From Carallia brachiata (taxonomy: Eukaryota; Streptophyta; Magnoliopsida; Malpighiales; Rhizophoraceae), in contig JADCRB010000068.1 in the NCBI GenBank assembly GCA_021464245.1, positions 2,059,297 through 2,123,296 on the forward strand: a stretch of 64,000 bases of DNA, given 5' to 3'. The translations under genes and the position numbers were made by a program. Positions 1-64,000 of this stretch are shown in pieces (the first letter of the stretch is position 1; every line of letters starts with the position of its first letter). The notes beneath the pieces are model-generated. The model had not been told where the DNA came from and searched no databases. It saw only the letters and a program-made list of their open reading frames with translations.

Positions 1-231
1 TTCTATACTGAACACATATAAAGCAGTGCCTAGAGGTCTTGTAACTTTTGTTTCCAATAAGATAATTAGTGTAATTTTCGGTAATTATTCTTAAAGTAAC
101 TTTCGTTGATGCATCTCTCATACCTTGTCAGTTTACTTTTGCACTCTGTTTAAGATACAATTGCATATAATTTGGGACTGAACTATTGGCTGTGTCCCAA
201 GGATTTGACTGTGAGCACTGTTTTTTGCCAG

Positions 232-305
232 CGGCAGAAGGGAGTTCGGAGAATTCAGTGTTTACAATCCTGCCAAGAGGACATTCGGTGCCAAGATCGA
301 GTTAA
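232..305 (+). CDS. Possible terminal exon of an upstream gene (partial)
   Basis: A T-rich tract ending in TTTTTTGCCAG looks like a splice acceptor. The next 74 bases hold one open frame that encodes about 23 residues ending SVFTILPRGHSVPRSS, then TAA. Upstream bases 1-231 are T-rich and look intronic. The rest of the gene would lie outside the window, and I do not recognise the family. The alternative is that this is only 3' untranslated or intergenic sequence, because a short open frame behind an AG is weak evidence. Confidence 0.25.
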
Positions 306-2485
306 TGCATTCAGTTACTGGTATGGATTCGTTGGATTCATGTGACTTAGACGGAAAAATCCACAGTTTTCCGTGTTGTAAATTGATTTGTTATTTTCCA
401 TATATCCATTTTTGCGTTCATTAGCGGAGTCAAACAAATTGCATTTGTTTTGTTGGATGGAAAATGAGTGAAAGTAGACGGCCTTGATGTTATTGTTCAT
501 GACATTTGAACCCTGCTTTTTTCGTCTTATTTGGAAAAAAGAAAAGCCGAGATTTTCGTTTTTTGGATTATAATATTTGAAAAATTTTCTAAATGAGTAA
601 ACAATATATAATCACTATCATTACGCATTTACGCGGGAGAGGCCGACCTTATTTCATCGTATAGAATTTTTGTTCATTTTCTTGAAGAATATTCTTTTGG
701 GAAAAAAAATTTTCTTTCGAAACGGTTCAGAAGATGAGCAACAAATCGATTTCCAAGTCCTCCCAGAGTTTGAATGCTGGATAAAACATTGTTAGGACAA
801 AGAGAAAGAGATTCTTGCAATAAAAGAGGAGAGATAAAGACGAATCTTGAAGGGCAAGAGAGAGAGAGAGAGGAAGGGATAACAAAGAAACTGACTTAGC
901 CATCGTATTTGGTTTTCGGCTTCGCCGTCCCTGGCCTCCCTTCCTCCTCTCTCTTCTTTTCTGTTGCTTCTCGGTGCGGGTCTGATTCTTGACGAGGCTA
1001 GGCGGTTAGAATAAGAAAAAAAAAATCAGATGATATCGTAAAACTAAAATTGATTAGATCATTCGTTGTTACAAAATAAGTAATTCTATTTCTGATTTTA
1101 CTCAATTACGATTCTAATTTTCATTTGATTCCAGATCATAAATTAAATGCCCCTTAAAAAAAGAAGTCGGTTAAGCAGCTAAACGCTACATCTGACGATT
1201 TCGCGTTGTTGCTGTGCAGAGGTCCGATTCTCGACTGCTGCTCAAAAAACAGTCTGACTCTCGAACGAGATTGACTGGGCGGTTAAAAGCTTTAAAAAGG
1301 AATAAAAGTGGGAACAAAACGACATCGTGGAACCGGGCTAACTGCTCCATTGCTATGCTTCGTCTGATTTGAATGGGCTGGGCCGCTGGGCCGTTAAAAT
1401 AAAAAGCATAAATAAAAGAAACGACATGAAGAGTTCAACGCCGACGTTTTATATTGCTTCCTCTCTCTGTCACTCCATTTATTTATTTGTTTTCTTTTTC
1501 TTCTATCTTTTTGTTTGATAGTTTGACCCACTATTACACGGGGTCTGATTTTATCATTCAACGTCATTTAAGTTTAAGTATGAGTTGGTCTCGAAAAAAA
1601 AACGTTTAAGTATGAGTTAAACGGCGAAGTTTTATCTAATTTCCCGTTTTGTACTAGCCAAAATTTTTTGATAAAGCTAAATCACACGAAAATAAAGACA
1701 ACGAAATAGCACGAAATTTTTGAATCTTCTTCTTCTTCTTCTTCTCTTCAAATAGCACTAAAGTTAGTTTTTATGTGTTTTTAAAAATTTATTGCCTCCA
1801 TTAATTTAGAATAATTAAATGGAGTTAAAGTGTATTGCCTTAGCAACAAAAAAAATTTGGAAATTTTTTTAAGTCAAGATTTAAGATACTATTATATATT
1901 TAGGGTAATACTAACGACTACTTAAGGTTTAATTTTTTTTAAAAAAAGAAAAATAATAAATAACAAAAAGTTAAACAAAGTTAAAAAACAAAAAGAAAAA
2001 AAAATAAAATCCTCAATTGGTGCCTAATGTTTGGGCTATGGTATAATTATAGACACAACGTTATTTTTGATAAAATCAGTTCTCAATATTTTTACTGTGA
2101 AATAATTCAGTACTTTTTTATTATATCACTGTTTAATTTATTAAGAAATATATCATCCGTTTGTCATGTCATCAGATTACCTCTTAATAGAATGTCATAT
2201 CAATAAAAATATGGTAGTGCAATATTTTTTTTCTAATTTTTTCATTTTTTTTCTTTTTTTTTCTAATATTATATTTATAATTGAACTTTAACCTAAATTT
2301 TAAACACTTATTTAAAATTTTGGTGGAAAGGCTCAAACCCTGAAAAGAAAACTACCTATTCGCGTGCTTTCTCGGCGTGTCTCGTGTTACATAGCATAAC
2401 CTAAATTTTTTTTTTTTTGGGTGGGGACCTAAAATTTTTTTGGTGAACTATAGGCTACAGGCTGTAGTTTTAAAGGCCCGTTTAT
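306..2485. other. AT-rich intergenic region, no gene seen
   Basis: No convincing coding region. It holds a short GA run near 857-874, a TTC run near 1728-1747, and several A- or T-rich low-complexity stretches. Bases 2030-2330 look like the half-degenerate AT-rich MITE sequence common in plant intergenic DNA, but no clean termini could be found. Confidence 0.5.
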
Positions 2486-2689
2486 CCAAATGCATTCACA
2501 TTTCTCCGGTGGCCAAGTTGGGCCAACTGTTGTGGAGGGATGGCAGCAACAACAACGAACAGCACCCAAAATAAGTTGGGCCAAGTGTTGCGGAGGGGCC
2601 ACCAAGGGGCTATGTCCTAAGAGACGACTTGAAAAGTTGCTGGATCATCTCTTTTTTCGATCCTTGTTGCCAGGTCATGTCTACATTGT

Positions 2690-2965
2690 GCTTGGACGCT
2701 TGGCTTCAAGAAGCTTTCTATTGGATACTGATTCAAAATTTGCTTTGGAGATGGTTCAAGGCAGGTGCCTATAACTCACCTTATGTTAATATAATTTAGG
2801 AATGCAAAAAACTTCTATCTCAATCATGGGAAGTGCAATTAACTCATGTCTCTAGACAAAAAAAAGACAAATCGAGCTGAGGATTGGCTAGCCAATTTTA
2901 CTCTCAGCCAGTGTCTTGGTCTGTGTTTTTGGACCAGCCACCTCAAGGTGTTCTTTAAGTTTTGT
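2690..2965 (+). pseudogene. Plant RNase H-like (RVT_3-type) retrotransposon relic
   Basis: Fragments in more than one frame match the C-terminal RNase H domain that plants share between non-LTR retrotransposons and RNase H-like proteins. A first piece reads DTDSKFALEMVQGRC. After a frame change, a piece from about 2784 reads ECKKLLSQSWEVQLTHVSR behind an in-frame stop. A third piece, about 2881-2910, reads DWLANFTLSQ. The order and spacing (DSK active-site region, then the helix ending in THV, then DWLAN with its Asp) fit the family. Stops and frameshifts make it a dead copy, probably of a LINE. No poly-A tail or target duplication was identified. Residue-pattern recognition is the only support. 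Confidence 0.6.
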
Positions 2966-3506
2966 GCCATTGACTTTTTTTATTTACCAAAAAAAAGAAA
3001 TTATTTTCTTTTTTTTATTTGGGCGATATGACTTAAAAGAGTTCAATGCGAAATTGAACGTCTCCATTGCAAAAAGAAATGAAACCAAATATCTCCCTGT
3101 ATGCTATTTTCTAAATCAACTTTGAATTGCTCATCACAAGTTCCATAAAGCTGTACGGCTAATGTTGAGTCTTCTTTCAGCTGGGTTACTGTTCAATAAA
3201 CGTTGTCCATAAATTTTCTCCTAAAATTACATAAACTAGTTAAACCTTTGGTCAATGTCAATAGGCCATCCACGGAGGATGGAACAAAAATTTCCTGGTA
3301 CTCTCAGTGGATCTAATGCTCAAACACAAAAGCAGGAAGGTACCCACCTATTCTGTTTTATTTTCGACGTGCGAACGTCCACAAGGGCCACTGAGATTGC
3401 ATCTTCTTTTTCGGGGTGAATAAGTCTAACTGTTGAAAGACTTGTTTGGAATGCTGCAAAATCCTGTGGCTTTCTTACCTGAGCCAAGTCGATATTGTAA
3501 GTAAAT

Positions 3507-3616
3507 CTAAAGGAAATCTGTGAGCCAGGGTGAAGAAAGATGTAATTCAAGATATAATCTTGGTCTGGATCCAAAGTTCTTTAAGGCAACTCCAAAATTT
3601 TCAGGAAACGTATGCA
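3507..3616 (-). CDS. Possible 3' exon of a minus-strand transcription unit
   Basis: On the minus strand, CTTACAG could be a splice acceptor. It is followed by an open frame of about 35 codons (includes HTFPENFGVALKNFG and ends SSPWLTDFL) and TAG. The composition looks more protein-like than its surroundings. It could be the last exon of the unit starting near 5.2 kb, but no intermediate exons were found and no family was recognised. A competing open frame overlaps it and ends at 3320, so the coding frame is uncertain. Confidence 0.2.
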
Positions 3617-4595
3617 CTGTAAGGTAATCTGTTAAAATATCATGCTACATCAAATAGTAAATCTACTTGCTGTTTGTGTTTTGCTTTCAAGCACAGCTTT
3701 AATAAGCGAATGTCTCACAAGCTACTGAAAACGGCAATATCAGACAAGGCAAAACTAAGACCAGCAATTTGCAGGCTAGAAACATTTTACAAGCTTACCG
3801 TGAACAACCTCATAATTCCAAAACAGGACCAATTGAACGGAGCAAACGTGATGTAAGAAAATAAACAATTTACAAAAGACGAGAAGCATCGAATGGGCTT
3901 CATTTAACAAAGGACTGGGTCAATTCCTCAAACAATTCACAAGCAAACGGTAAAATCAAAGAAAAAGAAAGATAGCAATTACAAGTCATTAATGAACATG
4001 TGAAAATGTTGCTCCAAAAAAAAAAAGTGCAAAATGAAATCCTTCCATTTAAACATTCTTATCAAAAAATCTGAATATGCTGGTGAATCATTCACATTGA
4101 TGACTACTTTTTCCGTTTCGGACAAAGATTTACTCGACAACTTACATAACTAGCAGTCTTGTAGATGCAGAATTAATTAACACGATTAGTATCAAGATTT
4201 GAACAAGTGAAGTAAAGCACTTTCTATAGGTAAGCAAGTACGGACCATTCACAGTTATGAGTCTTCATAAAGCCCATTTATAACGCAGTATTTAGTAAAT
4301 TGCAGGACAATTATCAAACACTTTCAAAGCAAACAAAAATCATTCATTTAAGCTTTAATGATCGAAGTTATGATGATTAAAGTTTACTTATAATTGGATG
4401 GAAAAGGATATAAAAAAAAAAAAAAAAAAAAAAAAACAGAACCAGTTCATCAGTGCAGATCTGAATAGGAAATTTTATGATTTTTTTGTTAATGATTTCA
4501 GTTATATCTACCATAATTTTCCACATAAACCATGGACAAGTACAATTGACTACAGACAGAACACAATCTACAACAGGAAAAGCCCTTAACTTCAG

Positions 4596-4985
4596 TCAAT
4601 GAGCTACAACGACATTATCATTATTTAACACGTTGATAATCGGATCCGCCGAATCCGATACCGGGCTCGCGGGCCTCGAGCTCAGAAACAGAACCGCTTT
4701 AGCCGCCACAAGCTTCTTCCTCTGAGGACATCTCGGACCGTAGATCCCGGCCCCGAAGCAAGGGAAGCCGTCAAAAGCGTTGGCCTGCGGCGAACCGCAT
4801 TGGGCGACGGAGATGCGGACGGAGACGAACGACGAGGCGAGATCTGCGGGATCGAGTTGACTCGGTGGGATCTGGCATTGATTCGCGAGTTCCTGAGTTG
4901 GGCCAATGCGCCCGGTTTGAGGAACCTCAGTAGGGCTCCGTCCGGGTCGGGATTGCCTGTGGCCGGCCCGGATTCTCTGCTTCAT
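4596..4985 (-). CDS. Unrecognised 129-codon minus-strand reading frame
   Basis: The open frame runs from an ATG in CAGAATG to TGA. Its protein is Arg/Pro/Ser-rich at the N-terminus (MKQRIRAGHRQSRPGR) and has a hydrophobic middle. It has no domain I can name. The region is GC-rich against AT-rich flanks. The DNA upstream of the ATG on the minus strand is a pyrimidine-rich leader of about 150-200 bases with two AAACCCTA(A) telo-box motifs, typical of real plant promoters and leaders. Two other frames in the same interval are also fairly open, so the true frame or splicing could differ. A transcribed locus is likelier than this exact protein. Confidence 0.35.
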   Translation of the reverse strand: MKQRIRAGHRQSRPGRSPTEVPQTGRIGPTQELANQCQIPPSQLDPADLASSFVSVRISVAQCGSPQANAFDGFPCFGAGIYGPRCPQRKKLVAAKAVLFLSSRPASPVSDSADPIINVLNNDNVVVAH

Positions 4986-5028
4986 TCTGAGAAATAGAGA
5001 AAGAGAGATTTAGAAAGAAGATAAGAGA

Positions 5029-5140
5029 TTAGGGTTTGTGAAGAGGTGCAGAGAAATAGGGATTTGGGCGGAAGGGGGCAGATTTTTAAGGAGAAGAGGA
5101 GAGGCGGGAAACGGTGGGTGGAGAGAGAGGCGTAGGGTTT
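5029..5140 (-). promoter_or_regulatory. Telo-box motifs in leader/promoter of minus-strand unit
   Basis: AAACCCTAA on the minus strand (+ strand 5029-5037) and AAACCCTA (5133-5140) are telo-box elements. In plants these cluster near the transcription start of translation- and proliferation-related genes. They sit in a CT-rich stretch upstream of the ATG at 4985. This supports a promoter pointing left. The start site itself is not determined. Confidence 0.4.
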
Positions 5141-5344
5141 TTTGAAAGTGGAAAGAGAGGCGCGGCCGCGCGCGCCGCGAGTGGTTAGTCGGGCTTTCGA
5201 GCACGTGGTACCAAGTTTGTTATTGTTCTTTAATTCTTTCTACGAGGACGTGTCACGTGGGATTAGATTTTTCCTGTTTTTTCTTGCAGGTAATTTAATC
5301 GACAAAATAAAAGTGATACAATTAAAGAGAACTGTGCCGAGAAT

Positions 5345-5690
5345 CATTGATATTTGGAGTGTGATTGGATGGTAAAATATTAAATAAAAAATAAATAGAA
5401 AAAAATAATATTATAATAATAATATTATAATTAATATAAAGTAATGATTAGAAAGTTATTAGGAAGAAAATAAATAGTAATTTGTGAGAGAAAAAATAAA
5501 AAGTAATTGTTTGTATTGATATAAAATAAATAAAAAAAATAAATAAAAAATACTTTTTCTTTCATTTTCTTTTCTTTTTCTTTAGAAAATACCCAAACAC
5601 TTTGACGTAACAAGACAATTTCTTTTTTTTTCTTGAAAAAGAAAAAGAATGATAAAGAGGAAAGGCGGTTTGGCACTTATATAAAAGGGT
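5345..5690. repeat. AT/purine-rich candidate MITE
   Basis: A block of mostly A, T and G is bounded by TTTGGAGTGTGATTGG on the left and a sequence that reads GTCAAAGTGTTTGGG in reverse complement on the right, so the ends are weakly inverted. The 8640-9000 block begins similarly (GTGTTTGGAGTGTC). No target duplication was found. It may be an old inverted-repeat transposon or just low-complexity DNA. Confidence 0.3.
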
Positions 5691-6221
5691 GATGAAAATT
5701 TGGATATTATCGTTAAAAATATAATAAAAATCTTACAAAATAAAGATTGTTTGATCAGCGGTGTTAATTTTATGATGTCACTTTCTCTTTTCTAATTTCA
5801 TGATTTTTAATGTTTGCTATTTGATTTTAAGTGATATTTTTAAGATGATATTATCTTTTTGCAAAATATACTAATTTGAACAATTATAATTTTAGTTCTC
5901 AAACGGCAAAGCTACTCATAGGTATAAAGCATCGACAAATTAGCCCATGAGAATCGTTAATTTCAATGGATTACTTTTATCAAATCCTTTGTCTTTAACA
6001 AAGTTTCATATGCCTTAATTAGTTTCCACGGATACAAATGCCTTTTTTTGTCTTCGGGAATAAGCCATCAATTGAGAATTTATTAAGGCTCTTAAAGTAT
6101 TGCATAATGGCTTTTATTGATTTATATTTTAAATCAATTTTTTTTTAATTTAGTTTCCACACATAATTCTCAGGTACTTTAATTAATTTGAGCCTTTCTT
6201 CCATTTTCAGTAAAAAAATGT

Positions 6222-6345
6222 TATATATATATATATATATATATAGGGAGGAGGGGTTGAGACGAGATTCGAACTCCACCTAATAGGCAGAGGTATTTCT
6301 TCCAACCAACTGGCGTCGTGCCATCTCCAAAAACGTGATATTTAT
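6222..6345 (-). mobile_element. tRNA-derived SINE-like sequence
   Basis: On the minus strand, GGCACGACGCCAGTTGGTT resembles a Pol III A box. About 35 bases on, GGAGTTCGAATCTCG resembles a B box (consensus GGTTCGANTCC). The unit ends at its 3' side in a (TA)n tract at 6222-6244. This matches tRNA-related SINEs rather than a functional tRNA, since no cloverleaf closes. I found no clear target duplication. Confidence 0.45.
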
Positions 6346-6588
6346 TAGCTGATCTCTAAAAAAAAAAATGTCCACTTGCGTAGAGCTGAGTTGGGCTTAG
6401 CAGCGCAAAAATACAGGCTAAAATTTCTCTTGTTAAGCCCAAGAACGATCCCAACCTAAAGAATGGACTTGATACGGTATAAAAATATGGATTGAGCTAG
6501 GATAGGCCCATAGTATGCTGGGTTTGAATGCATGAGACCGTTGGAGATAGGGCCCAAAATTATGGCAACTAGAAGTGTGATGAGAAAT

Positions 6589-6745
6589 TATAGTCAGTTG
6601 GAGAAGCAGCCTTTAATTACAGTGGTTGGAGGGTCTGGAGTTTGAATTCCGAACCTGTTATTTTCATATTTTTCTCCCATACCAACTGTACTATAGTTTC
6701 TTTAAGACAAAAAAAAAAAATATATATATATATATATAGTCAGTT
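6589..6745 (+). mobile_element. Second SINE-like insertion with 11-bp flanking repeat
   Basis: TATAGTCAGTT occurs at 6589-6599 and again at 6735-6745. Between them lie an A-box-like ACAGTGGTTGG, a B-box-like GGAGTTTGAATTCC and a 3' tail of A12 followed by (TA)n. This is the layout of a retroposed SINE with its target duplication. The A and B boxes are closer together than usual, so the head may be rearranged. Confidence 0.42.
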
Positions 6746-7574
6746 AGGACGAAACAAAGAAATTATAATTATGTTATTTGAACTCTTATTTTCATTCATC
6801 TTTAGTTCTTATTTGCAATAAAAAAAAATCTTTAGTTCTTACAGATTAAAAAAAATAAATTGTGTATTAACTCTTTGTGTTGGCCTATTAATTTTGAGAA
6901 TATTACTCTTGTTTCAACACTACGATTTCGATTTCCATACAATAAGCTAATATCAACAATAACATCTCAGTAGGGCTACAACTGGAAATACCATTTTCTC
7001 TTTAACTTTGTGTGGTTTGCATTATTGATTTAAGTAATTGTACTACTATTATTCTTTTTCTAGTTTTGCCTTGCTATAAAAAATAATAAGCCTCGTTTAA
7101 GAATCTAATGAATTAGTGTATGTTTTAGAAGTATGCGTATTTTACATAAAATCCATTTATTTTTTTTTTTTGTAAAAAAATTTACGACAACACAATAAAA
7201 ATAATAGTACTGATTTGGAATAATTTGATAAAAAATCTATTGACCTAAAAAAAATTGTTGAATTATGTTTATAAGTTCTAATCAAGCATGATAGCGTTAT
7301 GGCACGAGGGACTTTGAATTAGTCAGAGAAAAGGAAAACTCAGAAACATAGTCTCATTTTTTCTACCTTATTATGAACCGTAGAGAAGTTAAAGTCGTAT
7401 TCTCCAATCTCCAGCCATCCAAACCCATTCGGCGTTTGAAAGGTCTCCATTCACAAAAGAAATGTCCAAAAAAAAAAAAAGAACCAAAAAATAAATATAT
7501 TAAAAAAGGGGACACAGACGAGAATAAGGAATCTGAAGACTTTGTGCTGGGTCCCACAAATAGATATAATTCAG

Positions 7575-8037
7575 ATTTTTATAGACAAATTTATAAATTT
7601 CACCCATTATATTTTGATTTTTTAAAAATTTCACCAATAACGTTTTTTAGGTTTTGAATTTCACTCTCAACATTTTCTCCATCAATTTTTTTTGTCCTTT
7701 TCCGTTAGTTGACCATTAAGTGTGATATGTGACAGTTCAGTCAGTGATAAATCATCATACTTATAGCTCATATCAGCAATATATCATCACTTTACAGTTA
7801 ATAATCTGTTTCTTATGACTTTTTTTTTAATTTCTTTCTTTCGATTATATAAAAATATTAAATATATCGCTAATTGAACTGTCATGTATCACATTTAACG
7901 GTCAGTTAACAGAAAAGAGTAAAAAAATTGACGGAGTAAATGTTGAAAGTGGAATTCAAAATAAAAAAATATTGTAAGTAAAATTTTTAAAAAATTAAAA
8001 TATAATAAATAAAATTCATAGATTTGTCATTTTTATA
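7575..8037. mobile_element. Long-TIR foldback element, MULE-type, with 9-bp TSD
   Basis: ATTTTTATA is repeated exactly at 7575-7583 and 8029-8037. It encloses 445 bp (7584-8028) that starts GACAAAT and ends ATTTGTC. The two arms are inverted copies over roughly 170-180 bp each. For example, GACAAATTTATAAATTTCA on the left matches GACAAATCTATGAATTTTA in the reverse-complemented right arm. A short AT-rich loop separates them. A 9-bp duplication with long terminal inverted repeats is the signature of Mutator-like elements. There is no transposase, so this is a non-autonomous copy. The arms have diverged moderately, so it is not recent. Confidence 0.82.
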
Positions 8038-8639
8038 ACACTACCTTCCAGCCCTCCTAGTCGGACCAGCTCGCCCTTTCCCTAAACAACGGCGACCCGT
8101 AACCGTTTAATGCCTCCCAAAAGACTCTTCTTTCGTCGTTTCTAAAATTTCGACACTGCCAAATGTTGCGGATGGAGCCGTATAATTTCATTAATTTAAT
8201 AAGCTTAATTATAACCACGTGAAGGGATGGTTTAATTACAAGTTAGTGTACAAGTTAATTATGCCTACGCTCTTTATTGGCTGATTCAGGTTAGTAGTCA
8301 TTTTAAGTATAAATAATAACAGTGTTAAATTTAAATTCAGTCACCATAATTTTAGTGATGGAGTTACATTTAGTTTTATTAATAGTCAAGAGGTGAGTCG
8401 ACTTTTTTAAAATTATTGAACGTGATTTAAATAAATAAAAATTACCTTAACCCTGATTTAAGGACCTGATAATTGATACATTTAATGAGTTTTTTTTTTC
8501 AGAAAAAAAACCTTTTACCATAGAAAAATTTCTAAAATGCAACGGTAATAATACGTGGACACTTTCTATTGGCTATCACCACGCAAGCAATGTTTGTAAT
8601 TGCAAAAGATAATTCCCCACCAACTTTCAAGGAAGAAGC

Positions 8640-9000
8640 CGAGAATAACAGTGTGTTTGGAGTGTCAAAAAAATGAGAGGAAAGGAAAAGAAAATATGAG
8701 AAATAGAAAAAAAAGTGAATAGAAAAATAAAGTTATTTGAAGTGATAGAAAAAGTTGAGAGGAAGAAAGTAAGTAAAAAAAAGGTAAATAATAATTTAGA
8801 AGAAAAAAAATGAAAAGAAATTAAAGTTGTTGGAGTAATAAAAAAATGTGAGAGAAAGAAATTACGATAAAAGAAAATATGAATAGTAATGTACTAGAGA
8901 AAAAGTGGAGAGAAAATAAAATTATTTAAAATAGTATAGAAAATAAAGAGAAAAAAAATAAATAATAATAATTATATATTTTTTTTCTCTAAATTTTTGT
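8640..9000. repeat. Purine-rich low-complexity tract
   Basis: The + strand is almost all A and G for about 350 bp (GAGAGG, GAAAAG, GAAAT words) and begins GTGTTTGGAGTGTC. It resembles the 5.4-5.7 kb block and may be the remnant of the same element family. It lies about 650 bp upstream of the aconitase start codon. Confidence 0.5.
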
Positions 9001-9399
9001 TTGCATGCCGATACAGCATGAAGGATGTAGCTTGCGAAACTTCCATAAAATGATGGCTGCAATCTTCTGCTGTGATGTTCACGCAATTTTCCTCATAAAT
9101 GGCACAAAAAATTTTAGCTTATATCATACTGTTATAGATAAATATTTTAAAAATTATATTATAAATTTTTTTAAAAATATATAATTATAAAAATAATAAT
9201 TAATTTGTTTATTATCATAAAATAAAAAAATATAATTTTTTGTAATTTTATATTTTTAAATATTTTATTACACAATTGTTTAAATGTTTATCATTACTCA
9301 TGTCACAGACGACTGTGATTGCGCAGAGCTTTACAACGGCTACGCCTCACTACAGATGATTCACTACCGTCCATTTCACAGATGCTGGCTCCCAGGTCC

Positions 9400-9640
9400 C
9401 AGGTCTGAACCAGTATTCAATTTTCTAGAACAGCGCGGCGCGCAGCCCTAAGTCTCCGTTGCTCGCCACACGACTCTCTTTCTTTTTAAAAATCACACAC
9501 CACCAGAACCGACCACGAACAATTGCTAGCTCTCTCTCTCTCTCACTTATCTCTGCATCATCTCGTTTTCTGTGATCATTAATCCTTATCTACAACGCGT
9601 TCGCCATTTTGAGCTCGTTTTTATGTGAGGTCTCTCAGTC
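9400..9640 (+). promoter_or_regulatory. Probable promoter/5' leader of the aconitase gene
   Basis: The AT-rich intergenic DNA changes here to a more balanced composition, with a CT microsatellite (TCTCTCTC, about 9531-9544) typical of plant 5' leaders. CTTTTTAAAAATC near 9484 is a weak TATA-like site. No upstream ATG interrupts the last 15 bases before the chosen start. The exact transcription start is not known. Confidence 0.4.
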
Positions 9641-12600
9641 ATGTATATAACGGCCTCTTCTGCCTCAGCTTCCTCGCTCCTCGGTAGAGCCTCTGGGGCT
9701 AGATTTTCATCTTCTCTCTCTAGAACCTTCTTTCTCTCTCCTTCGCCTCCTAAATTCTCTCCCTACGCGCCTTTTTTGTCTGGTGCCAATCAGCAGCGAT
9801 CCATCAGCTTCGCCTCCGCCGCCGTTCGATACCTGCGGTGCTCCTTCCCTCGGTGGAGCCACGGCGCCGATTGGAGGTCTCCGATCAGTCTTCGCTCCCA
9901 GGCTACAACCGTTGCTCCTGTGATCGAACGGTTCCAGAGGAAGATCGCCACCATGGGTACGTGATTGAGATTTCCTATGATTTTGGAGTTTTTTTTTTTT
10001 TGGCGCAAATTTGACGTTAATGAGCTGGAATCCAACAGCTTTTTTTCGTTTTTTTTTTTTTTCCTCAATTCGTAGATCTCATCTCATTTTCAAATCTGAT
10101 TTAAGTTCACAAAAAGGCTTTTTAATCACAGATTTGCTCAGTAGGTGGGAAGGACTTACTTCAATATTCTGTTGTGTTCAATAGCTACTCTCTTTATGTG
10201 AGAGTGATTATGTATGTTAATTACAGAGGCTGCTCCATTTCCAATTAAGTATTGAATACGTTAATCTGTTTCATTTCAGCTCCGGAACATCCTTTCAAGG
10301 GAATATTCACCAGCCTCCCCAAGCCAGGTGGTGGCGAGTTTGGGAAATTCTATAGCCTGCCTGCTCTTAATGACCCAAGGATAGGTAAATCCCTGCAAGT
10401 CACGGCGGTTTACTTTATGTGCATACGCGTACCGCGTTATTATACACTATTCTCTGCATTCGCTACTTGCTGTTTAGTTACAGGATTAATGGTGTGCATT
10501 TCCTGCGCTTATGACAGATAAGCTGCCTTATTCTGTCAGAATTCTACTCGAGTCTGCAATTCGTAATTGTGACAACTTCCAGGTCACTAAGGAAGATGTT
10601 GAGAAGATCATTGATTGGGAAAATACATCCCCAAAACTAGTGGAAATTCCATTCAAACCTGCTCGTGTCCTATTGCAGGTGTGTCTCAAGCCTGATAAAT
10701 GTTAAATGCTATTGTCATCTTTTGCACGTCTTTCATGTGTTAATGAGTCTGTGTTTTGACATTTGTTTCCAGGATTTTACTGGAGTACCAGCTGTTGTCG
10801 ACCTTGCTTCCATGCGTGATGCCATGAGCAGCCTTAGCAGTGATCCTGGCAAGATCAACCCATTGGTGTGTGTCATGTTTGTCATGTGATTGGGCATTGG
10901 TGTCTTTAAAATTTAGCATTCAGTTACTGTGATGATTTTTGATCTTTTCTTTTAAAAGGCTACTCCATAATGGTCTTATACCAATGAAGTAAGAACCGGA
11001 CTGGACCGGTCGGTTCAACCGGAAAAACCGGGAACTGGTCCTAGGTCTGGTCCGGTTCAAGCCTAAAAATGGAATTCGGACTGGACCGGAAAAAACCGGT
11101 CAAAAACCAGAAAAAACCGTTCAAAAACCGGGAAAACCGGCAAAAAACCGGACCGGTTGAACCGGTTCAATTTAAACCAAAAAATTTTAAATTATAATTT
11201 AACTCAAAACTTTATCTAAATTATAATTAAGACTCTAATTTTAACTAAAAATTTTAATTTAGTCTTCAATTGATTAAAATTTTCAATTTAATCTTTAAAA
11301 TTTAAAAATTAATATTTAATCACTATTTATAAATATTATTTTTCAATTAATTTGTATAAATTATATTTTGTTAAATATACTAATTGTAATATCCTTAATG
11401 TATGTAAATATTAATATAATTCTTAAAATACACTTTATTTTAAATATTTATTATTATTCTTGTATGTTATAACATTTTATATAATTATATAAGCTATATA
11501 ATAATTTAATTTTTATATATTTAATATTAAATACCGGTTTTACCGGTTTAACCGCGGTTTTACCGGTTGAACCTTGAACCTCTCAACTTTCCGGTTCAAT
11601 GACCAGCTCGGTTCTGACAACCTTGCCTTATACTAGTCTGTTAACGATTGTATCTTATACTATCTCATGCCCTGCGTTAATTTTTTTTATTGCGTTTCCA
11701 CATGTCAGCTGCTATCTTTTTTCTTGACTAGATGGTGATATATGCTATTGATTATTACAAGTGGACAATTACTTTACCATTATGCCAGTATCATTGGCAC
11801 GATTAAAATGCGACAGTTTTCATGGATTCGACCAATTTGGTTGAATTACTTTGACTCACAGCCCTTTAATATTCTTACAACTTTTTTATTTTTTTGCATT
11901 TATCATCCTCTGACCACAGATTGCAAACTAATTTGTGTGCAGGTTCCTGTAGATCTTGTCATTGATCATTCGGTTCAAGTTGATGTGGCTAGATCAGAAA
12001 ATGCTGTTCAGGCAAATATGGAGCTTGAATTTCAGAGGAACAAGGAGAGATTTGCTTTTCTTAAATGGGGTTCTACGGCTTTCCGTAATATGCTTGTGGT
12101 TCCTCCAGGTTCTGGTATTGTGCATCAGGTATAATTTGGACCTGGAATCAAATATTTATGTTAAAAAATTTCCGACCTAATTTCATTGTATTATGTATTC
12201 TGAGTTACCTCCTGATTATATCTTTAGTTTTCATGTCCTTTAAATACAAAGGAAAATCAAGTTGATTAATCATTGTATGCTTTCATTTCAAAATGTTAGG
12301 TGAACCTTGAATATCTTGGGCGTGTTGTCTTCAACACCGACGGTATACTCTACCCTGATAGCGTGGTTGGGACTGACTCCCACACAACCATGATTGATGG
12401 CCTGGGGGTTGCTGGCTGGGGAGTTGGAGGTATTGAAGCTGAGGCTGCAATGCTTGGCCAGGTAATAAATTGACTCGTTTTATGTTTTGACTCCATTCAA
12501 AATAGTCGAACTTGTTTCTTTAGCTTGTTAGTTTCAGCATTTATGACTCTGAGGTGATTTTTATGCCTTTTTATATGTAGTTGCTTGTTAAACTGACCAG

Positions 12601-15600
12601 AAGTTGGAGCACAAAGATTGTTTTGTTTAATTTTTATCTCATTTATTTGTCGTGTACAAGAAGAAACACTTTGATAATTGACCTCTTGTGCCTGCTATTT
12701 CCTTTGGTCCAACGCCCATTGTTTGTTGTTATTCTGTTAAGCAGATTTGTAACATAATTTTGGTTCGAATGTTGTCCCCTTTGTGATTAACAGCCCATGA
12801 GCATGGTGTTGCCTGGTGTTGTTGGATTCAAGTTATCTGGAAAATTATGCAATGGCGTTACAGCAACTGACTTGGTTTTGACCGTGACTCAAATGCTCAG
12901 GAAACATGGTGTTGTTGGCAAATTTGTTGAGTTCTATGGTAATTTGGTTCTCATGTATCAAATTCTATGCTTCTATAATGGTTGGATAAAGTTCTTATGT
13001 TGGTATATACCTGTAGGGGACGGTATGGGTGAGCTATCATTAGCTGACAGGGCAACCATCGCTAACATGTCACCTGAGTATGGGGCAACCATGGGATTCT
13101 TCCCCGTTGATCATGTTACTTTACAATATCTTAAATTGACTGGAAGGAGTGATGAAACTGTGAGTGAAAATTCTCCTTGTTTTCTATTATACTTGTATGC
13201 AATTCGAGATTTAAAATGCTGAATAACTTCTTACTACTTTCTAGGTGGCAAGGATAGAAGCATATCTGCGCGCAAATAAAATGTTTGTTGACTATAACGA
13301 GGTAATTTACTTCCATTATCATGTTTGACATTCTCTAAACATTCATTACATAGGGCAAAATTGTAGACACGTTAACTTTTCTGCTTGCTGATAAATTCAG
13401 CCTCAACAAGAAAGAGTATACTCATCATATCTTCAATTGGACCTTGCGGATGTTGAACCGTGTATCTCTGGACCAAAGAGGTGTGCACTTTCTACTATCC
13501 CTCCTATTGATCAATTCTATGTTAAGCAATCACGTTGTGTAGTTAAGTGGCTTCTCGATAACGTTTAATGCCTTTTCTGTTATTCATGGAATATTGATGT
13601 TTTAACTGCTCTTCTTTTGCAGGCCCCATGATCGGGTTCCTTTGAGAGAAATGAAGGCTGATTGGCACTCTTGCCTTGATAATAAAGTTGGATTCAAGGT
13701 TGTTTATAAACTTACTGTCAAGTTTCTTTTAAGATTTCAGCCTGAACCTTGTTTCATTTCCTAGTTAATTCAATTATTTGAGTTTCTTATTTTATTTCCT
13801 AGACTCGGCTTTTGGTCCCCTCGTCCTCCCTCCTGTCCCCCAAATCTCATTTGGTAAATTTAATTTAGCACATTTTGATCACATGTATGCTGAGTGGGAG
13901 AAGACAGGGATTGGGTTAAAACTCTCATTTCCAGTGATGTAGGATGTTGAAAGTTGCATGAATATGTGCAATTTGAAGAGTTGGTGACATGATATTGTCT
14001 TTATTCCTGCTTGTTTCTAAACTATATTTATGGCAATGTAGGGCTTTGCGATACCAAAAGAGGAACAGAACAAAGTGGCAAAGTTCTCATTCCATGGGCA
14101 GCCAGCTGAGCTGAAGCACGGTAGTGTTGTGATTGCTGCAATCACCAGCTGCACCAATACATCGAATCCTAGTGTCATGCTTGGGGCTGCCCTTGTTGCA
14201 AAGAAGGCTTGTGAACATGGTTTGCAGGTTAGAGCATGTTCATAACTGTGCATGTGGTTTTTGATACCCTATCCCTCCAACATGGAAACGTAAAACTTTC
14301 CCACCTCATGTATCTTCGATTTGGCAGTGACAGTTTTATTGGTCCTCATTTCATCTGTAAGAATACTTGCACCATGTGAGGCATCCACTATTTTTAATGA
14401 TTGATTAAAAATTTGTTGATCAGGTCAAGCCATGGATAAAGACAAGTCTTGCCCCGGGTTCTGGAGTTGTTACCAAATATTTACTCCAGAGGTATTTCTT
14501 GTAATTTTAGGCTTAAATCTTAGCGATATAATGGACAATTACTTTCTTGTTCTCTATTGCCGTGAGCAAGAAATTCACAACTGTGGTTTTTCTTGGTGAA
14601 GTGGCCTGCAAAACTATTTAAATGAGCAGGGCTTCCACATTGTTGGGTACGGCTGCACAACTTGTATAGGCAACTCTGGAGAATTGGATGAATCAGTGGC
14701 TTCTGCTATTTCTGAAAATGGTAATCATAAAATTTTGTTGATGTGTGAAAGAAAAAGGAAGTTATAATGTTGTTTATATTTTTATTCCAATGAGTTGATT
14801 TATGAACCATTGCTTTTTATCGGATGCTTCGTTCCTTTGTTTGGCTGATGCATTTTTTTGTCTGTCAATTTGTTTTTTTTTTCCAGATATTGTTGCAGCA
14901 GCTGTGCTTTCTGGTAACCGGAACTTTGAAGGTCGGGTTCACCCCTTAACAAGGGCCAACTATCTTGCTTCACCTCCTTTAGTGGTTGCATATGCCCTTG
15001 CTGGCACGGTACGTATGCATTTTTTCAGGTTTTGTCTCCCCGTGGTGATATCAGCTTTATCATGTTTTTTCAGTTCTGGCTAAATGCCAGTTTTTGTACA
15101 GCTTTATCATGTTTTTTCAGTTCTGGCTAAATGCCAGTTTTTGTAACGTCAATAAATTAAACATTGGCGAATGGTTTAGGTGCACAGCTGCTAATTTCAT
15201 ATATATACCAATTCTGATTTGAAACACCAGATGGCTTATTAGCCATATAACTGTAACCGTTGCAGCAATTTTTTTTTTCCTTTTTTGAATTGTAATTTCA
15301 TTTATGTAATATAAATGAAAATTCCAGGTCGACATTGACTTTGATAAGGAGCCGATTGGAACAGGCAAAGATGGTAAGAATGTCTACTTCAAGGATATAT
15401 GGCCATCAACAGAAGAAATAGCGGAGGTATGTAGTGTCAAACATGCATATCATATGATCTAGTTTGGTGATTTGATGTATGGTTATTGATAGGAATTGCT
15501 GTGGATTTTTTACTTGTTTAGGTTGTTCAATCCAGTGTGCTTCCTGAAATGTTCAAAAGTACCTATGAGGCTATAACAAAGGGAAATCCGATGTGGAATC

Positions 15601-17528
15601 ATCTGACAGTTCCAGCCAACAGCTCTTACTCATGGGATCCTAATTCAACTTACATTCATGAGCCTCCATACTTCAAGAACATGACCCTGGATCCTCCCGG
15701 TGCCCATGGAGTGAAGGATGCATACTGTTTGCTGAACTTTGGTGACAGTATTACAACAGATCATATTTCACCAGCAGGAAGCATTCACAAGGATAGTCCC
15801 GCTGCAAAATTCCTCCTTGAGCGACGGGTAGAACGCAAAGATTTTAACTCTTATGGAAGTCGTCGTGGGAATGATGAGGTGATGGCTAGGGGTACTTTTG
15901 CTAACATTCGACTTGTAAACAAACTTTTGAATGGGGAAGTGGGCCCAAAGACAATCCATGTTCCTACAGGCGAGAAGCTTTCAGTGTATGATGCAGCAAT
16001 GGTAAGCTATCAGTTCTACATGCTTGCTGTTTGTTCGTTTTGGCTAATTTCTTTCGTCAAAATTTTATTTTCCTGGAAATATGGTTAATTTGTAGGCTCT
16101 TTGTTAAATTAAAATGGATGCCTATGTATGTTGACTAAAACATGAATTCGTATGTTCAAATGTAAAATATGATTTCTGTTTATTGGAGTACTAGATAGAT
16201 CTTTGAATGAATATTCCAACAGGTCAATTCCATTGTTCAATTTTAGTGTACACTGATGACTTAGTTATTGTGAGTAGTTGCAATCATCTCGTGGAATGGA
16301 TTATCAATCAACCGCCACGATGTCATATGGTCGTTGTTTACCTGAAATTGTTTGCTGTAAATTATGATGCTATGAAATTTTGCATATTCTAGGGAAGAAA
16401 AATTGCTAGCCAATATTTGTTATGGCTAATTAAGTCTCACGTTTGACATACAATTTCAGAGGTACAAGACTGCCGGACAGGCTACCGTTGTTTTGGCTGG
16501 AGCCGAGTATGGAAGTGGAAGCTCCAGAGATTGGGCTGCCAAGGGCCCAATGTTATTGGTGGGTCTTTTTGTTGGATTGATTTATCACTGCCACTTTCCA
16601 AGTTTCAATGTGCTTTGTGTTTTGGTTGATCTGTATGATCTTCTCACTAAGTTGATTGGTTACAGGGAGTCAAAGCAGTGATTGCCAAAAGTTTTGAGAG
16701 AATTCATCGTAGTAACTTGGTTGGAATGGGAATTATTCCACTTTGTTTCAAGCCTGGTCAGGATGCAGACACACTAGGATTGACTGGTCATGAGCGGTTT
16801 ACCATTGATCTCCCAAGCAATATCAAGGAGATAAGGCCTGGGCAAGATGTTACCGTGACAACTGACACTGGAAAATCTTTCACTTGCACTGTGCGGTTTG
16901 ACACTGAGGTACTCACCAGCCTTTCTCTAAGCCTGTGATTGAAATTGAGATTGGTTTGTCCAAACTTTAAGTGTGTTACCGTCTATTCCCTGGAAATTAA
17001 GGAATTGAAATGAAATTCTATTACCTACAACCTGATAATTACGGCATATTGTCCTGCAGCTTATTACTATTGTCAGGAGTACGTTGGTTTTTTCCTCTTC
17101 TTGTGCATCGGAATCTGATCATGTGGTATTTGTTAGACTAGAGATCAGAGCATATCATTGATTGAGAGCTACTGATAATAAATCAAATGGATAAACGGTG
17201 AAACCGCTAAGAATCACCAGTGTGATAACATGAGTGTGGTTATTTGGTATGGGCCGTATGGCTTTTGAAGCATATTCCTCGTACCTTGTGCCATAATAAT
17301 TCAGCAAGAGTGCATGCCTGTGGGCTTTATTTCAGCAGAGGGATTCTGCTTAGTTCAGCTATTACCTACTAGGAATGCTAGTTGCCGTGCATCACCTGGT
17401 GTTGAAAACACACTTTCTCTGTCTCTAATCCATTTCAAAACTCTTAATTGCAATTGCAGGTGGAATTGGAGTACTTCAATAATGGAGGAATTCTTCCATA
17501 CGTGATCCGGAACTTGAGGAAGGAATGA
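9641..17528 (+). CDS. ACO: Aconitate hydratase (aconitase), organellar-type, 20 exons
   Basis: Aconitase interconverts citrate and isocitrate through cis-aconitate, using a [4Fe-4S] cluster. Exons: 9641-9956, 10280-10384, 10518-10678, 10773-10865, 11943-12128, 12300-12461, 12794-12938, 13017-13159, 13245-13301, 13401-13480, 13623-13698, 14042-14227, 14424-14491, 14602-14720, 14887-15008, 15328-15426, 15522-16001, 16460-16558, 16666-16908, 17460-17528. All introns are GT-AG. The exons sum to 3009 nt, giving 1002 residues with no stop. Cluster ligands Cys545 (SCTNTSN), Cys611 and Cys614 (GCTTCIG) have the 66- and 3-residue spacing of the family. Also present are GTDSHTT (311-317), [10 protein letters not shown] (781-790) and the active-site GSGSSRDW (884-891). 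Residues 1-104 are a Ser/Arg-rich extension lacking in compact forms, which suggests mitochondrial import. The core starts at Met105. Confidence 0.97.
10975..11633. mobile_element. hAT-like MITE in aconitase intron 4
   Basis: CTTATAC occurs at 10975-10981 and 11627-11633. Counting one more mismatched base, this is 7 of 8 positions of an 8-bp target duplication. Between them, 10982-11626 has inverted GC-rich ends full of ACCGGTT words (CAATGAAGTAAGAACCGG on the left; the right end reads CAAGGTTGTCAGAACCG in reverse complement) around an AT-rich core. An 8-bp duplication and termini starting CA fit hAT elements. It has no coding capacity and accounts for most of the 1077-bp intron, which is the longest in the gene. 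The insertion does not disturb either splice site. Confidence 0.65.
15052..15145 (+). repeat. Perfect 47-bp tandem duplication in intron 15
   Basis: The 47-bp unit starting CAGCTTTATCATGTTTT and ending CAGTTTTTGTA is repeated twice head-to-tail with no mismatch, at 15052-15098 and 15099-15145. Each copy contains a TTTTTTCAG string that could mimic a 3' splice site, but the frame requires the acceptor at 15326-15327. The lack of mismatches implies a recent duplication. Confidence 0.9.
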
Positions 17529-17900
17529 AAAAACTTTGGGCGGCAATCTTCGTCCGGGGATACTTTGCAAGGTAAAACGTCAGAAGGGCTTTTTTTTTTT
17601 TTCAGTTGTGGATAAGTGAAAGGGAATAAATTTTTAATAATAGGATGAAAATCCCTTCAACGGGACACGGGCATTTTTCTAGCTTCGACAGGCGGACACA
17701 GGCGATATGTCAGGAAGGAACTACGTTGCTGTCACAGTGTAGTTGTTTGCCTATTTTTATTTATCTTGAATCCCGTTATCAGTGCATGAAAATGGATGTT
17801 TTGTGTTGGCATAAGCCCGTATTTTTCCCTGATGTTAAATTTGATTGTTAAACGAGAGCGAAGGGTGTAATTTCGATGTTTGACATTACACCGGCAATTT
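17529..17900 (+). other. Aconitase 3' untranslated region and likely poly(A) signals
   Basis: The stretch after the TGA has no extended open frame. AATAAA at 17625-17630 is a canonical near-upstream poly(A) element about 100 bases past the stop. T/G-rich sequence further down (to about 17900) could support later cleavage. The exact 3' end is not visible from sequence. Confidence 0.45.
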
Positions 17901-19550
17901 TCTTTTGTAACTCACAATTACCCGTTTATTCTGTGGGCTTTTTGACGCCTTCGTTGTCTTGTTTAAAATCCGAAGATATTTATCCGTTGGGAAAAAAAAA
18001 AAAAAAGCCAAATAAGAGATGTGGTAGAGATCATGCATAAAATGCAAATTTCAATAACCTCCTGGGATGAACTGGGTCCTTTGTTTTTCCTAATATTATT
18101 CCTTGCTCATTCTGAAATACTCTTGTTACTTAATTAAAGAATCTTGATTAATTTTCTTTCCTTAAGACATTCATAATTAGCTAATTAACCTACCTGACGG
18201 GTAATGAGAGAAATGGGAGGGCGGATGTATCTCCCGTGGGCTGGCGGAAGAAGGAGACTGCTGAGGTGGCATCGACGGGATTTGACACAAATAAGAACCG
18301 GCCAAAAGGTTGCCGGTCATGATGGTGGCCGAGACTCGGAAGAAAACTCCGGATCTTTCTTTTCTTTCGTTGTTTTATTTTGGGTGACTTTATGTGTGGT
18401 TATTTGCAAGTGGCTTTTGACTTGAATAGTGAGGTCTTTGTCTGTAATGCGGGCGGGATCTGGGACGGAGTAATGGTGGTTGTTTCTTTCTTTCTGTGCG
18501 GTGTCTTGAAGTTGAGTCTTTGGACTTGAGTCTTGGACGAGAATTTATTGTTTTCAGCAAGAAATTAGGGGGCGGTGGGAGTCCAAGGTCGAAGAAAGAC
18601 TTCTGGATAACATGGGTGGCGTGGTTGTCCCCGGCTGGATCATGGTTGCCGGATAGGAGCAAAATGTGAAACGGCTGCTGGGTTTTTGGCTTGATTGTGT
18701 ACAGGGGAGTCTTGATCGGCGGAGTGCGCCGGAAAAAGAGATGGGCGGCTGGCCGCGACGGGGGAGGCAACGCTAAAGCAAGAAAGCTGACGGGTCAGTT
18801 TGTGTTAGTCGCAATCGACCTGTCGTTTTCTTTTCCCCTCCCTCCTGGGTCGAGGCTTAACGCGCACAAGACACCAGGCCGACCGCTGTTTTGTTCTGTC
18901 AGAGCTACAATAACATACTTAAGAATAAAATTGCAACAAGGAACTGATGGAAGGGGAATAAATTGGCACTGCACGTAGCAAGCTCCATCAGCCGACATGA
19001 GTCGCACTTGAGGCCCTGAATGTTTTTTTGTCTCAATTTTCGGCAGACTTCTGTTTTTAAGGACAAAAATTATGTAAGTTGTTTTTTACAATCAGATCGA
19101 AAAGTTGAATCTATCAGTTCAATCATTTGGGATCTTGTGATAAACAGAAGAGATTTAACCCTGACGAGCTTTTTGTCCTTATGGAGCAATCATTGATCTT
19201 CACTTCTGAAAGGAAAAAAAAAAAAAAAACGACTATCTTAATTGAAGAAAGGATTGCGGAGGAGCAGCGTCCCAAAGACATAGCACTACAAGGTCTTGTA
19301 ATCTGGAGGAATAGGTGACGGAAAATAATAGGAAAAGCTAAAAAGTCACATGAGCAAAAATAAATTTAAACTAAGAACAATTCAATATTTCCTAATGAGT
19401 TGGCCTCCTCTGCTTCTGGGAACAAACAACTATCTAAGATTTACATGACATACAATGATTCGTGCAAGCCTCCATTGAACGAAGCTAAATCCACGCATCA
19501 TGTATTGTCATCGTTAAGACGGGTGACATTTAGTATCTAATTAGATGTAT
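17900..19550. other. Intergenic region with a GC-richer unassigned block
   Basis: Bases 18200-18980 are distinctly richer in G and C than the flanks. They contain modest open frames on both strands (+ 18204-18425; minus 18390-18770, 126 codons, Pro/Arg/Ser-rich), none of a recognisable family. The block lies upstream of nothing obvious and could be a gene fragment, an old LTR piece or non-coding RNA. The rest is AT-rich with A-runs (about 17992-18006, 19215-19229). Confidence 0.35.
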
Positions 19551-19551
19551 A

Positions 19552-19956
19552 TCAATGATCTTCTGGAATGCTCTCCAAAGCTGGCTTCCAACCACCATTG
19601 ACGCCTATTGCTGTAACTTCTCGAGCATTATTCCCCTTATGATCTCCTAACCTCATTGCCGTACTTGCCAGTTGCTCCAGGAGGTGATAGTTCTCCTTCC
19701 CGCTGCTCACCATTTGCTTTAGCTCTTTCTTGGTCATCACAACTTTAATTCTCACAACACCAACTTTGGACGGCTGGACCCCATTTCCGTTTATTACACG
19801 ATCAAGCTTATGCTTCCCTTCTTGATGATGAGGACATGATGAATTGGAAGTGGAACGTACAAGCGATGTTCTTCTTTGGATCGTTTCTTTTTCGTGTCTT
19901 TGATCGTACTTCTGTTTTTGTGATTCAATATTGTTGGTTGCCAAGCAATTTCCCAT
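19552..19956 (-). CDS. Small plant-specific protein with N-myristoylation signal
   Basis: A single-exon frame encodes 134 residues and starts MGNCLATNN. Gly2 fits N-myristoylation and Cys4 fits palmitoylation, so the product is probably tethered to the plasma membrane. After a polar Lys/Arg/Gln-rich linker (residues 10-60), a compact block carries VVRIKVVMTKKELKQMV (about 67-83). The C-terminus is GGWKPALESIPED. This arrangement (acylated MGNC start, hydrophobic/basic RIKVV.TKKEL segment, GW+PALESIPE tail) recurs in short plant proteins of unknown function, often stress-responsive. No catalytic residues are visible. The leader carries a CT microsatellite. Protein-coding status is likely; the function is unknown. 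Confidence 0.75.
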   Translation of the reverse strand: MGNCLATNNIESQKQKYDQRHEKETIQRRTSLVRSTSNSSCPHHQEGKHKLDRVINGNGVQPSKVGVVRIKVVMTKKELKQMVSSGKENYHLLEQLASTAMRLGDHKGNNAREVTAIGVNGGWKPALESIPEDH

Positions 19957-20019
19957 CTTCAGCAGTCTATATTGATCACAAATAAAAAAGTTCGTTCAAT
20001 GCTCTACATATATGGTGGT

Positions 20020-20023
<4 letters not shown>

Positions 20024-20066
<43 letters not shown>
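20024..20066 (+). repeat. (GA)n microsatellite in leader of the minus-strand gene
   Basis: An uninterrupted GA run of about 21 units. On the gene's strand it is a CT run 70-110 bases upstream of the ATG at 19956. CT-rich leaders like this are common in plant genes and can bind GAGA-type factors. The run is also a likely length polymorphism. Confidence 0.9.
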
Positions 20067-20068
<2 letters not shown>

Positions 20069-20169
20069 TGGTAGAGCGTAAGACGGAATGGAAAGAGAAA
20101 GAGAAAGAGAGCGCACATGAAAAAACCGGTTATTGCGCCGGTTTATTGGAGGAAAGTAATGTGATTCTT

Positions 20170-22985
20170 TAGCTGGAAACAAGAAGGATTTTATATTTTG
20201 CCTTTAAGAGAGAATCTCCTTGATTAAGCAAACAAGACGCTCCAGAAAAAAGAATCTCCTTGATTGTTGTTTTTAGCGTACATGTTCCAGATACCAAAAA
20301 TAATAAAGCTCTTAACCGAAAAAAAAAATTAATTAAATGATGTCATGCTAACGCGTCTCAGATAAGTATAAGTATAATGTTCATATATATATATATATAT
20401 ATAATTTTTTTTTCTTAAACTATTTAATATCTAATTTATTAAACTGAATAATTTAGATCGATTTAAGTAAGATTTCGAAGGGCTGTAAAAGTTTTACAAT
20501 AAATATTTAACGCGATTGTATTTTCAGAATTCGAATTTGAAATTTTTGATTAAATAGTGACAGATTTTTACTATTCGTACCGACATGTGCTTGTATAATA
20601 TTCATATACTATTCACTTAGTGTTGTGCGCATTCTATGACCTTTTTAGTTTTGTGCACATTGTATGACCTTTTGCACTTTTAAGATGCTTTTTTTTTTTG
20701 GAGAAAAATTTAACATTGTATAAATTTAAGTATTATATTTTTAACCAATCTTCATACACATTATACTCGAATTTTACATATTTTATCCGTCTTCAAACTA
20801 TTGTAAAGGTCTAGAATACGTGGCAGTAACGGTGCTCTTCTAGGAAGATTATTTTTAACTGGTTGGCTTGACCACAAAAGGGACAATTTTATGATTACGG
20901 CACATGGGACATGACAAAAGAACGGTTCCTACCTTATAATTACTATGTATCGTCTTAAATTAAATAACAATAATATTACGCTTCCGATTTCTCGCCGATG
21001 TATTCATCTTTGGGTATTTACTAATTTACTGACTTTGGGGTCTCTGCTATCGTCAAGTGGCCCTACCCTGCGTTAATTGTGTTTGTTATTGTTTAGCAAT
21101 CTTATTACCAGCAATGTGTTGTCCATAAGTCAATGTCCCGATTAAGAAACTAAGTCTTGTGTTCAAAAAAAAAAAAAAAAGGAACTAAGTTGTACTTAAT
21201 AGTCCTCAAATGATGACTAAGTAAATTTTTTAGTAAGCGTTGTTAAGTCTTAGAGATCAAGCCAAATATCGAACAAATTTGTGTTTTGAGTAAGTGGTAC
21301 AAAGTTAATTTTCGGACAACTGGGAGATTATCCATTGAATTGTGCCCCAAATCTTGAATTTCGCTTGCATCAAGATCAAATTGTGCTTAGATTTACCTGC
21401 AAACGTATCAGCAAACAGCCGTACCACTTCTACCTAATGCAAGCATCTTAAATTGATATAAATAATGGTTGCAGTTAGCACCATAACCTCATCTTCCGCG
21501 TGTGTATATATCGACTAACAATAGAATTGCGTGATACATAAATTTAATCATATTTATCAATAAATTTATTTTAAAAGAACATTCTAATTTTGAGTATTAT
21601 TTTTTAAGAAGTTTTAAATTTTTTTGAGAAAATAGAAACAATTTTTTATTTTTTTAAAAAAGAAAAGTTTGGAAGTAGGTTTTCTTTTTCTTTTTTTTTT
21701 AATTTTCTTCTCATTGGAGGAATTTTTAGCGTAATTCTTTGTTTTCCTTAAAAAAAAAAAGGATAAATTTGAGAGAATTGTTATTTATTGAGAGATTTTC
21801 TTAATAGTTTTTTAGTTAACATATTTTTTCTTTTTCAAATAGGGGAATTCAAGAATGGTTTTTTTTTATTGTTTTCTTTTATTAGAAAATTTTTTAATTA
21901 TAAAATTTAATTAGAGTCAAAATATTATTATATGAATTAATAGAATCTTTGTTAGATTATAATTATATTTATATTAATTGATTTATAGAATCTTCATCTT
22001 CATTTTAATAGAATTTTAATAATTATGAGATATTTTAATATTTTTAACTTATAAATTTATGAAAAGTTATCAAGTGACTGAGAAAGAAAAACTGAAATTT
22101 TTTCTCAACATTTATTTGATATACTTACATATAGATAATAATTGCTAGCGCCTCAAATTGTTGTAATATTATTGTCGGTATCTGAAAGTTCAGAACCTCG
22201 TGGAATCATCAATATATCATATCACCATTTAATTTTAGAAAAATCGACGCATGCACCAAAGCTATGAATTAAAATCAAGGGAGAAATTTGATGGGCGTAG
22301 GCTAGATGAGATTAAAAGAGAATTAAATTAATATAAATCATTTAAAAGTTAAATTAAAAAAATAAAAAAATAAGATAAATTATTAAATATTATTGAATGA
22401 AATATGTATCTATTTATATTTTCTTAACTTGTATTCATATAACGGTATTTTTTAAATAATTATTTTTTTTTATAAAATTTCTTTTTTAGTTAAATTAATA
22501 AATATTTATGTAACTATGATCGTTGTACGTATAAACACTATCAAAAACTCGAATCTGATTCAAGACCGATGAACAGTATCAATTGCTTAATGTGATATGA
22601 TAAGGAGACCAAACCAAGGAAAATAGCTTGGTGTCAAATCACTTACGATTTGAGGGCTCGTGCTTGACATCAGGATGACGATAAGTTGTGGTCATGGTGT
22701 GTTCATTGCATGTGACCTGTGCGGTGCTTGAACATTAGGGCACCGAATCGAAGCTTTTCTGAAAATTTTTTATATTAAACCAATTAAATGGCCGTTGAAA
22801 CTTGGGGGCTCACCGCGTTAAACACTGACGTACGTAATTTTGATTTATTATGTTGGAATTCTATATGTTATATGTCTTGCACATGGGGTTAGGTCCTTTC
22901 TTTCCCTACTTTCTTGCAAAATTTTGGACGCTTATCGCTTGTCGATCTGGAAAAACTTGTATATAAACTAGTCCAACAATATATG
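20170..22985. other. AT-rich intergenic region, no gene seen
   Basis: No coding signal. It contains an (AT)n run at about 20384-20402 and A- or T-runs. A segment at about 22285-22450 starts GATGGGCGTAGGCTAGATGAG and shares wording with 55870-56000 (GATGGGTATAAATTAAGTGAA). This suggests copies of one AT-rich dispersed repeat. No termini or target duplications were resolved. Confidence 0.5.
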
Positions 22986-23499
22986 ATCATGAATAGAGGT
23001 GTCAAAATTTGACCCGACTCACCCGAACTCGCATGAAAAAATACAACTCGAACTCGACCCAAAAAATGACCTAACTCGAAATGATCCAAAAATTTTAAGT
23101 CAAACCGAACCTAACTCTAACTCGACTTGTTTGACCCAAACTTTCTTTTTCCTTAAGGGAACAAAAAATAAAATAAAAAAATTTAACATATTTTATATTA
23201 TAAAAAATATAGATTCTACTATTTTCAATATAAATTTTAATTATAAAATTTTTAGAATTTTTAAAAAGAAACTTCTTTAATTATTTTTTAATTATATAAT
23301 TTTCTTTGATTTTTAAGAATTTTTAATAAAAATATCACGTCATCATTTTTTATGACGTGGTCAATCCGTAGATTAATTCGAACCCAAATCGACCCAATCT
23401 AAAATAATCCGAAGATAACTTGACCTGTAAATAATCTAATCCGAAACGATCTAAACTAAACTCGACCCAATAATTTTTTTGATACCTATAATCATGAAT
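22986..23499. mobile_element. Inverted-repeat MITE with 9-bp TSD, MULE-type
   Basis: ATCATGAAT is repeated exactly at 22986-22994 and 23491-23499. It encloses 496 bp whose ends are inverted: AGAGGTGTCAAAATTTGACCC on the left; the right end reads TATAGGTATCAAAAAAAT then GGGTCGAG in reverse complement. The arms are full of ACTCGACCC words. A 9-bp duplication fits Mutator-like elements. There is no transposase. The short open frame inside it is an artefact of the repeated arm sequence. Confidence 0.78.
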
Positions 23500-23697
23500 G
23501 AATCTAATTCTTCAATTTTGCTCTCTTTTTTTTTTCACTTTTTTATGTTTAATTGCCACGTCAACTGTTTCATGGAAACCTTCGGTTGTCGTATCAGAAA
23601 CCAAAGATGCTCCATCAGTGGAGTTAAGAGAATTTTATATCTCACTCATAACTATATTTTTAAGGATCTACTTATCATTCCCCTCATCTCCGTCGCG

Positions 23698-23727
23698 CCC
23701 CCCCCCCCCCCCCCAAAAAAAAAAAAA
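23698..23727 (+). repeat. C17-A13 homopolymer junction
   Basis: Seventeen C residues are followed directly by thirteen A residues. It has no transposon context and is prone to sequencing error, so the exact lengths should not be trusted. Confidence 0.85.
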
Positions 23728-23779
23728 GGCTTTAGGAACTTAATTAAACGCCCATGTAAATATGAAGAATGCATTAATA

Positions 23780-24280
23780 TATAAGTATATAAAGTTAAAA
23801 TTAAAAAAAATCGTAAATTTTATCTCTCTGTCATATGATAGGTTCTTATAAATTTGTAAATAAAAAATATGAAAATATTTATAATTTTCAAATTTTTGTT
23901 ACAATCAGGATTAATATTTTATAAATTTAATTGTAATCAAATAAGGATTTTATTGATTTTGTATATTACTACTTTGACTCTAATTAAATCCTTATAACTA
24001 TAATTTATTTGTAAATTAAAAATATTATAATATTTTATAATTTTTGAATTTCTATTACAATCAATTAAAATTTATAATTATAATATTTTTGTAAATTAAA
24101 AATATTATAATATTTTATATATTAATTAATATAAATTTAATTGTAATCAAATAAATATTTTATTAATTTTGTTTGACTCTAATTAAATCTTTATAATTAA
24201 AAAATTTTATTTATAATAAAATAAAATTTAAAAAAGAGTAAAAAATTATTATAAAATTTTTATTCTAGAATAAAAATGAT
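23780..24280. repeat. Degenerate AT-rich internal repeats
   Basis: ATAAATTTAATTGTAATCAA recurs at 23921 and 24131 (offset 210). A 3' companion, GACTCTAATTAAATC, follows each copy. GTAAATTAAAAATATTATAA recurs about 80 bases apart near 24010 and 24090. Together these show nested tandem duplication in very AT-rich DNA with no coding capacity. Confidence 0.6.
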
Positions 24281-25260
24281 TTAATATAGGAAAATTAAAA
24301 AAGAAAAATCAGTTTGTAGTCTTTCTTAAGATTTGAATAAAATTAAGATTTCAATATGTAAAATTTCTCAAAATTTAAATAAAATTAGGATTTTAATATA
24401 CATATAATCATCTTTTTCATAATATAAAATTGCGAGCATGTTTAGGCAAAATCTATATTTCTCCATGTTCTTTTGTTTCTCAATAATCTTTTGTCTTCTC
24501 TCAGCTATATTTCTCAATCACAGGTAATAATTTCTCATCCGAATTATTACTGTTTTTTGGTAATCATATGTTTAGTCTTTTGTTCTTAATTAGTTTCTCA
24601 TCCGAATATTTGGTAATAATTTCTATATATAGACTAAAGGGGGTTAGTGCCTAATTTCATATTAAAACAAAGTTTAGACATTAAACCTGCAATGCAAACA
24701 AATTTTTATGAAGCCCAATTTTTATATAAAATAATCCGATGGATACACAATTTGGATTAGTCATTATATTTTAGTAATCTGATGGATATTATATTATCAG
24801 TCCTTTTTTGTTTTTGCTATTCTTTGCAATTAGACATTATTCTATTCTTTATGTTTCCTTCAGATGTATTTTATTGTTTTTTTTTTCTATTTTTGTCAGC
24901 TTATGTTGATTAATAATCGTGGGTCTGTGTTTTGGTTAATAATTTTTATTGTGCCTGAATCATCTATGCTTTGACGCTTGGTTATTTCTTATGGAATTAT
25001 CGATCAAAGTTGGTAGAATTAACTTTGAGTTTTTCTGTTGGAATTATTTTTGTTGGCAAAACCTAGAATTTTTCAATTTTACGTTTTAACTTTTTCATCC
25101 AAAACAAGGTTGGCACTTATAATTTAATTATAATTATTTCAGTTGTTTTAGTCTTTTAATTATAGTTTTTTTTTTTTTTTTTACATATGATTATGTAAGA
25201 ATAGTTTTTGGAATTAGAAACATCGAAAATTACAAGAAGAAATTTGAGATTTCGAGATAG
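24281..25260. other. Intergenic region, no gene seen
   Basis: T-rich sequence without coding potential. It ends at the CGTCG target duplication of the chromovirus insertion. Confidence 0.5.
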
Positions 25261-25265
25261 CGTCG

Positions 25266-25638
25266 TGATGTATGACGAATAAGAAGAACAACCTAAGTCA
25301 GGAATCCACCGGACAACTAATCACTCGGGAATCCACCCGAAAAGAAACGAGAATCTACTCGAGAGAAAATTATTTGTAATCAATATTCAATTGCATAAAG
25401 TCTGAAAAATAATAAAGATTCAAACTTTATTTATAGAGTTCAACAGATAAATCCTAAATAGAAACAAATAACTGCTAACAGATAATTATGAAAATAACTG
25501 AAAAATAAACACGTAGTTAACACGTCCTAAATAAGATAGAATCTAATAACTGAATAACAAATCCTATCCTACGTGGACCGAAACTTTCGGAATTTCTTCT
25601 GGGAGAAGAAATCCCTATCAGCAACTGCAACTGCATCA
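25266..25638 (-). repeat. Chromovirus 3' LTR
   Basis: 373 bp from TGATGTATGACG to CTGCATCA, matching 31320-31692 at about 96-97% by eye. It contains paired words such as CTCGGGAATCCACCCGA. It is flanked on the outside by CGTCG and on the inside by the purine-rich tract that primes plus-strand synthesis (minus strand GGAGGGGAA). Confidence 0.95.
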
Positions 25639-25940
25639 TTCCCCTCCGGTTGAAAAGAACTCGACTCCGTCAAGGAAGACGCCAAGTAAACATCAAGCAA
25701 CTCAGGATCCATCAATCGAAGATCATCCTCAGGAACCCAAGTAGCATCAGAGGCAGGACGACCTTTCCACTGAACAAGAAAACGTCGAAATCCTCTATGA
25801 GAAGAAGCAACGTACTCATCATCCAGGATAGTCTCAATATCCTCGGCACGTGTAGCAAAAGTAGGCGCCTTTGGCACAGCTATACCTGCAGAGAGACTAG
25901 AAGGCAGCGAAGGAGGCTCGAAAGTGCCTCGGAATCTAGC
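25569..25940 (-). pseudogene. Chromodomain-containing C-terminal end of pol (frame-shifted)
   Basis: On the minus strand this segment encodes a Pro/Ser-rich linker (TFEPPSLPSSLSAG) followed by a chromodomain: IETILDDEYVASSHRG, then RRFLVQWKGRPASDATWVPE. The aromatic-rich VQWKG and TWVPE motifs are the chromodomain core, which in these elements is thought to steer integration to particular chromatin. The frame is out of register with the integrase frame that ends at 25936. The stretch that should connect them (the GPY/F module of the integrase C-terminus) is absent. The translated end runs into the 3' LTR. Confidence 0.85.
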
Positions 25941-27273
25941 GCCTAATCTCAGCATGCAAGTTATGAATGTGTGAAGCAAAATTTTCAGCAGGCTCAGAAG
26001 AACGAAGATCAGGAGGAAGGGGAACAAGGTCAACAGGTGTGTGAGGGGTATAACCATGTATAATCTCAAATGGACTCTTACCAGTAGAACGGTTAACAGA
26101 ATTATTGTAGGCAAACTCAGCTGTTGGTAAAATCAAGTCCCAATTACCTTGTTTTTTACCCACTAGACATCTAAATAAGTCTCCCAAATTTCGGTTAACT
26201 ACCTCAGTTTGACCATTTGTTTGAGGATGAAATGCAGATGAAAATTTTAAACAAGTCCCAAACAATTTCCAAAGTGTTTTCCAAAAATAACTCACAAATT
26301 TAACGTCTCTATCAGACACAATGGAAACAGGCAAACCGTGCAATCTAACAACTTCTCTGAAAAATAATTTTGCAACATGAAATGCATCAGTGGACTTATT
26401 ACATGGAATGAAATGAGCCATTTTAGAGAATCTATCCACAACCACAAGGATGCAATCATTACCACGAACTGTCCTAGGCAAACCAAGCACAAAATCCATA
26501 CTAACATCACGCCAAGGTGCATGTGGAATAGGAAGTGGTGTGTACAAACCAGTGTTATGCTTTCTAACTTTAGCAACTTGACAAGTGCGACACTGTGACA
26601 CAATTCTAGACACATCTCTCTTCAAGGAAGGCCAGTAAAACCTATCCTCAACAAGTGCAATGGTCTTATCCCTTCCTAAATGACCAGCTAATCCACTAGC
26701 ATGCATTTCCCAAACTAAAAAGTCACGGAGTGATGTACGTGGAATACACAACTTATTAGCTCTAAATAGAAATCGATCATGCACAACAAAATCAACATAG
26801 TCCCTACGATTGCCATCACAAACAGACTGAAATATAAGACCAAAATCAGGACAAGTAGGGTACTCATCATGCAATCTCTCAAAACCTACAACATGAGCAT
26901 GCAACTCTTGAAGAACACATACAACTCTACTCAGAGCATCAGCAACTTTGTTTTCTATACCAGAACAATGTTTAAGCACAAAAGAATACTCATTAAGAAA
27001 TTCAACCCATTTAGCATGCTTAGCATTTAATTTCTTCTGAGAATTCAAATAACGTAAAGCTTGATGGTCAGAAAACAAAACAAATTCCTTAGGAAGCAAA
27101 TAGTACCTCCAATGACGCAAAGATTGAACAACAGCATAAAACTCCTTATCATATGTAGAGTACCTCTGCTTCGCTTCATTGAGTTTTTCGCTGAAAAAAG
27201 CGATGGGGTGTCCTTCCTGACTCAGGACTCCTCCAATGCCAACTCCCGAAGCATCACAAGCAACTTCAAACAC
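25936..27273 (-). CDS. Chromovirus RNase H and integrase segment of pol
   Basis: A 445-codon open frame begins in RNase H (FEVACDASGVGIGGVLSQ, with catalytic Asp; TYDKEFYAVV with Glu; FSDHQALRYL with Asp; NKVADALSR with Asp). It continues into integrase. The zinc-binding region is present (GLAGHLGRDKT ... CRTCQVAK, an H-H-C-C pattern). The catalytic core shows Asp in MDFVLGLP, Asp in IVSDRDVKF and Glu in NGQTEVVN, so the DDE triad is intact. The frame ends shortly after HAEIRR, where a deletion joins it out of frame to the chromodomain linker. At the 5' side, a frameshift separates it from reverse transcriptase. Confidence 0.92.
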   Translation of the reverse strand: MFEVACDASGVGIGGVLSQEGHPIAFFSEKLNEAKQRYSTYDKEFYAVVQSLRHWRYYLLPKEFVLFSDHQALRYLNSQKKLNAKHAKWVEFLNEYSFVLKHCSGIENKVADALSRVVCVLQELHAHVVGFERLHDEYPTCPDFGLIFQSVCDGNRRDYVDFVVHDRFLFRANKLCIPRTSLRDFLVWEMHASGLAGHLGRDKTIALVEDRFYWPSLKRDVSRIVSQCRTCQVAKVRKHNTGLYTPLPIPHAPWRDVSMDFVLGLPRTVRGNDCILVVVDRFSKMAHFIPCNKSTDAFHVAKLFFREVVRLHGLPVSIVSDRDVKFVSYFWKTLWKLFGTCLKFSSAFHPQTNGQTEVVNRNLGDLFRCLVGKKQGNWDLILPTAEFAYNNSVNRSTGKSPFEIIHGYTPHTPVDLVPLPPDLRSSEPAENFASHIHNLHAEIRR

Positions 27274-27336
27274 CTTATTGAAGTCGGGATGACTCAGAAC
27301 GGGAGCTTCACTGATTTGCTTTTTATGTCTTAAAAG

Positions 27337-28517
27337 CTATGGAAGCTTTACTAGACCACTGAAATTCTCCTTTTTCAAGCAATCAGTAATAGGGGTCATA
27401 ATGGTACTGAATCCCCTAATGAACCTCCGATAGAAGGAGGCTAAACCATGGAAGCTGCGAGTTTCAGTAAGAGACTTAGGCTCAGGCCACTCTCGAATGA
27501 CTCGAACCTTCTCAGGATCCGCAGCTATACCACGAGCAGAAACAATAAATCCTAAGAACACCTCAGACTGCAAGAATGTACACTTTTTAAGGTTAGCATA
27601 CAGTTTAGCTTCTCTAAGAGTAAGAAAACTAACCGCAAGTGATCTAAGTGTTCTTTCTCGGACTTACTGTAGATAAGGATGTCGTCAAAGTAGACCACTA
27701 GAAACCGATTTATGAATGGCTTCAGAACATGAGTCATAATCCTCATAAATGTACTAGGAGCATTTGATAACCCAAAAGGCATGACTAGCCACTCATATCC
27801 ATCATGTGTCTTAAACGCAGTCTTCCACTCATCCCCAGGCCGAATGCGTATCTGATGATAGCCACTACGAAGGTCTATTTTAGAATACCAACTAGAACCA
27901 GCTAGCATATCCAACATATCCTCTAGCCTAGGAATGGGAAATCGGTACTTGATGGTGATCTTGTTTATAGCTCGACTATCAACACACATCCTCCATGACC
28001 CATCTTTCTTAGGGGTCAACAAAGCAGGAACAGCACAAGGACTCAGGCTATGTCGTACAAAACCCTTAGACAACAATTCTTCTACTTGCCTATTTAACTC
28101 TTCACGTTCCTTTGGGTTCATCCTATAGTGTGGAAGATTAGGTAACTGTGAACCAGGAACTAAGTCAATGGCATGCTGTATGTCTCGCATGGGTGGGAGC
28201 TCCTTGGGAAGGTCATCAGGCATAATATCCACAAATTCCTTGAGTAATTTATCAAAAGCAGAAGGAAGAACAGCTCGAGGTGTGCTCGAATGTGGAATAA
28301 CCTCTTTGGAAACAACAACTATCAAATAGTCATTACTCCCTAACTCCCTTTCAAAGGCCTTATGATCTAAAATGTGAAGACCTTTATTGATAGAAACAGG
28401 GGGAAGAGATTTGGGTTTCGGCCTTGTGTCCTTAACAGAGGGTTTAGCTGGGTTCAGAATGATATTTTTGCCTTCATACTTAAAGACATAAGTATTCTCC
28501 CGACCATGATTGGTCAC
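27337..28517 (-). pseudogene. Chromovirus reverse transcriptase, split by frameshifts
   Basis: The first frame (27552-28517) has the protease-RT linker followed by RT fingers and palm: [62 protein letters not shown] and the catalytic [12 protein letters not shown]. It loses frame near 27565. The second frame (27337-27573) carries the thumb/connection part ([27 protein letters not shown]). Another frame change follows near 27340 before RNase H. The catalytic Asp pair is present, so the defect is frame disruption rather than loss of active-site residues. Confidence 0.92.
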
Positions 28518-28532
28518 ATTAAGGTCATAGAG

Positions 28533-29045
28533 CTAAGGACGATCTAAGAGAATATGAGCTATATCCATGGGCAGAACATCACAATAAACCTTATCCTTAT
28601 AGTTACCTAACTGGATGGGCACTAAACACCGCTCAGTGACTGGTAAGGTGGTTTTATTTACCCAAGCTACACGGAATGGTTGCGGATGTGGTTCTGCCTT
28701 AAGGTTTAATCGTGAAAGAGCAGATTTCGCAACAACATTCATGGTACTCCCTCCATCAATAACCAACTTACAACTGCGATCTCCAGATCGAATGTAGGTG
28801 TGGAATATGCTTGTTCGTTTCCACGTATCATTGTCCACAACAGTAGACAAAACACACCTAACAACAGCACAATGCTGGTCATCATCCACAAAGTCCTCAA
28901 TGAATTCATCATCTTCACCTGAGTACTCTAAGGGATCAACAACTTGATCTTCGCTCCCTGAGAGGTCATCAGACTCCTTATCCATAATGAGAGCACGATC
29001 GGGACAACGAGAGGCAATGTGACCCTTTTTATGGCAACGAAACAC
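28533..29045 (-). pseudogene. Chromovirus zinc knuckle and aspartic protease segment
   Basis: A 170-codon open frame starts inside the gag CCHC zinc knuckle (CHKKGHIASRC). It runs through an acidic linker into the retroviral-type protease (KLVIDGGSTMNVVAK, with the catalytic Asp in the IDGG motif; IAHILLDRP near the end). The first Cys of the knuckle lies in the preceding frame, so a frameshift separates it from gag. It ends with a stop just before the reverse transcriptase frame. Confidence 0.85.
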
Positions 29046-30262
29046 TCAACGGAAGTGTTACTCGCACGAGATTCGGGAGCAGAGCGTATCGGACGAGAAG
29101 TGGAAGGAGTAGAGTGCAAAGAAGCGGAAGGATTGACAGGTTTGACTTGAGAAATGGAAGCAGAAGAAAAGGAGGTTTTGGTTGCACGCACTCCAACAGA
29201 GGGGGACGAGCGCGTGAATGAAGAGGTCTTGATGTATTTCTCAACCTCTAAAGCCTTGTGATAAGCTTCTTCCAAAGAATCAGGACCAAGTAAGAGAATC
29301 TCCTTTTGGATTTCAGGCTTGAGACCATTAACAAAACGGTTTAGAGTGAGGTAAGGATCTTCATACAATTCACATCTAAGCAGAAGCTCTTCGAATTTAG
29401 ACATGTAAGCAGTAACGCTAGAAGTCATTGCCTAAGATTTAGAAGCTGAGAATAGAGTTGACTCCTATGATAGAGGGAACATACTTAGCTTTTAGCTTCA
29501 TTTTCATGACTTCCCATAGATGATAGGAGGCTCACCTAAACGTTCAGCTCTACGAAGCTCATTCTGCCAGAATTTTCTAGCTGACCCTACCAATTTCATC
29601 TTTGCAAATTGAACACGCTCAAAATCATTCATGTCATACCATGCAAAATAATCCTCTAAACTATCAAGCCAGTCAAGAAACACTTCAGCATTCAATTCAC
29701 CATTAAATTCAGGAGCATCCAACTTGATCTTCCTAGTGATGTCATTGTGATCTGGACGTGCATGCATGTGCTGTGGCCTATGATACCTATCATGAACTCG
29801 AGTATGCACATCATCACGCAAATCATCACACACATCATCATGCAATTCATGAATAGGATGCCTACGTGTACCCCTAGGAACATGACGTGTAGGAAATGAA
29901 TCATGATAAAAATCTTCTTCATCAATATGTCCATGTAGATTTCCATCGGGGGGAAACCTAACAGTTGGTCTTGGGGTGACTAAATTCCTAAGATCCTGCG
30001 GGTGAGGCGTAGGAAAATGGGCATTGACAGAACCCTCAACATGGGTTGCCTCAATTGGCTGTCCAACCGATTCGTCTACTGGTTGTTTGTCCAAACGTTT
30101 TAAAATAGTATTCAGTTGGGTGGACAAATTAGCAAAGTCGTTTCTAAGGCTGTTCATGTCGGACTGATAGGCAGATTGTGCGGCGTGAACTTCAGCTCGA
30201 AGCTCATCTATTTTAGAAGCGGGCTTGGTAGCAGATTTGGCTGTTTCTCGGGTATTAACCAT
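28928..30262 (-). pseudogene. Chromovirus gag, two overlapping-frame pieces
   Basis: The N-terminal piece (29504-30262, 252 codons) begins MVNTRETAKSATKP and includes the retrotransposon gag core (KIKLDAPEFNGELNAEVFLD, then RKFWQNELRRAE). The second piece (28928-29428) continues the capsid-like region (VTAYMSKFEELLLRCEL, FVNGLKPEIQKEI), followed by a Ser/Thr/Pro-rich linker toward the zinc knuckle. About 75 bases between the pieces contain stops. Gag would normally form the virus-like particle that packages the RNA. This copy cannot make a full-length product. Confidence 0.88.
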
Positions 30263-31304
30263 GTTTTGTGAAATAATTATGCTGAGATCAACACTAATTG
30301 CAAAAAGTAATAAAAATTATAAACTACTATGATGCACACAATCAAAATAAAATATATGGTGAATGAATGATAATGTCACGGGACAACAAAAGTATGGGCA
30401 ATAGAGTAAAATATGGTAAAGTTAGAGATAGTGAAAAAGTGGACGGTATAAAGTATGGCAGTGATGTTAAAGAAACAGTAAATATGGGCAAAGAAAATAG
30501 AAGGCAATTTTTTTTTTTTTGACCTAACACAAATTTACTGAAATATTAAACTGACTAAAAATTAATCAAATTTCAACAAGAGAAAAAACCTCAACCTTTA
30601 ATTTAATTCTTGTCCAAGTGCAAGAATACTGGCCGGCGGTGGTGACAGCAGATTCCGGCGACGGTGAAACAACTCCGGCGGTCGACAGCAGACTCCGGTG
30701 ACGTCAGAGAGCTCCGGGGAGGGCTGGGAAGTGCCGTGGAAGGTCCGGCGGTGAGCAGGTGAGTCGCCGTCGGTGTCAACGAGGCCTGGACGCGGGCGGA
30801 CGATGGTCGACGACAATGGCGCGCACGGGAAGAACGACGAACGGCGTCGGGCTGGACTCCGATTAGCGTGATAACGACGGAAACAGCAAGATCGGACGTC
30901 AGAGAACCTTTTCGGACCAGGTACGAGGGTCGGCGATAGTCGGTGGAGCGGAAAGACGGCGGTGGCGCAAAGGTTGTCCAGCAACTTCGGGCGGTCGTTA
31001 TGGGGTGATTCCAGCTGATTTCCGGCGCGTGGTTGTCGGGGGTGGAAAGATCGGGCGTTTGTGGTGCAGGGAAGATGGGTTGCGGGTGTTGCTGGCGGTC
31101 GGCGGTGGCGCGTACGGCGGAGGGCAGCGGTCGGAGGTGGTCCGGCGAGCGGTGATGGCGGGGACGGACAGAAGCTGATTTTTGTGATTTTTATGAGTTT
31201 TTGAATGGTTTTCTGTGATTTTCAAGGTTAGGAACGATGGAAAATAAGTTAAGGATCGTATTTGGTATGTGATTTAGGATCGAAACGGGTTGGATCGAGG
31301 TTTT
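30263..31304 (-). other. Chromovirus leader, partly GC-rich
   Basis: About 1 kb lies between the PBS and the gag start. The part next to gag is AT-rich with a T12 run. Bases 30600-31180 are much richer in G and C and full of CCGGCG words. They hold two open frames on the sense strand (30598-30984 and 30998-31225) rich in Pro, Arg and Ser. Neither is a recognisable protein. Long leaders are usual in plant Ty3 elements, but the abrupt composition change is notable. Confidence 0.6.
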
Positions 31305-31316
31305 GCTCTGATACCA
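31305..31316 (-). promoter_or_regulatory. Primer-binding site, initiator tRNA-Met type
   Basis: The minus strand reads TGGTATCAGAGC three bases inside the 5' LTR. This is the standard complement of the 3' end of plant initiator tRNA-Met, the usual primer for reverse transcription in this group. Confidence 0.93.
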
Positions 31317-31319
31317 AAC

Positions 31320-31692
31320 TGATGTAGGATGAATAAGAAGAACAACTTAAGTCAGGAATCCACCCGACAGCTAATCACTCGGGAATCCACCCGAAAAGAA
31401 ACGAGAATCCACTCGAGAGAAAATTATTTGTAATCAATATTCAATTGCATAAAGTCTGAAAAATAATAAAGATTGAAGCTCTATTTATAGAGCTCAATAG
31501 ATAAATCCTAAATAGAAACAAATAACTGCTAACAGATAATTATGGAAATAACTGAAAAATAAACACGTAGTTAACACGTCCTAAATAAGATAGAATCTAA
31601 TAACTGAATAACAAATCCTATCCTACGTGGACCGAAACTTTCGGAATTTCTTCCGGGAGAAGAAATCCCTATCAGCAACTGCAACTGCATCA
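31320..31692 (-). repeat. Chromovirus 5' LTR
   Basis: 373 bp from TGATGTAGGATG to CTGCATCA, followed by the CGTCG target duplication. It contains the promoter of the element. ATTTATAGAGC (minus strand GCTCTATAAAT) near 31487-31497 is a good TATA box. Confidence 0.95.
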
Positions 31693-31697
31693 CGTCG

Positions 31698-32182
31698 TTT
31701 GAAGACCAACAACGTGCCTTTCAAATGCGGATCATCTTCTTCTAAAGGTTTGTGACTTTGTGCTCTAACGCTTTTCAAATAAAATGATTATGTGGCCTTT
31801 GAAAATATAACGACTTGTGAAGAGCATGAAAGTTTATTTCGGTTGGGAGACGTAAAGAGAGATGGGGTTTGAGTCACGTTATCATTGAATTTTATAAATC
31901 TCTTTATCCTTATTTCAACTCTAATTCATATTTCAAGACACATTAGAAAAGAAGAAAAAAAAACAAAATCCAAAAAAAGGAAGAGTAGGAAAATGGTGTG
32001 TTATCTGTTTTTTCTTTTATCAATATTTACAATTTTTCAATTAAAAAGTAGTAAATATACAATAATAGTTAAATGATTTTAAAAAATTTTTATGCCCAAA
32101 AAATAATAGTGTATATATATTTTTATGAAACATGTAATTAATTAACTGAAAAATACTTATTAATTTTGCACATAGCACAGGT

Positions 32183-32226
<44 letters not shown>

Positions 32227-34743
32227 CAACTATTCGGCCTTCAATGTTTTCATGGGCAACGTGCCCTTGGATGAAGGGTGGACCGAGCGTGGGATTAGAC
32301 CTCATTACCAACACCTGAACTTTAGTAAACCCAAGTCGCTCAAGCAGAATATAGCAACTAAGGGCGTATGAGGATTTGCAAGATAGGCCCACTCAGTCAA
32401 ACGGTATTTTGGACTTGGGCCGGTTCTATTTATCTTTCTTTTTAAGTTTTCTGCAAAAAAAAAAAAAAAAATATTGGGCATGGGCACAAAGCTGCTGCAT
32501 TTGGCCCATTTGTGGTCCAAATTTTGCAGTTTCGCACAGTAATTATTGGGTTCGAATCTAATTAAACTCGATCGAATCAGAAGGAAATTCACAATTATAA
32601 ACTAATTTAAAACAGGCGCTGTATGGAAAAAAATAGACTTTGAGAGAGTTTTGCTCTCTTTAATGGATTCATCCAACTCAAACTAGATTAGTCGGGGCCC
32701 ACTAGACTTTTACATACAATGGTTTCAGACAAAAAAAAAAAAAAACTAATTTAAAACACAAACATGGAAGTTAGTTTTCACACGTCTCTATCCCTCCACA
32801 AACATGGCCCATTTGTGGTCCAAATTTCTCACCTTCATTTTTCTATTGTAATATAATAGAAAACAAACTGAAAATTCATAATGTCTTTTTTTGAGTTCAA
32901 AAAAAATATTGATCTTTTTTTTATTGCGTATAACAATACTGATGTCCCAAATTTTTGTAGAAAATGACGGTACCCAATCCCCAAATTGCGCAACAAAACA
33001 GGTTTTCCTGATGCTTCTGTCCTTTTTTTTACCGTTTTTTCTAATGTTTTTTTTTTTTATTCGTCTTGAGCGGCAAAACTCGATTTTCCCTATCGAAAAC
33101 ACCTTCGAAAATTATATTCCTTAAAACACCTTCAATACAAAAACCCAAACTGAAGTGCTCAATTCACAATTTTTTTTTCTTATTATGAGATTCATTAAAT
33201 AGTAAGTTATATTATCAAATAACTTTCATCATTCTTACACTTGTACCCATTTTTGGAGACTTAGAGTTGAAGACCTCCAAAAATAAAACTTTAAATTCTT
33301 AAGTGTTAAAGTATTTTTTTGCTAAAAAAAAAAGTACTAAAGCATCTATGAATAAGTACTTCGTTGTTCGTATAACATAAATGTTTCAACTTTCAAGTCC
33401 CTCACACGGCATGGATTTTAAGTAAAGGGTTATTTTTGGGTGTTTGTACATTAGCAACAAGCCGACAAGGCCGAGTGCCTTATAGCTGGTCACGGAGATT
33501 ATTGTAGGCAATAATTGAACCTTAGTGGCCCAATTTCAACCGAGCAGGCACTAGCCACTAGGGTCCAAAAACTATTGACAAGATAAAAAAATATATAAAG
33601 ACTCAACATTTTCATTTGCATCTTGCCTGTTCATTTTCTTTAATTTTCTTGTTCCCATCACATTTTTTTCCAGCGATGAAGCTTAATCTCCCTGCCACTT
33701 TCATATGGTCGTGGGAACAATAGAAAATGCATAGACCATAGAAGGTCCAAATTCTGCAGTCCATTCCCACCAAAAAAGCCGAACATCATCATTGTTACTT
33801 GTTTATCTTCCTCTGGCCATTATTTCTGTCCTTTTTTCTTCGTAATTCTTAAAATTAGGAGAAGTTCAATTTACGGGTCGGAATTCTTCTTAAAGCTCTT
33901 AACTATTGTAAAAATTTACATTTCAATTTCATTGGGAATTTCGTCGGAAAGAAGTTCCAATTTCAAATTTTAAAATTCGGAGAATTACCAATTTTGGAAG
34001 TAGAGGCTCAAGGCTCCCACTACACTGCTCGAATATGAAAAGCCTCTTGTACCGATAAAACAAGTAATTGTTATACTGTTTTTTTTTTTTTTTTTGTGTT
34101 AGTATACCAAACACATCATCTTGAAACACACAATTACATTTTTTTTAATTTTATTGTAATTAGATTTTACTTAAATTTTTATATGTTATCTCACATATAA
34201 TATTAAGTTAACTTAAATTATCCAAAAACAAACGCATATTTTTATTTTATGTGGGTCTAACTGGTAAACGTTGTCAAGATAAGACGTATCTGTCAACATG
34301 CAAAATTTTAATTAATGCTTCTTGTGCAGCTTTAGTTAGATGACGAACACGGAACACATGTGGTCCAATTTTTTAGGCCAGGAAATTATAGTGCCAATGT
34401 ATGGAAACGCCCAAGTTGCGGTGACGAGTTTTAAAACATTGTCCGCTGGAACGCTAGAATGATTTGTCTTTATTCCACTCGTTATGTATGTTATTGACAG
34501 TGGACCTCACGTACAATATAGACAGAAACAGCTGGCTTGAAGGCGATATTTTGTTTGGAAGTCAATTATTCGTACTTTTTTTTTTGTTTGTAAGAACAAG
34601 AAATCAAATTTTAAACTCGACACTATTCAGGTGATAAATCATTTGTACTTTCTAAACTGCAAGTACCTTCGTGAATTTTAGTTTAATCTTTAGTACATTT
34701 TATTATAAGTGATGGGAAATATATTAATGAACTTTTACTATTT
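31698..34743. other. Intergenic region, no gene seen
   Basis: AT-rich DNA without a convincing gene. It includes a (TG)n microsatellite (32191-32223) and a 23-bp sequence, TGGCCCATTTGTGGTCC plus AAATTT, present twice at 32502-32524 and 32805-32827. There are also T- or A-runs at 32455-32471, 32731-32745 and 34080-34095. Short open frames here have no recognisable product. Confidence 0.5.
32191..32223 (+). repeat. (TG)n microsatellite
   Basis: About 16 uninterrupted TG units, preceded by a short TA run. It is a likely polymorphic marker and possible Z-DNA former. Confidence 0.92.
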
Positions 34744-35254
34744 AGGGTCGTTTGATTCGTAGTATAAAATTAGAATCAAAATTAGAATTAAAATTAAATG
34801 AAATCGAAATAATAATGATTAAAATTACAATGTGTTTAGTTTATTGCAAAATCAGAATCAAATTTCCTTTGTTGTTATTTGGTTTAGTAAAGAATCAGAA
34901 TCAAAATTATTTTCTTAAACTATTTAAATAATCTAAAATTAAAAATTTATTAATATCAAGTTAAAATGTATGAAATACAAAAAATATTATAATGTAATGT
35001 CAAATTAAAAAAATATTAAATATTATGACATATTATCATTAATAAGTAGTAATGGTAATGACAATAATAACAATAACAATAAAAATAATATTTATTATTA
35101 TTATTATTATGAAAAAAAATTATTGTAGATATTATAAAATAATTTATTAATAATAAATAAATGATTATTTTAACTATAAAATTATATTAGTATTTAAAAT
35201 TTAATTATTATCTTAAGTTTTGAAATATTTAATTTTTATTATAATATAAAAACG

Positions 35255-35303
35255 TATTATTATTATTATTATTATTATTACCACTATTATTATTATTATT
35301 ATT
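35255..35303 (+). repeat. (ATT)n microsatellite
   Basis: An ATT/TTA run with one interruption (ACCACT) inside the older AT-rich element, about 160 bp from the Tat-type insertion point. Confidence 0.85.
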
Positions 35304-35464
35304 TAATGAATAAACAAAATAAAAAAGGTAATATAATAACAATATAAAAATAAAAACATGAGAAAGTGAAGAAATTTGAAGAATTAGAGGTAATTAAGAG
35401 AGGAATAGGAATGATTGATGTAATAAGCTTGGGAATCATGATTTCTTTAAAATGGAGAATCTCA

Positions 35465-36412
35465 TTGTAAAGCGTAAATTTCGAGCCTAAAAACAATTAA
35501 ACTCAAAAATACAAAAATAAATTACAAATAAAATTGTAAAGTAAAAGAAAATTTACGTGGGGTCGATCTCCGTAGATCCTCCGATTAGTGTTCCTTTTTT
35601 GACTCCGTCAAGGGCTGCACGAGCTTGATCCTGACAGAAATAATTTCCACTGCTTTTTCTTGAACTGGGTAGACTGAAACCGGATCTGATTTGGACGTTT
35701 TGACTACGGTTAAGAACCGCAGAGACCTGATCTGAGCCGATCTGGCTTAATTTCACCGAGGGTCGAAGAGACTTGTTCTCGGATGAGCTGCCTGGATTTT
35801 GCTGAGGGCCGTATGAGGCTTAATCCCAGCCGGATTTGTAGTAATTTGATATTTTTAACTCTATATTCTCAGAAATTCAGATCTAGAACGATCCAAGAAT
35901 ATAAATTTAAAAATAACTTTAGAAATGGAAACAGCAAATTTTTTGGGCTTTACCCCTGAAATATCTCTCAAAACGGAGTTAGGAGAGTATACTGCTAAGT
36001 AAAAGCACGTAAGAAAAGGAGAAATTTTCTTGAGAGATTTTCAAAATTTTCTTTTTCTCTCAAATTCTCTGAATTTTTCTGTTTACAGATTTGCTGAATG
36101 TGTTTTGAACTGAGGGGCATGGGCCTATTTATAGGGTTTCCCCTCTCGTGTGAAAGCACGCGTGTGAAAGGCATAAGTCGACTTTTCCGTGTGAAAGGCA
36201 TAAGTCGACTTTTCCGTGTGAAAGCACGCGTGAGAAAGGAATAAGTCGACTTTTCTGACTTTTCCGTGTGAAAGCATGCGTGAGAAAGGAATAAGTCGAC
36301 TTTTCCGTGTGAAAGCACACATGCGAAAGGAATAAGTCGACTATTGACTTTTTTTTTTTTTTTTTTTTTTTTTTTCTTCTTCTTTTTTTTTTTTTTTTTT
36401 TAATGTTTACAA
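35465..36412 (-). repeat. Tat-type element 3' LTR
   Basis: About 948 bp starting TTGTAAAG and ending TTTACAA, near-identical to 45208-46176. Read on the minus strand it begins with a long A tract. It then has five AAGTCGACTTAT-type repeats, a TATA box CTATAAATAG (36125-36134), the R/U5 part and the end. The neighbouring purine-rich AGTGGGGGCAT (minus strand, about 36413-36423) is the likely polypurine tract. Confidence 0.93.
36147..36342 (-). repeat. Promoter-proximal tandem repeats in the LTR
   Basis: Units of about 27-43 bp built from CGTGTGAAAGCACGCGTG and AGAAAGGAATAAGTCGAC are repeated about five times, each with a GTCGAC palindrome. The array ends 12 bp upstream (minus strand) of the TATA box CTATAAATAG. 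The same array sits at 45888-46082 in the other LTR, with small indels. The position suggests an enhancer array in U3. Confidence 0.85.
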
Positions 36413-36773
36413 ATGCCCCCACTTCAGGGGTCGGTAAGGAAGAACTTTGCAGACGTGATCCGCACCGAGTCTTGAAGTCCAGTTTGAAACTTGGAAACGT
36501 CCTGATGAACATTGAATCTTGGAGTCTTCTATCTTTGACCATGCTTGCTGTTGTTGGATCACAATAGGAACCCGATACGATCTTGAGAAAGTTAGCACCC
36601 CAGCCAATATAAAAATTGATATTCTGGTTCCAGGTGCGTTCGAGCTTCCATAGCCCGCAAAGGATTTTTTATATCTCTTAAAGTTCCAGAGCTCTGGTGA
36701 GGATGATCCAGTAGGCAAAGAACTTCAACCTCCCCAAGAGAAAGGCTCAGGACCTTGGAACTTCAAGACCGGC

Positions 36774-37076
36774 TCACAGAGAGACTGACTGTAGTGATGA
36801 TTTCCAAGTCTGCTTCGACGTAAGGAGAGTAGTTGGAACTTCCCTGTACGTCGCTGCATCCAAAGAAAGATTAGGATAATTGCAGCTTCTCATCCCTCTG
36901 TGGTAGATGTGAACTAAGGAGAGTAGTTGGAACTCCATGACACCGATGGCGTTGGAGATTGAGTTTCGAGGGCTTTTAGGGATCCCTCGAAGAAGACTAC
37001 TCCTTCTTTTCTTAGCTCGTGCGCCTCCAACTTCTTGATCGAAGAACTTCCTGAGACAAGTGTAGAGACTAGCCAT
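36774..37076 (-). CDS. Unrecognised 100-codon frame in the Tat-type 3' region
   Basis: The frame starts AAAATGGC (good plant start context) and encodes MASLYTCLRKFFDQEVGG, a basic stretch (ARAKKRRSSLLRG, about residues 19-31, a possible nuclear-localisation signal) and a Ser/Leu-rich tail. No family was recognised. On the minus strand GTATATATATCC lies about 55 bases upstream, followed by a CT-rich leader, so it has a promoter-like arrangement. It contains a 19-bp direct repeat, AAGGAGAGTAGTTGGAACT on the + strand (near 36820 and 36916). It lies 298 bp downstream of the homeobox gene on the same strand. It could be a real accessory gene or chance. Confidence 0.35.
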   Translation of the reverse strand: MASLYTCLRKFFDQEVGGARAKKRRSSLLRGIPKSPRNSISNAIGVMEFQLLSLVHIYHRGMRSCNYPNLSLDAATYREVPTTLLTSKQTWKSSLQSVSL

Positions 37077-37129
37077 TTTCTTTTGAGAAAGAAGAGCTGA
37101 GGGGTGAATATTACAACTCGGGCGCAGGA

Positions 37130-37137
37130 TATATATA
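37130..37137 (-). promoter_or_regulatory. TATA-like box upstream of the 100-codon frame
   Basis: Minus strand GTATATATATCC about 55 bases upstream of the ATG at 37076, followed by a CT-rich leader (CTCAGCTCTTCTTTCTC). The spacing fits a start site about 30 bases down and a short leader. AT-rich DNA makes chance occurrence possible. Confidence 0.35.
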
Positions 37138-37147
37138 CAAATAATAA

Positions 37148-37184
<37 letters not shown>

Positions 37185-37374
37185 AAAAGTCAAAAAAGGT
37201 ATGCAGAATCGGATAGGGCCATCCACGTCCCTTTCCTGCATAAGAGACAAAAGAGGCAGCGGCTGACGCGTGTCACGAAAGTCGTTACCGTGTGTGGCAG
37301 AAGTCGTTGCCGTGTGCTGCGGAAGTCGTTGCCGCGTGCTGCAGAAGTCGTTGCACCTTATCTTGTCGGCCGTC

Positions 37375-37998
37375 CTAGCGGGGCCCGAGGTGCAACTCCA
37401 AGTCAAGCTCGACCTCGTCCGGTGGGCCGATGATGTTGATGTCAACGTCGACGTCGCTTTCCGGCTGGTTGATGCTGCCGGAATATTCTGGAAAGAGAGG
37501 CAAAGTTTCGCCGGAATGACTCCTTTCTGCTAGAAAATGTCCTCCTAGACTTAAGTACCTAGAAGGGATGAACCCTTGGCTGACTCCGTAAGACCACCAG
37601 GACCAGCGTGCATGCTCCCATGGGCTACGGCTTTGATGAACATACCGTGGAGAGACTATTGCGGTGGAAGAACTCGGACCTGCTTCATTTGACGGCGAAG
37701 TTGTACTGGTGGGATCTACCATCGGAACAGCAGACTGTTCTTTGGAAAAATCAGCTCTCAGTGCTGGTTTCTTCCTGCTTCTCCGATTCTGGAACCAATA
37801 AAACACATTTTTTCCTTCGATTGCCCCGAGTGGGCGCAATCGTGAGACAAGTTGGTAAATCTGAGATGCATTAGGCATAATACCTCCATTGTTGTGGAAG
37901 ACTTCCTCTAGAATTTGCAGTTGCGCCATGGTTGGTTGCCACCTTGTGCGGGGTGACCTTTCTTCTCCCTTGTCTTGAGGTTCTGCAACTGGTTTCAT
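37375..37998 (-). CDS. WUSCHEL-type (WOX) homeobox transcription factor inside a retrotransposon
   Basis: An intact intronless frame of 207 codons. Residues about 15-77 form a WOX homeodomain: RTRWQPTMAQLQILEEVF (helix 1), QIYQLVSRLR (helix 2), the lengthened loop ending IEGKN, and recognition helix NVFYWFQNRRSRKK. Residues 165-172 are TLPLFPEY, an exact WUS-box (TLxLFPxx), known in this family to recruit co-repressors. The tail has LDLELHL (198-204), an EAR-like repression motif. These motifs match the WUS clade, which controls stem-cell niches; the likely role is a DNA-binding repressor. The frame lies between integrase and the 3' LTR, on the element's coding strand. Lack of introns suggests capture through RNA. 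It is open while gag-pol is broken. Not a typical retrotransposon gene. Expression is unknown. Confidence 0.9.
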   Translation of the reverse strand: MKPVAEPQDKGEERSPRTRWQPTMAQLQILEEVFHNNGGIMPNASQIYQLVSRLRPLGAIEGKNVFYWFQNRRSRKKPALRADFSKEQSAVPMVDPTSTTSPSNEAGPSSSTAIVSPRYVHQSRSPWEHARWSWWSYGVSQGFIPSRYLSLGGHFLAERSHSGETLPLFPEYSGSINQPESDVDVDINIIGPPDEVELDLELHLGPR

Positions 37999-38085
37999 CT
38001 TTCTTGTGGTAGAGGAGCAAAGGTTTGGTGTGTGGTGAAGATCGATTGAGACTGATGCTGAGTTTCAGACTCAAACCCTCCGTCG

Positions 38086-38093
38086 CTTTTATA
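38086..38093 (-). promoter_or_regulatory. TATA box of the captured WOX gene
   Basis: Minus strand AAAATATAAAAGCG gives a canonical TATAAAAG 88 bases upstream of the ATG at 37998. A CT/CA-rich leader (CTCAGCATCAGTCTC) follows at start-site distance. This suggests the homeobox gene has its own Pol II promoter rather than relying only on read-through from the LTR. Confidence 0.55.
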
Positions 38094-38390
38094 TTTTTGG
38101 GCCGTTCACAGTTTATACTCATGCGGGCCAGGAGTTGGATTGGATTTTGAACCTGGTTTCTGGACTGTGTTTAGAACTTGGAATTTTTTTTGGGTTTGGG
38201 CTTTGAATTGAATTTGGGTTGATTTGGATTTGGGTTTTTGGATCGAATGTTTGGGTTTGGACTTTTGGATTTGGATTGAGTGTTTGGGTTTTGGACTTAG
38301 TTTTTGTGTTTTCTGAATTGGGCTCAAGTGTTTGGGTTTGGATTTTTGGGTTTGGATTTTCGCTTGGACTTTCAGATCGGGACTTCCGAA

Positions 38391-38562
38391 CTTTTTTTTT
38401 TTTTTTTTTTGATTTTTTTTTCTTCTTTCTTTTTTTTTTTGATTTTTTTTTTGATTTTTTTGATTTTTTTTCTTCTCTTCTTTTTTTTTTTTTTTGGTTT
38501 TTTGATTTTTTTCTTCTCTTCTTTTTTTTTTGATTTTTTTTTTTTTGATTTTTTTTTTTTCA
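38391..38562. repeat. T-rich tract with GA interruptions
   Basis: Runs of 8-16 T separated by GA or CTTC words. On the element's sense strand it is an A-rich tract between the integrase stop and the homeobox promoter. It gives spurious Lys-rich (minus) and Phe-rich (plus) open frames. Confidence 0.9.
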
Positions 38563-38569
38563 AACATAT

Positions 38570-39586
38570 TTACACATAATATTGTTTCAGAAATTTACCA
38601 TTGATTGGGCCGATTCGGACGCCTTCTTGGTCTGACAGCATGTAAGCGTTGTGAGTGTAGGCCTCCTGCACTAAGTATGGCCCGTCCCATTTGGAAGTAA
38701 GCTTGTCACCAGGCCGATGCTTCATGTTGATGGGCCGTCGCACTGCAAGAACAAGATCCCCAACTTGAAAAGATCGAAGACGGACCCTGCGGTTGAACGT
38801 GTTGGTGAGCCGGGCTTGGTAGCACTCAAGTTGCTGTTGTGCTTCGAGCCTCCTTTCATCGAGAGCTTCTAACTCATCCAGACGTAGGCGAGCATTCTCC
38901 TCCTGTGTGAGTCCTTCCAGAACAGCCATGCGCAGGGATGGAATCTGTGTTTCCAACGGCAGTATTGCTTCGACACCGTAGACAAGTGAGTATGGCGTCG
39001 CCTGTGTTGGAGTCCGGTAAGTTGTACGATACGCCCATAATGCCTCCGGAATTCTGTCATGCCAATCTCTTTTGGATTTAGAGACTACCTTTCGCAACAG
39101 GTTGCATAAGGTCTTGTTGAATGCTTCAGCCAAGCCATTTGCTGGGGCATTGTACATGGATGACTTGTACTGCTTGAACTTGAATTTCTCGCAGAGCTTG
39201 TCAATTAAGCTGTTATAGAACTGCTTACCATTATCAGTGATGATGAATCGAGGGACTCCATAGCGATAGATCAGCTGAGTCCGGATGAAATTGGCAACAT
39301 GCTCCTTCTTTACCTCTCTAAGTGGAATGGCTTCAGCCCATTTTGAGAAGTAATCGGTTGCTGCGAGGATGTACAGGTGACCTAGGGATGACTTTGGCAA
39401 GGGCCCCACTAAGTCGAGACCCCAAGCTTCAAAGGGCCAGGATGAGACAGTTGGATGCAGTGGCTCCGGTGGTTGATGTATGTAATTCGCATGAAATTGA
39501 CAAGCTTGACAGGTTTTAGCAAACTCAATTGAATCACGTACCATAGTTGGCCAGTAGTATCCCATCCTTCTAAGTTGGAAGTGCAA
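38570..39586 (-). CDS. Tat-type integrase (DD35E) segment of pol
   Basis: A 338-codon frame, open from within the zinc-binding domain (TCQACQFHANYIHQ gives the CxxC) through the core and C-terminal domain. Catalytic residues counted from its first Met are Asp58 (GLDLVGPL), Asp118 (IITDNGKQF) and Glu154 (ANGLAEAFNK); 35 residues separate the last two. The C-terminal part has the GPY/F-like KWDGPYLVQE. The upstream His pair of the zinc finger lies in the preceding frame, so a frameshift separates it from the second RNase H. Integrase inserts the cDNA. This segment still has its active residues. Confidence 0.93.
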   Translation of the reverse strand: MHFQLRRMGYYWPTMVRDSIEFAKTCQACQFHANYIHQPPEPLHPTVSSWPFEAWGLDLVGPLPKSSLGHLYILAATDYFSKWAEAIPLREVKKEHVANFIRTQLIYRYGVPRFIITDNGKQFYNSLIDKLCEKFKFKQYKSSMYNAPANGLAEAFNKTLCNLLRKVVSKSKRDWHDRIPEALWAYRTTYRTPTQATPYSLVYGVEAILPLETQIPSLRMAVLEGLTQEENARLRLDELEALDERRLEAQQQLECYQARLTNTFNRRVRLRSFQVGDLVLAVRRPINMKHRPGDKLTSKWDGPYLVQEAYTHNAYMLSDQEGVRIGPINGKFLKQYYV

Positions 39587-39660
39587 CTTAGGCCCTGATT
39601 GATGTCCGCCACAAACACCAGAATGTGCTTCAGTGAGAGCCTGTTTTGCCTCTTCATTGG

Positions 39661-40308
39661 CTAGGCAGCGAAGTAGAACTCCATCAAAAGACCTTCGATA
39701 CAGAGCATCCTTGAGATATATGAAGCGGGGAGCTCGTCGTTGAATTTCTGTCTTATGACGACGATCTTCGGGCAGCTTTGTTGTAGGTAGTCAATGATTG
39801 GTTGACGCCAGTCCTCGTCCTCCGCGAGACGTACAGATACAGTGTTGGCTGCTGTAGTTTCTTCATCATCCTTTTGTGGCACTATCCATTTCTGGCATAC
39901 GGCAACAACTGTAGCCTGGATTTCTGACTTTGCAAGAGAAGTGGCCAGGTTAGCCAACGCGTCTGCCTGAGTGTTTTCTCGTCGAGGCACATGCTCCAAG
40001 GTGATGCTTTCAAATTCATCCATTAGCTGTCGAGCAAGTTGATGGTAAGGTGCAAGGTCCTCTTTCTTCACATCATACAATCCTGTAAGTTGGTTGATGA
40101 CGAGCTGGGAATCTCCATGGACTTCTATAGTTGGAATCTTCATATCGACAGCCATTTGAAGACCAATGATCAAAGCCTGGTATTCAGCAACATTATTTGA
40201 ACATAACTCACCGAGTATGATAGCATATGGTAGTATTTGTCGCTGAGGAGTGACAAACACTATACCGGCACCAGCACCATCACGCCTTGCTGCACCATCA
40301 AAGAACAT
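39661..40308 (-). CDS. Archaeal-type second RNase H of the Tat element
   Basis: A 215-codon frame begins MFFDGAARRDGAGAGIVF. It keeps the four catalytic acids: Asp4, Glu42 (NNVAEYQALI), Asp66 (VHGDSQLV) and Asp116 (TQADALANLA). This extra RNase H after RT-RNase H is a hallmark of the Tat lineage and takes over degradation of the RNA strand. The end of the frame (RMLCIEGLLMEFYFAA) is out of register, showing a frameshift near 39720 before the integrase. Confidence 0.92.
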   Translation of the reverse strand: MFFDGAARRDGAGAGIVFVTPQRQILPYAIILGELCSNNVAEYQALIIGLQMAVDMKIPTIEVHGDSQLVINQLTGLYDVKKEDLAPYHQLARQLMDEFESITLEHVPRRENTQADALANLATSLAKSEIQATVVAVCQKWIVPQKDDEETTAANTVSVRLAEDEDWRQPIIDYLQQSCPKIVVIRQKFNDELPASYISRMLCIEGLLMEFYFAA

Positions 40309-40357
40309 CGTCCATGGTGGCAGTGTCTCAATGTAAAAGACCTCTTCATCTGGAAGA

Positions 40358-41776
40358 TCATCTGTGAACTCCCAATCGGATGGGATAGGGTGATCTGCAA
40401 GGAAGGAAGTCTGCTAGAGCTTGTCCTTTGACTGCTTTTTGAGGCACATAGACAATGTCGTAGCTTTGTAGGATTACTGCCCACTTGGCAAGTCGTCCTG
40501 ACAAGATTGGTCTAGATAAGATATATTTGACAGGATCAGCTCTGGCAATGAGACGTACCGTGTGAGCCTGCATGTAGTGCCTCAGCTTGTCAATGGCAAA
40601 GAACAGTGCTAGACATGTCTTTTCAATGGGCGAATAACTCAGTTCCGGACCGTTTAGTGTTCTGCTCAAGTAATACAGGGCAACTTCCTTTCCCTGCTCG
40701 TTTTCCTGTGCAAGCAAGGCTCCCAAAGATCTTTCCTGCGCTGCAATGTAGAGAATCAACGACTTTCCTTGAATTGGAGCTCCCAGGACTGGTGGATTGG
40801 AAAGGTACTTCTTTATGCTCTCAAAGGCTTTGCTGCAAGCTTCGTCCCACTCGAAGTTGACATCCTTCTTCATCAACCGATGGAAAGGTTGACATCTACC
40901 AGCTAAATTGGAGATGAAACGGCGAATGTAAGCCAGCTTTCCTTGTAGACTTCGCAGCTCGTGCAGGTTTTTAGGTTCAGGCATCTTTTGAATTGCCTCA
41001 ACCTTTGACTGATCAACTTCGATTCCACGATGGCGCACCACGAACCCAAGAAACTTTCCTGATGTGACACCGAATGCGCACTTGAGAGGGTTCATTTTGA
41101 GCTGATGCCTCCGAAGTCTTTCGAACACTGTCTTGAGATCCTCGAGGTGGTCTTTGCGCTTCTTAGTCTTTACAACTTTTGGGGTGCGGAATGCTGTCAA
41201 CTCCTCGTCTTCTGGTGCCATTCTGATTTGGTTATAGCCTGAAGAACCATCCATGAAAGACAATGCTTCGTGACCCGTTGTTGCATCGACTGTGATTTCC
41301 GTTATGGGCAACGGAAAGTCATCTTTCGGGCAGGCCTTGTTAAGATCTCGAAAATCAACACATACCCTCAACTGTCCATTCTTCTTTCTTACCGGGACAA
41401 TGTTGGCAATCCACGTTGGGTAGGTGACCTCTCGGATGAAGCCGGCATTGATCAGCTTGTTCACCTCCTCCTCGATTTGTGGAATGAGTTCCGGGCGGAA
41501 CCGTCGTTGTGGCTGCTTGACAGAACGGACACTCTTCTTTACTGCTAGACGATGCACCGCAATTTTTGGGTCAAGTCCAGGCATTTCTTTGTAACTCCAT
41601 GCGAACACGTCCCTGTATTGACTTAATACCTGAACATATTCCTGCTCTTCTTCTACAGTAAGTAAAGCACTTACAAATGTAGGTCGAGGATCTTCCGGAG
41701 AGCCAAGATTGACCTCCTTGAGTTCATCAACAGTTGCTTGGCCACCGTCTTCAAGTTCCGGGGGAGCCTCCTTCAC
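40358..41776 (-). CDS. Tat-type reverse transcriptase with catalytic block deleted, plus degenerate RNase H
   Basis: A 472-codon open frame. RT fingers and palm start normally (RRFRPELIPQIEEEVNKL, RKKNGQLRVCVDFRDLNKAC, SFMDGSSGYNQIRMAPED). At TAFRTPK, near 41180, the frame jumps straight to VVKTKKRKDHLEDL. The roughly 40 residues that hold the MPFGL and YVDD motifs are missing without loss of frame. The thumb (KFLGFVVRHRGIEV, ELRSLQGKLAYIRRFI) follows. The adjoining RNase H has YIAAQERSLGALL instead of a catalytic Asp, as is usual for the vestigial first RNase H in this lineage. The product cannot be an active polymerase. Confidence 0.93.
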   Translation of the reverse strand: MKEAPPELEDGGQATVDELKEVNLGSPEDPRPTFVSALLTVEEEQEYVQVLSQYRDVFAWSYKEMPGLDPKIAVHRLAVKKSVRSVKQPQRRFRPELIPQIEEEVNKLINAGFIREVTYPTWIANIVPVRKKNGQLRVCVDFRDLNKACPKDDFPLPITEITVDATTGHEALSFMDGSSGYNQIRMAPEDEELTAFRTPKVVKTKKRKDHLEDLKTVFERLRRHQLKMNPLKCAFGVTSGKFLGFVVRHRGIEVDQSKVEAIQKMPEPKNLHELRSLQGKLAYIRRFISNLAGRCQPFHRLMKKDVNFEWDEACSKAFESIKKYLSNPPVLGAPIQGKSLILYIAAQERSLGALLAQENEQGKEVALYYLSRTLNGPELSYSPIEKTCLALFFAIDKLRHYMQAHTVRLIARADPVKYILSRPILSGRLAKWAVILQSYDIVYVPQKAVKGQALADFLPCRSPYPIRLGVHR

Positions 41777-42682
41777 TTCACCATCTGATGAGTCGGAATT
41801 AGCCTCCTCGCTAATTGTGACATGAAATGCAGAACCTCTGACTTCACCTTCTTTGTTTGACTGGATAAGCCCGTCTTGTTTGTGGTGGTGGTGATGGCAC
41901 GTGCATCAACTGTTCGGCTTCGGCTCTTTAGCGTGATCCGCACAGGTGACTTCTCCTGATAACCTAAGCCAGGTCGGGACTGTGATGTTTGAGAAGCGGC
42001 GCCATGTGTGGACGGCAGCGTACCCATTGTGCTCGGGTTTGAAAGTCATAGCCCGCCTTTGCCAAAAGCTTGTATGCATTAGGATCAAATCCTTCATGTG
42101 TTCTCCTTTCTGGAAGTGAGTGAGCCGCCTTCGACTGCCCCCGTGTATGGTTTGACGAAGCCTTTTAATGGTTTTGAAGAAAAACCGGCTCAATCTTTGG
42201 TATCGGCGAGTGTAAGTCTCCTTCAGGTTGTGCAGCTCCTTTGTTTTGGGTTGGCTATGTCCTTGCTCCTGTTTAAGATCAATACAATAAGAGAAAGGGG
42301 ATTGACCTTCTGAGCGTCGTGACTTAGGTACATAGCGTAGGACTGGAGTGGAGCTTGAAGATGCAATATCCTTCGAACGAAGTTCAGCAGGCTGTGGCAG
42401 CTTTTCATTTGTTGGAGCCTGGGGTTGGGCATTGGCAGGTTCTTCGATAGCTTTTCCCTTTTTGTGGATGCCCCCAGTCCAAGTAGCTTTTGATGGAATG
42501 ATCTCCGGATGTCTTGTCTGTCGTGTGTAGAAGACTGCATCCGCCAAATGTGATTCAGCATCATCGAATGGCTTTAAGTCAGCATTGATCTTTTGAACGC
42601 CACCATTGTAGTACTTGAAGCACTGATGCAGGCTCGAGAGCACAACTCCATTTCCATGAATCCATGGTCGTCCTAGCAACAT
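41773..42682 (-). pseudogene. Tat-type protease-RT linker region (frameshifted)
   Basis: The frame 41906-42682 resumes the end of the protease (MLLGRPWIHGNGVV) and runs into a low-complexity Ser/Pro/Gln-rich linker (SSSSTPVLRYVPKSRRSEGQ). A shorter frame (41773-42027) covers the last part. Frame changes isolate it from both the protease and RT frames. No further enzymatic domain is seen. Confidence 0.75.
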
Positions 42683-43053
42683 CTTATATTGTGTACGGCA
42701 TCAATCACGTGAAATAGAGTGCTAGAAGTGAGATTACCGATAGTTAGCTCCAAGCGAATCATCCCAATTGCTTTCTGTCCTCCTTGATTAAAGCCATGAA
42801 TCATCAAGCGGCTGTCTGATAATTCATCAATGCCGATGCCGAGCTCCTTTATGGTGGATTTTGGGATAATATTGACTGCTGAGCCATCGTCGATCAGAAT
42901 ACGTCGGACCTTCTGTTCTCTCACATAGCCTGATACATACAGCGGCCGATTGTGGGGTTTGGACCCCAGCAGGAGATCCTCATCTGAAAATGAGATAGCA
43001 GAGTAACATCCGACGTGATTTTGGGCCGTCTGTTGCTCCTGAGTTAGAATCAT
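42673..43053 (-). pseudogene. Tat-type aspartic protease segment
   Basis: A 126-codon frame with the motif VRRILIDDGSAVNIIPKST. The catalytic Asp is in the IDDGSAVN form typical of Tat elements. MIHGFNQGGQKAIG and LFHVIDA follow. A frameshift near 42680 separates it from its own C-terminus (GRPWIH). It would process Gag-Pol if it were expressed in frame. Confidence 0.85.
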
Positions 43054-43067
43054 TTGATGGCTGTGAT

Positions 43068-44935
43068 TCAGCTGAGGTCTGGAGAGTATTGCTGACTTGA
43101 TTTTGCCACTTCTGTTGATTGCAAAGCTATAAACAGCTGAGGGTTAGCGAGAAGGGTTTGGAGAGCTTCATATACCTTCTCCGTTGTCGACTTTTTGTCA
43201 CCGAGTGGCTCCTCCTTATGGTGTGTCACCTCTTCTGATGGTTTTGAAGTGATGGTGGTCTGGTTTGCCGAGGTTACGCCTTCCTGGTCCAGAATGATTT
43301 TATTCTGGCTCTTGAGCTTCATGATTAGCTCCTTCAGGACGAAACACTTCTCGGTTGGATGACTTACTATCCGGTGATATTTGCAGAATCTCGGATCGCT
43401 GACTCGATCCTTTTCATTCGGCCGCTTGCACTCTGGGAGTTCGATCAGCTTTGCCTCCAAGAGTTGTTCAAGAATGTCGGGGACGTCTGAGTCGGGGAAT
43501 GGATACTGCTTCTGCTCCAACTCTCGCAATGTCACCTTCCGCCTTTCCTGTTGTTTTGGCTGAGTTATTTGGGTCGGAGGATTTACCTTAACTTTGGCGC
43601 CCACTTTTACTGGTGCGGCTTCAACAGTCATCACTTCTTTTCCTTTTCCGAAACTGTTGGGTTTCTTAATCTCCCTTCTGCCCCCTTGCTGGTCCAACTG
43701 GATGGGAACCATGCCTCCAGAGGTCTGGATGCTTATCTCCATATCATGTGCGCGGGTCGCCAATTCTTCGAAGGTTCGGGGTTTGACACCCTGCAGGATG
43801 TATAACAGCTCCCAATGCATTCCTTGGATGCACATCTCCACGGCAGAAGTCTCCGTCAGGCGATCTTTGCAGTCCAAGCTGAGGGCACGCCATCTGTTGA
43901 TGTATTCGACAACGGGCTCTCCTTTTCTTTGTTTGGTGCTGGTAAGCTCCATCATACTTACCGTCCTTCGAGTGCTGAAAAATCTGTTGAGGAACTCTCG
44001 TTGTAGCTGTTCCCAACTGTCGATCGATTCTGGTTCAAGATTTATGAACCAGGTAAAGCGGTCTCCCTGAGTGAACGAACAAACTGCTTCACCAAGAGAT
44101 CTCCGTAAGTCCCTGCGTTGTTGCAGGTTTCAACGTGGGCGATGTGCTGTTTGGGCGCCTCGTCCGTCGAATGTTGAAATTTGGGCGGCTGGTAGCCCAA
44201 GGGCATGTTGAGACTTTCGATCCGTCTGGTGTACGGTTTGACGTACATCTGTGATCCTTGGAAGGATGTAGCTTGTTGCAGTCGGATCGTTGGCTATCAT
44301 TTCCTGCAATTGTTGAACAGATAGCGAAGCTACAGAATTTGAGGGTGGTAGCTGTGTAGAACTACCTGGTCGCTTTTCTGCAGGGAAGACGTCGGCAGGT
44401 GTGGCTTCTGGAGTGAAACCGGGTGGATATGGTTGCTCCTCGCGGATCTCGGGATCAATTTGGATTGGGGTTTTCCTTTGAGAGCGGCGATCTGTTGATC
44501 TTTTTCCTCACACTCTGATCAGCTGCAAAATTTTGTTCTCCAAGTCTGAAATTCTTTCTTCTGTACTGGTTGTGTTGGTCATCATACGGCAACAGATGAG
44601 GCTCCGCGAAAGACTGGGGGAGAAAGCTCTTCTGATTCTTCTGTGTGGATTTCTACAGAATGAGTTGGATTCTGTTGAGCAGACTTCGTTGTGTTGCCCC
44701 CGACTTCGATCGGGGTGGGTGATCGACTCCTCCATGCGGCAAGAGAGTCAGGGGAGAGATCCTGTTGTGCGAGCTGTGGACTCTCCATTTCGATATTTTT
44801 TTGGGTTTGGACGGCAAGAAATTGTGTCCGTCCCCGGGTTTCTGGACCTGCGTACCCAGGTAGGGTAGTTGATGCAGGCAATGGAGCCGTTGCCTTCTTT
44901 TTTGTGGCAGCAGTTGTACTCCTTTTCGGTGCCAT
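43068..44935 (-). pseudogene. Tat-type gag, broken into several frames
   Basis: Pieces in order on the minus strand. N-terminus at 44582-44935 (MAPKRSTTAATKKKA, a long Pro/Ser/Thr-rich head). A coiled segment in another frame (EERISDLENKILQL, about 44510-44560). A capsid start at 44042-44248 (RRIESLNMPLGYQPPKFQ, CNNAGTYGDLLVKQFV). The main capsid piece at 43068-43955 (MMELTSTKQRKGEPVVEYIN, RTFEELATRAHDMEI, CKYHRIVSHPTEKCFVLK zinc-knuckle-like CxxH/C). At least three frameshifts prevent a full protein. Confidence 0.88.
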
Positions 44936-44959
44936 TTAATGTGCTGAACACCTGTAAAT

Positions 44960-45157
44960 TTTTTTTTTTTTTTTTTTTTACTTTTTTTTTACTTTTTTAC
45001 TTTTTTTTTTTTTTTTTTTACTTTTTTACTTTTTACTTTTTACTTTTTACTTTTTTTTTTCTTTTTACTTTTTTTTTTTTTTTCTTTTTTTTCTTTTTTT
45101 TTTTCTTTTTTTTTTTTCTCTCGGCTCCCCTTTTACCTCTTTTTTTTTTTTTTTTTT
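44960..45157. repeat. T-rich tract in the Tat-type leader
   Basis: Almost 200 bases of T-runs separated by AC or C words, A-rich on the sense strand, between the PBS and the gag start. It produces spurious Phe-rich frames. Its length is likely unreliable. Confidence 0.9.
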
Positions 45158-45184
45158 AAGGAACAAGAGATGGGAGGTGAAGAT

Positions 45185-45202
45185 GTCCCACCGAGCGTGC
45201 CA
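45185..45202 (-). promoter_or_regulatory. Primer-binding site of the Tat-type element
   Basis: Minus strand TGGCACGCTCGGTGGGAC starts five bases inside the 5' LTR. The leading TGG pairs with a tRNA CCA end. The tRNA was not identified with confidence. The position and form fit a PBS. Confidence 0.75.
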
Positions 45203-45207
45203 AAAAT

Positions 45208-46085
45208 TTGTAAAGCGTAAATTTCGAGCCTAAAACAATTAAACTCGAAAATACAAAAATAAATTACAAATAAAATTGTAAAGTAAAAGAAAATTTACGT
45301 GGGGTCGATCTCCGTAGATCCTCCGATTAGTGTTCCTTTTTTGACTCCGTCAAGGGCTGCACGAGCTTGATCTGACAGAAATAATTCCACTGCTTTTTCT
45401 TGAACTGGGTAGACTGAAACCGGATCTGATTTGGACGTTTTGACTACGGTTAAGAACCGCAGAGACCTGATCTGAGCCGATCTGGCTTAATTTCACCGAG
45501 GGTCGAAGAGACTTGTTCTCGGATGAGCTGCCTGGATTTTGCTGAGGGCCGTATGAGGCTTAATCCCAGCCGGATTTGTAGTAATTTGATATTTTTAACT
45601 CTATATTCTCAGAAATTCAGATCTAGAACGATCCAAGAATATAAATTTAAAAATAACTTTAGAAATGGAAACAGCAAATTTTTTGGGCTTTACCCCTGAA
45701 ATATCTCTCAAAACGGAGTTAGGAGAGTATACTGCTAAGTAAAAGCACGTAAGAAAAGGAGAAATTTTCTTGAGAGATTTTCAAAATTTTCTTTTTCTCT
45801 CAAATTCTCTGAATTTTTCTGTTTACAGATTTGCTGAATGTGTTTTGAACTGAGGGGCATGGGCCTATTTATAGGGTTTCCCCTCTCGTGTGAAAGCACG
45901 CGTGTGAAAGGCATAAGTCGACTTTTCCGTGTGAAAGGCATAAGTCGACTTTTCCGTGTGAAAGCACGCGTGAGAAAGGAATAAGTCGACTTTTCTACGA
46001 CTTTTCCGTGAAAGCATGCGTGAGAAAGGAATAAGTCGACTTTTCCGTGTGAAAGCACACATGCGAAAGGAATAAGTCGACTATT

Positions 46086-46119
<34 letters not shown>

Positions 46120-46176
46120 CTTTTCTTTTTTTTTTCTTCTTCTTCTTTTTTTTTTTTTTTTTTTTAATGTTTACAG
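45208..46176 (-). repeat. Tat-type element 5' LTR
   Basis: About 969 bp, TTGTAAAG to TTTACAG. The final G differs from the CAA end of the other LTR. It contains the GTCGAC repeat array (45888-46082) next to the TATA box CTATAAATAG (45865-45874), the presumed promoter of the genomic RNA. It is followed by the TCTCA flank. Confidence 0.93.
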
Positions 46177-46222
46177 TCTCAGCAATTGTATTCTTTTCCG
46201 TTTTGTTTATTCAAATGATCGG

Positions 46223-49200
46223 AAAGAAGTAATTGTATCATATACAGATTGTTATCTCATCAACTTCTTATTAAATTATTGAAAGAATTCCTAAAAATTA
46301 ATTACATCAGCAGTCAGAAAAATGAAAAAGACATAAATCCAGAGAACCTGTACGTAAATGATTCTGCATACAGTATGCAACGATTAATAGCAAAGTCAAA
46401 TAACAATAATTGTATATAGTAATCAATATAAGTTAAAAACAAGTTTCATCAAAATATTATCATTCGAGCACACTCTAACTAAAATTTTGATTAATACATC
46501 AAATTTATGGTTAAGAGTATGTAGAATTTAATTAGTTTATGCAAAATTTTAGCCATTCTTTCAGTAATTAAAAAGTGCAAATGGTAATAGAAGATGGAAA
46601 CAATTATACAGATGCAAATGGACTACGATAAAATAATGTTACGTCTTTATTTTTTGAATGGTCTACCATTTTTGTATCTCACAAGTATTTTCCATGTATC
46701 TGAAGAAAAAGAAATGGGAATTTTTTTTATCAATAAAAAAATGGGAAACTGGGAATTTCAATCATCATAGATGATAGATCATGCATTTGTATTAAAAAAA
46801 AAAAAAAATCATCTTAGATTTTGGGACCGGGAACCGGCCGATTGGTGTGGACTAACCATGACAACTAACAATGCGATGGATTGTCTTTATAGCAATTAAA
46901 TTATAATATCTCACTGGACTTGTAGTTATGTTCAATGATATTATTGAAAATGACCTATAGCTAGATTTCTCCAAGAAGACACCCAGAATCGTTGAAGAAT
47001 TTTGCTCGAATCCTGACCCTTCTCCCTTCCTTGTACAGACTTTGCTCTCCCTTTCAGACCCCAAAACAAAAAAAAAAGGAAAGTGTTGTAACTGCCGTAA
47101 AGGGCAAACAAAAAACCAAAACCTTACTGTAGTTAAAAATTAAAATTTTATTTTTAAAGTCTTAATTTTTTTATCTATTAAAAGACTTATTAAATTATAA
47201 ATTATATAATAAGAATAATTCTCTTCTCTTATAAATCTCACCATTCTTAAGATTTAAATCTAATACTTTTAAAAAAATATTTGAACACTAAACATTATAG
47301 TATTCTCTAAGGGACAAAATTTAATTATAAGAATTTGTGGGAATGGAAAGAGCTCATAGACCTAAAGCCTCCTACTAGACTCAAAAAAAAAAAAAAAAAA
47401 ATCCTCTATTGTCCACCTAGGTGTAATTAATTGCCTCCTAAACTTGTTTTTTTTTTGAAGAAAACGGTGTTCCCCGTACATAAGGCTAAAAAAACAGAGA
47501 GTCATTACATGGCCATATGTTTGATCCAAACGTATGATCATACTTCCTCTTTTCCTTTTTTTTTTCTTGGTTTTAAAAAATTAAATTTTAAATATATTTA
47601 GTGTTAATTTAAATATAATTAATATTACCCTTAAATCTTTTTTTAAAAAAGAAATCAAAAAAATCTGTTTTGTCCTAATGTGATTTTCTTTCGTCCTAAC
47701 TCAGTATAGCCAATCGTTTGGGGAAAAAAAAAAGAAAAATGTGCTTGTGCCGGGCTTAGCGTGCCGACGGTGTCCCCAGATGATGTGGCAAATAATAAGA
47801 AAAAATAAGAAAATGAAGGAAAAGAATAAAAAACCGGAGGACAATGAAGGGCAAAATGGGCAGGCGGGAAAAAATTGGAGCAAAAGTTGCTGCCAATAAC
47901 ACAAGTTGCCTGTGATTTTCCCATGTGACAAAAATAAAGACTTACCCAATTGGCATGACCCGACTTGTATGTGAAATTTGAAGGGACAAACAAAGAGAGT
48001 GGTTGGAAAGGTAAAGGCTAGAGAATGACGGCACACCAGGGGCTTTGATTTATTTTGTAGCCAACTTGCAGACAAAGGTCGGTCTTGTTTGTTGGGTGGT
48101 TGTTGGAAATTTCTGGTGGGCACGGTTCAGTGGTCAGAAGTTTCCAATTGATATCCATGATGAAAGCGGAGCTCCGCAATTGTGAAAAGTGTGGACCGAA
48201 GCATTATTAGGCAGAGGAGCTTCCCAGCTGGTCTTTTTGGAAACTTTGCTACACCAAAAGGTAAATTTCTTACTCCCAAATTCTAGATGAATGTCATTGA
48301 GAATTTTTGGGTGTTAGTATTATTCTTCATGCTTGTTTTATCGGAAAGAACGTGTCATGGTGGTCGAATTCAATGGGATACGTAGTTGGCCATAACCTTC
48401 AATAAACTAGTATGATTATAAGGAGTGATTGAATTTGTCCTGTTATAATTGGCACAGGGGTTGAGATGGGGGAAAATTTGTTTATTGTTGCAGTGGTGGG
48501 TGGGGGAATCTTTATGGGGTTGAATAGTAGTGATTAATTTGAGTCTTATAAATTACAATTATGGAATAAAATTGTATGAGGATTTGAGATATAAACTTGT
48601 GTCTTGTTCTCCTATTTCGTTAATAATTACAACTAATGATTTGGGAAAACCAAAAAGTAGAAGGCTTATTTGCCGTATGTGGCAGTCTAACAAACTTAAT
48701 AGTACGAGTTTCATAAATAACAGTACTCGTTTCAATCATCTGTGTGATGGAAAGCATTGAAGAGATGTGATAGGAACTCGTGTGCAGTAATGATATTCAG
48801 TAGATAATATACACTTATGAGTGGGGAAAATAGAAATGCTGAAGGCTAGATATGAACGTTGTGAACTATCTCAATTGCATGAATTTTAGCTACATGTGGA
48901 TAAGTGTGATATGATTTATTGCCAATTTGTGAATAACCTATGAATGCAATAATTGCAAAGATTAAGAATAGTGAAGATACCATATGTGTCAGATATCAGA
49001 CGTTATTATATGTCAGAGTTAGTTAAGTTATAATTAGAAGAATATGGTATTAAGTAATGTTTTGACCAACATGAGAAATATGAAAGATTAATGCAGGTGG
49101 ATAAGAAAAAGGCCAAAATGCAAACATCAGAAATGAATGATGGAGAAAAGAAGTGGGAAAAGACAGAGAAGAAGGCCACAGACTGAGCATCAGATTCCTT

Positions 49201-50640
49201 GTCCACCGATAGAATTGGCCACATCAACAATTGAGTTACTTCAACAGGTATGTAACCATAACAGTAACTTATTGATATATATATATAGAAAAATATGAAA
49301 GTGTGAATTCGTAAAAAAAATCTTGTAATGGTAATGATGGATTTAAAAATAAATGATTGAGTAATTTTCATTAATTTAGGCAAATAAAGGGCGCCTTCAA
49401 GTGGATCACGATAGTTGTATTGGCAGTTGGTAGCCACAGTCCGTTCAACCGCAAATAGAAGGATAAATAAGTCTATAAATTACTGATGTTGTGGACAAGA
49501 GGTATGAAACTATTATCGTATTAACCACTCCTTTGTATGGTAGAGTTGTTCAAGTTTTTAGAAGGAAAATATGTTAAGTTATTTTTTGTGAAAATGGAAG
49601 ACTTTAATATAGGTATGGAATCCAAAAATTATTTATGGGAAATAATGTTTATATGCGGTTGAAACTGTAACTCACATTTTTGAAAGTAAAACTAATATTT
49701 TTTTAACTAAGAATGATTTTTTTATTAAAAAGCAAAATAACAAGTGTTTTAAAATATTAATGTTCGTTTCAAAAGTATCAGACGCAGTTTTATTCAGGAC
49801 ATCATGCGGCACAAAAAGGGATGAGACATGTACGCTTGCTAAAAACAAAAGGCATGCTTGTTGAATATCGATTTCTGTCAACAGGTTCATCAGGGCCTTG
49901 GAAAGAACGCTGTTTTTTTGTTAGGCTTACAAAGAGATGGAGAAGACTCACTGGATAATGGTGAACTGGGGGAGCATAGTTAGATATGTTGCCAAGGAAC
50001 TTGATTGGTAGAGCACAATGGAAGTTGTGGTGTAATTTTTTACTAGATTAATTCTTATGGGAAATATTAGCAAGACATTGGAGTTGCATTGTAAGTGACA
50101 GTAATTGAATGAAACATTATATTTACGGAAGCATTTTTGTTTGGCAGGAACAATGGATATTGACTGTTAGGGTGTAAAGTGATACGTAGGGGAGGAGGAA
50201 ATTAAACAATTACATATAGCAAGGAATATGAGCTTTCAACACTTGTATGTTTCTCAATTATTAAGTAAGCGAATTTTAAATTTGTACAGATAATTGAAAT
50301 TTTCAAAAGTAGTAGTCAATTAAAGTTTGGATCGTACTTGCATCAAAATAATTAAAGTACTGATATAGTTGAAACAAGCCTAAATGTAGTGTTATCCGTC
50401 ATGTACTACTACGAAACATTTTTTTTTTTTAAATGAATTCTAACACTTTTGCAAACTGAAAAATTTTAAAGTAATGCATGTATTTATAAAACCAGCCGTG
50501 TGAAGCACTTCTATGGACATAGCGGGTTGTTGAACATTTGTCATTGAGTTATTGCTCCTCTTACCCTGTTATATCAATTTATTGGTCAAACTATTTTCTG
50601 CAATATCAGGTAGACAGTGAATATTAGTTGCAGAATATAT
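46223..50640. other. Intergenic region, no supported gene
   Basis: Several 60-143-codon frames exist on both strands (for example minus 47701-48123 and minus 49006-49437), none with recognisable domains. Bases 47150-47300 share the string TTAAATTATAAATTATATAATAA with 52770-52800, so they are copies of a dispersed repeat. (A)n runs occur at 46795-46807 and 47384-47402. Bases 48120-48270 are GC-richer and contain short ATG frames but nothing convincing. Confidence 0.45.
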
Positions 50641-50644
50641 GTAT

Positions 50645-51425
50645 CTGGTGCAAAAGTATCAGAATTATTACTAAATATATCTGGCAACATACAAATGATG
50701 GAGAAAAAACTTTTATCGATGTTATCTAGTACAAAAGTATCATAATTATTACAGTCCAGTGAATATATACCATAATGCACTGATGTCTATGTGCTTTAAA
50801 AAGTTAAACGTTCATGATCTGCTTCTATTAGTTGCATAAATATTCCTATCGGTTTCAAAACTATCAGTCTTACAACCAATTATTTGAAAAAAAAATGTGA
50901 GAACAGCACTACTTCCGTCGTCAAATTAGTTATACAAGTACTCTATTTATTTCAAAAGTATCAGCTATATAATTAATTATATCTCAAAATCTTTACACAA
51001 AAATAAGAACTTCATCACATCAGTTCCCTCACATCTTTGCAAAAGTAATCTTATCACTGTCATAATTATCAGTCATATAATCAATTACATCTGACAATAT
51101 AGTATCCTATACACAAAAAAAAGTGAGAACACAGATTTTGTCAAATTATAATGACAGAGAAGTCCTATCAGTTTCAAATTTTCAGTAAAATAATCAATTA
51201 TATCTGACAATACTTTACACAAAAGTAAAAACTTCATGATTGTCATATTGTAATTGTAAGAGTTCTAGCAGTTTCAAAAGTATCAGTCTTATAACCAAGT
51301 ATACATGACAACAAAAGTGTACTAAACATAGCACGTGAGTCCATCATACTTTTTCATATTGTAGTTGTAAAAATAACCATAACAGTTTCAAAAATTATCA
51401 GTCAAAATTACAGTCTTACATCACA
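50645..51425 (+). repeat. Degenerate tandem array with ~100-bp period
   Basis: The motif TTTCAAAAGTATCAG, or a close variant, recurs near 50651, 50731, 50853, 50951, 51052, 51171, 51269 and 51383. It is usually followed by TC(A/T)TATAA(C/T)CAATTATATCTGACAA. Spacing is 80-122 bp, mostly 98-119. An outlier copy is at about 49768. The array is AT-rich and non-coding. It reads as an old minisatellite. Confidence 0.7.
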
Positions 51426-53130
51426 ATAAACGTTCAATTTATTAGAAACAAATTCAACATTGGTCAGCACAATAGTACCCTTCATATTAGTTTGTCATTA
51501 GTGTTTTACTTATATATGAATAACATTATAACCAATTCATGTACTTGAAACTAATCACTTTTTGATTATTGATGGTTGACAAAGACTTTTTTCTATTGCA
51601 TTTCATCTAATGGATGCAATGACCGTTGATGTTTCAAGCATTACTAATATTGATTTTCATACATGAAATTACTACTCAATGAATTTTTGTTGTCTGTGGC
51701 TGTGTCCCGGTTCAAATTAGAACTGACTTTTTTTTAAACGATCATAGTTTACTTGTCCCGGGTATTATCACGGTTGTAACTGAAACTGATACTTTCGAAA
51801 CGAATACTGATATTGTTAAAATAAATACTGATAAATTTTAAAATGCGGAAATCGCAAATATTTTTTTATTCAGTTTTCGTTTAAAAAANTAATAATAGTG
51901 ATAATAATTATTTTTTATTATTATTTTTATTTATTTATTTCAAAATAACAATAATAAATATATAATCTAAAATAAAAAAATAACATAAATTTTTATTAAT
52001 AATGATAACAAAGAAGAAGTAAGAATAATATTGTTATAACCAAAATAATAATGTAGATATTATAAAATAAGTTATTGTTAATAAATAAATTATTATTAAA
52101 ATTATGAAATTGTTATGCAAATACTTTTATTATTTATGGTTATTATTAATATAATGAAAAAATATATAATAATAATATTATTTATAATGTAATTATTATC
52201 TTAATTATTGAAATATTTAATTTTATTATAATATACAAATATTTATTATCATTATAATTATCATTAATTATTATTATTATTATTATTTATGAGATTTATT
52301 TGTAATATTTTATTATAAAATAATTTATAAAATAAGAGAAGAGATGAAAAAATGAGAATGATTAACTATTTAAAAATTTTTTCAGATAAGAGAATCTTAT
52401 TTCTAAAAATAAAGAAATGAAAATAAAATTTTTCTCTACTAAATATCAAAATTATAAATCACTCGTTCTCATCCTCATTTTCATTATCAACTACGAAAAG
52501 TCAACTAAACATTCACTTAATTTTCTACTATCCAATCACACCTTAAAGTAAACATAAGAAAAATGTAAAAGAACTAGTCCGGCCACCATGACACCGAAGA
52601 CTTGACTGACCATTACTGAATGCTAGAATTTGGACCTATTTTTCTTTTCTTTTCTTTTTCTTTAGAATTTTTGGCCGCACCCACGTGTGAACAGACCATT
52701 CGCGTGGGTCACATTTGGGACAGATCGGATATAAGAGATAAGAAATTTTTTTTTAAGAATTAAAAAGTTTATTAAATTATAAGTTATATAATAAAAATAA
52801 TTTTTTTAATTCTATCTCTTTATTTTTAAAATTTAAATTTAAAATTTTTAAAATAAAAATTTTAAATTTTAACTACTAAAGTATCTATTAAAAAAAACTC
52901 TTTTTATTTCCTCTTTCCCTTTTATGCCCTGGTACATAGTGTAAATGAGAATGCATGCATTTGGAATTGATAATTGAAATTGAATTCCAGGTTAAAAGGT
53001 TGCATAAATGGGACGACAACAAGGAATAGTAGAGTTTCCATTTGCAAGGGTGCAATATTCGATTGACTTATTTCTTCGCATTTGGGTGTTCGTTAATATG
53101 GTCGATTGCCATCCATGGGGCATATGTGTA
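51420..53130. other. AT-rich intergenic region with one ambiguous base
   Basis: There is no gene. Base 51889 is N. Bases 51890-52310 are almost entirely A/T with many ATT/TTA runs. The end near 52490-52520 (AACTACGAAAAGTCAACTAAAC) resembles the right end of a diverged inverted-repeat element. A dispersed-repeat copy lies at about 52740-52890. Confidence 0.5.
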
Positions 53131-53139
53131 CCAAAATTT

Positions 53140-53960
53140 TAAAAATCGAACCGATCATTAAATTAAAAAATTTAGAAATATAAGGTTCAATCGGTTCAAT
53201 TATTTTAATTGTAGTTGAACTGGTAAAACTGTTATTTATTATTAAATATATAAAATAATAATATATAAAATGTAATGTAAAGTATAAATATTATATATAT
53301 CTATATAGTAGAATACAAATACTTGTAAATTTAATATATATTATTGACAAATTATTGTGAAATAAGATTAAAAATTAATATATTAATATATGTAATAAAA
53401 ATAGAAAAAATATTTTAATTCATGTATTTTTATTTTAATTAATTCATATTTTAAAAAATTAATACAAGAATGTGGAAAAAAAAATACACAATTAAGAAAA
53501 CATGTTAAGTTTGTAGTGTAATTTTAAAATTTCTTAACATTGTATTTTGAAGGGTTATCAAGTCTAAGAGTTTAAAAGAAATAATTAATGAAAGAACAAA
53601 AAAATATAAAGGAAAATCTCATAGCATTAAGTAGATAATAAGTGAAAAAAAAAAATAGTTAACAAATTGAAATGTGGCCTAAGTGGTATTTGGCGTTCTT
53701 TTTAGTCACAAGTTTGATGCTCTTGATAGGAGAATTTTTACATTTTTTTTGTTATTTTTGACCGAATTATTTGAACTGATAAAATTGAAATCGATTCTCC
53801 TATTCATAATTGAACTAACCAGTTTTTTAATTCTCAATATGACTCACAAAATCTCTAATTTCTTAAAAGAATTAGAAAAGACTTTAGACCGATTTCTAAT
53901 TTTTTCGAGTCAATCGGTCGATTCAATTTGATCCTCATTAGACTGGTGTGTACATGCACA
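53140..53960. mobile_element. Degenerate inverted-repeat element with CGGTT-rich ends
   Basis: The left end (AATCGAACCGATCATTAAA, GGTTCAATCGGTTCAAT) and right end (TCGAGTCAATCGGTCGATTC) are rich in CGGTT/AACCG words around an AT-rich core, like a diverged relative of the element in aconitase intron 4. The frame at 53683-53931 is an artefact of this sequence. No target duplication was resolved. Confidence 0.35.
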
Positions 53961-56116
53961 AACTACAAGGTATTGGTGAATGTTTTCTTTTTGGTTTTTT
54001 TTCGACTTTTCGGTCAAGGTCAACACTTCGCCCAAAACTGGCCTGTGCATTTTACGCCATGTGTCAGTATCTGAAACCATACATAAGTAGGACCAGCTAC
54101 GTACACTGATTATTAGTTTGAATTGATAAAAAATTGTGAGAAAAAATAATAATAAAATTATTAAAAAATAAATAATAATTTATAAAAAAATTAGTTATTT
54201 AAATTAATAAAAATATAAAAAATTATAAAATAATAATAATATATTTTGATTAATTTTTTTATTTATTTTCTATCTAACTAAATACATCACAAAATTTTCT
54301 GGGGAGGGACGTACTCAGCCACGTGGATGTACAGTGGAATTCAATTAAATAAACAGTACTATCTTACGCATAAAGGTATACCGGGTCCCATTATACAGTA
54401 GTTTCCTTTTTTTTTTTTTAATTTTTTCAGAAACCAGTTATACAGAGTTAATTAATAGAATATAATTGCATGTTTGCCGACACTCAGAAATAGGAACAGG
54501 GAAATGGAAACTAGGATTCTCAATTAGAATTACGAATGGAGAAAACGTATTTCAAGCAGGCAGTTATACGAATTGGAATTAAAATTCAAAAGAGAAAAAA
54601 TATCTGTGCATTGAATCTGTTTGTGGAAAATTGATGTTCACAGTTGAGGTGGGCATTCATCTTTTCTAACCTCTTTTATTGTGGCTAGGTAGATGAATAA
54701 TAGTAGAGGTTGTGGGCATTATTAAGTATAAGTCTGCAACATTCGGAGTAACAATCTCCCAACAATTAACTCATCTTTTTCGCTACCCTCTTCTCTCTTC
54801 TGCTCTACCATATCAAGATCTCCTTCCTCTATTTTCGTGTTATCGAGATTTTTCCTCTGGAACCAACAGCGAAACATCAACAATGGTGTTTTACTCAACA
54901 ATAGGCCTGCCGTACTCTAGTCTTGAGCTGCAGGATCAGTGCCCAATTCACACTTTCGATTTTCAAACTAGGTTTTTGAGGACAAGATGACTTATAGGCG
55001 AATACGCTTTCTTTTGCCAAGTTCTTTACTTTCAAAATCCTCGTATCTACGCAGATATCATTTATTATTGGCTCCATGTCATCTGAATTTACCATTCGGG
55101 GCAAATAATTTGTATGCGTAACATTTCGATATAACTATTCATCCTACATATTTCGAAAAGAACAGAAAAACACGACGAACAAAAATGCCCCTAGCGTGGC
55201 AAGGACACACACATTATAACATTTTCATGCCTCCAATGCACACAAATAAAGCAAGAGAAAAATCTTTTAATTTTATAAAAGTGACTTTAGAGTAAAATTA
55301 AAGCGATATAAATGATTTAATTGTTAAATTTATGTAAAAAGATGAATAAATTATTAAATATTATCAAATATAAAATTATTTTGTTATTTATTGTTATTTA
55401 ACTGTAGTTATGTCGTTTTATTCATAAATGAATACAATTGCTGTCACCTTACCACAATATATGATAAAAAAAAAAATACAACTCTAAAATAAATATGATT
55501 TATAACATAAATAGTTTGGGATGGAAGGATGTGGGAACGTTGCAATAACGGGGGGCCGGAGGGCTGGCCCCTTAGTAGATTGGCCCTGTTAATAGTTTGA
55601 GTTACGAAATCTATAATTAAATCTTGCCCCGACAAAATGCAAGTTACAATGGAGCTTATTAATAAGATAAATTGAGGAAAACATGAAAAATGAGTTTCTG
55701 GAAAGAAAAAATAAACGAAGATTATAATACATCTGACAATGTTCGAAACACGAAAACTAACTGATGTGATAGATATTATCCATAGCTAATATTTCATAAT
55801 TAATTATTTGTTTCACAAATACTCACATGGAGGCAATCCTTATTGTTTAATTAATCTGACAAAAAAAATGAAAATATTTGATGGGTATAAATTAAGTGAA
55901 ATTAAAATAATAAGAATTATTTAAATTTATGAATATAAATATTAAATATTATTAAAAAATTATATATTTATTTATATATTTTTAATTTATACATATATAA
56001 TTGTGTTGAAAGGAAAAAAACAAAAAAACTTCTTAGAGGCATGACTGGCGTGCGGCGATTAATGAGGGCATTGAATTTGGCCTTTCGTTAATTAATTGAG
56101 GCGGTGTCCTAGGACG
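53961..56116. other. Intergenic region, no gene seen
   Basis: AT-rich DNA. Bases 54730-55000 are less AT-rich and hold a 92-codon + frame (54712-54990) of no known family. Bases 55860-56000 resemble the GATGGG-headed dispersed repeat at 22.3 kb. The other short frames are unsupported. Confidence 0.45.
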
Positions 56117-56986
56117 GTAGCTGTTAGTCCCTTAAACACTTGGCACGCAGGAGTTGGAGGCACATTGCGCCAATTCTTAGTATGAGACCTTGGAGTGGTT
56201 GGACACTTCTTGCAACAAGGTGAAAGCTGAGAGGGTCAGCGTAGGCACGGGCCTACATGCGGGTCTCAGTGTAGACCAAGACTTGGATTAGACAAAAAAA
56301 GCTGGACTACTTGTTCGTGGGCTCCATCAGATGGGTCATGGGCTTGGGCTAAGAGGCCCAAAATACAAGACTGGGTCTTGACCAAGTCTGCATGGCACTG
56401 CATGGCACCGAGTCTCCTACGACGTGTGGAACGTGAGGACGTGCAGGTGTGACTCTATCCGGGTGGCCAAGCATGAGGATAATGCTCATCAGATCGTGCA
56501 TGACAAAGGATCGTTGGTAGATAAGACTTATCGAGATCAAGTGATGGATGATCGTAGGAGATAAGACTTATCAGGATCGAGTCATGGATGAGAACGTGGG
56601 AAGATGAGGATTATCAGCCACGATAGAAATCGTGGGGAGATCATGTTTATCTCCAAAACTTAGATAACTTGGGGTGTCAGCTATACATAGATCCTATGAG
56701 TTGTCATTTGTATTTAGTGAAAGAGAAATCACTCAGAGAAAAAGAATGTAAACACTGTTGAGAGTTCAGGTGATTGTTCCTTTATATTGCTTGAGTTAAG
56801 TAATAAAAGGTTGGGAAAGATTCTCGTATATGCTCTTGTGTCTTTTTCGAGTGTGTGAGTTGCGTGCCTTACTTATAAAGTTCTATTGTGCAAATCATTG
56901 TGTGTGCGGTTGGTTGAGACTAAGTGCAACTTAGTGCCATCACAAGGCGTAATTTTGAGTGAGAAAATTAGTCGTGTGACAGTAGC
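56117..56986 (+). mobile_element. Solo LTR with 5-bp target duplication
   Basis: GTAGC is duplicated at 56117-56121 and 56982-56986. It encloses 860 bp (56122-56981) that begins TGTTAGTCCC and ends GTGTGACA, the TG...CA termini of an LTR. The composition is balanced, in contrast to AT-rich flanks. AATAAA near 56801 and the downstream T/G-rich part suggest + orientation. No PBS, coding region or second LTR is adjacent, so it is best explained as the product of recombination between two LTRs. The superfamily is not determined. Confidence 0.75.
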
Positions 56987-58950
56987 AATCGTGCAACGAG
57001 AAAGAGACCAACTTTGACTGCTGCTATGAGAAGGAAACTACTTGTCCATTTGATCGTTCTGCACGGGATTTTATATTGTTATTTTTTTTTACCTTAAGTT
57101 CAACTCATTGATCTGATAATTAATATATTGATAATAAATTTTTTTAATTGTGAGTTAAATTTAAAGTAATTTTTATTTATTAAAAACTCGTTTAATTATC
57201 TTAAGGGAATAAATTCATCATTCAAGTACCAATAAGACTAAACATAATGCTACTATTAGAAATCACACTGATTACTAAACCGTGTATCTAATATCGTACT
57301 TGACTTCTTATGCATGAGGACCACCCGACTTATATTAAGAAGGTAAAGATATAAAAACTTAAACCTGAATCGTCCAATTGAAAATATATTAATTTATTAT
57401 TAAATTAGCATGAGAGGCGGTATATTTTTATTCTTTTGGTTTCATGCGTGGCGGACTTTGGATGATTGGCCGATTTGTTAGCCAAGGGACGACCAAGGGA
57501 ATAAAAACAGAAGCGGAGAGAAATTTGGAATTTTCCAATTAAATTTATAATACGCCCAATTAAAATTGACAGTCCTATGAACTCAACTAAATACTTGAAA
57601 TCAGCCTTCACGTTTGACCGGAAATAAAAGACAGAATTATCGACAAAAAATGATTTGTCTATTCTGCAATCCGTTGCAATATATATATATATATATATTC
57701 CGCAATCGTCGGAATTGTCACGCATCGCCGTCAAAAGAAATATTGTTCTATTAGATCGAATCCTTGAACGTATCCATGTATTCGAAGTAGCACACAAAAC
57801 GTTGTCCATAATATATATTATCAGGTTTATATATTTTATTGTGGTCATATTTTTTAATATACGTTTATCATTTGGTTAAATGATAGTCATTTGCATTAAC
57901 ACCGGGCCATGCAAAGTGAGATTACCTTCGTATCATCCTTAATCACAATAAATTTTAAAAAATTGGTGAATAAAGTATAACCATATTGGGTTTTATTAAC
58001 GCTTCTCGCTAGACTACTGTTTATTTGGGTAGAGCAAATGGGGAAATCTTTTTGTTTTTCCCCTTTGAACGCAAAGAATTGAGGAGTACCATAAAAGCTG
58101 ATCAATTTAAAAGAGTTCAATTTTTTTTTTTTGACAGAATTCAATTTATCAAGAACTTATTCTTTGTGGAACCATAATGGTCGGTAGGTCAAATAAAACA
58201 TGATTTTCGATACAAATACCAGTCAGAAGTCAGAACCATTTTTTTTTTTTAAAAGAAAATGGTCTCATTGTTTCGAGTAAACAGATCTCGTTGACAGGAC
58301 ATTCTATATTACAGTATTCAAGATTAACCGACGGTATTCAAGATTAATCGGTTTCCTAAATTTTTTGTTCACTTCATTCAGACATGACAATTGACAAATT
58401 CTTTTTTTCTCCCTTTCTGAAATAATGAAAAAGGATTACTTTGTGTCTGTAAAATTTAATGGCTACAAATGACTATAAAAATAATATAAAAAATAAAATA
58501 TACGATATTTTTTTATTTATAAATAAAATATATGATATGTCAAAAAGAAATATACGACACGTCTGAACAGTTATATATTTTTTAAATTTAAAATATTTTA
58601 GTTCTTAATGACTATTTACGTAACTCTTACAATTCTATTTGACATATCGTATAATTTCTTTGTAATTATTCTATCACATCATATATTTCATCTGTTTACA
58701 CGAGTCATATATTTCTTTGACATAAAAACTTTCTTTATAAATATAAAAAATTTTATATATTATATTTATTGTGTCTTTTTTGTAATTACTTACCGCACTA
58801 AATTTTACAGTCAAATTTTTTTTTTTAATAATTAAAAATAGAAAAGGATGACAAGATAAAGCAACTCAACGCTGTTTTGGACTCTCCACCAAAACGTGGT
58901 CCCGCATTTCTCTCGGATTCTAAAATGGGTTTGGAAACCGACACAGATTT
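56987..58950. other. Intergenic region, no gene seen
   Basis: AT-rich. An (AT)n run lies at about 57677-57697. Small frames on both strands (for example minus 57405-57848) cross the microsatellite and have no recognisable domain. Confidence 0.45.
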
Positions 58951-59121
58951 AGAGGGTAGTAATTAAAAGAAGTATTTATGAATTTTGTTATTTTTTTAAT
59001 TAGATTAATTAAATGTAATATAATTAATTATTATTTTATTTTTATTATAATAATATTAATATAATTATTTAAATAATAAAATTCGCTGTATTCTAAATAC
59101 TTTATCTATCACTACTCTCTA
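58950..59121. mobile_element. Short TA-flanked MITE
   Basis: 168 bp (58952-59119) flanked by TA on both sides. The ends are inverted: GAGGGTAGTAATTAAAAGAAGT on the left (first 20 bases matter); the right end reads GAGAGTAGTGATAGATAAAGT in reverse complement. AAATTTT-rich inner arms follow. TA duplication and small size fit a Stowaway-like (Tc1/mariner-type) MITE, though the termini are not the canonical CTCCCTC. Confidence 0.6.
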
Positions 59122-59456
59122 ACTATTATTTTTTTACTAATGGGTTTTTGCATTTTTATAAAGAAAAAACGAGACGTAGGCCCACACTATCAATTATCAA
59201 ATCATGGACATGATCTGGCACCAGAAGCATCTAAGTGCTGTTTCCAACTTAAAAATCCGTTTGAAGAAACAAAAGTGGTCAGGAATCAGGATGCGAAAAA
59301 ACACATTTTCCTTGCCAGGAACTGTCCCCACGAATGGAGAAAAAAAAAACAAATAGAGGAAAATTTAGGACTAGTTTAAAATTGTTGTTAATTTATTATT
59401 ATTATTATTTATTTTTGTTATTTGTTAAATTTTTATATTTATTATTGTGAATTTTT

Positions 59457-60080
59457 TTATAAGAATAAAAAAATAGATAGAGAAAGAATAGTAAGAGAAA
59501 TAATAAAAAAGAGTATGAATATGGAGAGAAAAAATATAGAGAATGGTTGACTGAGAGAAATGAAAAGTAAAAAAAATGATTGAAAAGAAAGAATAAAGAT
59601 GGATAGAGAGAAACAAGGGGAAGAGAAAAAAATATATAGACAATGGTTGATAAAAAGATGAAATATAAAAAAGAATGGTTGGAAAGAGAGAGGATAGCAA
59701 ATGGATAGAGAGAGAAAAGAGAGAGAGACGGAGAGTGAGAGAGAAAAATGGTAGAAAAGAGAATGAGTAGAAAAAATAAGGATAGAGACAGTGGCTAGAA
59801 AGAGAATATATAAATAGACTTGAAAGAAAATATGAAAAAAGAATAGGTAGAGAGAGAATGAGTAAAGAGAATAGGTAGAGAGAGAATGGATAGAGAGAGG
59901 ATAACATAAAGAACTTATACAGAGAGAATGAATATAGAGAAAGAGTTGAGAGAGAAAATAATAGAGAGAGATAGAGAGAGGATGGACAGAGAGAGAAATG
60001 ATAAAAAGAGTGGATAGAGAGAAAAAAAGTCTTGAGAGAAAGTATAGAGAATAAAGTAAGTGAACGACAAAGTAAGATAA
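59457..60080 (+). repeat. 620-bp purine-rich GA/AT tract
   Basis: The + strand is dominated by AGAGAGAA, GATAGAGAG and GAAAATATAGA words with very few C residues for over 600 bp. Long Leu/Ser/Phe frames on the minus strand (59425-59907 and 59457-60086) are by-products of this composition and not genes. It looks like an expanded, degenerate GA-type minisatellite. Confidence 0.85.
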
Positions 60081-61720
60081 CATCATTTCATTATTTTTCT
60101 AATTTATTTTTTTAAATACTTTCAATTTTTCTATAAAAACGAAAACAAAAAAAAATTGCCATAAATGATTTTTGTTTTTTTTTTGTGAAAAATAAACAAA
60201 AAATAAAGAAATAAAAATAATGCCAAACAAACCCTTAATTGTGCTGTTCTTTGTGTTATATATATATTGCTTTTTAATCATGAAATAATTAGCACTTAAC
60301 TATTAAAGACCGAAAAAATTCACGTACCCTTAAATATAGACAAATGCACATGAGAGTGATGATGAAAGGACAAATGCCCCATGGACGAAGATCTTTCCCC
60401 ATTTGAAAGTTGCCGAAAAGATTATTCAAAAATTCTAAAACATAAAATTGCCAATTTTTTTTTTTTATTTTTTTGCATATGTATACTTTTTGTTATTATA
60501 TTTTTGTATGTTTCACGTGAAAATTATCTAGATTCCATCACTTAATACTACATATTAAAGCCTCCATTAGAGTAAATATTTTATAACTTTTTTATTCCCT
60601 TTCTCTTTAAAGCTTCGAAAGTTAAATTTTTCAGAACACTTTTCCCCCTCTCGCAATCGCACTTCTTTGTCTAATATTTAATTTTTTTTATTGATTCTAG
60701 CCCATTAAATATATAAAATTTTCATATAATTTTCTAAAATTGTCTATAAACTTTTTGAATGTCTCGCTCTCTTTTAAAATTGCCCCCTTAAATTTTTTCT
60801 CCCCCACTCTTTTTATAAATTTGCCTCATTGGTCATATATTGATCCGTCTATATCATAACAAATGGACATTACCAAAAGAGTGGTTTCTAAGACCCGAAA
60901 AATCTTGCACATTGTCAGAGACTCAGAGTTGGAGAATTAACTTTCATCCTTTGCGAACGGAGAAAAGATAAGAAACAAAAAAACAAAAAAGAAAAAAAAA
61001 AAGGCTTCCTGACTATTTCTATTATCAAGCGAAGTGTTGAGGAAAAGCACTATACATCATCCAACTTTTGTTATTTCAAATTTGCTAAGAACACTTAACT
61101 ATTAATCCAACTCTGATTAGTAAAGCGCATAAGGAAACCTTAAATTCATATGACGCACTGACATATATAATGTCAATGTGACAGAATAGGTAGATATATG
61201 CCATCAATATCTATCATAGATTAGTGTCATAATTAAACAATTATAATGTCACGTTAATTAGGTGGATAAATTTCCCTTGAATCCCATGTCTTTGACCATA
61301 TTCCAAGGTTTTCAGTAATAATTACTAAAATTGCAATCATAGTTACAAAAAGATTAGTATGACAGGGACTTTCAGGAACTTTAATTAGCATCGAGTGAAT
61401 AATTTGTTTGATTTTATTAAATCATTGGATAACGTTCTTCATATTTTTTATTTATTTTCATAAAAATGTTCAATTAGTCTAACTAATTATTGTGTATTAT
61501 GTTCAAATAAGATGTTTAATATTGAAATTCTCTCTTACTAATCTCCCTTCCTTTATCAACGTATGGTATATGACCTTCTTCGAAGACCCAAAAAAAAGTT
61601 ACCAATATATATTGTTCACATATATGATAGAAATAAAGTTTGACTGGATTTGAGAAATAGAGCAAATCTAGAAGATATACATGACATTAATGATTATGCA
61701 CTTTTGTTTGTTGTAAAGAT
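60081..61720. other. Intergenic region, no gene seen
   Basis: AT-rich with A- and T-runs. No coding or repeat signal could be delimited. Confidence 0.45.
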
Positions 61721-61723
61721 TTG

Positions 61724-62473
61724 TGGGGGTGTTTGGATTAGTTTTTGAATGAATGTATTTGCGTTTTATTTTTAAAAAACAGGAAGATAGGTGTTTAGTA
61801 AACTTTTTAGTATTACTGTTTGATTCTACTTATTTCCTTATTTAACTTTCTAATAGCAGTTGATTGAAAAGTAGTTCCATGCTATTTTTTACTACTTTTT
61901 AGATTATTTTTTATTTTTTAATATTAATAATGATTTATATGTATTAAATTATTCTTAAAGAATATTTATATAATTTTACTATTATTTTTTTTACTTAACA
62001 CATAAATTAGATATATTAATTTATTTTATTAGTATTTATATAATTTCAATATATTTTTTTCAAGTATTCTTAAATAATATTTTTTTTCACTTCAATTTTA
62101 TTTAATATTGACATTTATAAAAAAAATCTCAAACATAATAATTTTTATCATTTAATAAAAATTAATATTTTTTTAAAAAGTTAAAAATTAAGTAAAATAA
62201 TTCTCAATATTATTTATAAAATATTATTCTAAAATATAAAATTATAAAATACAAAAATAAAATTTTTAATATGATATATCTATTCAAATTATATGTCTAA
62301 ATTAGACATTTTATTATACAACAGTAACAGTAAGTATAAAATTAAACAAACACTTCATTAATTTTATCAGCAATCAGTAACAGCAAGTAATTATTAGTAA
62401 TCAACAATCAGTAACAGCAATCATTAACAACAATTAATAACAGTAATATTCAACAGTTAATTCAAACAGGCCC
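61724..62473. mobile_element. Candidate AT-rich inverted-repeat element
   Basis: The left end GGGGGTGTTTGGATTAG and the right end (reverse complement AGGGCCTGTTTGAATTAAC) are inverted over about 16 bases. The GGG..TGTTTGGATT start is common among plant hAT-like MITEs. The right arm contains a run of CAGTAACAG/CAATCAGTAACAGCAA words. No clear target duplication was found. Confidence 0.45.
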
Positions 62474-63415
62474 TTGATAAGACAAGTAAATGTTAGTCCA
62501 TATAAAAACACTTTCCATCCTTAACGATATCTTTAATGATTTTACTGGCTTATAAGGAACACTCGATAAAATAGCGAGTGCATAACACTAGCTTAAAATT
62601 GTGGGGTGGTGATTCCAAAATTTCGAAAACTTTATACAACTCAATCACTTTCTCACAACCTCAAAATTTATGGAATGCATTATGCATAAAATTAAAAAGA
62701 AAAAACATTTTAAGATTGAAATCTGTCGACAACAATAGTTGTAGTCGTAGAAGTAATAATTCGGTATAAATAATGAATCATCCATTACTTTTTTGGGGGA
62801 ACAAAAAGGTTCTAAAAAAACGTGGCTTCTCTCAATTTTGGATCATTGCAAGGGTAATAAAAATCCCCATTGAAAATAGTTTTTTTTTAAGCAAGAAACA
62901 AAAAGTGCATAAAATTTTGATTATTACACGTATAAATTAAAATTAAAGTTATTTATTAACGTTTTTATTCAACCTTCACATGAGGATTTCTTGACAATAA
63001 ATAAATTGAAAATTTGATGGTCAAAAACAGAAAAAAAATAAATTTCTTTTTTTGACCTTTTGTCTTACATTATTCGTCGTGTTAATATTCGTACTGGATT
63101 TGTTTGCGGAAGCTAACAAAATTAGAATTTCAAAGGTAAAAAATTATGAGAATAATAGGGGTACCGAGCTATCTTTTATTAATATTTTATTAATAAATTT
63201 TTTCAATTTTTGTATACCTTAAAATTTAGTCATTAGAATTGTTTTTTTGGAACAATAAAAAAAATTTATCTTAAATGTACCGGTTATCAGATTTATAAAT
63301 TGAGGTCGAAATAACTTTTATATGTATGTCTTATTTAACCTAATTTAGAAGAAGGAATCCACCACCCAAACAGTAATGAGTCCGAGTGAATCCCTTTTAA
63401 ATCGATCATGACAAT
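62474..63415. other. Intergenic region, no gene seen
   Basis: AT-rich. One 63-codon + frame (62578-62769) has no recognisable features. Confidence 0.45.
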
Positions 63416-63419
63416 TATC

Positions 63420-64000
63420 GAGTCTGAAACTAATACTAGACGATTACAACATAACATAACAGTCAAATGAAGATATTACTTCAAAAAATAATGTTAGAAC
63501 TCAAACTCAAATGTTAACTAAGAAAAATACATTGAGTTGCCACCAAATTTTAGAATTTAAAATTTAAAATTTGAAATCAAATTAATTATTTTTGAAATTT
63601 AAAATTTTAAAAATATTACAACAATAATTAGGACTACACATAGGGAAATTTCTCGTCCATATGTGAAAAAGGAATAAAAATGGAAGTACAAAATCCCAGA
63701 AGCCTCCACGTGACAAACATGACTCCACGTAACAAACGTGAGCCTGAAACTAAATACTATTTGAATACAACACAACATGAAAACTAAAAGAGGATATTAC
63801 CTCAAAAAAAATAACGTTAAAATTTAAATTTAAATTTTAATTAAGAAAAATATATTGAGTTGCTACTAAATTTTAGAATTTAAAATTTAAAATTAAATTA
63901 ATTATTTTTAAAATTTAAAATTTAAAAAATATTACAATAATATTTAGGACTACACATAGGGAAATTTCTCGTCCATATGTGAAAAAGGAGTAAAAATGGA
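63420..64000 (+). repeat. ~318-bp tandem duplication, cut by the window edge
   Basis: The block starting GAGTCTGAAACTAATACT (63420) recurs as GAGCCTGAAACTAAATACT (63740). Later landmarks such as GGACTACACATAGGGAAATT and CGTCCATATGTGAAAAAGG follow at the same offset (316-320 bp). The two units differ by scattered substitutions and small indels. The second unit is still running at base 64000, so more copies may follow. Confidence 0.8.

Follow-up and report, generated by a model that had tools for sequence, protein, structure and literature searches.

A WUSCHEL-like homeobox gene carried by a high-copy Tat-type LTR retrotransposon family of Carallia brachiata

Introduction

WUSCHEL (WUS) is the plant master switch for stem cells, and a WUS-like homeobox frame within a retrotransposon raises the question of where it came from and what, if anything, it does for the element. 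That Tat elements can carry accessory genes between pol and the 3' LTR is no new insight, though most of these genes are of obscure function and origin. Animal retroviruses carry host transcription factors as oncogenes, and these captures are recent and usually single. The frame considered here lies in a stretch of 64,000 nucleotides (the window), and the genome searched is the 337.5-Mb assembly of 164 contigs of which the window is one stretch. The original prediction, made from the letters of the window, placed a homeobox gene inside a Tat-type LTR retrotransposon. This assignment is borne out by a Pfam Homeodomain match, a pair of LTRs, flanking TCTCA repeats and an additional RNase H.

Anatomy and class of the host element

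The element is 10,710 bases long, is read on the minus strand between 46175 and 35466, and is bounded by LTRs of 967 bases (5' LTR, 45209..46175) and 946 bases (3' LTR, 35466..36411), which were delimited by repeat search and LTR alignment and are likewise read on the minus strand. The two LTRs align over 935 columns at 98.8% identity, the differences being 2 mismatches and 7 gap openings, and therefore the insertion in the window is young. TCTCA repeats are found at both element ends, offset by one base. The LTRs contain tandem repeats with a unit spacing of 27-50 bases (36120-36345 and 45860-46085), possibly enhancer repeats.

All internal features are read from the minus strand. The first ORF after the 5' LTR in the ORF list (44582..44935) is probably the start of gag, as judged by position only, and is followed by a gag-like segment (43068..43955) and a protease-like segment (42673..43053), both recognized through Pfam matches below cut-off. 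Pfam further identifies reverse transcriptase and RNase H (40358..41776), an additional RNase H between RNase H and integrase (RVT_3, 88 bits; 39661..40308), and the integrase (38570..39790), which has an open frame at 38573-39790 and a listed ORF at 38570-39586. According to the accessible part of an earlier study (PMC6317226), the additional RNase H is a hallmark of Tat elements, and it follows RNase H and precedes integrase in the Ogre and Retand elements of angiosperms. The window element has this domain between its RT-RNase H and its integrase and, judged by domain order, is built like Ogre and Retand of the Tat clade (Ty3/gypsy). We do not file it under Retand, since its POL-3'LTR gap of 2,158 bases falls below the range of 2,933-6,566 bp, with an antisense TRP28 ORF, that the available text of PMC11963269 gives for Retand, and since the two antisense ORFs in the gap (109 and 104 aa) yielded no Pfam match up to E 1 and no TRP28.

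No YxDD motif occurs in any minus frame of 40300-43100, and the reverse transcriptase of the window copy is defective. A relative (P0213) has YVDD immediately ahead of the aligned RT part, and in some other family members the pol frames are open for about 1,000 codons. The window copy was either mobilised by help in trans, or it lost the YxDD stretch afterwards.

A second Ty3/gypsy element with chromovirus-like gag, RT and integrase ORFs, recognized by eye, adjoins the Tat element (25569-30262, minus strand). Elsewhere in the window are exon-like pieces of a host aconitase gene (11742-16088; Pfam for 11742-12134, the remainder by eye).

Make-up of the WUSCHEL-like frame

The homeobox frame extends over 37375..37998 on the minus strand and encodes 207 aa without an intron, in sense orientation relative to gag-pol; it is documented by the ORF list, Pfam, structure and protein searches and the genome copies. 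The same stretch read from the plus strand contains several stops and is not open. A 207-codon frame on the coding strand of the element, between integrase and 3' LTR, had been predicted, and this is what is found. Pfam scores the homeodomain at 47 bits against a cut-off of 22.9, and the nearest solved structure is the Arabidopsis WUSCHEL homeodomain 6ry3 (69.6 bits), followed by STENOFOLIA (61.8 bits). The predicted WOX homeodomain with the recognition helix NVFYWFQNRRSRKK is present in the 207-aa protein.

Alignment and a structure model place the homeodomain at residues 17-81 (37756..37950, minus strand). It retains the WUS contact residues R19, W20, Q70, N71 and R75 as well as the dimer residues I47 and F66; R19, Q70, N71 and R75 of the element protein correspond to R38, Q89, N90 and R94 in the WUS numbering of PMC7203112. 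The model, built from 28 aligned sequences, has confident helices in the homeodomain only (pLDDT 93-95 at residues 21-70, mean of 61.6 for the whole 207-aa model), and its best structural match is the WUS homeodomain chain on TGAA DNA.

Two motifs of the window copy follow the homeodomain in the same order as in WUSCHEL, namely the WUS-box core TLPLFP (residues 165-170; 37489..37506, minus strand) and the EAR-like LDLELHL (residues 198-204; 37387..37407, minus strand), the latter exactly as predicted. The claim of an exact WUS-box TLPLFPEY stands for the core, which is common to all of the 120 WUS-like proteins fetched (the best 120 of 419 protein matches, most of them named WUS or WUS-looking), but not for the two following residues, EY, which are unlike the common MH. 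When the C-terminal part was shuffled, TLPLFP arose in 1 of 200,000 shuffles.

Just below the WOX stop codon a 22-base tandem repeat is present in three copies (37264-37351). Long tracts that are A-rich on the element strand lie between the element modules (37152-37190, 38397-38560 and 44950-45170); the tract below WOX could be the old poly(A) tail of a captured message, or reflect the element's own purine-rich style.

Occurrence throughout the family

With the WOX protein as query, the assembly yielded 2317 first-look candidates. The best 150 were scored, all of them at 85-100% amino acid identity; 35 have stops in the match and 115 have none. The integrase served as a second query to avoid picking copies through WOX, and produced 3408 candidates, of which 119 were scored, giving 120 rows at 89-100% identity; a distant integrase query (Iris, P0199) ranked the same family top. 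One split place (C32), represented by two rows, was omitted, and the remaining 118 integrase places were compared with the WOX list by their coordinates; at 29 of them a listed WOX lies 384-621 bases downstream of integrase. Among the 89 places without a listed WOX, 14 were fetched: all 14 have a WOX, which is frameshifted in 10. The gene is also present at two further places of the 89 (L075, L077) and at 10 older, decayed places off the list, which are 78-89% identical to the window copy at the DNA level. WOX is hence found downstream of integrase in 55 of 55 examined places (45 of the 118 listed and 10 older ones), which answers the objection, raised with the original prediction, that other family members might lack the homeobox. 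WOX is an old, family-wide accessory gene rather than a single recent capture, and since each examined member carries it, a misassembly or a chance host gene is very unlikely.

A second subfamily (L061, L062, L063, L065, L067) has a changed homeodomain, including positions of the recognition helix, and ILPLFP replaces TLPLFP wherever the WUS-box is readable. In these copies the homeodomain and the following stretch are strongly different and the flanks alike, a pattern reminiscent of a segment exchange among lineages of the element. A seemingly separate group of "divergent" WOX places was dissolved: these belong to the same family, are mostly frameshifted or partial, and have integrase upstream in 12 of 12 cases. 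At L071 a frame resembling the gag of the neighbouring chromovirus-type element appears, by eye, shortly after LTR sequence, suggesting nested insertions. Searches of viral and prokaryote collections for related loci confirmed none.

Relation to the host WUS genes

The host genome contains two WUS-like genes (L029, L030) and seven other WOX homeodomains (L031-L037). In both WUS-like genes homeodomain and WUS-box sit in separate open pieces, and therefore these genes are apparently split by introns. The element frame is continuous, as is characteristic of the intronless copies left by transduced genes.

The element homeodomain is 46-52% identical to the 120 WUS-like proteins and 46% and 50% identical to the two host WUS, while the 120 homeodomains are at least 73% identical to one another, with a median of 92.5%. 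At the end of the helix the element has RRSRK in place of the HKARE of WUS. An extra residue at position 54, Tyr, is described as WUS-specific within the WOX family in the part of PMC7203112 that is available. This one-residue insertion at the end of helix 1 is present in the 3 element copies and the 15 WUS sequences aligned and missing from the seven other host WOX; among the host WOX homeodomains it is limited to L029 and L030, and the residue inserted in the element is His or Tyr.

In a homeodomain tree the element copies share one branch of 1.06 substitutions per site (100/100), whose attachment is weakly supported, and in a tree of the 120 WUS-like proteins the element again sits on a long branch with a weakly supported attachment. 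Podostemaceae WUS form a group with those of the host (bootstrap 84), and of the 120 proteins a Turnera one matches L030 best. A host PADRE-type gene finds its best match in Erythroxylum, at 36% only. Podostemaceae, Turnera and Erythroxylum all belong to the Malpighiales, the order to which these affinities assign the host, too, with moderate confidence.

Given the WUS-specific insertion, the identity of about 50% and the branch of 1.06, the captured gene was most likely a WUS gene, and its separation from WUS was either old or fast. The prediction that the element had captured a developmental regulator holds in that the gene is carried family-wide, but with a homeodomain identity of about 50% this is no recent capture of an ordinary WUS.

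A putative internal promoter

Two TATAAA boxes (38117-38112 and 38093-38088, minus strand; together 38088..38117) lie upstream of the frame and form, from the sequence and its copies, a putative internal WOX promoter with a leader that runs on to the ATG at 37998. Both boxes are located inside the 162 bases above the ATG, a number that none of 300 shuffled versions of the 422 upstream bases reached, and both are intact at 58 of 58 scorable places. In the upstream comparison (65 rows representing 59 places) 12 of 157 hexamers are intact everywhere, and 10 of these 12 overlap the TATAAA boxes. The A/T sites outside the boxes average a conservation of 0.959, and only 1 of 11 other mixed A/T hexamers upstream is intact in all copies; the invariance of the boxes is therefore not an A/T effect. 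Another TATAAA in the POL-3'LTR gap, at 36673, is intact in 71% of 31.

The motifs TGAATGAA, TAATGG, CACGTG and TCACGTGA are not enriched in LTR, promoter or gap. CACGCGTG is present twice in the LTR, and we know of no WUS site of this sequence. A role of the WOX protein directed at the LTR is not supported by the known sites.

Selection and residue conservation

dN/dS, residue, TATA and frameshift counts refer to 59 distinct places, with transitions weighted (kappa 4.1). An uncorrected dN/dS of 0.49-0.57 was replaced by this transition-weighted version because shifted frames also dropped below 1. In the samples for the uncorrected value 2 of 39 rows were dropped (frameshift or stop); elsewhere copies with more than 40% gaps relative to the window copy were left out. 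Codons touched by indels were masked, and none was filled in.

For 29 disjoint pairs dN/dS is 0.76 for the whole WOX frame (p 0.003) and 0.48 for the homeodomain (p 5.1e-5), and 0.87 outside the homeodomain, which is not significant (p 0.2); many of these copies were picked for their similarity at the protein level, and dN/dS is biased downwards as a result. The 22 copies ascertained through integrase form a fairer sample, although 14 of the 22 were selected for lacking a listed WOX, a choice that pushes dN/dS up; the 11 integrase-ascertained pairs give 0.76 for the whole frame (p 0.028), 0.59 for the homeodomain (p 0.028) and 0.83 for the rest (p 0.18). Shifted-frame controls amount to 0.82 and 1.92 for the homeodomain and to 0.93 and 1.37 for the whole frame. 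The integrase has a dN/dS of 0.14 (14 pairs, mostly copies found through WOX). Hence, the homeodomain is under purifying selection that is weaker than that on integrase, and the remainder of the WOX frame evolves almost neutrally over the time covered by these copies, many of them dead. A dN/dS near 1 had been named as counter-evidence to the original prediction: whole frame and homeodomain lie below 1, and the part outside the homeodomain does not differ from it significantly. That the window frame is open while gag and pol are frameshifted, a further point of the prediction, is true but by itself carries little weight because of the short frame and the recent insertion; what counts is the evidence of the other copies, and there WOX is frameshifted at 22 of 59 places.

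A 100-codon frame downstream of WOX (36774..37076, minus strand, from the ORF list) was considered as a second gene and rejected, with a dN/dS of about 1.1 (1.13) and no family match. Its sequence is conserved, and given the dN/dS it is probably non-coding.

At the level of residues, Q70 and N71 are kept at 59/59 places, I47 at 58/58, R19 and W20 at 58/59, R75 at 57/58 and F66 at 54/59. In the WUS-box L166 (58/58) and L168 (59/59) are invariant and T165 is kept at 49/59 only; L200 of the EAR motif is kept at 59/59. Mean conservation over the 59 places is 0.964 for the homeodomain, 0.901 for the linker, 0.946 for the WUS-box and 0.918 for the EAR region.

Neutral simulations were run from the split from WUS at the observed identity. 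All eight contact and core residues, 8/8 of which the element keeps, survived in 0.18% of the simulations, a 12-residue identical run in 0.28% and a 207-codon frame free of stops in 0.26%; in the homeodomain, absence of stops, the run and the contacts coincided in 0 of 20,000. The homeodomain scores 82.8 bits compared to 63.4 (sd 5.8) for simulated sequences, and 0 of 1000 simulations scored higher. The constraint since the WUS split that these simulations reveal may have acted either in a host gene or in the element.

What the gene may do for the element

Probably, WOX is an accessory gene fixed in a large Tat-type Ty3/gypsy family, whose product is a TOPLESS-recruiting nuclear repressor expressed from its own promoter that represses host genes in favour of transmission. 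The observations underlying this explanation are the anatomy of the element, the presence of WOX in every examined copy, its WUS-like make-up, the constrained homeodomain and the strictly kept TATA boxes. A plant's WUSCHEL coding sequence, free of introns, would have entered the ancestor of the family in the sense direction, in the space that separates pol from the 3' LTR. The gene would be transcribed from its own internal promoter, and the small WOX protein would enter the nucleus and bind DNA via its WUS-type homeodomain. WUS-box and EAR motif would recruit co-repressors of the TOPLESS type and thus repress host genes, most simply differentiation or surveillance genes within reach of WUS-like factors, favouring cells or states in which a new insertion reaches the next generation. 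A nuclear, DNA-binding and TOPLESS-recruiting role is suggested by the retention of the base-contact and dimer residues, the WUS-box leucines and the EAR leucine. Repression alone may be too simple, as the accessible portion of PMC7203112 reports WUS as an activator too.

The available text of PMC7560203 describes descendants of shoot stem cells as the progenitors of germ cells, and an element that favours or alters the stem-cell state would therefore gain transmission. It is conceivable, if doubtful, that WOX driven by the internal promoter pushes host cells towards a meristem-like state, or dampens surveillance there, so that insertions enter the gamete lineage. If this were true, the LONELY GUY-like domains seen in other plant Gypsy elements (accessible part of PMC9289625) would represent a second strike at the cytokinin-WUS circuit.

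Several observations run against the repressor explanation. Selection outside the homeodomain is weak, as evident from values of 0.76 for the whole frame and 0.87 for its non-homeodomain part versus 0.14 for integrase. Moreover, the second subfamily has helix changes and ILPLFP, T165 and F66 are kept at only 49/59 and 54/59 places, 22/59 places are frameshifted, the LTR is not enriched in known WUS sites, and the window copy is itself defective, with no YxDD in its reverse transcriptase. The selection values, together with the frameshifts at 22/59 places and in 10/14 integrase-ascertained copies without a listed WOX, would also suit a gene that was picked up a single time, was functional for a while or not at all, and is now simply carried along; the open frames of young copies would then reflect nothing but youth, and the homeodomain would show residual constraint. 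We consider such a passenger unlikely: the homeodomain dN/dS is 0.48 (p 5.1e-5) and still 0.59 in integrase-ascertained copies (p 0.028), the two TATA boxes are invariant at 58/58 places against 0.959 for the other upstream A/T sites, WOX is retained at 55/55 examined integrase places, and the homeodomain bit score exceeds all 1000 neutral simulations. Constraint in the homeodomain and fast evolution elsewhere, along with the preservation of I47 (58/58) and F66 (54/59), could also denote a decoy or dominant-negative protein, which, with its dimer and DNA contacts intact, would titrate partners or sites of host WUS without repression of its own; yet a pure decoy would have no need of the WUS-box leucines (58/58 and 59/59) and the EAR L200 (59/59), all of which are kept, and we deem it quite improbable.

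Hardly any credence is due to an action at the RNA level, by which the WOX stretch would yield small RNAs or decoys against host WUS transcripts. The WOX sequence is sense, high-copy and WUS-like, but it has no exact stretch of at least 16 bases in common with either fetched host WUS locus, and its homeodomain is constrained at the protein level. The notion that an unusual WUS paralogue of the host was captured recently, or that a host gene was misassembled into the element, draws on the existence of a host WOX gene family and is just as remote, considering the occurrence of WOX at 55/55 examined integrase places and the LTR pair with flanking repeats in place. Furthermore, the two host WUS genes are distant in sequence and in separate open pieces, and no intermediate host paralogue was conspicuous among the 147 scored rows, which were checked in part. 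Notwithstanding the alternatives, the repressor explanation is the one we favour, and the data suggest that a retrotransposon uses a stem-cell regulator for its own ends.

Comparison with known systems

The window element resembles Grande of maize, RIRE2 of rice and Retand in belonging to the Tat clade and in bearing an accessory gene downstream of pol, ahead of the 3' LTR. However, the accessory genes of these elements are antisense to gag-pol and lack clear protein similarity, whereas the gene described here is sense and a recognisable host transcription factor. For Grande gene23, the available text of PMC7264820 describes a nuclear protein with its own promoter. The accessible part of PMC11963269 covers 63 Retand clusters and states that known domains are not encoded by any sense ORF located between pol and the 3' LTR.

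Tat/Ogre-like elements of Phalaenopsis carry a functional AlkB m6A demethylase, according to the available part of PMC9289625, and thus likewise represent a high-copy Tat-type family in which a host-derived working protein is fixed; AlkB is, however, an RNA-modifying enzyme and no developmental transcription factor. The same part of this survey of 121 angiosperm genomes lists PMD, G-patch, AIR1, DUF1409, YgdH (LONELY GUY type), L26, B3, ArgoL2 and 2-ODD among 15 extra domains. Similar to the WOX of the window, YgdH and B3 (cytokinin activation and plant transcription factors, respectively) occur inside plant Gypsy consensuses, but these cases are domain matches only (PMC9289625, accessible part). 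The terms "homeo", "WUS" and "WOX" are absent from the accessible main text of this survey, and "WUS" and "homeo" from the available part of a review of plant transposon gene capture (PMC13317346). Among the open-access papers listed by our searches, none describes an LTR retrotransposon with a homeodomain or WOX gene; further cases may be found in supplements and subscription papers.

Like Bs1 of maize and other transduced genes, the window WOX is a host coding sequence moved by an LTR element in sense orientation. Transduced host genes sit in one or a few copies, as the accessible text of PMC7264820 puts it; the window WOX, in contrast, is old and present in every examined copy (55/55). With WUSCHEL the element protein shares the homeodomain with the WUS-type insertion, the WUS-box and the EAR-like motif in the same order, and it differs by a homeodomain identity of about 50%, by being intronless and element-encoded, and by RRSRK for HKARE. 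As in the oncogenic animal retroviruses, a reverse-transcribing element carries a transcription factor of growth control, but here it does so family-wide and in inherited form.

Significance

As far as the sequences tell, a WUSCHEL-derived accessory gene with a conserved putative internal promoter is really fixed in a high-copy Tat family, and no fewer than 150 places in this one plant genome have a WUSCHEL-like frame or remains of one. The accessory gene is recognisable as a transcription factor for which plant studies have thoroughly covered the class of DNA targets, the partner and the cellular role, and thus what a plant retrotransposon gains from an extra gene becomes directly testable. 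The finding bears on the access of elements to the plant germline, on the control of WUS-like activity and on the annotation of the WOX family.
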